A stretch of DNA of 64,000 bases from Beta vulgaris subsp. vulgaris (Eukaryota > Streptophyta > Magnoliopsida > Caryophyllales > Amaranthaceae), in contig NC_079205.1 of assembly GCF_026745355.1 (NCBI RefSeq), forward strand, positions 34,175,637 to 34,239,636, given 5' to 3'. A program made the position numbers and the translations under genes. Of the stretch, positions 1-64,000 are shown piece after piece. The notes under the pieces are model-generated. The model had not been told where the DNA came from and did not search any database. It saw only the letters and a list, made by a program, of their open reading frames with translations. Within the stretch, counting starts at the first letter, position 1. Every line of letters begins with the position of its first letter.

Positions 1-1138
1 ACTTTATCAAATTGCATTGAGTTAATTCAAAGAATTTATGATTAAGGTAATTAGGTGATCGATTCTCTAATAAGATTTTGCTACCTTAGGGGACGACACA
101 CATCGCGCGTCGGCCAACAACTAGTATTAAGAAAAGAAGAGAGAGAGTAAAATTTGACTCAATATTCCATGCTTTTTACATGTGGGATAGGTAAAATGAG
201 GATAAAATAGTCAAATTTCCTTAAACCTTTATTAAGAAAAGAAAATGTTACATCTAAATAAAAATACTTAAAAATATAAATTGTTGCTAACTAAAAAAGA
301 GCATAAACATAATATTTCCTTCGTTTAGAAATAATTACATCATTTTATGTTTTCACGCTTGTCAATGCATGTTTTCAAACATTAATATCTTTTATTGTTA
401 ATAAGTAAAAATTATAGAAAGTTGATATTTAAAATTTATGCATTGAGACGAATCTAATAAGATCCTTTATAATTGTTTTTTCTAAAATATAAATCAACCA
501 AGACAATTAAAGTGTAACATATAAATAGTAAATACTATACAAATGGTGTAACCGTTTCTAAATGTAGCAATATAATTGATGTCATCCTGTGTAGTCTAGA
601 ACAGGTGCAACATCTATCCCATAGCTTAGGATGATAGGTTTAGCTTTAGAAATCGAGTAGCGTGCACTGTGCACTATTTACCCCGTGAACTAACTGAAAC
701 GACATTGCCGCCAAAAAACAACAAAAACACAATAGAAAGGTGAATATGACTCCATTCTTTTGTTGATTTGATATCTACACAATCCAACAAATAATGCAGT
801 ACTCTATAAACATTTGATTATCATTTTTCCCTCCACAACCACATTTTAGCAAGTGGTAGTGCTGAATTCACAGGATTCCTTTCCAATTTTGACAGAAAAA
901 CTCCTCATTTTCTGACACATGCATCACACACACATGTCTTCTTTCTTTGCTTAATTTATTACTGCTCTTGTTTTCTTCAATGAACCTAAAATTTATCCAG
1001 CTAGAAGAACTCACAGGGTATTTCAATGTTTTTATTTACTAATTTAATTCAATTTTATCACTTCCCAGAAATTCCTGTCTTAAAGATTGATTAGCCCAAC
1101 TCTTTTGGGAACTTACCCAACATTTCTGGGAACCTAAA
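1..1138. other. Upstream intergenic region of the LRR pseudokinase gene
   Basis: AT-rich DNA with no convincing coding region. The last 150 bases before the ATG at 1139 are C/T-rich, which fits a promoter and leader, but no clear TATA box can be assigned. A degenerate MITE-like segment (318-565) lies inside and is listed separately. Confidence 0.5.
318..565. repeat. Degenerate MITE-like segment, Stowaway-type ends
   Basis: The left edge reads TTCGTTTAGAAATAATTACA. The right edge, read on the minus strand, gives CATTTAGAAACGGTTACACC, an imperfect inverted copy. The spacing of about 250 bp and the AT-rich body resemble Tc1/mariner-related MITEs. No target duplication can be confirmed, so the class is an inference. 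Confidence 0.35.
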
Positions 1139-4100
1139 ATGGCTAAACCCTTTTCATCTCCATTTTTTCTCCTCCTTTTCATAATTTTGCTGCAAACCCA
1201 CTTTTCAGTTCAGTTACCACAATCACAATTACAAGCATTTTTTACTATTCAGCAAATTCTCAACCACCCATTAAAGTTAAATAGCTTAGACCAAAACATT
1301 GATGTTTGCAGCACTGAACCAAACCCATATTTCACCATTGTATGTTATGAAGAAAATATTACTCAAATTCATACACAAGGGTTTATTGGGTTTGCTCCAG
1401 TTTCAGGTAATATTTCCATGGAAGCTCTATTTACTGCTTTTGCAGCTTTACCAGGGTTAAAGGTGCTATCTTTGGTGTCCTTAGGTCTGTGGGGTCCACT
1501 CCCTCAAACTATAGGTAACTTGTCTTCTCTTGAAATGTTAAATCTTAGCTCAAATAACTTGAACGGTACAATTCCGGTGGAAATGCTGGGTTTAAGAAAT
1601 CTTCAGACTATTGTATTGGATCATAATAAGTTCACTGGAGAAGTACCCTTTTGGATTAGCTCATTTTCTGGGTTAACTGTTCTTAGTTTAAAGAATAATT
1701 CACTAAATGGATTATTACCCAGTTCATTTTCAAGGTTGGGAAACCTCAGGATTCTTCAACTTTCTATGAATAATTTCAATGGTGAAGTTCCTGATCTTAG
1801 TAACTTGACTAATTTGCAAGTTCTTGATTTGGGGAATAACTCTTTAGGACCAAAGTTTCCCACTTTACATAACAAATTGGTCACGTTAGTACTCAAAAGG
1901 AATAAGTTTAGGTTTGGTATGACACATAATTTGAGCTCTTTTTATCAACTTCAGAAGCTGGATGTTTCTTCTAATGAGTTTGTTGAGCCATTCTTGCCTT
2001 CTTTGCTTTCGTTGCCTTCGATTGGTTATCTTAGTATTGCTGGGAACAAGTTCCATGGAATGCTTCTTAAGAATATGAGTTGTGGTGCAGACATTAAGTA
2101 TGTGGATTTATCATTCAACTACTTAACTGGGGACTTGCCTGCTTGTCTGAAATTGGGTAATAAAAGTCAAATTGTCCATTATCGAGGGAATTGCTTGTCG
2201 AATGGGAGACAAAGACAGCACCCATATGCATTTTGTCATAATGAAGCCCTGGCAGTGAGGATATCGCCGCAGAGAAGGAAAGAAAATGAGCCAAGTTCCA
2301 AAATTGTGGTAGCCATGAGCATAGTAGGAGCAACTTCACTTGCAGGTCTAATGGTATTAGGTGTCGGGTTTGTATTCTCCAAACATGCCTTCAAGAAACC
2401 TCGAACAAGAGTAATACTAGAGAAGGCAAAAGTGTTGTATCCATCAAAGCTGTTTCTGGATGCGAGTAAGTGATTTCTGTGTTGCAACTTTAGTAATTTT
2501 ATTCTGTTATTAGTATGTTAGGGAGAAGATTGTGTATATTAGAAAGTTACTGACTTATTGATGGAGTTAAAACCTGATCTTCTGCTGTCAAAGAGCTTAC
2601 AATTTTCGTTATAATGGGTGCTAAATGTAATGTGCTTGGAAGTTTCACTATGATGACTAGTTTCAAAAGGTAATGTGCTTGACAGTAGTGAATCAGTGAT
2701 TATAAACATTACCCTAGAAAGACGATAAGAAACGGCTGTGAGTTTTGTAAGGTGCTTGTAATGCACCATAAACCTCACTTAACAGAAAGTTAGCATTTTG
2801 AATCACTCTTGTTGCAGGGGAGATATGTCAAATGGCAAAGCTTGGACCCCTCGGCCTTCCTGCTTATCGCAACTTTCTCTTAGATGAGATTAAGGAGGCT
2901 ACAGCAAACTTTGATGTATCAAACTTAATTGGGGAAGGTTCTTATGGTCAGGTATGACTCTTCACACTGTCAAATAAAATTTCTTATCAGGAGACTTTTT
3001 CTCAGTAATTAACTAACAAAAAACAAACTTGTATTCACACATGTCGGAAATGTGTGTAAACTTTTCATATTACTTACACTACACGTCTCTTAATGATTAT
3101 CAGGTCTACAAGGGCATACTTGGCAATGATAATATGGTTGCCATTCGATGCTTAAAAGTGAGAAAACGACGTGGAATACAAGCCTACACTCATGACGTAG
3201 AGCTATTATCAAAGCTTAGGCATATTCATTTGGTCAGTGCTCTAGGGCATTGCTTTGAGTATAATTCAGAAGACTCAACTGTAAGCACAATATATCTTGT
3301 GTTTGAGTTTGTACCAAACGGAACCCTAAGAGACTTCATCTCAGGTAAAAACCTGAATGGAAATCTACTGCATGGATGCGTGATTCATGTACTTGCTCCT
3401 CTCACTTGAGTTTCAATCTGTTATACAGGACAAAAACCTATCTGGTCGAAAAGAATTGCAGTTGCAGTTGAAGTTGCAAAAGGAATTCAATTTCTCCAGA
3501 CAGGAATGATGCCTGGTTTATATTCAAACAATCTCAAGACTACAAATGTCTTATTGGATCATAGCCTTCATGTGAAACTAAACAGCTATAATCTGCCTTT
3601 GTTAGCTGAAAACAAGAATAAGGTATAACATCATGATCTTCCTTATTATGTGTCAAATGTTTCATTTGAACAAGTAAAAAGAAACGCTTAGAGCTGACAC
3701 CATGTACTTTGGTTCCTCTAGGTCAATATGCTATCATCCTCTGGATCCAAGGAAGTTAGCAAACCAATGTAAGTACCAAAGTTGAACTGCAGTTATATTG
3801 CAGATTAATATAAAAAACTTGGAACTTAGGTAATACATGTAACCCTTCCTTTGAGATATTTTGTGCAATTTAAATATAAAGCTATGTTACTCGGACTCTT
3901 CATTTTACCCCAAATACCGTGTAGCCTGTTGGATCCTTCAACATGAGTATGCATACTTCGACACTTGATTCTCGACCAAAATTGTGGAATGCTTTTTATA
4001 GAACTGACAAGTCGACACTCAAACACAAACTTGTGTTTGGCATGGGTACCTAAGTCCGAGTAACATAGGCATAAAATATTCAATCACTACCAGTTTTTCT

Positions 4101-4849
4101 TTTAGAAAGAAAATTGATACTGAAAAGTGATACCACCTTGAATGCTTATAGACAGTTGACCAATTATATCTCAAGAATCAATTTCCTCTGCTGTGAGAGA
4201 ACACAAATTCTTGGGTATTATGCCCACTAAATTTTGTTTCGTGGCCAGTGTCGCCTGAGTTGTCATAATTTGCCATTAGTCATCCTCTTTGACACAATAG
4301 TGGATTGAGGAGTACATAATCTTGTAATATTCTGCATACATGCAGAGTGAAGCAAGATGACAAGAGTGATGTCTACGACTTTGGGGTGATTCTCTTGGAA
4401 ATCATTGCAGGAAGAGAAATCACATCGGATAATGATGTATCCGTTATGAAAGATCTAGTAAGTATTTTGGCTTCCAAAAATAAAATACTTTTGCTCAATC
4501 ACTTGACAGACTGAAGAAGTTGGAAAAGAAAAAAATTGGAAAAGAGAAAAAATCTGAAATCGCTAGAATGGTGGTGTTCTTGTTTCATCTGCAGTTTGAA
4601 GTTGGCATTAAGGCGGACAAGATAGCCCGAAAGCAAATTCTGGATCCAGCAGTACACAAAGAGTGTCCAGACAACTCGGTGAAGACAGTGATGGAAGTCT
4701 GCGTAAAGTCACTTTCAGAAGACCCTAATGATAGGCCGTCCATCGAAGATGTACTCTGGAATTTGCACTTTGCAGCTCAGGTTCAAGACTTGGGGCAAGG
4801 GGATTCTCCAAGTCGCAAGTCCTCGTCCCCCGTTTTCACTTCGCAATGA
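1139..4849 (+). CDS. LRR receptor-like protein kinase, probably catalytically inactive
   Basis: Seven coding exons join in frame: 1139-2465, 2818-2951, 3104-3344, 3429-3622, 3722-3768, 4346-4457 and 4595-4849, giving 769 residues. All introns are GT-AG. Exon 1 encodes a signal peptide (residues 1-24), about nine leucine-rich repeats and one membrane span near residues 388-412. The cytoplasmic half has a glycine loop (IGEGSYGQ) and the subdomain IX motif DVYDFGVILLE. The catalytic residues are lost: the ATP-binding lysine lies in VAIR, the HRD position reads YSN, and the DFG position reads NSY. The layout matches the plant family typified by Arabidopsis At3g03770 (known family), described as probable inactive kinases. 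It would act at the plasma membrane as a receptor or scaffold (inference). Intron 5 carries a MITE. Confidence 0.9.
3882..4068. repeat. Foldback MITE in intron 5 of the LRR pseudokinase gene
   Basis: The ends are a perfect 16-bp inverted repeat, CTATGTTACTCGGACT at the left and its complement at the right. The interior also folds back in part. The same terminal motif is widespread in dicot introns and intergenic DNA (recalled, not searched). It lies wholly within the intron, so the coding sequence is unaffected. Confidence 0.65.
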
Positions 4850-6917
4850 GAGAATACATCCTCAGATTTAAGATTAATGGTGCTTGCTGACTCAGCTCAT
4901 ATTGCTCCTCTACATTTTTGTTCCCCTGTATTCCCATATTATGTATATACTGTGTAGAACCAGGATCTCAGTAAGTTAGCAACTGAAGTCTAACGTGACA
5001 TGATCACTGAAAAAAACTGCTACAGGGGTGGTTGGGGATGGAGGGACGGGGGAATTATGTATCGGTTATCCCAAGCATAAGTAGTTTAAGTGTGCAGTTG
5101 AATGCATTTCTCATTTCTGAGCCACAATTTGCATATATAGATCAAGTGTACAGTTAAATGCATTTCTCATTTCTGAGCCATAGTTTCGTTCTTCGTGGTT
5201 TTTCACCTCCTTCCCTTTTCCTGCAGTTAGCACTTTCTGTGATCACCACTGTTCCAAATTGATATCTGGACAGAGTTCATCAAATAAAATAGTTTGTGAA
5301 CCGTCTGAAAAGATATGAAGGAGAAATAAAACATCAGTTCTTATTTCATACTCCTCCCCCCCCCCCCTTTCTGGAAGACTGGAACATCTTAATTGCATAT
5401 TGTTAGTTTTTAATGATTACCTTTGACCATCATATCTTAATTAAGCATTTATTAATAGTATAGTAAAAAGTTAGTAGTTCATCTCTATTATATATGGGAA
5501 AGAGAGCAATGGTGTCCTTTTTTGAAATGCCTATTTTAATGTCAAAATCAAAATCGACACTGAAAGAAAATTACCGAAAATTAATTTACAACACTCACTC
5601 ATAAATCACTTAAAAGAAGAAACTTTACAAACCACTCATACAATTGAGAAGATCATGTTATAAAAATCACGCAAATCACTCAAATAATCGAAAAACTTTA
5701 TTAAAACTAATTAAAATAAACATACAAACTAAAACTACTAACCTAGAACGTCAATACATACAAAAACATTTACAAAAATTTACTTACAAATCACTATTAT
5801 CAAGAATCATTCACAATTAATGATAGGCCATGATAAAAAAAATAGAGGTGTATTTGTAGTGAAATCAGTTAGAAGTTAGAGAATTATTTACTTATTTTAT
5901 AGTGTTTCCTATATATAATATAACTTTTACATATATTTGGACCTATCTTTTTCTATTATATACTAGCGATTAATTATCAAGGTAAAAAAATTTATGTAAA
6001 ATATAATTCAAGAAATAAAGTACAACATATCTCTATTATATAAGGAAAGGGGGAGCCATGGACCATGGTGTCCCCGAATGAAAAGACTATGTTACTCCCT
6101 TCCTATTATAAATTACAAATTTACTTACAAATCAAAGGGGGCATCAAACAAAAATACCAAAAATATAATTATAACAATCACTCACAAACTACAACCTATG
6201 AAAAAATTGACTTGAAATCAAAGTGTCCGCTTTCTTTATAATTTATGAAGTACTGTACTTAATTCAAAAATCAACTAAAAAATTGTAATATTAGAAATCA
6301 TAAATAAATTCAATAAAATTTCTATTTTGTTCATAGAACTTAACTTTCAAAAGTATAAAAGAATGGTGAGAGACTTAAGTGACAGAAACTAAACCACTCA
6401 AATTTTGCAACTAAAAACAATTATACTTCGTATGTCTAATGTTCAAATTTCGACTCTTATGCCGAAGAAAATCGAGTTTTTGATTTGACAAAAAATTCTA
6501 GTAAATACATATTGGAACAAATCCAACAAGATCATGATGTGATTGATTTTTCTTATTTTAGAGTATTAGGGATATGCAGAAACAATGTCATGAATTTTTA
6601 CACAATGAGTTATTAGATGCTTTAAGAAAGAGAGAATAATCAGTGAAGCATGACAAACCGATATTCCTAAAAACAAGTTACAACCATTGGAAAGATTCAA
6701 CAATATTTAGATCAAAATATACATGGGGTCATGCAGTGGAGTCAATGAGTCATGGAGTGTGTACTGGTGATAAACAACCTATAAAGATAAGAGATTTGAG
6801 AATTATGAGTCGCAAGGGGAAAATATCAGAATTTAAGGGTGAGAGTATAAGAGAGAGAAAAAAAAGTGACCACGAAGTATTTTATATTGGAGTTTGATTT
6901 GTTCAATACGTAAGGTG
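4850..6917. other. Intergenic region with short repeats and Helitron-like ends
   Basis: No gene is supported. The first few hundred bases should hold the 3' UTR of the pseudokinase gene. A 56-bp-period duplication covers 5088-5188, with GCATTTCTCATTTCTGAGCCA in both copies apart from its edges. A poly-C run lies near 5357. Two segments beginning TCTCTATTATATA (near 5484 and 6031), each followed by a GGTGTCC motif, resemble 5' ends of plant Helitrons, but no matching 3' hairpin-CTRR end could be paired. A short open frame at 6643-6897 has no recognisable domain. Confidence 0.4.
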
Positions 6918-6926
6918 TCATAATCG

Positions 6927-6994
6927 AAGAAAGTCGCAGCGCATACCCGGTATTGGTAGGCAGTTATCAATACCGGGGTATTTTCGTAATTTCA
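6927..6994 (+). repeat. Left terminal inverted repeat of the MULE
   Basis: About 68 bp, pairing with 21194-21262. Two blocks are strongly conserved: CAGCGCATACCCG, and AATACCGGGGTATTTTCG followed by T(A/C)ATTTCA. They are separated by a diverged 21-bp spacer of equal length in both ends, as expected for transposase-binding subsites. Confidence 0.9.
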
Positions 6995-7731
6995 ACGCAA
7001 AAAGACAAATGTTGACTTCAGCAATTAGTTTTCTGGACTTGTTGACTTAGGCAAATAGATTTTTAGGTTAAGAGAGAGACAGAGAGTTGAAAAAAACCAG
7101 AGAATAAACAGAGAATGTCTGAAAGGAAGAGAGAAATAGGAAGAATTCCTCATAAGTAATTAACAAAAGAGAATTGTGGTATTTAAAATTGTCAATTTGC
7201 GACGATGATGAGCACGATGATGATTTGCGAAGGAGAAGGAGGAGAGAAAGTTGCGGTCAGCACAGAGGAGAATAGCGATGGAAACAATGTAAATGAAAAA
7301 AGGTTTGACTTTGTTAAATTTGTGGCATGCATGGTGTGTAAGAAGGGTTGACTTTGGTGAATTTATCAATGAATTTTGTTTTGCATTTATTGTTGATGAA
7401 AAGGGAATGTGAATTTAATAGGTTGGCAGAAAATTGTCAATTTTTTGAGGGCAAAGAATTGAATGGTGTAATATTGTTATGTATTATGTATAATTATGTA
7501 TAAGAAAACAAAATTTGTGTTGATGATAATAAATAAGCAGCAGCATTGATTTTAGAAGTAAATAGGGCACCATTAATAAGCAGCAGCATTGATAATTTTT
7601 TGAGTAGTAATATTGTTGATAAAACAGTTGTATGGGTGTGCATTAAATATGTTACATATTTCTGACAAATGAAAAAAAAAAATTGTGTTCTTCATGAATA
7701 GGGTCCTGAATTGTATGAGATTAACGGAGAA

Positions 7732-10700
7732 ATGTATGTTGGGAAAGGTGCTGTGGTAGAGTCATTACATGTTGAGGGTAATGATATAGTAGCTGTTACT
7801 CCGGAGGGGAGAGTAACTGGATGTAGAATAGGTGAGGTTAGTGTGTTAGCCCCCCTGTATGTTGGTATGGTTTTTCCTAGTTGGGAAGGGACTGATAGCT
7901 ATTATAAAAAATATGGTAAGCAAGAAGGGTTTGGTGTTGTTCGGGCATCTTCGGCATTTAGACAAAAGAAAGTAGGTGAAGAAAGGAAACGGCGTAATGG
8001 GTCATGGACATGTGAATGTTATGGTAAGCCTGAAAGTAAGAAAAGAGTCAGTGGTTCGATGTTTGTGACGGATTCACTGGTTAGTGACGAAAGTGGTGTG
8101 AAGAAGTCAAAGAAGTGTCAATGTCCTGCCATGATCTATGCAAGTTTGAATGAAGATGATGAGTGGGTGATTAGGAGGGTTGTGTTAGAACACTTAAACC
8201 ATGATCCTACACCATCAAAGTCCCGACACATAAGTATGTATCGCAAAGAGGAGTTGTCAAATCATGTAAGGAGAAAGCTATTCAATGATTATAATTCAGG
8301 AGTGAAGATACCCCAAATACATGATTGTTTGGCTAGAGAGAGGAATGGTGTTGAGAATTGGGTCGTAACGGAAAGAGATTTGCGCAATGAAGTTAGCAAG
8401 GTTAAGAGGCTGAGGCTTAGGGATGGTGATGCTAACGCGATGCTTGAGTATTTCAATAAAATGACTGCAAATAATCAGAATTTCTTTCATATGCATAGGT
8501 TGGATGAGAATAATTACTTAAAGGACATAATGTGGGTTGATGCTAGGAGCAGAGTTGCATATGAGGAGTTTGGTGATGTGGTTTGCTTTGACTCTACCTA
8601 CCTCACTAATGAATATGAGCTTCCATTTTCTAATTTTGTTGGTGTAAATCACCATGGGCAAAGTATTCTACTTGGTTGTGCTCTAGTCTCTCATGAAAAT
8701 ACTGAGACGTTTGAGTGGCTATTTAGGACTTGGCTTATATGTATGGGTGGTAAGTCTCCTGGTGGGATATTGACTGACCAATGTGCAGCAATGCGCAAAG
8801 CGTTGCGGACATCGATGCCTAATGCTCGTCACCGTTGGTGTCTTTGGCATATCACTGAAAAGTTTTGTGCAAAACTAGGAATGATTGAGGGGTATGAATA
8901 TTTCAAGGACGAGCTTTTGAATGCCATATACGATAGCTTGGAACCGGAAGAGTTTGAGGCGAATTGGAGTTCAGTTATATTGAAGTACAAGAAGTTGTCC
9001 TCTAATGAGTGGCTGGCAGGTTAGTTATGAATTTGTCGTATATTTTGCATATTTGCATGGTTAGTATAAATGCTTAAATGCTTATGTTTATTATAATATG
9101 AAAAAATTTGCATATTTGCATTAGTATAAATATGCATCAGTTTTGGGTATTTGCATTAGTATAAATATGCATTAGTATAAATAAGCATATCACTGAAAAA
9201 ATTTGCATATTTGCATATTTGCATTAGTATTAAAAATGTGACAGTAAGTAAACTTAGTGCTTAAATGCTTCAAAATGTGAAGCAGCAGTGTGCATGGTTA
9301 GTAAACTTAATGTGCATCAGTGTGCTTCACAGTAGCATGTAGTATCACTCACCTAGCAGCAGTGTGCTTCACAGTAGCATGACAGTAGCATGTAGGTTTT
9401 TTTGGTGTATGCTTCACAGTAGCTAATGTGGTAAAATGTGAGCTGATTTGATATTTTGCTGTAGGTTTATATCGGGAGAGGGAGATGTGGGTCCCTGCTT
9501 ACCTAAGGCACATGTTTTGGGCGGGAATGAAAACAACACAAAGAGTGGAGGGCATGAATAGTTTCTTCGATGGGTATGTAAATAAACATACGAGGTTGTA
9601 TGAGTTTGCTGAGCGTTATTGTGAAGCAATGGAAGTACGTGCGAACACAGAGAAGCTTGCAGACGCAAATTCCGGGAGATATGTCCGTGAACTAGTGACT
9701 GATTTTGCGGTAGAGAAAGTATTCCAGCGTGTATACACTGATTCTAAATTCAAGGAGGTGCAACGAAAGTGCAATAGAACAATATATTTAATGTTCCATG
9801 GGAAGAATGTTATATCTGATAACATTGTAGAACATTTTCTGGAGGATAGAGTATGGATTCGATGTCGGGAAACAAAGAAGGAAATTCCTTCGAAGAAGAA
9901 GCGGACATACAAGATTAGGGTGGACTTGGTTTTGCATGACGTTAGCTGTTCATGTAAATCATTTGAGTGTCACGGAATAATGTGTCGGCACACCATCATG
10001 GCATATGAGATGCATGATAAGTTGGAGGTCGCTGAGAAGTATATACTTAGGCGTTGGAGGAAAGATGTGCAGAGGAAGCACACAAGGGTGAAGGTTGCGT
10101 ATCATGATCCTTTGAAAACAGATGAGGTACGTCGTTATGATTTTATAATGGAGAAGTTTGTTCCTATTTGTGAGAATGCATCGGTGTATGAGGAAAATAT
10201 ATTTGTTTGCGTGGAGTTGCTTGATTTGCTGTCAATAAGGGTAAGTGAGAGTAGTGCGATGGTTTTGAGGCGGTTGAATGGAGAGGAGGAGGAAGATATT
10301 AATCCATCCTCAGTAGGTAAGAAGAAGAAGTGCACCCCTGATTCAGTAAACAAGGGGGGTTTGAAAAGCAAAGATGCGGAAAAGGTAAATGTGAAAGACC
10401 CCCCATGTCGAATGTTGCCTCACAGAACTCGTGATGTTCGATTCTACGGTGCTGTTGAAAAACCAATAAAGAAGAAATGTCGGAAAGGGAAGAGAGTGAC
10501 AGTGACGAAGAAGAAGAGGGGTACTCCATCGCTGGACATGCAGCTGGGTGAGAGTGGTTTGAATGGTTCACCAATGTTGAACCCGTATGCTTTAAAGGTA
10601 AGTTATTTAATAACATATTTTTGCAGTAGTATAATTCTTTGAAAGTGTGTGATATATTTAAGAAGTAATGTAACACTGTGTAGACACCGGAAAGCGGAGG

Positions 10701-11000
10701 CGGCGACATGAGCATGACTTATGGGTCTGCCATTACATCAACACCAAGTGGTGGGTTTGGTGTATCGATGGAGGTATTGCATATTTTAACATTTAAATGT
10801 TTTGTAGTTATAAGTTTTGTGTTATGTTATGGAAAGTGTTAACGAAAAATTGGTGCAATTGTTAACAGTTAGGAGAATCGCACAGTGGTATTCCAATGGT
10901 AGATGCAGATGGGTCGATAGGGTATTTTACGCGGCTGCTTAGTAGCGGAGGAGTTGGGAGTGAATTCACTAGTGCATCTGTTGCGGGGTCTAATGCATAG
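7732..11000 (+). CDS. MULE transposase, FAR1/FHY3-related
   Basis: Four exons join in frame: 7732-9019, 9465-10597, 10684-10773 and 10869-11000. This gives about 880 residues from the first ATG; the open frame extends upstream to an AG at about 7700, so a further 5' exon is possible. The N-terminal part has a FAR1-type DNA-binding region (roughly residues 45-165). The MULE catalytic domain follows, with acidic residues visible in VVCFDSTY, GGILTDQ and, across the first splice, TQRVEGMNSFF. A SWIM zinc finger (CSCKSFECHGIMCRH) lies near 9950-9995. The basic C-terminus is rich in K/R. Residue order and splice position match FAR1-type plant MULE transposases. No frameshift or stop was seen, so it may still be active. 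Intron 1 is full of TTGCATTAGTATAAATATGC-type simple repeats. Confidence 0.9.
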
Positions 11001-11750
11001 ATGCATAGTTGAATTTATGCAATGATAAAAAACTTGCAAACATAGTAAATTTTTTGTAAATGTCACATAGTTAATTTTTTGTAAACTTGCAAATGTCGCA
11101 ATATATTTGTAAATTTAGAAGTTAAGAAATTTTTTGTAAACTTGCAATCTTTGATTGAGAAGTGAAAACATTTGGGTAAAAATAACCCAGATTTCATTCA
11201 TTGAGTTTGTAAAAATAGGCCACATTGGAGTGGGTTAGATTTCCTCAAAGGAATGAAAATAGCCCACTGGCTTGCTTTGGCTGTTGTAAAAAAATCACAC
11301 TCTTTGAGTATTTGAGTAGATGAACGAAGCCCAAGAAAGCAAAGAAAGAAAACTCCTCAAAACTGGAAAGAATTCATTGTAAACGGGCCTAATAAGCCCA
11401 TAACGCACTGGCAGCCCAAGAAAGCAAAACAAAGCCCTGAAAAGGCAAAGAAAGAATTAGATGGGCCTAATAAATGGGGCTAATAAACAAAGCACCGAAA
11501 GTTGAAAGAAATTAGTCATTAAACTGAATAATGGCCTCCAAATTCATTAGTTAAAATATCTTGAAAATACCTGCTCTACAATAACAATAACTAATAACTT
11601 TGAGAGTGTAATTAAACTTGGTAGAGGAAAAGGTGTTATGAAGTAATAAATGTAGTAAATGTTGTTGGATTATATAATAAGAATAGTGAACTGATTTTAT
11701 ACACAACAAAAAATCAGTTGGGATACTCCTTTGAAGTTAAAAAAAAAATC
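11001..11750. other. Non-coding spacer inside the MULE
   Basis: AT-rich spacer between the transposase stop and the SUMO-like gene. It contains repeated TTTTTTGTAAACTTGCAA phrases (11030-11150) and an A/G-rich stretch with repeated AAAGCAAAGAAAGAA (11330-11460). The last 100 bases probably hold the promoter and leader of the SUMO-like gene. Confidence 0.5.
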
Positions 11751-12446
11751 ATGAGTACTCCAACTCCGAAGATTAAGATACTTGTGAAAGCGGGTGATCT
11801 AGCGGATAATGGTGTTGGTTACGTGATATCTCCACACACGCAACTTTCTTCACTTTATGAGTTGTATGCAACACGAGTTGGTGTAGATGTGAATGATTTG
11901 TATCTTATGTGTCGGGGACAATATCTTCGACAAGATACAACATCTTTCGTGTACGGGTTTGATGACACCGAACTCGTACTAGCATATTCCAAGGTACGTT
12001 CCACCATAATCAGATCAAACTAATTTTACCTCAGATTGTGGTTTTATTAAATCAAATCTTAAAGTTATGTACTTAGATCAGATTGCGGTTGGCACTAAGC
12101 TGTGGATTGATTTTCGCATATATAACTTATAAGATGAAATTTTAACATTATTTTAACATTATTGTTTCATGTGTAGTCGGGAGTGGCTGTTGCTGGTGAT
12201 CCGGACATTGATCCGGACTACTACTTTATCACGATGCGGGACCTTAAGAACAAGCCTAATGTTGAAATATTCAGGATGAAATGCACAACGAAAATCAAAA
12301 AAATGGCAATGTTATGGGCCTTTACACAAGACGTTGAATATGATAAAATAAAGTTGTACCAAAATGGTGATTGCCTTGATTTGGATGGTAATTTTATAAG
12401 TGAAGGTATTGTTGATGGTGACGTCATATACGTCGTGTTGGGGTAG
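11751..12446 (+). CDS. Tandem SUMO-like (beta-grasp) protein carried by the MULE
   Basis: Two exons, 11751-11993 and 12177-12446, join in phase 0 with a GT-AG intron and encode 170 residues. Each exon carries one ubiquitin-fold domain of SUMO type. Domain 1 (about residues 7-79) runs from KIKILVKAG through LYLMCRGQYLRQDTT to GFDDTELVLAY. Domain 2 (about residues 95-170) runs from YFITMRDLKNKPNVE to GIVDGDVIYVVLG, where the DGDVI-type turn is the signature of SUMO and SUMO-like domains. The protein ends in a single glycine, not a diglycine tail, so it probably cannot be conjugated as it stands. Two SUMO-like domains in tandem recall the Rad60/Esc2/NIP45 group, which binds SUMO enzymes (family knowledge). 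A role in SUMO signalling for the transposon is inference, strengthened by the Ulp1-like gene in the same element. Confidence 0.72.
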
Positions 12447-13309
12447 TATCAACGGTACTATTATAGTAGTAACCATTTTAAAAGCACTTTGTAAACATTA
12501 CGGGTGAAAGTATCAACGGTATGATTTGCGGGTATGAAAGTACTAAAGTAGTAAGGGTTTGTATGTAAGTGTTTTTGTTAGAAATGAAAGTAGTAGTAAC
12601 TTTTGTATTACAGGAACATAAGTACATTTTGTAAACATTTTAAAAGCGTATGAAAGTAGTAACGGTTATTGTTTTGTTAAAAGACCGAGTGTGTTGTTAT
12701 AATTAGTAGCTAGTATAAGAAACCGAGTGGGATAAAATATGAAAGTAGTAACGATTATTGTTTTGTTAAAAAACCGATTGTTTTGTTATAATTAATAACT
12801 AGTAATTATCATATATTGATTTTCATATCTTCGGTTAAATAATTCAGATCATTTATGAAGTATATCTAATCAGGGATGAAATAATTCAGATCATTTAGGA
12901 ACATAAAGAAGTTATATTAATTTGCAAGTAACTCAAATCAATATTGTTTTATCTCATATCGTATTGAAAGTAAGTCAAATCATTATGTAAGTAAATCAAA
13001 TCAGTTTGAAAATAACTCAGATCATGGGTATGAAATGAACCAACATTTGAAAGTAATGAAGTGAGATTATGTAAATCACATCATTATGTAATGAACCAGT
13101 AATTAGCTTATCTTAATTAGTTATTACATAAGTTTTTCGACACTTAATTAACTTATCTTAGTATGTAATGTAATGAACCAACACATCAAGTAATCGAGAA
13201 ATAAGCAAAGATAGGTAGTTATCTTAGTTATCTTAATTGAAACAACGTAATTGATTCCATTAGCATTTCATTGATCGACATATCGGTAAAACAAAGTAAC
13301 TGAATCGTT
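12447..13309. other. Repeat-rich MULE spacer, low-complexity
   Basis: No gene is supported. The sequence is built from degenerate short phrases such as GAAAGTAGTAACG and CAAATCATTATGTAAGTAA, and probably arose from repeated slippage or transposon-internal tandem duplication. Confidence 0.45.
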
Positions 13310-13790
13310 AGTAGGGGATCATTTCATTGATCATTTCAACCTTTTTGAATCATTAGTAGGGGATCATTCATCATCATGGATGATCGACCTTTTTGAATCA
13401 TTAGTAGGGGATCATTCATCATCATGGATCCACCTTATTGAATCATTAGTAGGGGATGATCATTGGTAGTAGGGATTAGCAATTCATTCATCGACGTATA
13501 CAATAATTAGTAAGGGATCATTTCATTCATCGACATGATGATGAATGATCCCCTACTAATGATTCAATAAGGTCGATCCATGATGATGAATGATCCCCTA
13601 CTAGTAACCTAATTAGATGAAATCATTAGTAGAAATCATTGGTAGTAATTCATCATTGGTAGTAGGGATGGGATTAGCAATTCATCAACATATCGCTCGT
13701 ATACAATAATTAGTAAGGGATCATGGTATACTAAATCATCATTCATCAACATATCGCTCGTATACTAAATCAGATCATGGTATACTAACT
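13310..13790. repeat. Inverted and direct repeats built on a GATCATTCATCATCATGGAT phrase
   Basis: The phrase ATTAGTAGGGGATCATTCAT recurs on the plus strand (about 13310-13460), and its reverse complement occurs around 13540-13605, so the block can fold into a long imperfect hairpin. A shorter ATCAACATATCGCTCGTATA repeat follows twice (about 13685-13770). Confidence 0.6.
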
Positions 13791-14019
13791 TTATAAAAAT
13801 TGTTTAAAAATATACCGGCCATTATATGTCATACAATATTACGATTTTATTTCATTTTATATTTGCATAGCTATCATTTTATATTTTAGTGTATTAGTCT
13901 AACATTTGTCATTGTCTATTATTTTCTATTTAGTCTATTATTTAGTGTATTAGTCTATTAATTAAGATCATAACATACTTGTCATTGTCGATAATCTTAA
14001 ATCATATCATAACATACTT

Positions 14020-14125
14020 AAATCAGATCATAAGAAACTTAAATCAGATCATAAGAAACTTAAATCAGATCATAAGAAACTTAAATCAGATCATAAGAAA
14101 CTTAAATCAGATCATAAGACACTCA
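14020..14125. repeat. 21-bp tandem repeat, about five copies
   Basis: The unit CTTAAATCAGATCATAAGAA plus one A repeats about five times almost exactly, with degenerate copies at both ends. It lies just past the 3' end of the GRF gene. The open reading frame it creates is a repeat artefact. Confidence 0.85.
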
Positions 14126-14219
14126 AATCATAAGAAATTAATAACAAAATTCAACAATTAAGTAGATCTTCCAACATTGCAAATCAGTCCACTACATTAA
14201 TATCTAATATCTTAATAAC

Positions 14220-14730
14220 TTAAGAAAAGTAAAGTGCAAATGCAAAAACAATCCAAGACATGACTAATGCAACCACAATTGTCCTCTCTCTTCCAATTTG
14301 CTGGTCAAGAGTCACTTGTAATTCCTTAATCTCCTTTACAAATGAGTGTTGTTTCCCCTTCAACCTTAACACCTTCTGTTCGAGCAATTTGTTCTTGTTC
14401 ATCATATCTTCTATAACTGCATCTTTGTTTTTCGCCAATGCCTCCATTGTCGGAGTTAGCAAGTCATCCTCCCATATAAAGAAACCACAGTCGTCTTCCT
14501 GGCATCGGAAAAACAATTTAATCTGAGCAGAGAACAGAGGTAGTTTATAATTTTGCAAATATTGAAGTTGAAGTAACAGATTTTACCGGCCTTGAAGCGC
14601 AGCCAAAAAAACTCCGGCCACCATTGACACCGCGACTGGCAGTGCGCTTTTTCGCATCTCTCCTGTGGTAGCATTTGAGGACATTCCTCTTCCTCCCTCC
14701 CGAATTCGAAGTCGCCGGAGAATCAGCCAT
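14220..14730 (-). CDS. GRF-type zinc-finger, coiled-coil, tail-anchored protein
   Basis: Two exons on the minus strand, 14730-14587 and 14522-14220, join in phase 0 and encode 148 residues. Residues about 20-68 form a GRF-like zinc finger split by the intron. Visible ligands are C20, C44 (in RSFFGC), and the cysteines in RCQEDDCGFFIWEDD, with the characteristic aromatic CGFFxWxDD ending. A charged helical, probably coiled-coil region follows (about 80-128). The C-terminus is one hydrophobic span (TIVVALVMSWIVFAFALYF), a likely tail anchor. GRF fingers bind single-stranded nucleic acid in several DNA-repair proteins (family knowledge), and small plant GRF proteins of this architecture are common near transposons. 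It is transcribed divergently from the gene at 15031. Confidence 0.72.
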
Positions 14731-15030
14731 TGTTGTACGCTCCAATTTTGTCAGTGTGGGTTGGGATGTGGGTTCTTATCTTTAGTTGGGTTGTGGGTGG
14801 GTTGGTTATATTTTTGGGTATGGTTTGTGGTTTGGGCCCTACGGTTTCCATGTCACCTTGTATGATTACTTTATTTATTAAGCTAATTAATTGGTACATC
14901 TATCCAAGTCATGGATTTGCATTAAAAGAAACAACAACACACCTCTTCGGTTTCCTATTTAAGGGAGTTAAGCTTGCCCATTAATCTTAACCTCCTAAAT
15001 CTTCTCTAAATCTTCTCTCTTACTGTTCAC
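14731..15030. promoter_or_regulatory. Shared divergent promoter region inside the MULE
   Basis: A 300-bp gap separates the ATG of the GRF gene (-) from the ATG at 15031 (+). The right half contains TTCCTATTTAAGGGAG near 14955, a plausible TATA-like element about 75 bp before the second gene, followed by a TCTTCTCTAAATC-type pyrimidine-rich leader. Promoter function is inferred. Confidence 0.4.
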
Positions 15031-15798
15031 ATGGCATATCCAATCCTCCCCCCTCCAACTGGTTTCCTATACCACCCAGCCCCTGAAAATCTCATAAATC
15101 GCTGCCACCCATTCACAAGTAACGCGCCATTGGTTAACGTGAATGAAACATTCTATTTCATTTTCCTTGGAGAGGACAGAGATGAAGAAAATCGTGTGTT
15201 CTTGAGTCCCACGCATGTGAGACACCTGATGAGGACTCCTTTTGTTCGTTGGCCAAACCATATGCATAATTTGTATATGGTTACAGAAGATGGTAACGTG
15301 ATGCCCGGTTTCATTCCATCCTTGAATGACTTAGGCCGCCTTCCAGAAGCTGTTCGGGTCCTAATCAAGTGGGAAATGAGTGTGATGGATGAACAACATG
15401 TCGAACATATAATTGTTCCTTCGCAATGGGAACGTTATATGGACCCATACCCAAACAGCCCAACGAGAGGGTTTGTTTTCCTTCTCCGTGCAGCGAGATG
15501 TACTGTTGGCATGGCAACGTTCGAAGATGAACAAACCATTTTCCACGTTATGGGGAAAGTTAATCGTATTAGATTGCTGTTAACCGAGTATGGCACACCA
15601 ACAGGCAATGTTACGCCCTTCACCTTTGTCAAATTACACCCACACATGCTTGGGAATGCTGTGACAATACCTCTCCACACCCCAATTATAATCTGGAATG
15701 TAAGGGGTGCAACAAGGCCAGGTTTCATAGATCATCTTCTACATGTCATAAACATCCACAAACCGGAAAAACACAACTTTGTCTCCAAGCTGTTATGA
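15031..15798 (+). CDS. Unrecognised MULE-borne ORF, reading into an XRCC3-like segment
   Basis: A single open frame of 255 residues starts at a good ATG after a pyrimidine-rich leader. The N-terminus is proline-rich (PILPPPTGFLYHPAPE). The middle has mixed acidic and hydrophobic stretches (NETFYFIFLGEDRDEENRVF, LPEAVRVLIKWEMSVMDE). I do not recognise a domain. The last 11 codons overlap, in a different frame, the P-loop segment of an XRCC3-like ATPase. The frame therefore ends within that gene, and the two may once have been one reading frame. The uninterrupted length and non-repetitive composition argue for a real coding sequence. The function is unknown. Confidence 0.5.
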   Translation: MAYPILPPPTGFLYHPAPENLINRCHPFTSNAPLVNVNETFYFIFLGEDRDEENRVFLSPTHVRHLMRTPFVRWPNHMHNLYMVTEDGNVMPGFIPSLNDLGRLPEAVRVLIKWEMSVMDEQHVEHIIVPSQWERYMDPYPNSPTRGFVFLLRAARCTVGMATFEDEQTIFHVMGKVNRIRLLLTEYGTPTGNVTPFTFVKLHPHMLGNAVTIPLHTPIIIWNVRGATRPGFIDHLLHVINIHKPEKHNFVSKLL

Positions 15799-16477
15799 CT
15801 GCCCAACTACCGCCCAACTATGGAGGTATCTATTGTGGCTCTATTACTTGAACACTAATGGTCCATTTCCCGCTAAACGCGCAAGAACATTAGCAGATAA
15901 AATAAGTACAATATACGATTCCGGGGAAAATCCACTAGACAATGTCATTGTCAAGCAAGTCACAACTCCTAACGAAATGAATGTTGTTTTACATAATTTG
16001 AAATCATTGATAAACAACTCAATGGAAACAACCCGCCCATTGCGCATGGTCGTTGTTGATTCAATCACTGCGCTTTGTAGGTCCTACTTCGCCATGGATG
16101 CACTATCAACAAGGTCCACTTTCTTGTCCTCAGTTGCAAACGAACTTCTCGGTTTGGCTAATCAATACAACATGGTCATTCTAATCACTAATGAGGTGTC
16201 CGACGTAATTGACCCAAGTTGGAGGACTGTAGAGACTATGCACTCCTCTGGTCGGGAAGTTAAACCGTGTTTGGGATTGTACTGGAGTGGGTTTATTAAC
16301 ACAAGGTTGTTCCTAACAAAACACGATTTAGGTCACACAACCCTTAGGCATGCAACTATTGTCCAGTCCTCTTTTCTCCCTCGTGCTACAACTATTTTTC
16401 GTATTACAATTTCAGGCCTCGACGTTATTGAAGATGATGATGCCGGCCCAAGTTGTTCTTCTTCTAGCAATTGCTAA
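15765..16477 (+). pseudogene. Captured RAD51-paralogue (XRCC3-like) ATPase, frameshifted
   Basis: Translation shows RecA/RAD51-family core motifs closest to plant XRCC3. A Walker A end GKTQLCLQ and TAQLPPNYGG lie in one frame (15765-15830). The next segment, TNGPFPAKRARTLADK, and everything after it are in another frame (15840-16477). Walker B is in RMVVVDSITALCRS. Later come ILITNEVSDVID, SSGREVKPCLGLYW and FINTRLFLTKHD, all typical of XRCC3. Two frame changes near the P-loop break the catalytic start, and the N-terminal half of the Walker A glycine motif is absent. XRCC3 works with RAD51C in homologous recombination (established). Here it is transposon cargo. It could still yield a Walker-B-only C-terminal protein from an ATG further down (inference). 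Confidence 0.75.
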
Positions 16478-17039
16478 TCCTAAACTCATCTCACTACTAC
16501 TAAAGGCCTTTTATTAAGCTTTTGTAATGTCCCTTACTATGTAATCGGAATCTGATGTAATGTGTAACATACTATTTGCATTTTCAATATTCAAGATGTA
16601 ATGTTTCTTCATTTCAACCTTCTGTTACTTTTCCAATTTAACAATAATTAGCATTCTACAATATGGCCCTTACAAAAACTGTGGGCCATAAAATGCCTAT
16701 ATGGCTGGACATATACAAAACTATGGGCCATACAATGCCCATATGGCTGGCCATATACAAAACTATGGGCCATATAATGGCCATTTGCCCTATACAAAAC
16801 TACACAAAATATTGTTAGCAGCCAAATTCACCTTTCCTTCACCTTCTTTCAAACCCTGTCAAGCATTCCCTTAACACTCTCCTTCACCTCGTTCTCATCG
16901 GACAATACATCTTCTGTTAGCAGCCAAGTACTCTCCTCCTTTATGTTCCCACCCTGCACATTCACTTACTAATTATACTATGCCCTGCCCCCCCTCCCCC
17001 CTAAATCAAACACTATACTATAATATACATAACCACATT
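16478..17039. repeat. MULE spacer with 43-bp imperfect repeats
   Basis: Between about 16672 and 16800 a unit containing ACAAAACTATGGGCCATA and ATATGGCTGGCCATAT occurs three times with divergence. The remainder separates the converging 3' ends of the XRCC3-like and Ulp1-like genes and contains T-rich and CA-rich sequence with no gene. Confidence 0.55.
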
Positions 17040-20000
17040 ATACTAAATCAAACACTATACTATAACTTACAAAGCAACAATCAAACTTCAAACGAGCTGC
17101 ACATCCCTTTATAGCAAGCAGCATATGAATCCCGCTTCTGTTACAACCATTTCATGTTTATTAACCATAGGACAGGACAGGCTTATCTTAATGAACCACC
17201 AATTACTTACCCTTGATGAGAAGAGGCCATATGCACAGCCTTTGACCCCATATTCACAGCCTTTCTGGGCCAGTTGCATAGCTCACCACTTATCCAACTT
17301 ACATCAAATGAACAAAAAAAATTGTCCCCTCCCATTACCTAACACAGTACCACACACATTACATTAACAATAAATTACACCATTTTCAACATTACATTAA
17401 CAATAAATTACACCATTTTCAACTTTATTACTTATCAGTTTGTCAATAGCTTCACAATGCGCCTCAAGCGGTCTGTTACATTGTGAATCCATCACCCATA
17501 TTTCCTCTGTATTCACAGATACGGCAAGACACCACCAATGACTTCCCTCTAGAACTGGAATAAAGACCTAAAAATAAAATTATAACTTTCATTTTCATAA
17601 CTACCCACAGCCTATTTAGTAAATATCACAAAAATTTAGTAAAGTAACGATATTCTTACCACAAAAATTCTTTCAGCACGCACCCCTTTCAACTCATTGC
17701 AGCAGGTCCACCGCAACTCCGTTTCGTCTCCCAAAACACCACTCTGCACCATCATTAATTTTTTCAATATCAACTCATACGCGCTTATATTTTAAAATAT
17801 CAACACAATAATTAGTTAACCTACAGCAATAATCGGGTCAATCATAACACGCACGCTACGAACAAATTTCTTCCTCCATGACTTTGTATACATTGCTGCC
17901 ACAACCCTAACATACTAACAAGTCACAAGAAAATCCATTAAATTGATATAATAAATAAAATAACAACATAATCAATTAGATTTTTAAACAAACTAACATT
18001 TGCGTCAACACAAGCTTCATCAACACAAACAACACTCTTACAATCCCGCACCGTGGCAGATAATGAACCACATCTCACCATAACAGGATCGTCACTGCAA
18101 ATGCAACCAATAACACCATCACTCTTGCAAAAAACAATAAACTTAACTTAACAATATTACTTCGATATCTTCACTTAGTCAGAGGAGTAGTTGCAAACAA
18201 ACTTCACAATCCTTAACCTATAATGCGGGTAGACTTTAGGAATAATTTGCACATCAAAATCACTACCAAGCTTCACACTTACCCTTGTGCATCTCCGCCT
18301 CCTACTCTTCTACACATTACAAACCACATCTGTTGTTTCGGGTTGCGTCCCCGAAAGTGCATCATTACTACCCTGTTCCACATTTACACCGCTACCCTTG
18401 CTATTACCATCCATATTGCTACCGCCCAAACTTATATTATCACCACCCCTGAAGCTTGATCCCCACTCATACCTACCCGCATCAATTGGCGTTGTCTCCG
18501 ACAACCCAATATTCAAACGCCTAACTAGGCTTCCCACACTAAAATTACTAGTACTATGTGCCCCCTCCCCCTCCTCATGTTGTTGTTCCCCTAGCCTCAC
18601 ACCCTCCATGTCTCTAACAAAGGGTTCTTCTACATAAGGTTGTTCCCCCTCCCCCTCCTCATGCTGTTGTTCCCCCTCCCCCTCCTCATGCTGTTGTTCC
18701 CCTACACTAAAACCCTCCATGTCTTCTTGCCTCACACCCTCCTCTTCAATAATTAAAATCCTACCAACAGGATCCCTACCTTCACTCACTTCTCTTCTAT
18801 TTGTCCTATGCCTCAGCTCAACCCTTCCACCCCTACGTCGGGGCCGAATAACTTCACCTTCTGATTCTACTCCCATGTCACCTCCCATAACACCACCTAA
18901 TCCAAAACCAACACCTCCCATAACACCTCCCATGCGTGCACCAACTCCACCAACTCCCATGCGTGCTGCTGGTAGTTCTATACCCAAACCACTCAGAACA
19001 AGCCCAGCAATCTGCACATATTTCGCATATTATCATAACATCTTGTAATAATAATTTCAGTTAACGCCCAAACTTATATTATCCTAACCATGATGTAATA
19101 ATAATTCAGTTAATAACAAGCCCGCCCGCAGGATCATACCTTATAAGCCATGTGCTCTGGACCCATCGTGTCCCTCGGCATCCATCAATGCACTATTAAA
19201 TACATAAATTATTCACACACTTTCAAAATCTCTAATCAATGCACTACTAATAACTAAAATGATCATGTGTCAAAATATTACCTTCAGGCTTCCATAGTCA
19301 CCACTTCCAATTTTGTCCTCAGCTTTAGCTAAGTTCACATCTTGCACTGACCATGCTTTCACTCTAGGAAACATCCCCCAATTCAAAGGACGACGGTTCA
19401 GCCTATCCAAGTACAGAATCTGCAACACATCAATCATTTTAGCAATCTGGAAAGCACATCAATCATTTAGCAATCATATTTATATTTTCAAAAATACAAA
19501 TTCACTAACCGCAAGGAAGTATGTGCATCCCCCACATCCCTTTGCATAACTATCCTTATAAAACTTCTCTGCAAAGTGCCGCCCATGCTCAACTAACTTA
19601 TCCAATACAAGGGAACACCAATCATAATTCACTGCATCCATCGCCACAGTACAAGCAACCAACAACTTACTCTCTAGCCTTCGACAAGTTGTCGGGCACA
19701 GAAATTCCCCTAACAAAAGCATCAAAAAAGCCGTCTTGAATTCATGTTCTTGATCTACACATACGGAGCCCTCGACAACATCAATAACTTTAACCAATGG
19801 TACACCAACATCACTTGCATACCTCTCACGAATATTGCTCACTGCCATCTTCCTTCCTAGGTCCATGCGGAATTCACAAAATCCAATACACTTGGCTCTT
19901 ACCCAACGGGTACTTAACACCCCCCGGCAACATCAATACTTTGTTAAAAGGATCAAACAAAGACATTATCCAATAGCACAATGAACGTGGCAATCTCTTT

Positions 20001-20645
20001 CTCTTCAAATGAAGGATCCCCTCAAACCCCATCTCCCTAACCCACTTAATTTTCAAATCATCAAAACCACCTACTACTCTCCCTAGAGTCTCTACCCTAC
20101 AATTCACATTTGGGTGCGATCCATTACACTTATCTAATTGTGTTTTAACAACCTCTCCCCGTAATTTTACTTGTCCACCTTCACTGTCATGGGACTGCAA
20201 CACATTACATATACATAAACATATTCAACATTACTTACTAATTATATTAAATGTCAAAAAAATTAATATCCTTACCCTCAACATAGCTCCAGGCAAAACA
20301 AATTTGCTGCTCCTCTTGCTGCTCTCACCTGCATCACTCTTCCTATTCTTCCCTCCCTTGCTTTCTACAACCTTCCTTTTCCTCTTACCCTTCCTTCCTC
20401 GCTTCCTCAAATTGCCCTGCCAATCAGAAACATTAACATTAATCTAACTAAATAACTCATACACTCTACTAAATAACTCATACAAAAACATATACATGTA
20501 CATCAATCTAACTAACAACCTCTAAACACTCAGCTTCTTCCTCCAAATAGCTTCCACTACTCGCCTCTTCCTCCACATAGCTTCCACTAGTGGCCTCCTC
20601 CTCCACATAGCTTCCACTACTGGCCTCTTCGTCAACTATTGCCAT
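17040..20645 (-). pseudogene. Ulp1-type (SUMO protease-like) gene of the MULE, decayed
   Basis: Minus-strand exon pieces are recognisable at 20645-20520, 20416-20276, 20194-19510, 19419-19282, 19011-18310, then roughly 18300-18190, 18117-18000, 17907-17822, 17755-17660, 17567-17422 and 17135-17060. The N-terminus has three EEEASSGSY repeats and a K/R-rich nuclear-type segment. The region that accompanies plant transposon Ulp1 genes follows (LKRKRLPRSLCYWI, GGCTYFLA, ILYLDRLNRRPLNWG). A low-complexity section carries GEQQHEEGE repeats. The C48 protease core has its histidine in GSHWWCLAV and aspartate in WVMDSQ; the cysteine region reads SGIHMLLAIKG. Breaks are a TGA at 19876-19874 with a frame change after it, and a TAG at 18312-18310. 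Ulp1 enzymes cleave SUMO. The transposon family precedent is Kaonashi/CUMULE. Confidence 0.78.
18592..18720 (-). repeat. Coding minisatellite GEQQHEEGE in the Ulp1-like gene
   Basis: The minus strand encodes GEQQHEEGE three times, two copies adjacent and a third about 20 residues further on, between SVGEQQ and EGAHSTS. The DNA unit is about 27-30 bp. It adds an acidic low-complexity linker upstream of the protease core. Confidence 0.7.
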
Positions 20646-21193
20646 ATAACGTGCACTATTTCAATCAACACCTAAATCATAATCATAATAACAAAAAAAA
20701 AAAGGTTCATACAATTATATAAACTAACAAATATCATAATAACACTTCTAGAGTGAGTAGAACACCTTTAAAAATAACTAATTTCTCAAACAACAACATA
20801 TTAATCAACCTTAATAAATTCTACTTATGAAGATCTTAATTCCAACAATTGCAAACAAATCAAACAATTGAAACAATTCTACTTCTTAATAAATTATAAC
20901 CTTAATAGTATCTACCTAGCTTAATAGTATCTAATTAATTAACTTACCAATTTGATTTCGCAACAAAATCCTAGTGCTTCAACCAAAACACCACCGCTTC
21001 ACTTTACTTTCAGCTGAATTATATGAGGATAACCAATTCCACGGTTAAATTAACACATGCAAATGAGAATTCCGATGCTTCTTTGGTGTAAATGTATAAT
21101 TTCTCGCCCGAAATTTCACGTTCTCTCACTTCTCCCTTCTCTTGTTCTCACTTACCTTGTTTTACAAATAACCCCCCAAAACTGATTCCTGGG
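20646..21193. other. Right spacer of the MULE, promoter side of the Ulp1-like gene
   Basis: AT-rich DNA with no ORF of note. Because the Ulp1-like gene reads leftward from 20645, this stretch should contain its promoter and leader. It holds repeated ATTGCAAACAAATC and TTAATAGTATCTA phrases (20850-20945). Confidence 0.45.
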
Positions 21194-21262
21194 TGAAATG
21201 ACGAAAATACCCCGGTATTTACAACAACCCACATATAACGGGTATGCGCTGATCACGGCTCG
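21194..21262 (-). repeat. Right terminal inverted repeat of the MULE
   Basis: The reverse complement matches the left end block for block, beginning CGAGCCGTGATCAGCGC and ending GTATTTTCGTCATTTCA. It is followed immediately by the second copy of TCATAATCG. Confidence 0.9.
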
Positions 21263-21472
21263 TCATAATCGTCTCTTCTTTTTCTAATCCTTCAAGTAGA
21301 TCACTTACAATTTACAAACCCAAAAAAAAAACCCTCATACAAAGCTGCCCGACTTTTTAGTTTAACCCCTCAATTCTGTCTCGCTTCTTCTATGATTAAA
21401 CCCTTTCTTTTCTCTTATATTTCACCAAAACTTCACCATTTTCATGCATTTAGTACTCAACTCACATAATCA

Positions 21473-21892
21473 ATGGGGAACTTATTCGTGTTGTGTGCGG
21501 TTGGAGGCTCAGTTTTGAAGGAAGACGAAGTGTTGCAAGTCATGAAGGTGAATGATGGGAAGATATTGGAGTTTAGAGCTCCCATGAAAATGAAGGATTT
21601 ATTGATAAATTATCCAAATTTTTATGTGGCCTTACTTAGGGAGGCCACCCAACCTTTGCCTCTAGAATATAAGCTGAAAATTGGAAAGATATATTACCTT
21701 CTTTCTTGTTTTAGTGTTACAATTTTTGAGCCTACAAACGTAGAAGATGTTTCTTTAGCGTCTTCTACCAAAACCAAAGAATGGGGCTATAAGGATCAAA
21801 ATTATCATAACAAAACATCAACTTCGACAACTCTTGTCGAATCAAATGAGAGTTGGGACCATGCTACCAAGGTTCAGTTTGGAATCGAATAG
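21473..21892 (+). CDS. DUF4228 / PADRE-domain protein
   Basis: One uninterrupted exon of 139 residues with the layout of the plant DUF4228 family. It starts MGNLFVLCAVGG, so the initiator glycine could be N-myristoylated. It continues with LQVMKVNDGKILEFRAPMKMKDLL, where a short DGK-L-EF signature is visible, then YPNFYVALL and a GKIYYLLSCF strand. The C-terminal third is polar and less conserved. PADRE genes are often stress- and pathogen-responsive (family knowledge). Its start lies about 200 bp from the right end of the MULE, so its promoter is interrupted or supplied in part by the transposon. Confidence 0.82.
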   Translation: MGNLFVLCAVGGSVLKEDEVLQVMKVNDGKILEFRAPMKMKDLLINYPNFYVALLREATQPLPLEYKLKIGKIYYLLSCFSVTIFEPTNVEDVSLASSTKTKEWGYKDQNYHNKTSTSTTLVESNESWDHATKVQFGIE

Positions 21893-22119
21893 CGTGACTG
21901 ATTTACTATCCACTCGTTTGCAAAAGCTAGAGTCCATCGCTAAAGACTATGAATGAAAAAGTTGCAATTAGTACTACACACTATTAACCAAGTTAATTGG
22001 ACTAAATACAATAGAACGAATCGGTACAAATATAGCTTAAGAGCTTGTATCTTGTCGATATGTTTTTTCAAAGAAAAAAACTAAAACAATTTTCATGTAT
22101 ATATATATAATTGCGTACA
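21893..22119. other. 3' flank of the DUF4228 gene
   Basis: AT-rich DNA likely to hold the 3' UTR, with AATAAA-like A/T runs but no distinct signal. Nothing else was recognised. Confidence 0.35.
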
Positions 22120-22605
22120 TATGAGAATGCATACTTACATGAGAATGAATTCTATGTGCTATAACTCTTATGAATAAGTGATGTAACTTTACTGAAAAAA
22201 GTAATGTAGCTTAAAAAAAATTGAACTTTTCTTTTTTTTGGGCTCAAAATATTTTAAGGAGGTATAATTCTAATGAACAAATGTTGTAACTCTAATTCAA
22301 TCGTGTGGTTGAGATTCATTCTCATTTTTCATATAAAGAGCATTCTCATGTGATCTTGAGTTCGTATGAGAATGCATACTTACATGAGAAATGAGAATAG
22401 ATTTTACGTGCTATAACTCTAATGAAAATGTGATGTAACTCCAAGAAAAAAGAATATTAGAGAAAAAAAATAAAAAAAAAAGTTTATTTGGGCTCAAAGT
22501 TTTTTCGGATGTATAACTCTAATGAACAAGTGTTGTAACTCTAATCCAATCGTGTGGTTGAGATTCATTCTCATTTTTCATGTAAGGAGCATTTTCATGT
22601 GATCT
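22120..22605. repeat. Tandem duplication of about 240 bp
   Basis: Two adjacent copies (about 22120-22355 and 22364-22605) share GAGAATGCATACTTACATGA, GTGCTATAACTCT, CTAATGAACAA and CAATCGTGTGGTTGAGATTC in the same order. Each ends near CATGTGATCTTG. Differences are mainly in A-run length. Confidence 0.8.
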
Positions 22606-23409
22606 TGCCCTTATATAGAGGCAAGATCATGTGAGAAAGGAACTTAGGTGAGAAATGAGAATGAACCACTTCCCTTAGATTAGATCTTATCAATGGCCAA
22701 GATTCGAAAACTAATATTAGCTTTAAACTACCTTTTTCATCCAATTTATGCAAAAACCTAATTTTCTCTCTCCTTTGTTCTCCTTCTTCCCGAGTACGTC
22801 GTCTCTCCTCTCCCACGCACATCCTACTACACGTCTCTCCCGTTATCTACTTTTGGTCAAGAATTTCATGGAATCCATTACCCAACGCAGAGAGGTTAGT
22901 TTGTTTTCAAAAATATGTATGCTTCTTGGTTTTCGAAATTTGTTTGGTTGTTCATAATTTATTTTCGAAATTTATTTGCTTCTTCATAAGTTGTTTTCGT
23001 ATCTTTTTTTTGCTTGTTCATGTGTTTTGTGAAATTTCTTTGCTTATTCTTGATTTCTTGTTCAAGTCAACTATCAACTAAATAGTATAATCGGTAGATT
23101 ATGTGATATTATATTATATGATTATGTTGTATGATGCGAGTTTGATTTCAATATTGTATGATGATAGTATAACTTGTAGAGTATCTCGTAATACAAGAAA
23201 TAGTTCTTTAATTTGTTCTGTATACTGTCAACATTGTAAATATTCCACTTCTTGTAAATATTATTATATGATGATAGTATAACCTGTAGAATATCTCGTA
23301 ATACATGATGATAGTAGAACCTGTAGACTTTGTTCTCTATATTGTCAACATTGTAAATATTCCACTTCTTTCCAATTTGTTTGATAATCTTGGTTAATGC
23401 ATGATTTTG
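22606..23409. other. AT-rich intergenic DNA
   Basis: No supported gene. A C/T-rich stretch at 22755-22850 followed by ATGGAATCC and a possible donor (GAGAG/GTTAGT near 22894) resembles a leader and first exon, but no downstream exon could be found. 23150-23350 contains two copies of a GATGATAGTATAACCTGTAGA-like phrase (about 130 bp apart). Confidence 0.3.
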
Positions 23410-24575
23410 TCAAGAGTTATAAAAGTTACTTATTAGTGTTATAACAACATTTATTAGAGTTGCAAAAAAGTACTAATTAAAGTTAGTGCAATATTTTTTT
23501 AGGGTAATAGTAATTATTAATTAGAGTTATGGCAACACTTGTTTAGAGTTGTAGGAGATAGTAGTGAAGCGTTACACCAATACTTGTTTACGGCTATAAG
23601 AAATACTAATTAGACTTATGGCAACAATAATTTAGAGTTGTAGGAAGTAGTATTTAAGAGTTATATCAATGCTTGTTAAGAATTATATGAAGTACTAATT
23701 AGAATTATGGCAACACTTCTTTAGAGTTATACGAATGAGTAGTTAGAGAGTTATAAGAAATACTAATTAGAGTTATGCTAACACATATTTTAAAGTTATA
23801 GAAAGTAATGTTTAGAGTACTACCAACACTTGTTTTGAGTTATACGTAGTAGTACTTAAAGTAATACCAACGCTTCTTTAAAGCTACATCAACACTTGTT
23901 TAGAGTTATAGGAAGAAGTAATTAGAGTTTCAGAAAATAGTAATAAGAGTTGTACGATCACTTCTTTAGAGTCATAAGAGAAATCATTAGAGTTATGCCA
24001 ACACTTGTTTAGAATTATAGGGAAAACTAATTAGAGTTATCGTAACACTAATTTATTTATTCCAAAATAAATTATTATGATTGAGATATATGGTTTACCA
24101 ACTAGCCTCCAAAACGAAAGTTTAGCTATTCCAACTACATAATGTCCTTATTAATTATTTTTTTTTTTAGAGTTTTAGCTAGCTCGTATTAATTAGAGTT
24201 ATAGGTAGTATTCGTTAGAGTTATACAAAAATGTTTTTAGAGTTGTAGGTATTATTAGTTAGAGTTATACCAATATGTTTTTAGAGTTATAAGTAGTATT
24301 AGTTAGAGTTATACCAATATGTTTTTAGAGTTGTAGGTATTATTAGTTATAGTTATACCAAATCAATGTTTGTTTAGAGTTATGCCAAATCTTTTTTAAG
24401 AGTTTATAGGAGGTGGTCATTAGAGTTATACCAACCGTTCGAGTTGTAGTAGTACAGTAGTACTAGTTAGAGTAATAACAACATTTGTTTGGAGTTATAG
24501 AAGTAGTAATTGGAGTTATGTCCACACTTGTTCAGAGTTATAGGAACTAATAATTAGAGTTATGTCATGACTTGT
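23410..24575. repeat. Long degenerate array built on TTAGAGTTAT
   Basis: Over more than 1.1 kb the phrases TTAGAGTTATACCAACA, CTTGTTTAGAGTTATAGGAA and GTAGTAATTAGAGTTATG alternate with many substitutions, giving a basic spacing of about 25-30 bp. No coding potential. A reverse copy of the phrase occurs alone near 27120-27140. Confidence 0.7.
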
Positions 24576-24610
24576 TTACATGGTATTGTAATTACATTTG
24601 AAACTTGATA

Positions 24611-24684
24611 GCCTGTTAGCTCAACTGGTAGAGTATTGTGGTGTGCAAATACACAAAAATGTGGGTTCGACTCCCACACAGGCT
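24611..24684 (+). pseudogene. Degenerate tRNA-like sequence
   Basis: The sequence has an A-box-like TAGCTCAACTGGTAGAG and a T-arm GTGGGTTCGACTCCCAC. A terminal stem GCCTGT pairs with ACAGGC. The anticodon arm TTGTG..CACAA closes an oversized loop and the acceptor stem is one pair short, so it is unlikely to be a functional tRNA. It pairs in inverted orientation with a related copy at 24903-24970. Confidence 0.55.
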
Positions 24685-24902
24685 CTTATTATATATTAAG
24701 CTTCAAGCACTTCTTAGTCAAATGATCTTCTTACGCTTGCAGGATGTAATTTTGCTTTTCAACCGATAAGGTGGTATCAAATTAAAAAAAAAATGACACA
24801 ATTTCAGTCAAAATAACGACAACTTTCAATTTTGATTTTAGCGTACATGAGTGTTATTATACTAAATTATTCTCTTTTATGTTTAGTAACCTATCATTTC
24901 AT

Positions 24903-24970
24903 AACCTATGTGGGAATTGAACCCACATCTTGTGCATAGCACAATGCTCTACCATTTGAGCTAATAGGTC
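24903..24970 (-). pseudogene. Degenerate tRNA-like sequence, inverted partner
   Basis: On the minus strand: GACCTATTAGCTCAAATGG at the 5' end, a T-arm GTGGGTTCAATTCCCAC, and ATAGGTT at the 3' end pairing with the start. The anticodon stem TTGTG/CACAA closes a 5-base loop, two bases too short. At 68 nt it is shorter than a normal tRNA. Confidence 0.55.
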
Positions 24971-25344
24971 TTAAAGTACGAGTAAAACCACATACAATAC
25001 TTACTTTTTCTTTGTTCTACTCTGTTCTTTTAGAAGCTTCATTTGAGCTTATTTTATAAAAAGACCCCACATCTCCTACATATTGGAAATACTAGAGCTA
25101 CAAGAATCAATTAGCATTCCATAGGCTTATGCCATATTAAAGTGCAGACTAACCATCAAAGAAGGCTAATAAATCAGTAGAGAATTTCACATGGAAAATG
25201 AACCAAGTACATGAAAGCAGGGAGGAGAGACCAACAATTTTTCAAGCAAATAGAAGAGATAGATAAAAGCACAAAAACAAGGCTTAACGTAACCAAGCTC
25301 GAGCTTGAGCTGTTTAATTGTACATACTCATTGAGCATTGTATA

Positions 25345-26256
25345 TAGGGGTGTTAATGAGCCAGGGTGGCTCGCAAACTATTCGAGTTCGGCTCGGTCAA
25401 AGTTCGGCTCGAGAGGGCTCGACTCGAGTTCGGGATCGGCTCGAGACCTTAACGAGCCGAGCCTGAGCCTCCCTAAGTTCGGCTCGAGAGTTCGTGAACA
25501 AGCTCGAAAGTATTTTAGATAACTTTTATATAAATTTATATAAGATATTAATGTCCCACATCGACATAAAAGGTGAACAACAACCTTATTTTCATTATAA
25601 AATCTTACTACCTTTCACTAAACTCCATTTTAAATTATGTCTTATTTGTATTATTGGACTATTTATAAAGTCTTTAATTAACTAGTTTAATTATTTTAAA
25701 ATATTTATATAAACATTGAACACATTATATCTAAAAAAAAAAGATATTAAAAAAAGGTGGCACTAAAAAAAAAATTGCATGCTACACAGTACAACCTACA
25801 ACATACAAAATTTCAAGTGTCCCACATCAGAAGTGCAACGTGTGATTGCACCTTTGTTATATGATATTCTTGAAGTCCCACATTGGTGAGGAAGGAAAGG
25901 AAAGAGTGAACCTTTTACATTAAAAGGGCATGTGGATAAAGAGTGACAAACTTCAATGGAAGTTGGGCCTATTTATTAAATGGGCATGACTTGACTTTCA
26001 TATTAGTTTAATCTTGGCAAAAGTATGTTGGGCTATATTTTTATCAAAAGCCTAATGAATAAAATTTTTGCTGAACTTTTTTTTAATATCTGAAAAATTT
26101 TGTTTGCGAGCCGAGCTCGAGCCTTTCAAACTCGAGCCGAGCCTAGTTTTTTAGGCTCGACGAGCTTCGAGCTTGAGCCGAGCTCAATCTCAAACATTTT
26201 CGAGCCGAGCCGAGCCTGGACATGTTCGGTCTCGGTTCGGCTCGTTAACACCCCTA
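25345..26256. mobile_element. Non-autonomous hAT element, 912 bp
   Basis: The ends are TAGGGGTGTTAA and its complement, typical hAT termini. The flanking 8-bp direct repeats ATTGTATA (25337-25344 and 26257-26264) are perfect. Subterminal regions at both ends are packed with GAGCCGAGC and GCTCGAGTTCG motifs in opposite orientation. The centre has no transposase. Confidence 0.92.
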
Positions 26257-26264
26257 ATTGTATA

Positions 26265-27729
26265 GAACTTTGTGGCAACCACGTACAAAATGAGTGCTAA
26301 GAATGAAAGGGCTCAAGCCTTTGAGCTATGATGAAGCAATTTTATCTACAAAATAAGCAAAAGTAATAGTGGCACTAAAAGTTTGAGCCTTGTGCCACTA
26401 TAGAGAACAATACATATAGGAATCATCAATTTTTAGAATTGTCAACAAGTCGAGAGGAAAACACAAACAACAAAAAAATCCAACTTTAAGATGTAGCCCT
26501 TGAAATAATGATCTCACCATAATTCACTTACTGCAAAAATAAGTATTATATATTTAATCTTACTTTTGTTTAGCTATAGCTGGATAAACTCGTACATATG
26601 CAACAGAACCACATGAACAGCTTGTACAAAAATAAAACTTGTGATATCAACACCATCATGAATAACCTGTCAAAAAATGAGTGTGGTTTACATGCTCAGA
26701 ACCACAAAAGGACATTGAAAAATATAGCTTGAGCCAATTCACGAACTTGATGACTCTAAAGGCTTCCTGTAGCAATTGAAGTGAAAAGCAACCAACAGAA
26801 CAAGTATACCCTTCAGGCTTCAACCAATGAAATTAACTAAGTAGACCTGATAATAGTTACTACAAAGGAGCGGAGCAATGTGATATTATTGATAGTAAAT
26901 GTACAAAACAAATTCATCATCGCCAAAATAGGCAAAGATGATATACCTGGTTAATGTTGGCCATCACATCTGCCACAAATCCTCCAAATAATCTGTAAAG
27001 TGTCTTATATATATAAACAACAATTATGCAATGTAAAAAGAATTCTTTAGTTCCCCAATTCCAGTTAAACATAATTTCAATTATAATTCTAATCACATAT
27101 TGGCATAATTCTTATTACTATTTCCTATAACTCTAAACAAGTGTAGAACAAATAGTCCCACAAGCGAACTAGCAATCCTAACAACGATACGGCCTGAAAA
27201 TCCCCCAAAACTCATCCCAGACCCATGTCCACCAACTGCCGTCTCCGACCAATATGATTCTCAATTTTCAATGAAATGAAACATACAACAAACTACTGGA
27301 TGTTAAAATTGCAATGGAAATAAGATGCTACATGTTGGAGTATAAATCACAGTTAGGGTTGAAGAAAAAGGGGAAAGTTCGAATTGAACTTAAAATTGAA
27401 GAAGATATGACAGAGTATTTAATTGTGAAATTCGAAGGTGAATAATGGATGACTGGAGAAGAAGCACTTATCTTCGTCCGCCATTGAATCTGTTGTGAGG
27501 AGGAGATAGTTCTGGTACCAAGGAGAGAGAGAGAGACAAGGGGGAGGGGGGAAGAAACTGTCAGGATTTTGACGCTGAGAGAGAAGAAAGGTTGAGGAAA
27601 TAACGCAAAGGTCGGAGTTATTGACGCAACAGTGCAAAATTATAAATGTGCCATTAATGATACGGGTGGCGGGTGGCCACTGGATTTCGCTCATCTAACG
27701 TCTCAGATTTCTTCTCACTTCTCATCTAA
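26265..27729. other. Intergenic DNA without a recognised gene
   Basis: Non-repetitive AT-rich sequence with no reading frame resembling a known family. A minus-strand frame at 27694-27419 is open but compositionally biased, and resembles leader sequence more than protein. A short reverse match to the TTAGAGTTAT array lies near 27125. Confidence 0.35.
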
Positions 27730-28116
27730 TGAGAACCCTCTTATGGTGAGAACCGTGAGAACCGCTTAAAATGATCAATAAAAAGTGGCATAAACATAAA
27801 ATGGGCGAACGTCTGGCCTAGACGTTCGCTCCATGGGGCAAACGTATGGCTTAGACGTTCGCTCCATGGAGCAAACGTCTAGGCCATACGTTTGCCCAAT
27901 GTAGCGAACGTCCAGGCCAGACGTTCGCCCCATAGGAGAGAGAAAGAGGAATGAGAAAAATGGAAAGAAATTAGTGTTAGGAGTCGTGGTGATCTAACCG
28001 TTGTGAGTTAGGAGTCGTGGTGATCTAACGGTTGTGAGTTAGTTCATCTCATTAATCTAATGGTTGATTAGGTGGTTCTCACCATAAGGTAGTTCTCACC
28101 ATAAGGGTGGTTCTCA
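27730..28116. repeat. Foldback MITE with GAGAACC termini
   Basis: The left end TGAGAACCCTCTTATGGTGA is mirrored at the right end, where CACCATAAGGGTGGTTCTCA closes the element; an extra copy of TTCTCACCATAAGG lies just inside. A cluster of palindromes occupies 27803-27931. No clear target duplication was found. Confidence 0.65.
27803..27931. repeat. Palindrome cluster built on GCGAACGTCTGG
   Basis: The half-site GCGAACGTCTGGCC and its complement alternate four times, separated by CCATGG-containing spacers. The block reads nearly the same on both strands and could form stacked hairpins or one long stem. Confidence 0.8.
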
Positions 28117-28125
28117 TATGAACCC

Positions 28126-28130
<5 letters not shown>

Positions 28131-28195
<65 letters not shown>
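28131..28195. repeat. (CT)n followed by (TA)n microsatellite
   Basis: About 13 CT units lead into about 15 TA units, directly left of the element at 28202. Confidence 0.9.
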
Positions 28196-28201
28196 CCTAT
28201 A

Positions 28202-29538
28202 TAGGGGTAGGATCCGCTGAAAACAGCTCTTAGTTTGAAAACTGAAAACAAGTAAGGGTAACTTTTACCACTTTTAGGGTAACTTTATATACTTTAGGGG
28301 TAACTTTTGCCTCTTTTAGGGTAACTTCATTATATTAAGGATAACTTTATATATTTCAAGGACAACTTTATATATTATAAGGGTAACTTTTAGTACGTTT
28401 AGGATAACTTTATTATGTCATAGTTAATTTTTATCTTTTTAGGGTAATTTTGAGTATTATAAGGGTAACTTTGAGTATCATAAGGGTAACTTTAACTAAT
28501 AGTATTACAGTAACTTTTAAGTCTTGATATCCCCACCTTCTTCTTCAACCTTCATCTTCTTCAACCTTCTTTTTCTCCCTCAACTCTCATAAAAAAATCA
28601 GGATACCAAAAATCAAAAATAAAACCTCTGCAAATAGAAAACAGCAGCACTGGATGGACAATTCCTAGAACATTCTGCCATGTATAAGTGTTAAAAGACA
28701 ATGAGTTTTTAGAAGTTCCATACTCACAGAACTTTCATGTGAATGTTTCTTTTGCTACTTCATGTTGGCTCTTTGATTGTCAAACTCTGTTTGTTCGCTA
28801 TTTTCAAATATTTTTGTCCTGACGTGAATGACTTCTGGCTACGGCTTGATAATATATCTCATTTTCTTTGGTTTTCAAAAAGTTACAAGTTGGTCCACTT
28901 GGGCAAAGACAGATTTAACAAGCAGTTACCTGAGTACCTGTTTTTAGACATGTTTTTCAATATTTTGAAGCCAAAATCAAAAATAAGTAAAGATCAAAAA
29001 ATAAAACAAGAATCAAACCTCTAAAAATTGAAAAGGAAGTCGAGAAAACCTAATATGAACAATCAATCAGACACAATAATAATTGTTTAAATTCGCAAAT
29101 GAATAAGAGAGAGAGAAAAAGAGGGCAGAGATCAGAAAGAAGAAGAAGAGCAGTGTCGACTGTGAAGCTCGTTGCTATGGTGGTGTTCTTTATTTTCGCC
29201 ATTGGTTTGTTTAACCCACAAGTTTTCTAGGATTCGAATTCAAGCATTAGAATACATTAATTCATCTGAAATGGCAGATTTTGCCTTTGAATTATGCATA
29301 CTTACCATGAATTTGATGAAGTTCATAGAAATCAAATGGTGAGAGGAGAGAGAATTTGGGTTTTTTTGGGGGGGGGGGGGGAGGAGGATCGAGAGAAGGG
29401 GGGTTATTTTGGATTTTATGAGGGGAGGGACAAAGAATTCCAGCCCTTAGATCATCTTAGTAATATTATTTGATGGCCCAGATCTTCTGTTTTCAGTTTT
29501 CACATTAATGAGTGTTTTCACAAGATCCTATTCCTATT

Positions 29539-29541
<3 letters not shown>
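28202..29541 (+). mobile_element. Microsatellite-embedded element, copy 1
   Basis: It is bounded on both sides by (TA)n. The left end is TAGGGGTAGGATCC followed by GAAAACAGC and TGAAAACTGAAAAC. The right end is the imperfect complement, with GTTTTCAGTTTTCAC and GATCCTATTCCTA. An array of GGGTAACTTT motifs fills 28251-28515. A related copy lies inverted at 54739-55753. The arrangement recalls TA-microsatellite-targeting elements such as rice Micron (precedent, not an assignment). Open frames inside are not supported as genes. Confidence 0.72.

Positions 29542-29603
<62 letters not shown>
29542..29603. repeat. (TA)n microsatellite
   Basis: About 30 uninterrupted TA units at the right edge of the element at 28202-29541. 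Confidence 0.95.
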
Positions 29604-29606
<3 letters not shown>

Positions 29607-30193
29607 CTATGCTGATTTTTGCCTTAACGACACAGAACAATGTTGAGATGTCAATAACCATATTTTAAAGATTTGATGATAGAAAATGCAAGGGGAATCG
29701 AAGGGGAATGACACTAAGGAAATGATGATGCCGAAAAACCCCAATAAACATGGGTAAAAAAATCGCATGTGGAGATAAGTTTACCAATCTACTATATACA
29801 ACTAATATACATAATGAACGACAATCAGTACACCTTAGGATGTGACATCTAAATATAAGATATGAAATGTGAATAACAATAATGTGATAATATAGAGAAT
29901 GCTTGTATCAACTCTTGCTTTTTCTCAAGTGTTTGTAGTTAATGGCAATGTGTACGCTCGTAACCCTTTTTCCAATTAGCTTAATGATCTTTATATACTC
30001 CTCAAAGCTTAATACAATCCCAAGAATCTCGATAGTAGTTAGCCAAAATCTTGCATGATCTCCCTATTCTCATGCCACTACGCTTGACCAAAAGCTTGAA
30101 TGCTGAATTGGTGACTGAACAATAACTAAGTATTCCTTGATCTTTGGCGGTCCGTTAACTGCGTGACCTAGTCTTAACGTGATTTACTTGTTG
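29604..30193. other. Intergenic DNA, no feature seen
   Basis: Moderately AT-rich unique-looking sequence up to the target duplication of the next hAT element. No coding or repeat structure recognised. Confidence 0.35.
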
Positions 30194-30451
30194 CTTGCGT
30201 CTAGGGGTGTAAGTGGATTGGGCTTTGCCAAATCCAAATTCATCCAAAGGTTTTTGGAATCGAGAAATTCAGTCCAAGTCCGATCCAAATAGTTTTTGAG
30301 TCCAATCTATTATTCCGATCCGATAATTTTCTCTTGAGTCTGAATCCAGTCCAATCCGATTTTATTATTATATTATTTTCTTTCCCAATTTCGATTCAAT
30401 GGTTCACAGTGTTTTTTCACAACGTTCATTATAAGTATTAAATATATATTA

Positions 30452-30995
30452 GGAAAATTTGCACAAATTCACCTTAAGTTTTCACTTATTTAGAAACTCC
30501 CACCTTTATGTTTTTTTTCCCTAAATTTCCACCTGAACTTTACAAAACCTTTATAAACTCCCACCACTTAACGGATTTTGCCAAACTCCGTTAGTGGTGG
30601 GACCCACATCAGTTATTTCTTTGTTTTTCCCTCCAAGCAACTCACTTCCCGGCATTCATCTCTACATAAATGTTGTCTGGAACCCAGAAATTTACCCAGA
30701 TTTCAAGAGAGATGAATGAAGAGAGAGAGAATGGAAAAAAAAGGAGAACTTAATGGTGGGAAGAGGAAGACGACATCATTTTTGGAGAGATGAATGAGGA
30801 AAGTGAGTTGTTTGGAGGGAAAAACAAAAGAAATAACCGATGTGGGTCCCACTACTAATGGAGTTTGGAAAAACCCGTTAAGTGGTGGGAGTTTATAAAG
30901 GTTTTGTAAAGTTTAGGTGGAATTAGGAAAAAAAAACATAAAGGTGGGAGTTTCTAAATAAGTGAAAACTTAAGGTGGTTTTGTGCAAATTTTCC
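30452..30995. mobile_element. Nested MULE-type foldback element, 544 bp
   Basis: Inverted arms of about 200 bp start GGAAAATTTGCACAAA. The flanking 9-bp repeats TATATATTA (30443-30451 and 30996-31004) match exactly, the duplication size of Mutator-like elements, though the AT-rich site makes chance agreement easier. Only a short loop separates the arms. Confidence 0.82.
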
Positions 30996-31020
30996 TATAT
31001 ATTATATATATAAATATCAG

Positions 31021-31833
31021 TTTTTTCACCTGATACCCCCGAGTTTTCAAAAAATTCACCTGTTACCCCCCAAGTGTTCAAAATACACGGGATACCCCTA
31101 AATTTCAAACTAATACACTCAGTTACCCTTAATGACTAATGACGTTAACCGCCGTTAGTCATTAACTCTAATTTTCTATTTTATACCTTAATTAACCCCC
31201 TAATACTAGTCTTAATCCTAACCCCTACCTCTAACCCTAACCCCAAACCCGTAATCCGAACCCTAACCCTAAACCCAAATCCTTCAAACACCCCCTATTT
31301 CACCCTCCCACCACCACCGCAGCCCCCCACCCCCATCCGTCGTCGCGAGCCTAGAACCCCACCTCCCCTTGCGAGCCTAGAACAGCCCAGTTGCCAGTGA
31401 GCTTCCCGATGTGGCGTGCGCTCCCAAACACCCTTCTCGCCTTCGCCTTCGAACTAGAGTAGAGAAAAATAGGGGAATTTGACGAGGGGTGGGGGAGGGG
31501 TGCGAAATATGTCGAATGTGGGGGGAGGGGGCTGCCACGGGGTGGTGGGAGCGAGGGGGCCTGCTGGGGTGGGGTTTGCCAGGGGGTGGTGGGAGGATGG
31601 GGGAAGGGGGTTAGGGTTAGAAGTGAGAGGTTAGGGATTAATTAGGAGTTAGATTTTAAGGTTTAAGGTTAAGACTAACGGTTAATTAGGGTCAAGAACA
31701 ACGTTAATTAACGTCTTTTGTCATTAATGGCATTTGAGTGCATTATTATGAAACTTAGGGATACCCTGTGTATTTTTGAAAAGTTGGGGGTACCTCGTTT
31801 TTTCTAAAAACTCGGGGGTACTTGGTGAAAAAA
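31021..31833. mobile_element. Second nested foldback element, about 0.8 kb
   Basis: The ends TTTTTTCACCTGATACCCCC and its imperfect complement (31800-31833) enclose further matching inverted sequence, for example GACTAACGG against CCGTTAGTC. The interior has degenerate CCCTAACCCTAAACC runs (31230-31275) and a C/G-rich low-complexity core. No target duplication was identified. Confidence 0.68.
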
Positions 31834-32020
31834 TCGTAAATATATTTTTGGATTGGACTGTACTTATTGGACTCCAAAGGGGTGAGTCCAAATCTAGTCC
31901 GAAATTATTAGAACTGGAAAATTTGAGTCCGAGTCCGATCCTAAAAAATTACAGTCTAGTTCAGTTCGACTGGATTGGACTCTTGAATTTTCGCAGTCTG
32001 CTTACACTCCTACTTGCGTC

Positions 32021-33605
32021 AACGTCACATGTCGTATGTGTATATAGGTTTTAGTTGCATTTAGGTTGCATTCTAGGAGCATTTAGGTGCATTGTAGTTC
32101 ATAATTGCATGCTTTTACTTAATTTGCGAAATATTACTCCTCTTGTGCGTTTTTGGTATTCTTTGATGAATTTCAGGTACCAAGAACATAATTGGAGCAT
32201 TATTGGACAAGCTTGAGTATTTAGGAGCAATTGGAAGCAAGCTACATTGATAAGGATCATTTTGGATGTATTTGAATGCAGATTGGAGCTAAGTTGGAGT
32301 TGAGATTCATTGATAGAATTGTGGAAATCGAGTCATGTTCCCTCTTTTATCCATAACTTCTGACTTGATGCTGATATTGGTCTTATTCCAGTGGCGTTGG
32401 AAAGTAGGTTTGAAGCGCTTTCCAATGATAGGTCACACGGCCCAAGACGGGTTGTATTTTGAGAGATATGGGCTTCGAAAGTTGGCCCAGTCTGCCAGAA
32501 ACTTCTTACGCGCACGCGATTTTAATGATTTCGGCCATTTAATGATTTATTAGGCTTCCTTATCTTGTAATTGGTTCACTACTAGTTTTAGGAGTTAGAA
32601 CTCTATACTAGAGGTTTTCTAATTAGAATAGGACATCATCAAATTACTCCCTTTTCAATATCACGTTATTTTTCCTCTCTAATTCTCTCTCTAGTTTTAT
32701 GCCCTAGTTTATTTTCTGCTGCTACTTTGGAGATTAAAGATTCAAGCTTTCATATTCTTCTTCAATTCAATCAAGTTTTATTCTCTCATCTCTTCTTATT
32801 ATTATTTTAATTATGTTTCCTATTATGTTTATTGTTCTTTTTGCCATGATTAGTGAGTAGTATTTTTACCTAAGATTGAGTTGAGCCCTAGTATGGCTTG
32901 ATCATGTAAATTCTTCTCTAATTCCCATATATGTTTAGGGTTTGATAAGATTGTTATTATTGTCAATTGTGCATCTTGATTTAGCCCTAGTTTTATATTA
33001 TCAACGAAAGTTGGAGTTGGAATTAGGAATATTTGTTCGGTGCTAAATTGTTATTTTATTAATTGAGTTCATCAACGAAAGTTGGGTCTTAATTTAGATA
33101 ATCTTGTTATTGATTCGAATTCTCCCATGAAAATAGGTGAAAAACTAGCATTGGGAATTATTTGACATTGGTTCTTAATGCTTCTAATTATGTGTGTAAG
33201 CCATGAAAATAGGAGACATGCATGTTAGTTAGGCCTTTTGCTATCACGAAGTGAGTTCTAGGTATTGAGGAATGATCGAGTATTTAGTTTCGGTTCGCAG
33301 CTGTGCTTTATTACTGAGTCATAAGGGAATGTCAATCTCGCCTAAGCTATAGTTGAATAACTAAGATGTGAGTTATGGTTTGATCAATTCATATTAGTGG
33401 TGATGCTTAATCTTAGTGCTTTAATTATCATATTCATATACTTTGCTTTATTTAATTTTGTCATTAGTTTAGCCTTTAGTTTATAGATTATTCCTCATTT
33501 CTGGTTTGTGTAACTATTTTGTAATCTAAAATCAAGTAGTGATTAATCTTGCACCTCCCTGAGTTTGACCAGTATGTGCTACGACACCGTACACTTGCGG
33601 AATTA
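32021..33605. other. Unclassified repeat-like non-coding DNA
   Basis: No intact ORF. Features such as GGTTGTATTTTGAGAGATATGG, repeated ATCAACGAAAGTTGG, and GTATGTGCTACGACACCGTA near 33575 give an impression of retrotransposon-derived non-coding sequence, but no LTR boundaries, primer site or protein domains were found. Confidence 0.35.
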
Positions 33606-33847
33606 AAATAAAACACTAACACAACCCTAACCCTCTCCCCTGCTGCCACCCTAGCCCCGCCTCCCTCCCTCCCTCGCTTGGTAGCTACTGCAACCATCCC
33701 CCTCCCTTGTTGTCACCCCTTCCCCTCCTTAACCCCTGAAACCAACAAGCCCCTGCCACCCCTTTCCCTCCCCTCCCCTCCCAACCCCCGAAACCATCCC
33801 CCAGTCATTACCACCCCCTCCCCTCGCCTCCCCGACCCTAAAACCAA
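33606..33847. repeat. C-rich low-complexity tract, left part
   Basis: Degenerate repetition of CCCCTCCCCTCC and CCCGAAACC. The tract continues at 35839 beyond the CACTA element, so the transposon inserted into it. Open frames here are compositional artefacts. Confidence 0.75.
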
Positions 33848-35838
33848 CACTAGTACAAAAACATTGATTTGCGTCGGACCCTGGACCCCCATTTGCGTCG
33901 GACTTGGGTCCGACGGCACAGGTCACGATGCAGATGACTTGAAATTGAACTTCGTCGTATGCGAAAACGACGCTGATTAGTTAGCTATTTGCGTCGCACG
34001 TTGTATACGATGCGACGCAGATGGCTCTCCCCATTCCAACACCAAGCTTCAAAGGGTAATGTACGTCGCACATCGCCTAGGGTGCGACGGAGATGAGTGA
34101 TTTGCATCGCACCTTGGGCTACGCGTGCGACGCAAATTGCAATTTTTTTTAAAAAAATAATTTTTTTTTTGTTTTTTAATTAAAAAAACTAGGAATGAGG
34201 CTGTTGCAAACTTGGTGTTGGGCTGAAAATCAAGAAAAAGAATACATAAATTACAAAAAATCACAAAAATTACAGAAAAAGAGATAATTACATAAAAAAG
34301 AATACATAAATTACAGAAAATCAATTAAATAAAATTACAGAAAAATAGAGATGATTACAGAATTACTGAAAATCAAAATCATAAAAGAAAGAATTGCATA
34401 GCAACTACAGTCGAAATTTCAGATGGTGGTGCAAATCCAGATCTTCACCTCAAACACAACTACAGTCGAGAAGAACCAGATCTGAAAACGAGAAAAGATT
34501 AACAATCAAAATTCAACCTCGGTGCAAAGGAGAAAAGATTAAGAATCAAAATCAAAGTTCATGAATGAATTTCGAGGTAGATTGCCGGAATACCTTCATC
34601 GGACTAGGAAAATACCATCCTTTTATTGAAAATTTCGGATATGAAAACGAGAAAAAATGAACAAAAATAATCAGATATAAATGCCATAAAAACAAACAAA
34701 AATAATCAGATATAAAAAAATGAAATGATATTAAAACAGATAATAAAACTCAATTCCATAGAACTTAGATCTGAATTGAAATCCATGAATCACATGCAAA
34801 ACACGAAATGAAACGATTAAACGAAGAAAAATAAAGAAAAAGAAAGAATACCTGATCAATTTCCTTTGATATTATTTGCGTTGTCGGTGAGCAGCAAAGG
34901 GGGAGGAATCTGATTCGTTCATTTGCTGAAAGTCGGTGTCGTCGTTGGCACTTGAAAATATAACCTAAATTAAGTAACAAATTTAACTATACAGTTCTTC
35001 TTTCCTCCTCATACAATTAAACTCGAACGAGTTAGGGATTGAAGCTTCTTTCAGCATAAAAAGCGAAAAAAGGATCCATAAACTAGGGTTGGAACATGAA
35101 TTTAGCAAAGGAAATCAGAGAAAAACCCGTGAATTCGACGATTATTGATGTCGATAGAAAAACAGAGCTTCTGGTGAAGAATTAGGGCTTCAGCGTAGGA
35201 AGAATCGGACTTGGAACCTTCATTTTTGGGCGATTTTTGAGGTTTCGCCATTTTTGTTTGTCTTGAATTTCTCTATCTTCCGTGTGAGCTGAGCGCGGGA
35301 TCTCACAAGCTTCCGAAAAATGGAGCTTAGAAGTGAGGGAGGGTTGAGGGTGGGAGGGAGGGAGAATTTAGGTTGGAGGAGTAAAGAGGAGTGAAGAATT
35401 TGAGAGGTGAAGCGCCGCATAGAGTGAGAGAGAGTGAGAATTTGAGAGGTGTGAGAGGCGCATAGAGTGAGAGAGAGTGAGAGAATTTAGGTTAAAGGAT
35501 AGGTTAAGGGGCGCGGTGGGATGGAGTTGGTTGGGCTGCAAATCTACGTCGGATGGGCCATGAGGTCCAACGCAATTTGCTCTTTTGCAACGCACTAAAA
35601 TACGATGCGACGCATATAGTGAAATTCATTTGCGTCGTATGGGTCACGTGGTCCGACGCACATTGAGCTTTTGCAATGCACCTTTGTTCGATGCGATGCA
35701 GATAGCTCATCCTGGTGCTCATTTACACATGATGTGTGTCGCACTCTCCTTCATGTGCGACGCAAATAACACTTTTTGTCGTTTTGCTTTACATCCGACG
35801 CACTTCGGGCGACGCAAATCGTTTTTTTTCTACTAGTG
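33848..35838. mobile_element. Non-autonomous CACTA (En/Spm-type) element, 2.0 kb
   Basis: The element begins CACTAGTACAAAAAC and ends TTTTTCTACTAGTG. Both subterminal regions carry clustered GCGTCG(C/G)AC-type repeats in opposite orientation, the pattern of CACTA transposase-binding sites. No transposase gene is present. The 3-bp target duplication is not perfect (CAA against AAA). Confidence 0.88.
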
Positions 35839-36115
35839 AAACCCCCCCCACCACTGCCACCCCTCCCTTCTCCTCCCCCACCCCCGAAACTTCCTTGTTG
35901 CTTTTGATATTAGAGAGAAAGAAGGAATGGTTTCTAAGGTGGGGAGGAAAGATTCGGCTGTGTGGTGGTTTCAGGGGTGGGGGAGGAGAGGGAAAGGGTG
36001 GTTTTGGCTTGGGGTAGTTTTGAGGGCGAGGGAGGGGGTGGGGCTAGGGTGGGAACATGGGAGGGGGTAGGTCTGGGGTAGAAACAAGAGAAGGGGTGGG
36101 TGGGTTGGGGGGTAC
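35839..36115. repeat. C/G-rich low-complexity tract, right part
   Basis: Continuation of the tract at 33606, first C-rich (35839-35890), then its G-rich complement (35930-36110), so this part is inverted relative to the start. Confidence 0.7.
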
Positions 36116-36499
36116 AATAATTTAGGTTTTTTAAAAGTTTTAATTTGAATCAAGGGTCTTAAAATTTAATTAACCTCAAAAATAAATGGTAAAAGTCATT
36201 AATGTCACTTTTCTTTGTAGAACAATACCATAGGGTCACGTTGCATAATCCGAATTTCAAGAATTTACCATGTAGAATTTTCCAAAACCAAAGGGTCAAC
36301 ACTTAGAATTTCCCTTATATAAAAGGTCGTGCCAGTTGATCCAACACTACACTCTAAATCCTCTTTCCTCGAAAATCCTTGAGCACTCCATCTTCTCTAG
36401 AATTCTCCAAAGAAATTTAACTGAAAACGTCTCAATTTTCCAGGTAAACCCCGCTGTCTTTAGCTTCAATTTCACAAATTTCCTTTGTTTTTTTAATCA

Positions 36500-37570
36500 A
36501 TGGCTCCAAGTTAGCGTAGTATCAGGAACATCATTAAGAATCATAAGAAAGCCAAATCAAAAATAATAGAGGAGAAAAACGAATTTGATGATGAACAATC
36601 AACCATGTCCGAAGATGATTTGATGAAATTTTTAGACTTAGGAAACTTGCCCACCGACACGATTTTGAGAACATTGACACAGACAACCGTCCGGAGGATT
36701 GTCCTGACAATTGGGTTGTACTCTATGAATATCCATTCAAGATAGGTTTTAAGCTGCCCTTTCCCCCTATAGTCAGAGATCTTCTATAGATCTACAAAGT
36801 TACCTTAGGACAAATAATGCCCCAAGTCTGGAGGGTCCTTAGCGTAATTGTTAGAGTGACTACGTCATGGGATGATCCTTTTACTCTTAAGGACCTTATG
36901 AACTGCTATGAGGTTAGGATCAAGAGCAAAAACAGGTTAGCATTTCACGTCAGAGCGAAGAGGAACGCATTGGTTGAAGGGGTTCAAGCGACAGAAGCTG
37001 GAAGAACCGATATATCTTCGTCAAAAAATTATGTCTCACGAATTTAGGAAGTTTGTTTATTGGAGGCTGGAATATAGAAGGTTCATGAAATTTCTTTTTC
37101 GCAGATTTGAATGCAAAACTGCTCGACTGTGAGATATTTCTGAACAGAAGTGTAAAGAGTTATTAGAAGTGGCAGAAGAAGAACGATCATTTAAGAAGGT
37201 CATTATTGCTGATCAGGGTAGTTGTTCTTTGATGGCATCAAGTATTTACTCTTCTTCACAACATGTCAATCGTTGCTTTCGATTCCATCGTAATTTGACT
37301 TTAACACATCAACGTCTCCAAATGACAGATTCAACTCAATCAAGACACATAGGGTACATGGACCAACGATCAATAGTTGAAGCTTTGAGGAAGATGAAAA
37401 GAGATAAATAACGCTTAGCCGGTTTGTCTCCCACATCATCTGACAAAAAAATGAGTCTTGAAGTCGTCCACGTCGAGGATGATGACAGAGATGCTCCTCA
37501 TTAAAAAATCTGCAAGCCTGAGTTCACTGCTCCTCCTGACAAAGAGGGGCAATCATACACCGTGACGATC
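36500..37570 (+). pseudogene. Decayed 'putative gypsy type transposon' (gag-like) protein
   Basis: Fragments in shifting frames include an acidic N-terminal segment and NWVVLYEYPFKIGFKLPFPP, then QIMPQVWRVL. This YEYPF...PFPP..MPxxWR pattern is that of the plant transposon domain described as putative gypsy type transposon. A TAG in the first codons, several frameshifts and later stops show it is inactive. Confidence 0.6.
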
Positions 37571-38512
37571 GTCAATTAGCATAATAAGTTAAGTTTACCT
37601 TAATTATAATGTTGTTGATGACTATTTTTAATCTCACGTGCATCAAAATTTCTTGATGGCAAAGCACGAAATGTCCTCGTTGTTCAAGAGTCATCAATCG
37701 ATGAAAAGGAGGATGAAGAAGAGTGAATCAACCCCCTCACCTCCGAAATCCCCTCCCTTGCTCTAAGTACCACCCCCTCCCACGCTCCCGAAACTCTCTC
37801 ATTCGCCCTTGAAACTCGTCAACCCCTCCCTTTCCTTTTGAAATGATAAAGTCAATAAGTTTTCAAATATATATGACTGATTAACCTGACCCATTTTGTA
37901 AAACATACCCAAAAGTTGGGACCCACTAAAATCAAAAGATGAGATTGATATTGCTTGAACATTCATAGTTGGGATTGTTCTTTTTAATTTTATCTTTTTT
38001 ATTTTCATAGAGAGACTTGGCCACAACAAGAAATCTTGCAAAGCCAAGGGTTTAGTAGGGGTGAAATTTCAGTTTTCAGTTTGATTTAGGCCTAGTCCAA
38101 TCCAATCCAATCTGAACAAATTTTGGATTTTGATTTTTCCAATGCCTATATAATGTAGGCTTTTAATCTCCTCCACTTCTGACGTGGAATAGCAAAGATC
38201 TGAAGCATACAATATATATTTTAACTAAACCAAAGTAAAATGAAGTTCCCCCCAATAATTAAACCCTAAATCACTAAAATCTCACAAATACCTTCACAAG
38301 TACCAAAAAAAACTCTTCAAAGTAGTTGTGGATTTGCCTAATCCTTTTGAGTAAGAATCCTAATTCAATTTTGTATGAATTGCTAAATGTGTAGGTTAAC
38401 TTTAGGTTTATGTTTTGCAATTGTTCTTCATTTATACTTTCTCCTTTTAGAATAGTTGCACTGCTTCTATTTGGCACATTTCTTAAGGAGCTATCGTGGG
38501 GTCATGAGAAGG
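37571..38512. other. Intergenic DNA, no gene seen
   Basis: Contains another short C-rich CCGAAACTCTC phrase near 37790 and AT-rich sequence up to the solo LTR. Nothing further recognised. Confidence 0.35.
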
Positions 38513-38517
38513 GTAAG

Positions 38518-40956
38518 TGTAATCCCCTACAATTTTAAAGAATTTTCATAAATATATTAAAGTATTAATGTAGTTATATTTAAATCCAAATGAGTTTGGA
38601 AAATGATTTGACTTTTAAAAAGGGTTGACTATTTTAAAAGTCAACTAAAAATATTTTCATAGCTTAATAAAATTTGTAATGTTTTAATTAAGCATGTTTT
38701 AATAAGAGTTTTAATTATTAAAAGTATTTTTGAAAAGGAAGCTTAATGGAATCGAAAGCCCAAAAATGATAAAAAGGGAAAGGGTTATTTGATGACTAAA
38801 GTCCTAATGAGCCCATCTTATTAGTCATCAAATTATTTTTATTAAAATCTCTTTTCCTAAGCCCAAAAGGAAAAGCCTCTATTTAAATATCCTAAAAACC
38901 CAAATTTTACCCTACCACTTTATTTCTCTCCCTCTTCCACGTGACTCTTTTCTCTCTCTCACTCGGCGCTTTTCTTCCTCTCCTTTTCTTGTGCGCCATC
39001 TTTGATCTTCTCTCAAAAATTATTTCTTCTTTTTCAATTAACGTTTCTTGTTGAACAAGAAACGTCACAAATCTTTGATTGAGCCAAGAAACCCGCTGCC
39101 GCCGGTCCTCTGCTGCTGCTATTGCCCCGCCTTCCTCTTCCTCCATTTTTGGTTGTTTTTTTTCTTCCTCTTAAGATTCCATTAAAGTACTATTTTTATA
39201 TTATTTTATTATTAATTAGCATGTTTATGATTTAAATTACTGTTTTAATGCTAAAAATATTTCGGCCATTATGTTATTAGTATAATAAATTCAGATTTTA
39301 TATGTTAAGATTATTTCAGTTTTTATTATGAAATTTATAGTTTTTAGGGTTTTTAATCACTAGAAACTATATTTATAAAGTATAAATCATGAGATTTGGT
39401 TAGTATATAATTTTATATGTATTAAATATATTTTCAGAAGATTTATTAAATTTTAAAATGTTGTAATTTCAGAAGATAAGTATTTTAAGGGTTTTAAATG
39501 ATTTTTAATCACTAGAATAGTTGTACTATACTAGGGATTAAAAATAACGAAAGTTTGTACGAAAAACGATTTTAAAACACGTTTAAGGGGTTTTGATCGT
39601 TTTAAAGTTGCTGTAAATTTTTAGTTCGAGATATTTATTTCATTATTTATTTTCTAGGCGGAGATTTCGTAGTAGGAGACTTTTAGAGGTAAAAGTGGCC
39701 TACAGATTTGTTTATACAAGGTACGTACATTGTCTACTGCTATATGATTTAAACATGTTCTAAGATGTTTTATTTATTAGTATCATGTATAGGACTCTAT
39801 TTGTTCATATATATGATTACTGGAATTGTTTTACATGTTATTTGCTGTGTGCTACATGTAAACTAGAAGTATTTATGTTATAAATGTTTGTATGGAAGTT
39901 TGATGCAAGCAGATAAGTCAAGTTCATTTATTAATTCGTGAGTGAATTAATGAAGTTAGATTGAATCATGTTACATGGATTCTTGAGTATTATTATTATC
40001 TTATAAGAACCGTGGATCTTATTTGGTAAGTACAAGTTATACCTATATAAGGTAAAGTTTATGTTGGCTAGGTTCAACAGCAAGTTAGTAAAGTATAAAA
40101 AGAAGTTAAAGGAGTCTTGATTGATAAGTTGTGAACACTTGTTAATCCAAAGATAAAAAGGAATTCTGTTATGATTGTTTGAGTATTAGTTATGTGTTGC
40201 TTGTTTGTTGTGTCAACACAAGTAATAAAATATATTCAACGTAAAGTGAAACGAGAATAGGTTATAGACTTTAGACTGGTGCACGTCTAGAGTTGGACAC
40301 TAAGGGTTGGGTACAGTGGTAGCCCATGGCTTTTCTAGGATTGGATTGATCACCATTCCTCATTAGTTAAAGGTTCCTCGATATCGCAGGTCATTTTGGA
40401 ATATGTGGTAGCTCCCATATTTCCTATTTTCATTTAGAAGCAACTCGTCCAATAACTATTCCATTTAAAGAAATAAAAAGTTTAGAGTCTAGTTCAGTAA
40501 GAGTCGTCTGCAGATTATTATTGTTTATTCCTGCATGTTATTTTGTAGTATCATGTTTAGGATTATGTATGTCTGATATGTAGTACTCAGCTTTGCTGAT
40601 TACGTGCTTGTTGTGTTTGTGATCATGGCTTTGCCTATTGATCCTGTGGTGATCCTTCGGGGAGCAGAGTCAAGACAGCATTGACATTACAGGTTCGCAG
40701 ATGCATCTCATTGGGAATCTGGAATGGAGAGACTTTTATTATTAGTTTCATTTAAGTTATTTTCGTAGGAACTTATGTTTTCAGACAATAGTTTAAGTTG
40801 GTGTGTTTTAGGTTCAAACATAGTTATTGGTTTCATAAGTTTTAATAAAGTTGTTTTTTTAGTAAGTTGTTTTCCGGTGCAAAATTCTGAATAAGCCGAA
40901 ACATTATCACACGGGCGATAATGCCTGGGTAAAAAGAGAATTATCGGGGTGTTACA
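38518..40956 (+). mobile_element. Solo LTR, 2.4 kb
   Basis: It starts TGTAATCCCCTACAATT and ends TCGGGGTGTTACA. The flanking 5-bp repeats GTAAG (38513-38517 and 40957-40961) are perfect. A TATA-like TATTTAAATA sits at 38880-38889, before a C/T-rich leader. No primer site or internal domain adjoins, so recombination between two LTRs is the likely origin. Confidence 0.85.
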
Positions 40957-41304
40957 GTAAGTTAATGAGGAAGATTAAACAACAAAGGACCAAGTAGTAG
41001 TATTTAATGACAACTATTGTGGGGTCAATTGATGAGTTTTCTACTTTGCAAAATCTGATGCAAGAGAAATTGCAAAAAGTGCACATCCAACAATCCCTTC
41101 AAAATCTGAAGTTTTGTACATCCAAATAAAATTTTAAATTTCCCTCCAAACATTTAAGAGCATTACAATGACAAAAGAATTCTCACTATAAAGCCTACAA
41201 CAGCAACGTGAACACAATATCTACAAATTGAAAAAGAAAACTCTCCCAACAAACACTTCTCACTCACAACCCAATCTTCACATTTTTTTCCACATCACTT
41301 CTTT

Positions 41305-42734
41305 GATGGAGGTTGAGGTTGAGGTTGAGGTTGATGAGTATGACACGTGGCTTGAAGATTTGATGTCTAATTCCAATGAAGACATAACAGTAGATGAACT
41401 CAACCACATTGAAGAGCAGATGAACAACATTGAAGATTCTGATAATGACAGCAGATGGACAACAAATGGTATGTCATTGATTTTGATAATGAAGAAGAAA
41501 TAAATCATGCAAAAATTAATGAACAAATTAATATGAGGAATTAGGTAGGAGACAGAAGGCTCGCGTAGTGACTAGTTTGTTAGAAGTTGCTAAGAATTTG
41601 GTTGTACCAAGGGGAATTTCAAACAAATTGCAACATGTTTTGGCGTTAATAGAAGCACAATTTGTAGAATGTGGACAGAAGCTAAGAAATAAGCATTGAA
41701 ATTAATGTGCACAAAAAAAAAACAATTGTGGCAGAAAATCAAAGTTCACTGATGATGAAGCATTAAGATCAGTTCCTTTAGAGCCGAGAATAACGCTCGG
41801 GTCTTTTGCATCAACACTTATGTTCAATCCTGCAATGGTGTATAGGCTGATGAAAAGGGGAATTTTGAGGTCTCATACCAACTTAATCAAGCTTAAAGTC
41901 ACACAATTCACAATACAAAAGGTTGCATTTTGTACTCAGTATAATCTTACTAAGAACAGTGACAGAAATCCCTAAATTCTCTTGTTTGTATAACATGCTC
42001 CACATCGACGAAAAATGGTTTTACATGAGTAGAATCACTCAAAGATTTTATCTCATGCAGGTGAAGAAGACTCATATAGATTTGTGCAATATAAAAAACT
42101 ACATCACAAAGGGATGTTCATGGGTGCTATATCAAGACCAATAATTAGTAGTAATGCAGAGGTCATATGCGATGGAAAAATTGATATTTCCCCAATTATT
42201 AAAGGTGTGGCAACTCAAAGGTGGCCTAGGAATAGAGATAGAGGAACTTTAGAGAACAAAGCAATACAACACATCACAAAGGAAGTCATCAGGAACATAT
42301 GATCATCACAAAGTTACTACCAATAATCAGAGCTAAATGACCATCTTATATATGGATGTAAAACTATTTGGATTCAACAAGATAACACAAGAACCCACAT
42401 TCAACCAAATGATCCACAATTTTTAGAGGAATACAAAGGATGTGTTTGATATGCATCTAATTTGTCAACCCCCTTAATCATCTGATCTTAATTGTTTGAA
42501 TTTTGATTTTTTCAGGACTATACAATCTAACAACATCAAAAGTTCCCAAAAAGCGTGGACAAGTTACTGAAGAGTGTGAAACAAGCATATGAATGTTATG
42601 ATCCAAAAATCATAAATTACACTTTGTCATCACAGAAAATGTATGTGATGGTTGAGATTCTAAAAGTGAAGGGTGGAAACAACTACAAAAGTCCTCATAA
42701 GGGAAAGAAGAAGCTAGATAGATTGGGATTCTAC
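41305..42734 (+). pseudogene. Decayed plant mariner (MLE) transposase, interrupted by a solo LTR
   Basis: Recognisable pieces are an acidic N-terminus with a tandem EVEVEVEVD stretch, CGRKSKFTDDEALRSVP, the catalytic-domain motif LHIDEKWFYM (first D), KGMFMGAISRP, TIWIQQDNTRTH (second D), a frame-shifted DLNCLNFDFF (third D region) and MVEILKVKGGNNYK near the end. Several stops and frame changes separate them. The frame runs into the LTR inserted at 42740 and resumes after 46026. Confidence 0.75.
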
Positions 42735-45049
42735 CAACTTGTAATATCCCGAAATTTTTAAACTTTCTTTGATTAAATAACAATAATTAGTGGCTAAAAT
42801 TTTTCTTTAATAATAAGTTATGTTAGATGATTTCATTAGTTAAAGTAAGAAGACAAATAAATAACAAATTAATTACTAAATAAATTCATGACATAAAAAG
42901 GAAAAAAAAAAAGAGAAAAGGAAAGAAAAAAAAAAGAAAGAAAAAGAAAAAGAAAAAGAAGAAATTGAAAAACATAAAAACGTGAGTTTTCCTTCTCCAT
43001 AGCTCCATCTCAGTTTTCTCTTCACAAAAACCCACCCATGGATTTCTAAATAAAAAATGGGTTATTGAACACAAACAAACTTATTTGCAAATAAAATTCA
43101 TTAATCAAACCAAATCACTCAATCACCCATTCAAAAATCAAAATGAGTTTCTTGCACACAATCAAACTCATCTTCAAATATATATTCATACTCAACCCAA
43201 ATCACCCAACAACCCATTTTTGGTAATTCAATTCCATCAATTCATTTGGGCAGAAATTGAAACTCAACCATGGCTATAAATAGCCATGTTCATCTCCTCA
43301 AACCATTCACTCAAACCATTTGAGTTTTCGTCGGAAAACCGCCACCCAAACCACCCTCAAATTCATCTGTTTTTTCGCAATTCTCTCTTTCTCTCTCTTT
43401 TGTTTTCGCTCAACCACTGCAGCACCACCACCCACCGCCACCGTCGCAATAACCACTACCCCCTGATTCTGCGCGAAACAAGAACCACCCACCGCGGCGC
43501 CAACCCAGCCGTATTTCTTCTCTCTCTCGCTCAGCTCCTCTCTTCCTCGCCCAATTCGTTCTCTCTCTCCTCTGTTTTGTCTGCTGCTCGCACCGTCGAG
43601 CCACCACCGCATCCGCACCTCTCGTCGTGCTGTCACTTTTCTGCCTCGCCTCGCCTTCAGTCGCCGGAGCTTCGTTGTTCCTCCACTGCTCTCTGGTTCG
43701 ACGTGATGTCGTGATTGAAGCAGAGGTATGATGACCTCCTCATCTACTGCTTATATGCTTAATCTTCATTTGGTACTTAAAGCCCAAAATATACTATTAT
43801 AAATTCCTATTATTATTGGGCTTATGTTTTGGACTGATTTCATTAAATAAGTAAATGAAATAGATTAAAAGGATGGTTAAACTTCTAGTTGCTGAAAATA
43901 TTTGAATATTGATGGGCTCTTTAGCTATAAGAACTCAATATAACTTTTGGGATAAGAATGGTTTATTTATAACCCTAATATATATATATCAACCAGAGAA
44001 TAATGCAAAATATAGTTTATTAGATTTACGCAGGCACTCACATGTATTACACGAATAAAATAATTATATTACGAGGTCTATAATTATAAGTTATTAAGCT
44101 GGATTCTTGAATCATGGAATTAATGGCTATTGTTTCGATTAAATAACGAATATGTTTAAAGGGGTCTTATGACTAATAAATGATTAAATGACGATGTAGT
44201 ATGTTTTAATATTATATTTTATATAATTATAATATATCAATTAAAGAGTAATAGTAAATAAGTATAATTTACTTGTTAAATTTGTATATGTTAAGGTAGC
44301 AGTTAATTAAATTACAAGAACGTAAGAATTCTATTACGAGTTTTATAATTACAAGTCATTAAGTATAATCATGAACCATAAGATTAATGACCACTGTTTT
44401 AATTTATAAAACACGAATAATATGTCTAAAAGGACCCTATGACTAATATAATGAAGTTTTAAATTAAAGGTTAACAAAACTATAACGTTGTGAATTTATA
44501 AAATATGAAATGGTTATAGTAAGACGTTGTCTATAAATAATCAATTACGACTTAGACGCTAAGTTGTTAGGTGGAAAGGGCGCCTACGACCTTTTTATCA
44601 ACCACCCAAGACGTTAATATATAAAACTCCTAAATACCTCCTAAAGTGGATACATGATGGAAAGGGGACAGTAAACCCAGAATTCCGAATAAAATATTAA
44701 TAAGTCTTTTATTAATCCATGAATTGATTATTAGATTAAAAAGGAAGAGATATTACAAGCGTTCCCCTACGATCAAGGTTGTTAAGCAGGATTCCAGGTA
44801 ACGTCTACTGCTAACACCCGCACTCCCCTTCCAACTCTGTTTTATAGTGATTTTATATAATGTTTATGTTATGTTTTATATGGTGTGCGGGATATGAAAG
44901 GTTTTGTGAATGATTTGATGACGTTGTGCAATGACTTTATTATGATTTCTGAAAACTACTCAAAAGACACGAAACATGATAAATGAAAGTGAAAGATGGT
45001 GAATGGCAGTACTATGTTCTCTGGGCCGTAAACGTGTCCTTCTGTTACC

Positions 45050-45440
45050 TGGCGGCAACGCCACCTTCTGATGGGGGACAACGTCCTCGGTGGCACCCGC
45101 ATTATGGCATTATATGCCACCTTCTGATAGGGGATGAATATCCTCGGTGGCTTTGCCTTCTGTTACGATGTATGGCATTATATGCCACCTTCTGATGGGG
45201 GATGAATATCCTCGGTGGCTTTGCCTTCTGTTATGATGTATGGCATTATATGCCACCTTCGTTCTGATGGGGGATGAATATCCTCGGTGGCTTTGCCTTC
45301 TGTTACGATGTCTGGCATTATATGCCACCTTCTGATGGGGGATGAATATCCTCGGTGGCTTTGCCTTCTGTTATGATCTACGATGTTATATGTCACCTTC
45401 TGATGGGGGATGAATATCCTCGGTGGCTATGCCTTTCTGT
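45050..45440. repeat. 68-bp tandem repeat inside the solo LTR
   Basis: About six units beginning TGCCACCTTCTGATGGGGGA, with starts at about 45115, 45183, 45251, 45323 and 45391 and a degenerate unit before them. The period is 68 bp, with a 4-bp insertion in the third unit. Confidence 0.92.
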
Positions 45441-45782
45441 ACTCGCCAAAGTAACCAAAGAAAGTTTTCTGATAATGAAATGTGATAATGGAGATAATAT
45501 GAACGGAAATGACTTTTAAATTCCTGATTTGAAGTGTATGTTTACGAAATGATTTTTACTAATATTCTCTTCTCCCCGTTTGCAAATAAAATAAATTGAA
45601 ATGAATTTACGTTGTTAGAGTAGTATGTTACTGAGCCTCGGCTCATGACGTTTTGTTTTTCTGTTTTAGGTATGCATACGAAGATGGGATGACGTAGCAG
45701 TGAGGATTAAATTACTTTAATGCGACTATGACGGTTATGAAATCCAAGTTTATGATCACTAGATTACGTAGCATCAGCTATG

Positions 45783-45860
<78 letters not shown>
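45783..45860. repeat. (TA)n microsatellite within the LTR
   Basis: Two long TA runs split by AAATAA. Confidence 0.95.
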
Positions 45861-45863
<3 letters not shown>

Positions 45864-46031
45864 CTATAATTATTATAGAGGTTTAGTTATATGAAAGAAT
45901 GTTGCCTTGTACTTTCCTGTGTGGAGAGTACGGCAGTGACGAACCGACTAAGTTAGGAAGGTCTTCCGCTGCTAATCCTTGTAACTAATTAACCTAATAG
46001 TGATGCTTAGAAGTCGGGGCGTTACACAACT

Positions 46032-47319
46032 AGAGTCACAATTCTTCTAGAGTTGGTAGATGACGCAATCTCATACCTAAGTGAGGGCATAGTTATTATT
46101 TGAAGGGAGCTTTGTGAAGATGTAGGTGGTTCAAATACAACATCTACAAGTGCTGTCATAGCATAAATGGGCAGTCAGATTTCACAATGCACATGTAGAT
46201 CAATAAATTATCAAACTTGAGCAAGGTATGACTCCCTTATTTTGTTAATCATAAGCTTTTGTAACTAACTGGAGCAAAGGAAGGCTCCTTTATTTTGTAA
46301 CTCATAAACTTATGTCCATGGAGCAGGGAAAGACTTATTTTTATATATCACACACTTTAGTAACTAGAGCAAGAGAAGGCTCCTTCGGTATCAAACATTC
46401 GATTCAAGATCTAGCCATGAAAGTAGTTATGTAGACTCCCCTTTATGCAAATATTTTGGACCATAGAAAAATGTATAAATCAACCAAGGAAGCCATTGTA
46501 AATCACAATCTCTAATTTAGAAATATAGATTAGCTAGCATATGGTATGAGCAAATAAACATATGGTATGAGCAAAAAATGAGTTCACGACAATAAAGACA
46601 ACATTTACTAGCATATGGTATAAACAAAAAACAGAAAGAAAGCAACAGAGGGTAATTAAAATGAGATCAATTGACCACGGTTAATAATGTCTCAAACTAT
46701 AAGATCAATTAATCAATAAAATAATTGCATATCAGTTTAAATAGCCTAAGAGAACCACAATGTCATGCATAAATTAATCAACTTGTAAAAGCACACTCTT
46801 GGAGTCTAGAACATCTACATATGGTCACTCTTTGAAACAATATATTGCTTCTAAATGATCCTAATTTCTGATTTTCAATTTCTTTTTCATTAATCAATTT
46901 CTTTCACATGGAGCATGACGTCAGGGAAAGGGAAACCCTCAATATAAACCCATGTAACAATGGTCTTCCAATAAATTTATTTACCTAATGATGGGATCAT
47001 ATTATTTTAAACACCTAAAACTAGCTAGTAAATACAAATCATGGTTCTTACAAACAAACAATCAAAATAACGCATAATACTTTCATAGATTTCCATCATA
47101 ACACAAACCATACAATAACAAATAATTCCATAATTTTGTTAATCCATACAACAAAAAGTTCTTCCCAACCAAGAAAACTACAAACTAGTGTCTGGAAAAT
47201 TTTGCTCACAAACGTTATACAATAACACAAAATTCCCACAAAACGATAGCAAAAAAAACCAAAATAATCCCAAAATCATGAGAAACTTTATACTACTACT
47301 GAAAATAATATATAGATGC
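46032..47319. other. Intergenic DNA with degenerate short repeats
   Basis: The first 50 bases continue the mariner remnant. From 46210 to 46420 a loose repeat of about 70 bp with GGAGCAAAGGAAGGCTCC and TTTGTAACTCATAAAC occurs three times. The rest is AT-rich with no gene. Confidence 0.4.
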
Positions 47320-47727
47320 TTATCTAGTTGAAGATTCTGGCCAATTATCAGGGGCTTGTGTTTCGTCTGAGTCGTATCCAATTGTCGGCGAAGATGGTGG
47401 TGGTGGAAGTTCGGTCGGAGATGGGGGTTGCAAATACCTTGTCCTCTTGTTACTAGTGTCTCTTTCGCACTCAAGTGTGTCGGGGGCTACTTCACCCACG
47501 AAACCCACTTCAACTGGTGATGTTTTTGGGAGACACACTTCAACCTTGCTGCAACTGTTGTCTTTGACATCAGATCTCAAATCAGAAAAATCCTCGTCTT
47601 CATGAGCAAGATCAAAGTTGACCTCCTCTTTTAAGCTAGATCAATGTCCCATAGGGTGCTTCAACTTCGTCAAGTTTACATATTCCTCATCACTTTCAGA
47701 AGAATAATAATAGTAGTAAGGATCCAT
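47320..47727 (-). pseudogene. Small acidic ORF interrupted by one in-frame TGA
   Basis: The minus-strand frame starts at an ATG at 47727 and encodes MDPYYYYYSSESDEEYV, then meets TGA at 47643-47641. It continues in the same frame without another stop to TAG at 47322-47320. The downstream part is acidic and proline-rich (LPPPPSSPTIGYDSDET). Without the TGA it would be about 135 residues. I do not recognise a family. It may be a gene with one nonsense mutation, a pseudogene, or the second part may begin at its own ATG at 47580. Confidence 0.4.
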
Positions 47728-48426
47728 TGATGAAATGAAACTTGATAGAGAGAAAGAGAGAGAACGTCGAAGGTATATTGGAGCAACGCCGATTTCTAGG
47801 GTTCTTGAAGAGTGAATTGAGCACATCAAAGGAGAGAACAATGGCGCATAGCAAATTGAGTAAGTAAATTCTCCATAGATCGAAGGAGAGAAGATCGAAA
47901 GAGAAAGGGTCAAAGTTTTAGGGTTCTTGAAGGTGAAGAACTGATTGAAAATTTAATCGAAAGAGAGTAGATGTTTCTAGATTCAGGGTTCTTATAATTT
48001 CAGTAAATTGAAGGAAATGGGAAAAAAGTTCACTTGATTTTATTTTTAAAGCTACTAGTAATGGGGATATAAGGTAAGTAGATTAATTAATAAATTGAAG
48101 AAAATGGTTAGTAGGTGAATAATTAATATTAGAAGTTAATAATAAGGGTAAAAAGGATAATTTCATGCCATGAAAAGCTTACTGAAAAAGAAAATGGTGC
48201 AACTATTATAACATTTTTGAAAAAGGAATACAGTGCAACTATTTTAAAACGGAGAAAACATTACACAGGGGAGTTACACGAGGGAGGAACCAACACTTTT
48301 GGTAGAAATTCATTAACTGCATGAAATAATAAGCTCCAGTACCGTTAGATGGAATGAAAAATGTTGTTAATTGGTGATGATTTTAAAGAACTTAGATGGT
48401 ATAAGGTGATTATTTTGAAAATGTTG

Positions 48427-48512
48427 TTTTTTTTTTTAAATCCATATGAGCCACGAAGGCAATCGTTCACAACACCTCAATCTTAACCATTAGGACAAGA
48501 CATCCTTGGTGA
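48427..48512 (-). repeat. Truncated tRNA-derived SINE
   Basis: The minus strand reads CTAATGGTTAAGATTGAGGT (A-box region), then TTGCCTTCGTGGCTCATATG and a poly-A tail. It lacks the internal B-box segment present in the copy at 49430, so it has an internal deletion. Confidence 0.72.
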
Positions 48513-48653
48513 AAAAAAAAGAGAGTGGGTTCTATAAGAAGGTTATTGTGAAAACAAAAAGTCAAAAACCTAAAAAGAAAAACCTAGCAATCGCCATGGG
48601 TTCATCATATGTCGAATAAGGGCCTAAGCTCTAATATCGTAGTCCAAACAAAA

Positions 48654-48720
48654 AGGCCCAGATTACATTTATACTATGCAAATTAAAGCTGCTTCTCTTA
48701 GCTGCAGCACCAAACCCTAG
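48654..48720 (+). promoter_or_regulatory. Promoter motifs of RPL10A: AGGCCCA and telo-box
   Basis: AGGCCCA (48654-48660, a site II-like element) lies about 50 bp before AAACCCTAG (48712-48720, telo-box). This pair is characteristic of plant ribosomal-protein gene promoters (established knowledge) and fits the gene that follows. A possible 5' UTR intron runs 48741-48839 (CCG/GTACAC to TTAGCAG/G). Confidence 0.65.
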
Positions 48721-48864
48721 CAATCTCTTTCCAGTCTCCGGTACACTCTCTCTCTCCTCATTCCTCTGTAATCTGTATTTTGTTGAATCTCTTAACTCCA
48801 ATTAATTTTAATTCACCATTTTTGTGGTATTGTTAGCAGGTTTTGCTCCTTATAAGCTTTAATC

Positions 48865-51654
48865 ATGAGGTATGTTTTTTTTTTTCTTTTCCGATTCTTC
48901 TATCTTTTTTAATGCTTGTGTTTATGTGGCTATTATAAGGATTTGCTATTTAGAGATATTGTCATGGTTTTTTTCTCATTCTGCTTTACTGTGAGAAATG
49001 GTTGTTCTTTTTTTCGTAAAATCTTAGATTGTATTATTAGGTGATTACTTGTGAGAGAATATGAAGTGCTTATTATTTGTTGGCATTCAAATTTGTTGCG
49101 TGAATTGATTTGCAAGATCTTGATAATTTTATCATTTATCCTCAGAAGTTATAGAATGAGTTGATTTTTTGCGTTCTTGTTGAGTAATTGAACATAAAGT
49201 AAGGTTTTTTTCGTATACATTTATATCTGTTTGAAACACTCCCTTTGTATTAAAGTAGGCCGTATGTGATTGGCATTTTTCCTTGATCATGCCATTTGGC
49301 ATTTGATTAAGAGATTGCAAACGATCTGAACACTTTGTCGCAACGCTGTGATACCAATAGAGTAAGGATCATAGTAGCTTTTTTAAAATCTAAAGAGCGT
49401 CTAGGCTAACCACAGAGAAGTTCATTCTATCAAGTATGTCTTTGCCTGGTGGTTAAGATTGAGGTGTTGTGAACAATCACTGGTTTGAATTCCCCTCCCC
49501 TTCTTTGTACTTTGTATTGCCTTCGTGGCTCATATGGATAAGAAAAAAACAGAGAAGTTTATTCTAACACGGATTAGTAAAACCGAAAAAAAAAGAGAGA
49601 TTGGCTAGGTGGTTTAACGATTATGATGTTGTTTGAAGATAGTAGATTGCAAAAAGCCTAAAAGCAGGCCAAGTAGGAGCTACTTGTTTGAAATTGTTTT
49701 TTTATTCTTGATGCAAGTTTTAATAAATATTATGCTCAACATTAGCAAGGATTGATACCAAAAACCCAATGCGTTCTATTTTACTAAATTGTAGGTACCA
49801 TAATCAAAGACTGTATTCCTCTGTTTATTACTTGATTTATTTGTCACATCCCCTCTAGTTATCTTTTAGTGTTGTGTGATTGATTGTAAATTATATTATT
49901 TCGTCAATGCAGTAAGCTTCAGAGTGAAGCAGTGAGAGAAGCCATCACTGGGATTAAAAGTGATGCAGTAGAGAAGAATCGCAAGTTTACCGAGACAATT
50001 GAGCTCCAGATTGGACTGAAGAATTATGATCCACAAAAGGATAAGCGTTTCAGTGGTTCTGTTAAGTTGCCACACATTCCTCGTCCTAAGATGAAAGTTT
50101 GCATGCTTGGAGATGCACAACATGTGGAAGAGGTAATTATTATGTGCTTTCAGATTTCTCTCTCGTCATTTATGGTTTATGGAAGCTTTAGACCTGTTGT
50201 GAGATCCCTAACAATTGTGGTTTGTGGAAGCTTTTAGACTTGTTACTTGTTAGCTCTTGTTAGGCCATGTTGAGCAACAACTTCATAAGTTGCTTCTAGA
50301 ATGGTGTTTGTTGAAGTATTGAAAAATCTCTTTTATTGGTTGAAACTGTGTTTGGGAAATACTCCAAAAATAAGCTTTTGGGAGGTAGAGTTAGCTTTTG
50401 GAGTAGGATTGTGGATGTAAATTACAGCTTGTCTTTGGTCTTTTACTAATCCAACACCTCTTTTAACTAAGACTACGATTATTTAGAAAGGTTTGTTGAC
50501 AGTTAATCTCAAACAAGGTTCATATAACAACTGCAAACAGCTACTATGACAACCATGAACATGTCCTTATTTCCATGACAATAATGGCAAATTTTTAAGT
50601 TACCTAAGGATTACAAGAACATGCTTTTGGATTGATCATGTTTCTTTGATTCCAGTTTTGGGTTCCTTATTTGTTGATTGTAAAGATATTATGTGCTTTT
50701 GCTGACTTTCCTGTAATATGTTTGGCTGTTGAAGCCATATGCCTGGGCTTTATTCCTATTTTCATTGCTGATACAAGTGTGTGATGTGATGATAGGCTGA
50801 GAGGATAGGTTTGGAATGGATGGATGTCGAAGCGTTGAAGAAACTTAACAAGAATAAGAAATTGGTTAAGAAGCTTGCAAAGAAGTACCATGCTTTCCTT
50901 GCATCTGAAGCTGTTATTAAGCAGATTCCTCGTTTGCTCGGTCCTGGTCTCAACAAGGCTGGCAAGTGAACTGACTAATTCCTTGCTATAAGATGATTAG
51001 CTTATTACATAATTCTACTAGGATTACTGTGATGTTCATTTGTCCGATGAAAGAATATTTAACATTAGTCTCGCTGCAGACCTGCAGTTTACTGGCTTTA
51101 GATGACATGTTGCATCAATCTGATTATGTTTTAGTTCATCACTCATCAGTGTACCTTTTGAAGTCAGCGCTTGTTTAATCTTTTGTTTCTTACTCCTGGG
51201 TATCTTTTATGTTCTCAGGTAAGTTCCCAACTCTAGTCACCCACCAAGAACCCTTGGAGAACAAAGTGAATGAGATCAAGGCAACTGTGAAGTTTCAGCT
51301 TAAAAAAGTTCTCTGCATGGGAGTTGCTGTTGGTAATTGTAGTATGGATGAGAAACAGATTTTCCAAAATGTGCAAATGAGTGTCAACTTTCTCGTATCG
51401 CTGTTGAAGAAAAATTGGCAAAATGTGAGGATCTATATTTCTCAAATTGCTTGTAGTTACATTTTTTATTTCAACAAAAAGAAATGGTTTTGTTTAGGTG
51501 TCATCTTCTCTGCTGCAAGAAAAAAGCTTTATATTTCCAAAAAACCGTTAAACTGGAACCTCCTTATATTTGAATTAACTTACTTTCTCTGTATTGTCAG
51601 GTCCGATGCTTGTACCTGAAGAGTTCCATGGGTAAGCCGTACCGCATCTTCTAA
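48865..51654 (+). CDS. RPL10A: 60S ribosomal protein L10a (uL1)
   Basis: Five coding exons join in frame: 48865-48869, 49913-50132, 50796-50961, 51219-51424 and 51601-51654, giving 216 residues, the usual length. Exon 1 contributes only ATGAG. The protein begins [13 protein letters not shown] and contains [17 protein letters not shown], the uL1 signature region around [16 protein letters not shown], and ends [10 protein letters not shown]. It forms the L1 stalk of the large cytosolic ribosomal subunit, near the E site (family knowledge). Intron 3 uses a GC donor (GG/GCAAGT at 50962) with a normal AG acceptor. Only this choice restores AGKFP; the GT donor three bases later does not. Intron 1 holds a SINE. 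No disruption is visible, so the gene looks functional. Confidence 0.95.
49430..49548 (+). mobile_element. tRNA-derived SINE in intron 1 of RPL10A
   Basis: An A-box-like TGGTGGTTAAGATTGAGG and B-box-like GGTTTGAATTCCC are spaced as in a tRNA promoter, followed by a tRNA-unrelated tail GCCTTCGTGGCTCATATGGA and an A-rich end. It is flanked by an 18-bp direct repeat ACAGAGAAGTT(C/T)ATTCTA (49412-49429 and 49549-49566) with one mismatch, the signature of LINE-mediated insertion. Confidence 0.87.
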
Positions 51655-52946
51655 AACAGACCCTATCTATCGTTGTATTTGGTTAAAATGCTTTGTAGGA
51701 ATTCCAGTTTTGTTGATTACCTAGTAGTACACTTTTACTTGTTGTGAGCTCAGGTATACACTGATGATGTCGTTGAATGAAATGGCCAAATCTTTTCTAC
51801 TTAGTATTGTTCTCAGCAACATTTGATGTTATTTTTACCCTTTTTTGAACTTTTTGATAGTTATATTTTATTGGGGTTATGTATCTGCCATTAGTTTCCT
51901 GTATGATGTGGTTGTGGCAATTTTATGGAAGTAGTTGATGGTAATTGGTATGACGAGTGACAGACAATCATATTCCATATCCTTTGTTTCTTATTGATGC
52001 ATCATATTGATTGGACATACTTTTTGATGTACATTTTTAACTACCAATATTTTTAAATATATATTATTAAAAGTCATAAAAAAATAATATATGCATTGAG
52101 ATTAACCAATTAAAAATTAAAATTATGATATTTATCTTTATAAATTATTAATTAAAAATGGTCAAAGTGAGTATCTAGAAGGGGTAAGATGTTAATATGC
52201 TGCATTTATTAGGAAATGAGGATGTATTAACTAGTGTATTTTATCACCTTTTAGTAAAGTGAAAGTATAGGTCAAATTGTTCGACTCAAATAAGGTTGTT
52301 TGCGGTTTGGGTTGGTGCGGTTTGTGATATAACTAACCCAAATTGGAAATATATGGTTTGACATTTTTCCAACATAAACCGCACTGCACTTTTGTCCAAA
52401 CTAACCTAAAACGAATTGTGCAAAATGGTTTCGTGTGGTTTAACCATTTTTTTCCTCTACGACATTAATTTTGTAATTTAAGAGTGAAAAAAATTTGTTA
52501 GTAAAGTATAGAGCGTCCAAATAAATATGAAGTTAAGCCCTTTAAAATCGATCGGATATTTCTCTTTTTTAATGTAAACTCCATCGCGAGGTAGAGGATA
52601 GAGGTGGTACCACCTCGAATTCCAAGCATTGTCTAGGTTTTGAATTCTCATCTGAACAATATGTTGGGCATTTACTTCTGGGCTGTTTAGTCTTGTATTT
52701 TGCCTCTGAATTGGTGTGTTATGCTTGCTAGTAGTCTAGCAAGAGGTAGTATTTGGACCAATTATCTTTCTTAATAATAAAAAATTGTAAACTCAACCTT
52801 TTTCCTCTCCTCTAATTTCTTTACTTTCACTTCCGTTGTCATTCTTTCCGACACTTTCGAGACTCCAATATCACGGATTAAGAAATCATGGTCTTCATCA
52901 ACTGAAAAATTGAGGGTTGAAAGCCTGAATTTGTGTTCAATTAGTA
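51655..52946. other. 3' flank of RPL10A and AT-rich intergenic DNA
   Basis: The 3' UTR should occupy the first few hundred bases. From about 52020 the DNA is AT-rich with short phrases such as GGTTTGGGTTGGTGCGGTTT, but no ORF or repeat boundary was recognised. Confidence 0.4.
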
Positions 52947-53942
52947 GATCCTGGACCAAGGTGTAGGATGAGCATCCTACACCAGCTCCAAAACGCAAGG
53001 CAAGAACAATGTAACGCATCATTCAACATGCAAAAAAGTAATTGATTTGACAGCTAATGTACATTCCCATTACATCCAGTGTACATGTTGAAAATACAAA
53101 AAGTAACTGATTTGACAGAACTGTTCACCATTTGATAACTGATTTGATGTCAACCGCCATCAATTCCCCCCATATACTGTTCACCACTTCTATCTTTTCC
53201 ACACTCAACCTCCTTGTACATTCTTGGCTTCGTGGTTCATTAACAAAATCAAAATGTACAATGACAGCCCCCAGCTGAAAGTAACCCAATTCCTGAAGCT
53301 GATGTCAAGTGAGTAATTTGCAATCTTTGTACACTGGGTGTGTTGATGTTTGTTCACTAATAAGATTCAATATGTACAATTACAGTCTCATACCGAAATT
53401 CACCACTTATCTCTTTTCCACACTCAACCTCCTTGTACATTCTTCGCTTTGTGGTTGTTCATCAATAAAATCAAAATGTACAATGACAACCCCCCAGCTG
53501 AAAGTAACCCAATTCATGAAGCTGATGTCAAGTGAGTAATTTGCAATCTTTGTACACTGGGTGTGTTGATGTTTGTTCACTAATGAAATTCAATATGTAC
53601 AATTACAGTCCCATACCAAAATATTTCAAGTGAGTAATTTCCAATCTTTGTACACTAGTGTGTTTGATGTTTGTTCACTAATGAAATTCAATATGTACAA
53701 TTACAGTCTCATACCAAAATTCAATAAAATCACAATGTACACTAATTGTCATTGCTTTGATCACTGAAAATCCCCCAATGTACACTCGTATATTATTGTA
53801 CACCAAACCTATGCATTTGTACATTAAAAACATTGTTTCACGTGATGAGAGAGAAAGAGCTGGCCCGCTTTCAAAAATATTGCCAAAAGCCAGCCACATG
53901 GGTAAGGTGTAAGATGCTCACCCTACACCTCGGTGAAGGATC
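52947..53942. mobile_element. Foldback element of about 1 kb with internal tandem repeat
   Basis: The ends (52947-52989 and 53901-53942) are imperfect inverted repeats that share GATCCT and GGTGTAGG(A/G)TGAGCATC. The left end contains the near-perfect palindrome GGTGTAGGATG/CATCCTACACC. The interior holds two to three copies of a unit of about 220 bp containing CAATCTTTGTACACTGGGTG and AATATGTACAATTACAGTC. No target duplication was established, and the class is unknown. Confidence 0.6.
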
Positions 53943-54708
53943 TAATTTGCGATTTGTTTTGGGAGTTTGATCGCCTTTTAAATAGTGATCATGGGTTTCA
54001 GCATCCAACGAAAAGTGGGTTTGTTGTGGTTGATTTGTGGAAGGTTAAGCATTTGCAGGAGAGCATCATTAGACCACATAAGCTTATTAATTAAGGTTAC
54101 AAAGTTTCTGCAAGGCTAGCTCTTTTGTTAGGTAAATTGAATATAACTTTTGCTACTTAATTCGAAACGTTATAATTTTTTATCATTTGAGAGTGCTTGA
54201 AATATGCTTAATTAAATAAGATCTATTTACAATATAGTTTTACAATTCATCATATATTTAACTAGATGGATGGTAAGACATCATTTAGTCTTTCTTTTAG
54301 ATAAATATAATAATAACTATAACTATATTGAACTATATGTGACTATGTCATTTTATCATAGGTCCAATTTACATGATTAAACATATTATCTTTCAAAACC
54401 TCAGCCTTACGAATCCAAATCCTATAGAGTTTGAATAAAATTCTACAAGGCATAATTGTATATGAACCATACATTTTAAAATGAAAGGCTCGTATTGGTG
54501 GGGGGGATAAGGGGTTTTTTGATGAGAAACAATAGAGACGTTTTTTAATTCAGTGGTTGATATTTGATATTGCTCAAACTCAATTGATCCAAACACCAAC
54601 CTTACTCAATTGAATCAAAGCAATTTAGTATTGCAACAAAATTTTATTGTTACAACAAAAATTAAGATCTATAACAACAAAGTTATATATTATAATATAT
54701 ATTATAAT

Positions 54709-54738
<30 letters not shown>
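53943..54738. other. Intergenic DNA ending in a TA microsatellite
   Basis: AT-rich without gene content. (TA)n runs at about 54683-54737 border the next element. Confidence 0.45.
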
Positions 54739-54739
<1 letters not shown>

Positions 54740-55748
54740 GGAATGGGATCTTGTGAAAACACCCATAAAGCTAAAAACTGAAAACTAAAGATCTGAGCCG
54801 TTGATTGTAAGATCGACGATTGCACACCACAACAAAAAAACACACTCACACACCACACCCCGCTCTATTTCCTCTCACACTCTTACTCACCTATCTGTTT
54901 CTCTCTCTCTTATGTTCTTCTGACCTCTCTTGCTCTCACTATTCATCTTCCCTTAAAAAAAACCTAGAAGCAAATCCATTATTCAATTGTTCACCTTTCA
55001 TTAAACGCCAGAGAAGTGTTTCGTGGGTGAGTCCGAATACGAGGAAGTTACACGGCGGAGGACAACGGCGTAAGGAGGATGCGATGGTTGAGAGTTCGAC
55101 ATGTGTCATGTGGTCGGTGGTGTTTGAGATGGATGCGTATTGGAGGAGTGCAGTGGAGATTTGGTCGGTGGTGGTTGAAGTGGTGGTGGTCGGTGGTGGT
55201 TGAGTGGTGGTAGTGGAGTTGAAGAGAGTGAGGTAGAATGTGAAGGTGAAGAGAGTGAAGAATGCGAGAAGCCATAAACAAGGAGATGATGATGTGGTTG
55301 GTTTGTAGATTGATGGGTGGAAAACGATGAGTTTTTGGGTGGGTTTCATTTTTAATTTTTTGAGATTGGAGGAGAGAGAAAATATGAGATGGGGATTTTT
55401 GAATTGAATGGGAGATTTTGGTGTAGATTTGTTGAAGACTTAAAAGTTACCCTTATAATACTCAAAGTTACCCTTATAATACTCAAAGTTATCCTTATAA
55501 TACTCAAAGTTACCCTAGAAAGATGAAAATATATATTATGATATAATAAAGTTATCCTAAACGTACTAAAAGTTACCCTTATAATATATAAAGTTGCCCT
55601 GGAAATATATAAAGTTATCCTTAATATAATGAAGTTACCCTAAAACAGGCAAAAGTTACCCCTAAAATATATAAAGTTACCCTAAAAGTGGTAAAAGTTA
55701 CCCTTGTTTTCAGTTTTCAGACTAAGAGATGTTTTCAGCGAATCCTAC

Positions 55749-55753
<5 letters not shown>
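54739..55753 (-). mobile_element. Microsatellite-embedded element, copy 2 (inverted)
   Basis: It is bounded by (TA)n on both sides. The left end, TAGGAATGGGATCTTGTGAA, and right end, GCGAATCCTACCCCTA, match the right and left ends of the element at 28202-29541 in inverted orientation. The array AAAGTTACCCTTATAATA (55438-55710) is the complement of the GGGTAACTTT array in copy 1. Middle sequences differ. Confidence 0.72.
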
Positions 55754-55788
<35 letters not shown>

Positions 55789-55790
<2 letters not shown>

Positions 55791-55997
55791 CCTCCGTTTT
55801 TTTTACTTGCAACACATTCTTAAAAGGAAAATAATTATTTACTTGCAACACTTTTTACTTTTGTTTTTCCTTTCTCTCTGTCTCTCTCTAATCACATGGG
55901 GCCCTCTTTTTTTTCCCCTCTCTACCTCTCTCCTATCCAAATTTAGCATTAGGGTTGATGAAAATAAAAGTGTTGCAAGTAAAAAAAAACAGAGGAA
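55789..55997. mobile_element. Stowaway-like MITE, 209 bp
   Basis: Inverted ends TTCCTCCGTTTTTTTTACTT and its complement with one mismatch extend to about 27 bp through GCAACAC. TA dinucleotides flank both sides, consistent with Tc1/mariner-class insertion. It sits directly beside the TA microsatellite of the preceding element. Confidence 0.75.
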
Positions 55998-56191
55998 TAT
56001 AGAGTTTCGAATGATGAAAAAGTTTGATATGATTTTTAAAACAACCTTATAATATTATTGAGAGCTCCACCTAATCATGACATGTCATTCTTTTTTAATT
56101 GTTTTTTCTTTTAAAATAGTGTTAAACATAGATTTAAATGCACATAAGGTGTTTCTAATAAGTGAATATTACACTCTTATTTTAAATAAAC

Positions 56192-57553
56192 TGTTGAACC
56201 CTAGTTTTGATAATGACAAAGAAACAAAGGAACAAACTAAGTAGTGAACTAATGAGTTATTTAAGTGTATGGTGTTTAAGGTATCAATGAAAGGAACTGG
56301 GAGAATACGAAGTCAAGGAAGAAGTCAAGAGAGGATTTCAAAGGCTAAGTAAAGAAGTTTCTATGTTGATACTGGAGCAAGCATTGGATCAAGAAGAATG
56401 AAGCTAGGCGTTTTATTTTCTAGTTCCAATGTAAAGGAACAAAGAAAGAATGGTAAGGAACAGTGGCAGCTATTTGAGAATAGAGAGTTTGTTCCTTTGT
56501 AAGGAACAAACTAAGTGGCACTAAACGAATATGTTAAAGGAACTTAGTTAATAAAAGGAACTAGACTTAGGCTGCAACAATATAACGGTTAAAAATATAT
56601 TGAGTAAGTCATGCCTAAATTATAGGAAATTAGTTATATCTAATTTCAAATGATAAAATCAGTTTTAAAAAGAAAATCTGTTTAGAAAAAGATTTTATTT
56701 TTCGGAAAAATAAGAAAATAAATATCCGGTTGTTAGAAAGATTTTTTAAAAGATATTATTTTCTTAAAGATTAAAAATTCAGTTTTAAAGATAAAAAATA
56801 TTTTTATAAAAACTGATTTTCGGATAAAGCTCAAGGAACTCCTATTACTTAGGAGTAATGGCTGAAATATATCCACGTTCATTTTAGTCATGGGATCATG
56901 GGACATGATGTGAAACGTGTTCCTTAGGGGAAGGAACATCATGGGTTAATGGACTAAACATGTATCTGTTTAATCCCACGTTCTTCATGATTAACACTAT
57001 AAATATAGAAGTCTAGATAAGTTCCAAATTGTGTCTGACTAAGTAATTAAGTGAGTTTAACTAATTAAGTGTCAGTGCCTTCATTCTCTCATAATAGCCA
57101 TTTGTTCTTTGCCTTCTTACTCTAATTCCACTAAGCTTATTTCGATCAATTGTATTTTGGTTTTTGGGGTAAGGGAACTTTGAGTGAAGTTCTGTAAGAG
57201 AAGAGGCTTTGAGTGAAGCTTGTATGTGTGAGAAAACTTCGAGTGAAGTTGAGAGGAACTGCTGTTAAGGGAACAGTGGCTCAGGAACTTGAGTTTAGGA
57301 ACTCAAGGTGTGGCTCGAGTTAGAATTAGGTTGTAACAAAGTTGTTTGGCCTAATTAGTGAAAGTGTTGAGTTTAAAATCCCTAGTGGTCGAGGTTGTTT
57401 CTTCTTGTTGGGCCCAAGAAGTTTTTCCTCGTAAAAATCCCTTGTGTTCCTTTAGCTTGTTTATTCGTTTAAGTTTTAATTTCCGCAAAAAGTTACGTTT
57501 ATTTCTACACCTACAATTCACCCCCCTCTTGTAGTGTTCCTAGGGAAATAACA
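56192..57553 (+). repeat. 5' LTR of the copia element
   Basis: It begins TGTTGAACCCTAG and ends TAGGGAAATAACA, just before the primer site, about 1.36 kb in all. A TATA box TATAAATA lies near 56998. Both boundaries are inferred from TG..CA and the primer site, because the 3' LTR is not available for comparison. Confidence 0.75.
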
Positions 57554-57554
57554 A

Positions 57555-57570
57555 TTGGTATCAGAGCTAG
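57555..57570 (+). other. Primer binding site, initiator-Met tRNA
   Basis: TTGGTATCAGAGCTAG directly follows the LTR and is the standard plant copia site complementary to the 3' end of initiator methionine tRNA. Confidence 0.92.
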
Positions 57571-57618
57571 AACTCACGTAAGATAGGAAACCCTATTGAG
57601 AAAAAGATCCAAGGAACA

Positions 57619-58720
57619 ATGAATACCACCGAGAAACTTGAAGAAGGTTATTCCACTCAAAGGCCTCCTATGTTCAATGGGAAGTACTACAACTATTGGA
57701 AGAACCGCATGGAGATATTCATCAAAGCTGAAAACTATCAGGTATGGAGAGTCATTGAAGTTGGTGATTTCGAAGTCACAACTACAAATGACAAAAATGA
57801 GGTAACTCTAAACCCCTCTCTGATTATGACAAATCTGATTTTGAAAAAATGGAAGTAAATGCCATGGCTATTAAACTTTGCATTGTGGACTTGGACCCCA
57901 TGACATAATAGGATCATGGGATGCAAATCCGCAAAGCAAATATGGGATTTACTAGAAGTAACCCACGAAGGAACTAATGAAGTTAAAAGATCGAAAATTG
58001 ATTTACTTATGAATCAATATGAACTGTTCTGCATGAAATCCAAAGAAAGCATCCGAGACATGTTTACTCGTTTTACTAACATTATTAATGAGTTGGCTTC
58101 TCTTGGAAAGTTTATTTCATCTGAGGAACAGGTTCGAAAGGTTCTTAGGAGTCTTCCTAAGGACAGATGGATGGCTAAAGTCACTGCTCTTCAAGAAACA
58201 AAAGACTTCACTAAGTTCAACTTAGAACAGCTGGCAGGGTCACTTATGACTCATGAGCTTCACCTTGATACTGAATATGGTGAAAGCTCCAAATCAAAAT
58301 CAATTGCTCTCAAAGCAGATGATGAAGATGATTCGGACTCAGAAGAAGAAGAAGCAGCCCTCATGGTTCGAAAATTTCGAAAGATGTACAGGAACATGAA
58401 GAATGGAAACTTCAAAGGTAAAACTAAGAAATTTTCTAACAAAGCTGCTTGTCATAAATGTGGTAAGTACAGATCACTTCATCAAGGAATGTCCTCTTTG
58501 GGAAAATGACAAAACCAAAGAAAGGAACAAGGAACGCTTTGCTGAAAGGAACAAAGAATCAAAAGCACCTTTCTCTAAGGCAAATGTGCGCAAAGCTATG
58601 ATAGCTGCTTGGGGAGATTCAGAGACGGAAGAAGAAGAGGAACAACCAACTGAAGAAACAGCAAACCTTTGCCTCATGGCAAACACTGACGAAAAAAGAA
58701 GAAGAAAAATTAGGTAGTAA
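57619..58720 (+). pseudogene. Copia gag remnant
   Basis: An ATG-initiated frame begins with the N-terminal copia gag motif (PPMFNGKYYNYWKNRM). It is broken by a stop near 57856 and a TAA at 57907, then resumes with the UBN2-type gag domain (IWDLLEVTHEGTNEVK, RKVLRSLPKDRW). An acidic stretch EDDSDSEEEE precedes a first zinc knuckle (CHKCG, 58452 on), in the middle of which the frame changes. It would form the capsid-like particle and bind RNA (family role). It is inactive as it stands. Confidence 0.82.
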
Positions 58721-59169
58721 GTCAACATGGCTTGAGTCAGACTAGATGGTAAAACTATGAAATATATGATCTTCTTTATGATGCAATTCTTGAATGTAGA
58801 GATGAACGTGAAAAACGTAAACAAACGGAACAAGCCTTAAAGTTGCAAGGAACACATAGAATGGCTTAAGAAAATGAGAACGATGTCGAAACAAGATTCT
58901 TTGATTATTTGATAAAAACTTAAAAATCAAAGAATGTTATGAAAGTTTGAAAAATGAAAATTATCTAATTAATTTAGAGATTTCACACTTGAAGGAATTT
59001 GTCCCTGTTCTGAGTTCCTTTGATATAAGATCAACCCTTTGAAAGGATACAGATCTGAGATTGAAAAATGAATAAAGAGAAAAATTTTTAAAGGAACAGA
59101 TCTGTAATCTTAAAAAGGAACTGGTTGTCGCAAGGAACAGAGGCAAAATCATGAAAGTTCCTAAGTGGA

Positions 59170-62100
59170 TTGAGAAACCACAGACCAAGAGGAAGGAAGG
59201 TCTTGGTTTTGAAAACTACAAGAAAAGGAACAAGACAAAGAAATATGTTGATCTACCTAGTGAAAGTTTGTATGTATTGTGGCAAGGTAGGTCATTACAT
59301 AAATCAATGTCAATTAAAATCTGAAATGATTGGGAAAAACGTGGCAATTAGTAAGAAAAAATGGGTTGTCAAAACAAATCCTAGTCAAGAACAGGAACCC
59401 ACGAAAGATGGGGTTCCTAAACTAACACTAGTTGATTTTTGCAGGTTGGAGTGAGGGGAACAACACATGGTATCTCGATAGTGGTTGTTCCAAGCACATG
59501 ACAGGAGACAAAACGAAGTTTCTCTCACTCACAACCTATGAAGGTGGGAGTGTAACATTTGGTGATAATAAGAAAGGTAACATAGTTGCTATGGGTAAGG
59601 TCGGTAAGTCACCATTACACTCCATTGAAAATGTATTTTTAGTTGAAGGTCTAAAACATAATCTATTAAGCATTTCTCAATTCTGTGACAAAGGAAATAC
59701 TGTAAAATTTGATAAAGAAAAATGCTTGATATCAACATTAAAACTAAGAAGGTTATCTTGGAAGGAACAAGGAAAGGGAACACATACATTGTGGATCTAG
59801 ACCTTGTTCCTCAAATCAATTTAACTTGTCTTAGTGTTATTGAAGATGATTCACTTCTTGGCACAAGCGTCTAGGACATGCTAGCTTTTCATTACTTGAG
59901 AAACTTAGATCAAAAGATCTTGTTTTAGGATTACCATCCATAAAATTTCATATTGATCAAGTTTGATGCATGTGCACGAGGTAAGCAAGTAAGATCCTCT
60001 TTCAAATCTAAAACGATTGTAAGTACCACTAAACCATTAGAATTAATTCATATGGACTTATGTGGACCCATGAGAATTCAAAGCAGAAGTGGAAAGAGGT
60101 ATGTACTTGTAATTGTAGATGACTACTCTAGGTACACTTGGGTTATTTTTCTCACTAGTAAAGATGAAACTTATGATGAGTTCCTTGTCTTTGCTAAAAG
60201 AGTTCAAAACTTAAGTGGACATAAAATAATGCACATTAGATCAGATCATGGCAAGAATTCGAAAATTATAAATTTGATGACTTAAGCAGAGATAATGGCC
60301 TAGATCATAATTTTTCTGCCCCTAGAACACCACAACAAAATGGTGTTGTAGAAAGGAAAAATAGAACTTTGGAGGAAATGTCTAGAACCATGTTAATTGC
60401 TAGTGAACTTCCAAGGAACTTTTGGGCTGAAGCTGTTAATACTGCTTGTCACATAATTAATCGTGCCATGATGAGACCTATCATTAATAAAACTCCTTAT
60501 GAACTTTATTTGGAAAGAAACCAAATATCACCTATTTTAGAACATTTGGTGCAAATGTTATGTGCATAATAATGGAAAAGATAATCTTGGAAAATTTGAT
60601 GCAAGGAGTGATGAAGCAACATTTTTAGGATACTCCTCACATAGTAAAGCTTATAGAGTATATAACAAAGAACTATGTGTGTTGAAGAAAGCATTCATGT
60701 AATCTTTGATGAATCTGACAAAATAATCCAAGCATACAGGTTGATGACTATGAGATAGGGTTAGCACAACCAAGTACAAGGAACGCAGATTCACAAGAAG
60801 AAGAAGAAGTGAAAGAGGAAAGGAACGAGGAATTTGAAAATAATGACATCAATGATGTTCCTGTTCCTCAAGGAGGAGAAGATGCTCCTGTTCCTCTAAA
60901 TGAAGGAACTGAGTCCACCGAGGCTAACAGAGGAACAACTGAGCAGAGTTCCTCATCTACTCAAGGAACTCATGAGGAACAACATGTTCCTATAAGAGAG
61001 TTTCAACCAAAACCTTGGAGATTACAAAATCACATCCTTGGAACTCATAATCAGCGACATATCCAAAGGTACGCAAACTAGATCTCAGTTAAGGAACTTT
61101 TGTGCATTTCATGCGTTCCTATCAATGATGGAACCAAGAAATCATGAAGAAGCCTTAACTGACTCTGATTGGATTACTGCAATGCAAGCTGAATTAAATG
61201 AGTTTGAAAGAAACAAGGTATGGCATCTAGTTCCTCATCTAAACAACAAAAAGTAATTGGCTTAAAATGGGTGTTTAGAAACAAACTAGATGAATATGGA
61301 ACCATTGTAAGAAACAAAGCTAGACTTGTAGTAAAAGGTTATAATCAACAAGAAGGAATTGATTATGAAGAAACCTTTGCTCCTGTAGCTAGATTAGAAG
61401 CCATTAGAATTTTAATTGCATTTGCTGCTTACATGGGATTTAAATTATATCAAATGGATGTTAAGTGTGCATTTTTAAATGGCTATCTAACAGAAGATGT
61501 ATATGTTGAACAACCCCCTGGTTTGAAAATAATAATCTCCCAAATCATGTCTACAAGCTTGATAAAGTTCTTTATGGGTTAAAACAAGCACCTAGATCAT
61601 GGTATGAGAGATTATCAAAGTTCCTTTTAGAAAAAAAGTCTAAAAGAGGAAAGGTTGATAAAACCTTGTTCCTAAAATCTAAAGGAACTGATATTTTGCT
61701 TGTTCAAATATATGTTGATGACATCATATTCGGAGCTACTAATGAAACATTGTGCAAAGAATTTTCAACTCGAGTCAATGAATTGAATTGAAATGAGTTG
61801 AGGTGAGTTAAATTTCTTTCTTGGACTACAAATCAAACAAACTGAAAAGGTATAATTGTTCACCAACAAAAATACATAAAGGAACTATTAAAGAAATATG
61901 GCCTCGAAAATTCAAAGATAAATCACACTCCTATGGGAACTTCAACTAGATTAGATGAAGACTCCATAGGAACAAGTGTTGATCAAACAAAATATAGAGG
62001 AATGATTGGTTCACTTTTATCTAACTGCTAGTCGTCCAGACATAGCTTTCAGTGTTGGTTTGTGTGCTAGATTTCAAGCAAATCCAAAGGAGTCTCACCT

Positions 62101-62480
62101 CACTGCTGTGAAGAGAATTCTTAGATATCTTAAAGGAACAGATGATCTTGGACTCTACTATCCAAGAAGTGATACATTCGAACTAAAAGGATATGCAGAT
62201 GCAGATTATGCTGGAGATCTTGTAAATAGGAAAAGCACCTCAGGTATGGCACAATTCCTTGGTCATAGTTTAGTTTCTTGGAGTACCAAGAAACAAAACA
62301 CAGTTGCTTTATCCACTGCTGAAGCAGAATATGTAGCAGCTGCTGCATGTTGCTCTCAAATGCTTTGGATAAAACAACAACTTAGTGACTATGGAATAAA
62401 CTTTGAATGTGTTCCTATTTATTGTGACAATACAAGTGCTATAGTATATCTAAAGATCCAGTGCATCATTCTAGAGTAAA
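59170..62480 (+). pseudogene. Copia pol remnant: protease, integrase, RT, RNase H
   Basis: In order: a second CCHC knuckle (CMYCGKVGHYINQC, 59250 on), protease active site WYLDSGCSKHM (59465 on), a pre-integrase motif with HKRLGHA (about 59860), integrase core (HMDLCGPM, about 60050, and PQQNGVVERKNRTLEEM, about 60333), reverse transcriptase ([36 protein letters not shown] near 61705), and RNase H (ADADYAGD, STAEAEYVAA, 62190-62340). At least five frame changes or stops separate these segments, so no functional polyprotein is encoded. Confidence 0.88.
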
Positions 62481-63254
62481 GCATATACATATGACATCAC
62501 TTTTTAAGAGAAAATGTTGAAAAAGGTTTGATTAAACTTGAGTTTTGTCAAACTAGATTATCAGATTGCTGATATATCAATAAGCCTTTGCAAAGGATAG
62601 ATATGAAAAATTAAGGCTTGAGTTAGGGTTAATAAAAATTAAGTGATTGTTCCTATGTCATTCCCCCATGTTTGAATCAATTTGAGTGACTTTGTGTGCT
62701 AAAAATAATTGTGTTTAATTGCCTAAGACCATTGCAAATTGGAATGTTGCAAAACATAAACGAATTCAAAGAAATTAAACAACTCACAAATGTCACATAA
62801 TACTCCCCTTACTGTTCCTAAGGTCAAGAAACATGCATGATATGAAGGACATTGATATGTAGCATTAGTTGTTCCTATAGCACAAGTTCCTTAGCATTTA
62901 TTTTCTTTCAAAAATTAAAATTCATAAAAATCCGAAAAATCCGAAAAATCCCAAAAATAAGGGGAATCAGTTTAATTAAATCTTGGTTCTTATTAATTAT
63001 CTTTTCGTTTTATTTCTTTTGTTTTTTTTTTTGCTATATTTCTTTCCCGCGTGTCATAATTACTATTACATGCAAAACTTCCTTCTTTAATTCATCCTAA
63101 GAAACCGTGTTCCTCTCAATCTTCATCTTCACCATACCGAAACCTCATCACACCCTTTGATACTCCATAAAAACCTCCAAACCTTCAACAAATCATGGCA
63201 AAAACTTCAAGAAACTCTCCTTTTCCCACATAAAAAACAACCGACACTTCAAAA
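62481..63254. other. Non-coding spacer after RNase H in the copia element
   Basis: AT-rich sequence with no domain. CCGAAAAATCCGAAAAATCC (near 62930) is a short tandem repeat. No 3' LTR begins here. Confidence 0.5.
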
Positions 63255-63892
63255 ATGGAAATATCTTCATCTCCAACCAAAACCCTTGAAACCGACATAA
63301 TTCAAGAAAACCCCATAGAGGAACAGCAATTAGAATCTCCTAGAAGGAGTATGCGTAGAAGAAAGTTAATTGGGGAAGACGATGAAGAAGAAACCCGGAA
63401 CAATCTCAGGGGGAAGAAGAAGAAATCAACCTGTTCCTTGCAAGGAACTGTTTCTTCATCTTCCAAGAAACGGGTCGAACGAAGTGAATCTAGGTATGTT
63501 TTGGGTTTTTGCGTCGATTTAGAATGGGCTAATAAATAGAATTTCAAGAATTAACCTCCATTCTAAAGGAACAAGGCATGGAATTCTTGTTTGAATTCGC
63601 CTTTAATAATGCTCTTGTTCCTCTAGCTATGGATGTATTCTGTGCAAACTTTGTTAATACTAATGGAACTTGCACAACTGAGGTTAGAGGAAAGAAAATA
63701 AGGTTTAATCAAGCCACTTTGGGCAAAGTATGGGAAGTTCCTTGCAAAGGAACTGATTTGTACTTTAAACGGAAAGGAACTGTTTCCTTTCCGAATTTTC
63801 CTCAAGACAAAATCTTAGAATATTTTGGAGGAACGCTGGCCAAAACAAACTTAACCATAACCTACTCTCTCCCCTTCACAAAGTCTATTTAA
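63255..63892 (+). pseudogene. Extra ORFs downstream of copia RNase H
   Basis: The first frame (63255-63539) is basic and low-complexity: SPRRSMRRRKLIGEDDEEE, then GKKKKSTCS. A second frame (63578-63892) reads FCANFVNTNGTCTTEVRGKK, IRFNQATLGKVWEVP and YFKRKGTVSFP. This recalls the 'putative plant transposon protein' domain often found in extra ORFs of large plant retroelements. It meets a stop at 63890, while similar sequence appears to continue to the window edge. The function of such ORFs is unknown. Confidence 0.5.
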
Positions 63893-64000
63893 TTTGGTTT
63901 GGAGAGCACTCATTCCTCGAACTGAAAAGAGGAATGAAGTGGGTCTCCTGGATATGTGTTACATGTTTTGCTTGGACCACACATACAAATCAATTTCCCT

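Follow-up and report, generated by a model that had tools for sequence, protein, structure and literature searches.

Structure of the element

The window analysed here, a 64,000-nucleotide stretch of the Beta vulgaris subsp. vulgaris genome, contains a FAR1-type Mutator-like element (MULE) that spans positions 6927–21261 (14,335 bp). An exact 10-bp target duplication, GTCATAATCG, flanks it at 6917–6926 and at 21262–21271. These repeats confirm the MULE with firm ends and a target duplication that had been proposed in an earlier note made from the sequence of this DNA, although the note gave the duplication as 9 bp, TCATAATCG, a string whose only two plus-strand occurrences in the window are at 6918 and 21263. 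The note's matching 68-bp termini were not borne out: the inverted terminal repeats, at 6937–6994 on the plus strand (element start 6927) and at 21194–21251 on the minus strand (element end 21261), agree at 84% over 58 bp. A 10-bp target duplication is found in six of six copies with both ends located, which is inside the 8–11 bp taken as the reference range for MULEs. Together with the MULE, FAR1 and SWIM domains of the transposase, the inverted termini place the element among Jittery-like (FAR1) MULEs. Pack-MULEs, by definition, lack a transposase of their own and carry a variety of gene fragments, while this element has its own transposase and a recurring, constrained gene set. The VANDAL/KIU group is marked by the absence of terminal inverted repeats, which the window element has. 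A search with the joined flanks of the window element returned no empty site in this beet genome.

The element holds six gene modules. The five types named in the earlier note are all present, but its count omitted an endonuclease-like open reading frame (ORF). The window copy is partly decayed: the transposase, SUMO-like and GRF genes can be read through, and the other three (RAD51, endonuclease-like and Ulp1) are broken. The exon joins described for the first three are an interpretation of splice signals.

The transposase lies on the plus strand and consists of exon 1 (7702–9019, first in-frame Met at 7732), which encodes the FAR1 and MULE domains, and exon 2 (9465–10642), which encodes a SWIM finger and may be spliced onward after about 10598. 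Neither exon contains a stop, in keeping with the intact FAR1-type transposase claimed earlier, and the domains match at 4.5e-32 (MULE), 1.9e-11 (FAR1) and 5.4e-05 (SWIM). The SUMO-like gene, also on the plus strand, was delineated from splice signals and domains and has two exons (11751–11993 and 12177–12446), each encoding one SUMO-like domain; the two Rad60-SLD stretches match at 4.4e-11. Its product ends in Leu-Gly in the window and in three sister copies, and has a different ending at the loci termed B and C. The Gly-Gly tail required for conjugation is found only at C10:49.2 Mb and in the protein P0001, so the window copy does not qualify as a SUMO modifier. Downstream is a non-coding tract with several tandem-repeat arrays (12837–14130). 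The GRF zinc-finger gene (PF06839 at 9.2e-11) occupies the minus strand, with exon 1 at 14587–14730, read from splice signals and domain, and exon 2 at 14220–14498, which encodes a hydrophobic C-terminus. GRF fingers are found in DNA-repair proteins.

The endonuclease-like ORF (15031–15765, plus strand) has lost its 3′ part in the window copy and is 93% identical to the beet protein P0002 (BVRB_6g143210). It was at first read as a LINE fragment inserted into RAD51, as the C-terminus of P0002 resembles a LINE endonuclease. This reading was rejected because diverged copies also have the ORF conserved close to RAD51 and because a spacer of 1.29–1.40 kb separates the two in three sisters; in part of these comparisons the query was the 245-residue ORF of the window, not P0002. 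Unlike in the window, the ORF and RAD51 are on opposite strands at several loci, for example C9:49.19, C2:15.74 and C3:46.03 Mb. From about residue 210 onward, P0002 matches long LINE-like ORFs, and this part of the protein is, judging from these matches, likely of LINE origin. Structure predictions for P0001 and P0002 had mean pLDDT values of 42.5 and 31.1, and the models were useless.

The XRCC3-like RAD51 gene (15763–16477, plus strand) retains a genuine RAD51 module (PF08423, 1.7e-15), as the earlier note had it, but the gene itself is broken. Compared with three sisters, its 5′ end was lost in a deletion of 1.29–1.40 kb that joined it to the upstream ORF, and the frame is changed once more besides. 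The deletion junction has a 2-base overlap, which could be compatible with interrupted gap repair. In sister copies, the gene is an intronless ORF of 273 codons with both Walker motifs (A and B) and a full Rad51 domain, with an altered Walker A in the C5 sister. A programmed frameshift was considered for the window, C6:6.96 Mb and C6:57.36 Mb, where the shift falls within about 20–30 codons past Walker A, and was rejected because the shift sites are not the same and other copies keep an uninterrupted frame. The best solved match of the transposon-borne protein is XRCC3. In a phylogenetic tree, from which 10 of 55 rows had been dropped (for long branches, sparsely filled columns or unusual composition, and a liverwort row), the transposon-borne RAD51s, with a spinach protein included, form a single clade (97/94) separate from the 16 plant XRCC3 rows, and thus they are not placed as orthologs of plant XRCC3. 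The accompanying AU tests are weakened by the fact that their groups were named only after an earlier tree had been inspected.

The Ulp1-like gene (17071–20431, minus strand) has several exons. Its domain is real, with a Peptidase_C48 match at 1.2e-05 from one exon, but the window gene is interrupted by a stop and also by a break in frame. Ser occupies the position of the presumed catalytic Cys in 8 of the 9 loci covered, the window among them; the exon in question was assigned by motif, and the Pfam match did not reach into it. The catalytic His is kept in the window and replaced by Lys in 6 of 12 loci. The window gene therefore lacks the His and Cys pair of a C48 protease, and the Ulp1-like protein probably does not work as a SUMO protease, because the catalytic residues are missing in most of the copies read.

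Copies across the beet genome

Six full-length copies, the window element and five others, occur in this one beet genome, and each is flanked by an exact 10-bp duplication that differs from those of the others. Other copies thus share these termini, which excludes the first of the two outcomes that the earlier note had named as refuting it. Elements of the family measure 14.3–20.5 kb. The order transposase, tandem SUMO-like, GRF, endonuclease-like, XRCC3-like RAD51 and Ulp1-like is kept not only in close sisters but also in diverged copies, whose proteins are roughly 40–80% alike depending on the gene, and one rearranged locus also holds all six gene types. The annotated beet gene models LOC130592184 and BVRB_6g143210 probably both represent genes of transposons.

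The association of these genes extends beyond the full-length copies. Match coordinates were clustered into loci, and the resulting counts and coordinates rest on the best 96 of 965 candidates for the transposase, the best 125 of 868 for the endonuclease-like ORF and, for another search, the best 150 of 178. A related transposase lies within 20 kb of at least 40 of 52 RAD51-like loci (mean of 40 shifted controls, 0.25), with 12 of the 52 having none within that distance among the best 96 of 965 transposase candidates. A SUMO-like gene lies within 20 kb of 27 of the 52 (control mean 0.23, again over 40 shifts), and an endonuclease-like ORF is near at least 36 of them (0.23, 40 shifts). This last count left out matches lying entirely beyond about residue 200 of the query, where LINEs match and most rows fall, and kept a few rows that start at residue 194 or earlier. 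Some loci are sparse: C11:45.06 Mb has RAD51 and Ulp1 only, and C11:43.74 Mb has RAD51 only in 16.5 kb.

Between subfamilies, pN is well below pS for every gene, which means that the changes are mostly silent. Silent sites approach saturation. The contrast is weakest for GRF exon 2 at the B locus (pN 0.45, pS 0.59). Among the copies retrieved, none was demonstrated to have all six genes unbroken; in both the C12 and the C5 sister, the transposase and the endonuclease-like ORF are broken.

A possible role in repair of excision sites

It had been suggested in the earlier note that the gene set reflects a functional theme, tied to SUMO and DNA repair, and not random capture. Non-randomness is upheld by the same gene types and order in diverged copies, by the rearranged locus and by mostly silent change. 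The tie to SUMO and DNA repair was put too strongly, since the RAD51 and Ulp1 genes of the window are broken, the catalytic residues of Ulp1 are mostly gone, the SUMO-like protein has no Gly-Gly and the endonuclease-like protein appears partly LINE-derived. The whole gene set may nevertheless serve one function.

The reading preferred here, to which we give a probability of roughly 0.45, is that the beet family keeps about six genes of which the RAD51-like and SUMO-like ones steer the excision gap toward homologous repair, restoring the element. The transposase would cut the element out, and the cut copy would move on. Host RAD51 paralogues load or stabilize RAD51, and the RAD51-like ATPase may do this for host RAD51 at the excision gap. 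Homologous repair of the gap would then put an element back where the first one had been, resulting in copy gain. The tailless SUMO-like protein and the mostly catalytically dead Ulp1-like protein could tune repair or silencing pathways by mimicking or binding SUMO, while the GRF and endonuclease-like proteins may bind DNA or process ends. How cut-and-paste transposons increase in number is a long-standing question. Templated repair of excision sites is a stated model for their copy gain, for which the evidence is called far from conclusive in a recent paper (PMC10288884, in part). With a RAD51 paralogue kept beside a transposase at about forty loci, the beet family allows this model to be tested directly.

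Alternatively, the genes could form an anti-silencing kit in which the Ulp1-like protein acts like KIU/VANC, the SUMO-like protein titrates SUMO-dependent silencing and RAD51 is secondary. VANDALs that carry KIU cause hypomethylation of their own kin, and the Ulp1 domain that they encode is conserved but has no known function (PMC13317346, in part). Similarly, the beet Ulp1-like gene is constrained (pN 0.21, pS 0.64) despite its mostly lost catalytic residues, and the element's tandem-repeat tract is poorly conserved in sisters, much as VANC targets are described as evolving through tandem repeats (PMC5735166, in part). However, Pfam searches with two N-terminal Ulp1-like queries, of which one was a broken reading, did not report DUF1985, the domain named for VANC, and the gene found most regularly beside the transposase is RAD51 rather than Ulp1, in a genome-wide count centred on RAD51. 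The anti-silencing explanation is regarded as somewhat unlikely.

RAD51 paralogues may aid or hinder filaments, and the RAD51-like protein could mainly alter recombination between copies or inhibit host RAD51 rather than act in gap repair. In Kochia scoparia, an element whose listed genes are of matching types occupies the junctions within a tandem amplification, and unequal crossing-over is put forward as the origin of that amplification (PMC6808082, in part). No RAD51-like gene is named among the element's four predicted genes, the RAD51 discussed in that text being a 4.8-kb gene within the duplicated tract, and exchange between copies would bring no obvious benefit to the element. This role is considered improbable. 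Equally doubtful is passive hitchhiking, whereby the genes were caught once by an ancestral element and persist without function for it. MULEs commonly capture genes, and individual beet copies are decaying; against this, pN is well below pS for every gene between subfamilies, and 22 of 61 RAD51-like matches, the window excluded, lie in stop-free stretches of at least 240 codons. The beet family shows that large MULEs can be durable multi-gene units rather than gene thieves.

Kochia scoparia belongs to the Amaranthaceae. An extension of the gap-repair reading, which we consider rather unlikely, is that a cut-and-paste element with its own RAD51 paralogue, SUMO mimic and mostly dead protease forces templated repair by loading host RAD51 onto the excision gap and is effectively self-copying, and that its Amaranthaceae kin, including the kochia element at EPSPS, promote recombination and gene amplification at their sites of insertion.

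Comparison with known systems

The transposon-borne RAD51 shares the full Rad51 core and Walker motifs with plant XRCC3, but it is only 30–42% identical to it, is intronless and carried by a transposon, and belongs to a separate clade. No RAD51- or XRCC3-carrying transposon was found in the titles and abstract openings of the openly licensed literature searched, which is weak evidence of absence. The grass DSUL proteins, like the beet SUMO-like protein, have two SUMO-like domains each, with some concatemers tailless; DSUL is a chromosomal grass locus, and the main text of its source uses neither "transposon" nor "transposable" (PMC6680281).

Ulp1-bearing Jittery-like MULEs of grapevine have a Jittery-like transposase with Ulp1 sequence downstream, in families of 11.9 and 14.4 kb; unlike for beet, SUMO-like, GRF, endonuclease-like and RAD51-like genes are unmentioned in the sections covered (PMC2528002). 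The Kaonashi/VANDAL-KIU elements of Arabidopsis combine a transposase with a long-kept Ulp1-like gene of unclear function, as in beet, and the Ulp1 gene of KI-MULEs is antiparallel to the transposase, the same arrangement as in the beet element. In contrast to it, they are non-TIR elements with a mudrA-type transposase, and the excerpts covered mention neither RAD51 nor SUMO-like genes (PMC13317346, PMC5735166).

Judged by listed gene types, the closest described relative is a mobile element of Kochia scoparia, situated at the amplified EPSPS locus, whose size of 16,037 bp falls inside the 14.3–20.5 kb of the beet family (PMC6808082). In the parts of that paper covered, its genes are, in order, FAR1/SWIM, ubiquitin-like, endonuclease/exonuclease/phosphatase and one without a domain, all four predicted genes being without expression in the authors' RNA data. 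RAD51-like, GRF or Ulp1 genes are not named there, and terminal repeats and a target duplication, both of which the beet element has, are not described. Membership is suggested because the kochia gene list matches gene types of the beet family, and if the kochia element does belong, the family has already reshaped an agriculturally important locus.

Boundaries and copies of the element

The transposon that the earlier note described in the window, which lies on contig C5 of the 569-Mb beet genome, is real: on the + strand of the window, TCATAATCG occurs solely at the two ends of the element. The perfect target duplication claimed for it is also present at both ends, but 9 bp was too short, and the full repeat is 10 bp (GTCATAATCG). 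The element proper spans 6927-21261 (14,335 bp), and its inverted termini are 84% identical over 58 bp.

The search for other copies by terminus that had been proposed finds 35 matches in the genome with the left 174 bp as query, three of them (window included) at 98–100% identity and the remainder at 74–84%. Sequence was also fetched around 12 further RAD51-like places. Both ends are located in six copies, window counted, which are 14.3–20.5 kb long, start with GAGAAAG (AAGAAAG in the window) and finish with CTC. Because all six have their own exact 10-bp flanking repeats (GTCATAATCG, GTCTACCAAA, ATTGATATAC, GAACCTCATG, TCCAAATTAT and CTATTCTTGT), this family duplicates 10 bp of target, inside the range of 8–11 bp given for MULEs generally (PMC6446971). 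At C1:19.15 Mb a target duplication was sought and none was found. One copy at C9:53.757-53.796 Mb is apparently split, with the left end, transposase and SUMO-like gene together, the rest, including the right end, ~20 kb off, and foreign transposase pieces in the interval.

Elsewhere in the window, a 460-codon ORF at 1091-2473 encodes a leucine-rich-repeat protein (LRR_8, 7.4e-19), and a Copia-type gag ORF lies at 57904-58509 (1.6e-24). Inverted ~360-bp copies, 91% identical and 27 kb apart, occupy 28162-28525 and 55435-55788, and one of them is adjoined by an ORF at 54939-55439 with a weak IRX15/GXM match (4e-07).

Gene set and association with RAD51

The beet elements form a conserved multi-gene transposon family, in which a RAD51 paralogue is a regular partner of the transposase. 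On this main point the earlier note understated the case, although its details need correction. From left to right, the window holds a transposase (+), a tandem SUMO-like gene (+), a GRF zinc-finger gene (-), an ORF that we label endonuclease-like (15031-15765, +), a RAD51-like gene (+) and a Ulp1-like gene (-). All five modules first named (transposase, SUMO-like, GRF, RAD51 and Ulp1-like) are present, but the endonuclease-like ORF is a sixth, and the RAD51 and Ulp1-like genes are broken in the window.

All six genes recur in the window's order and orientation in the close sisters at C12:7.36 Mb and C5:11.9 Mb, and the diverged copies at C12:6.6, C1:19.15 and C6:8.37 Mb hold all six in window order at roughly 40–80% identity by gene. 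No GRF match was found in the copy at C10:49.2 Mb. A second subfamily has a rearranged gene order. At C6:57.36 Mb, all six kinds occur as transposase (+), RAD51 (-), endonuclease-like (-), GRF (+), SUMO-like (+) and Ulp1 exon (-). At C6:6.96 Mb, the transposase is faced by GRF, SUMO-like and RAD51 genes running towards it, with an endonuclease-like match ~6 kb off; the sequence fetched there gave no match to Ulp1. Against the window layout, the endonuclease-like ORF is on the opposite strand at C9:49.19, C2:15.74, C2:17.32, C3:46.03 and C12:16.45 Mb. RAD51 and Ulp1 only are present at C11:45.06 Mb, and RAD51 only, within 16.5 kb, at C11:43.74 Mb.

Genome-wide, 61 RAD51-like matches cluster into 52 loci. 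Within 20 kb there is a related transposase at 40 or more of these loci, an endonuclease-like ORF at no fewer than 36 and a SUMO-like gene at 27, and at least 48 have one or more of the three; 40 shifted-position controls give means of 0.25 (transposase), 0.23 (SUMO-like) and 0.23 (endonuclease-like), with a maximum never above 2. GRF is near at least 22 of the 52 (control mean 0.3). Among the matches listed, RAD51 lies within 20 kb of 38 of 68 transposase loci at ≥55% identity, of 3 of 10 at 45–55% and of none of the 7 below 45%, a group that covers few of the FAR1-type genes in total.

Constraint and decay of the cargo

An intronless RAD51-like ORF of 273 codons is present in each of the two close sisters, and in the C12 sister it has a complete Rad51 domain (6.6e-34) and Walker motifs. 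Profile comparison places XRCC3 closest among solved structures. A single clade (support 97/94, or 92/76 in the fuller tree) unites thirteen beet TE rows, a spinach RAD51-like protein (P0018) and three proteins without a name (P0017, P0019, P0028), and excludes the 16 rows of plant XRCC3. The AU test gives borderline values (p 0.050 and 0.040) for the two alternatives that place one TE group with plant XRCC3. Since P0018 groups, on a long branch, with the window's TE group, the two TE groups may have diverged before Betoideae and Chenopodioideae did, an age that the branch length keeps from being firm. In the window, a deletion of 1.29–1.40 kb relative to three sisters fuses the endonuclease-like ORF to RAD51, the joined ends overlapping by two bases, and RAD51 has one more frame change beyond it. 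Three RAD51-like copies (window, C6:6.96 and C6:57.36 Mb) have a frame change shortly after Walker A, at a different position in each.

The transposase, SUMO-like and GRF genes of the window read open throughout, and its Ulp1-like gene is interrupted by an in-frame stop and by a broken frame at places where the C12 sister stays open. In both close sisters the transposase and endonuclease-like frames are broken, and one has an altered Walker A; no wholly intact copy was established among the copies read.

Between subfamilies, pN is below pS in every gene. Against the window or the C12 sister, pN and pS are 0.22 and 0.73 for transposase exon 1, 0.19 and 0.77 for SUMO domain 1, 0.28 and 0.78 for RAD51, 0.38 and 0.80 for the endonuclease-like ORF, 0.30 and 0.90 for GRF exon 1, and 0.21 and 0.64 for the Ulp1 N-terminal part, with the weakest contrast in GRF exon 2 against the B locus (0.45 and 0.59); the ratios are rough because most comparisons involve nearly saturated silent sites. 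Few changes separate the closest copies, and there the ratio varies between 0 and about 1, which would fit decay of individual copies once they have inserted.

At the presumed catalytic Cys position of the Ulp1-like protein, assigned by motif and without confirmation from Pfam, 8 of the 9 loci covered have Ser, and C11:45.06 Mb alone has Cys. At the His position, 6 of 12 loci have Lys, and the remainder, including the window, keep His. An active site lost while constraint persists suggests that the protein works by binding and is probably no protease. The SUMO-like protein ends without Gly-Gly in the window, in its sisters and at the B and C loci; the Gly-Gly tail is present at C10:49.2 Mb and in annotated beet P0001 (LOC130592184). 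This protein (up to 97% identical by piece) and P0002 (BVRB_6g143210, up to 92%), a relative of the endonuclease-like ORF, are probably transposon genes, because they nearly match genes inside family copies. Part of a LINE protein may have been captured to give the endonuclease-like module, since its residues from about 210 match long LINE-like ORFs among the matches listed in the genome search. Several tandem-repeat arrays with units of 20–47 bp (12837-14130) separate the SUMO-like gene from the GRF gene, where conservation in the sisters is lowest. Tandem repeats are the anti-silencing targets of VANDAL elements (PMC5735166).

Possible role of the cargo and described relatives

The transposase would be expected to excise the element. 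On a model described in PMC10288884, cut-and-paste elements gain copies by gap repair off the sister chromatid or homologue, and the same paper calls the evidence for it "far from conclusive". A RAD51 paralogue kept beside the transposase would act at this excision-gap repair, and the SUMO-like protein, together with a Ulp1-like protein that is mostly dead as a protease, could adjust SUMO-dependent repair, or silencing as in the VANDAL/KIU case (PMC13317346). The anatomy is secure; we infer every step past it, and give gap repair as the role of the cargo a probability of roughly 0.45. That the cargo instead acts on silencing seems somewhat less likely.

Ulp1-bearing MULEs, which the earlier note took to be known, are indeed on record from Arabidopsis, melon, rice and grapevine, Jittery-like ones among them (PMC2528002). 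Among the openly licensed papers that the searches listed, none reported a RAD51-carrying transposon, which is weak evidence of absence. The closest described relative, likened by gene list and size, is a 16,037-bp mobile element at the EPSPS array of Kochia scoparia (PMC6808082). Its gene list runs FAR1/SWIM, ubiquitin-like, endonuclease/exonuclease/phosphatase and a gene lacking any domain, and none of these was expressed in that paper's RNA data. The RAD51 gene treated there lies in the duplicated tract as a gene of its own, distinct from the TE-borne RAD51. The three named genes of the kochia element agree with the beet family in type and in listed order, and its size fits.
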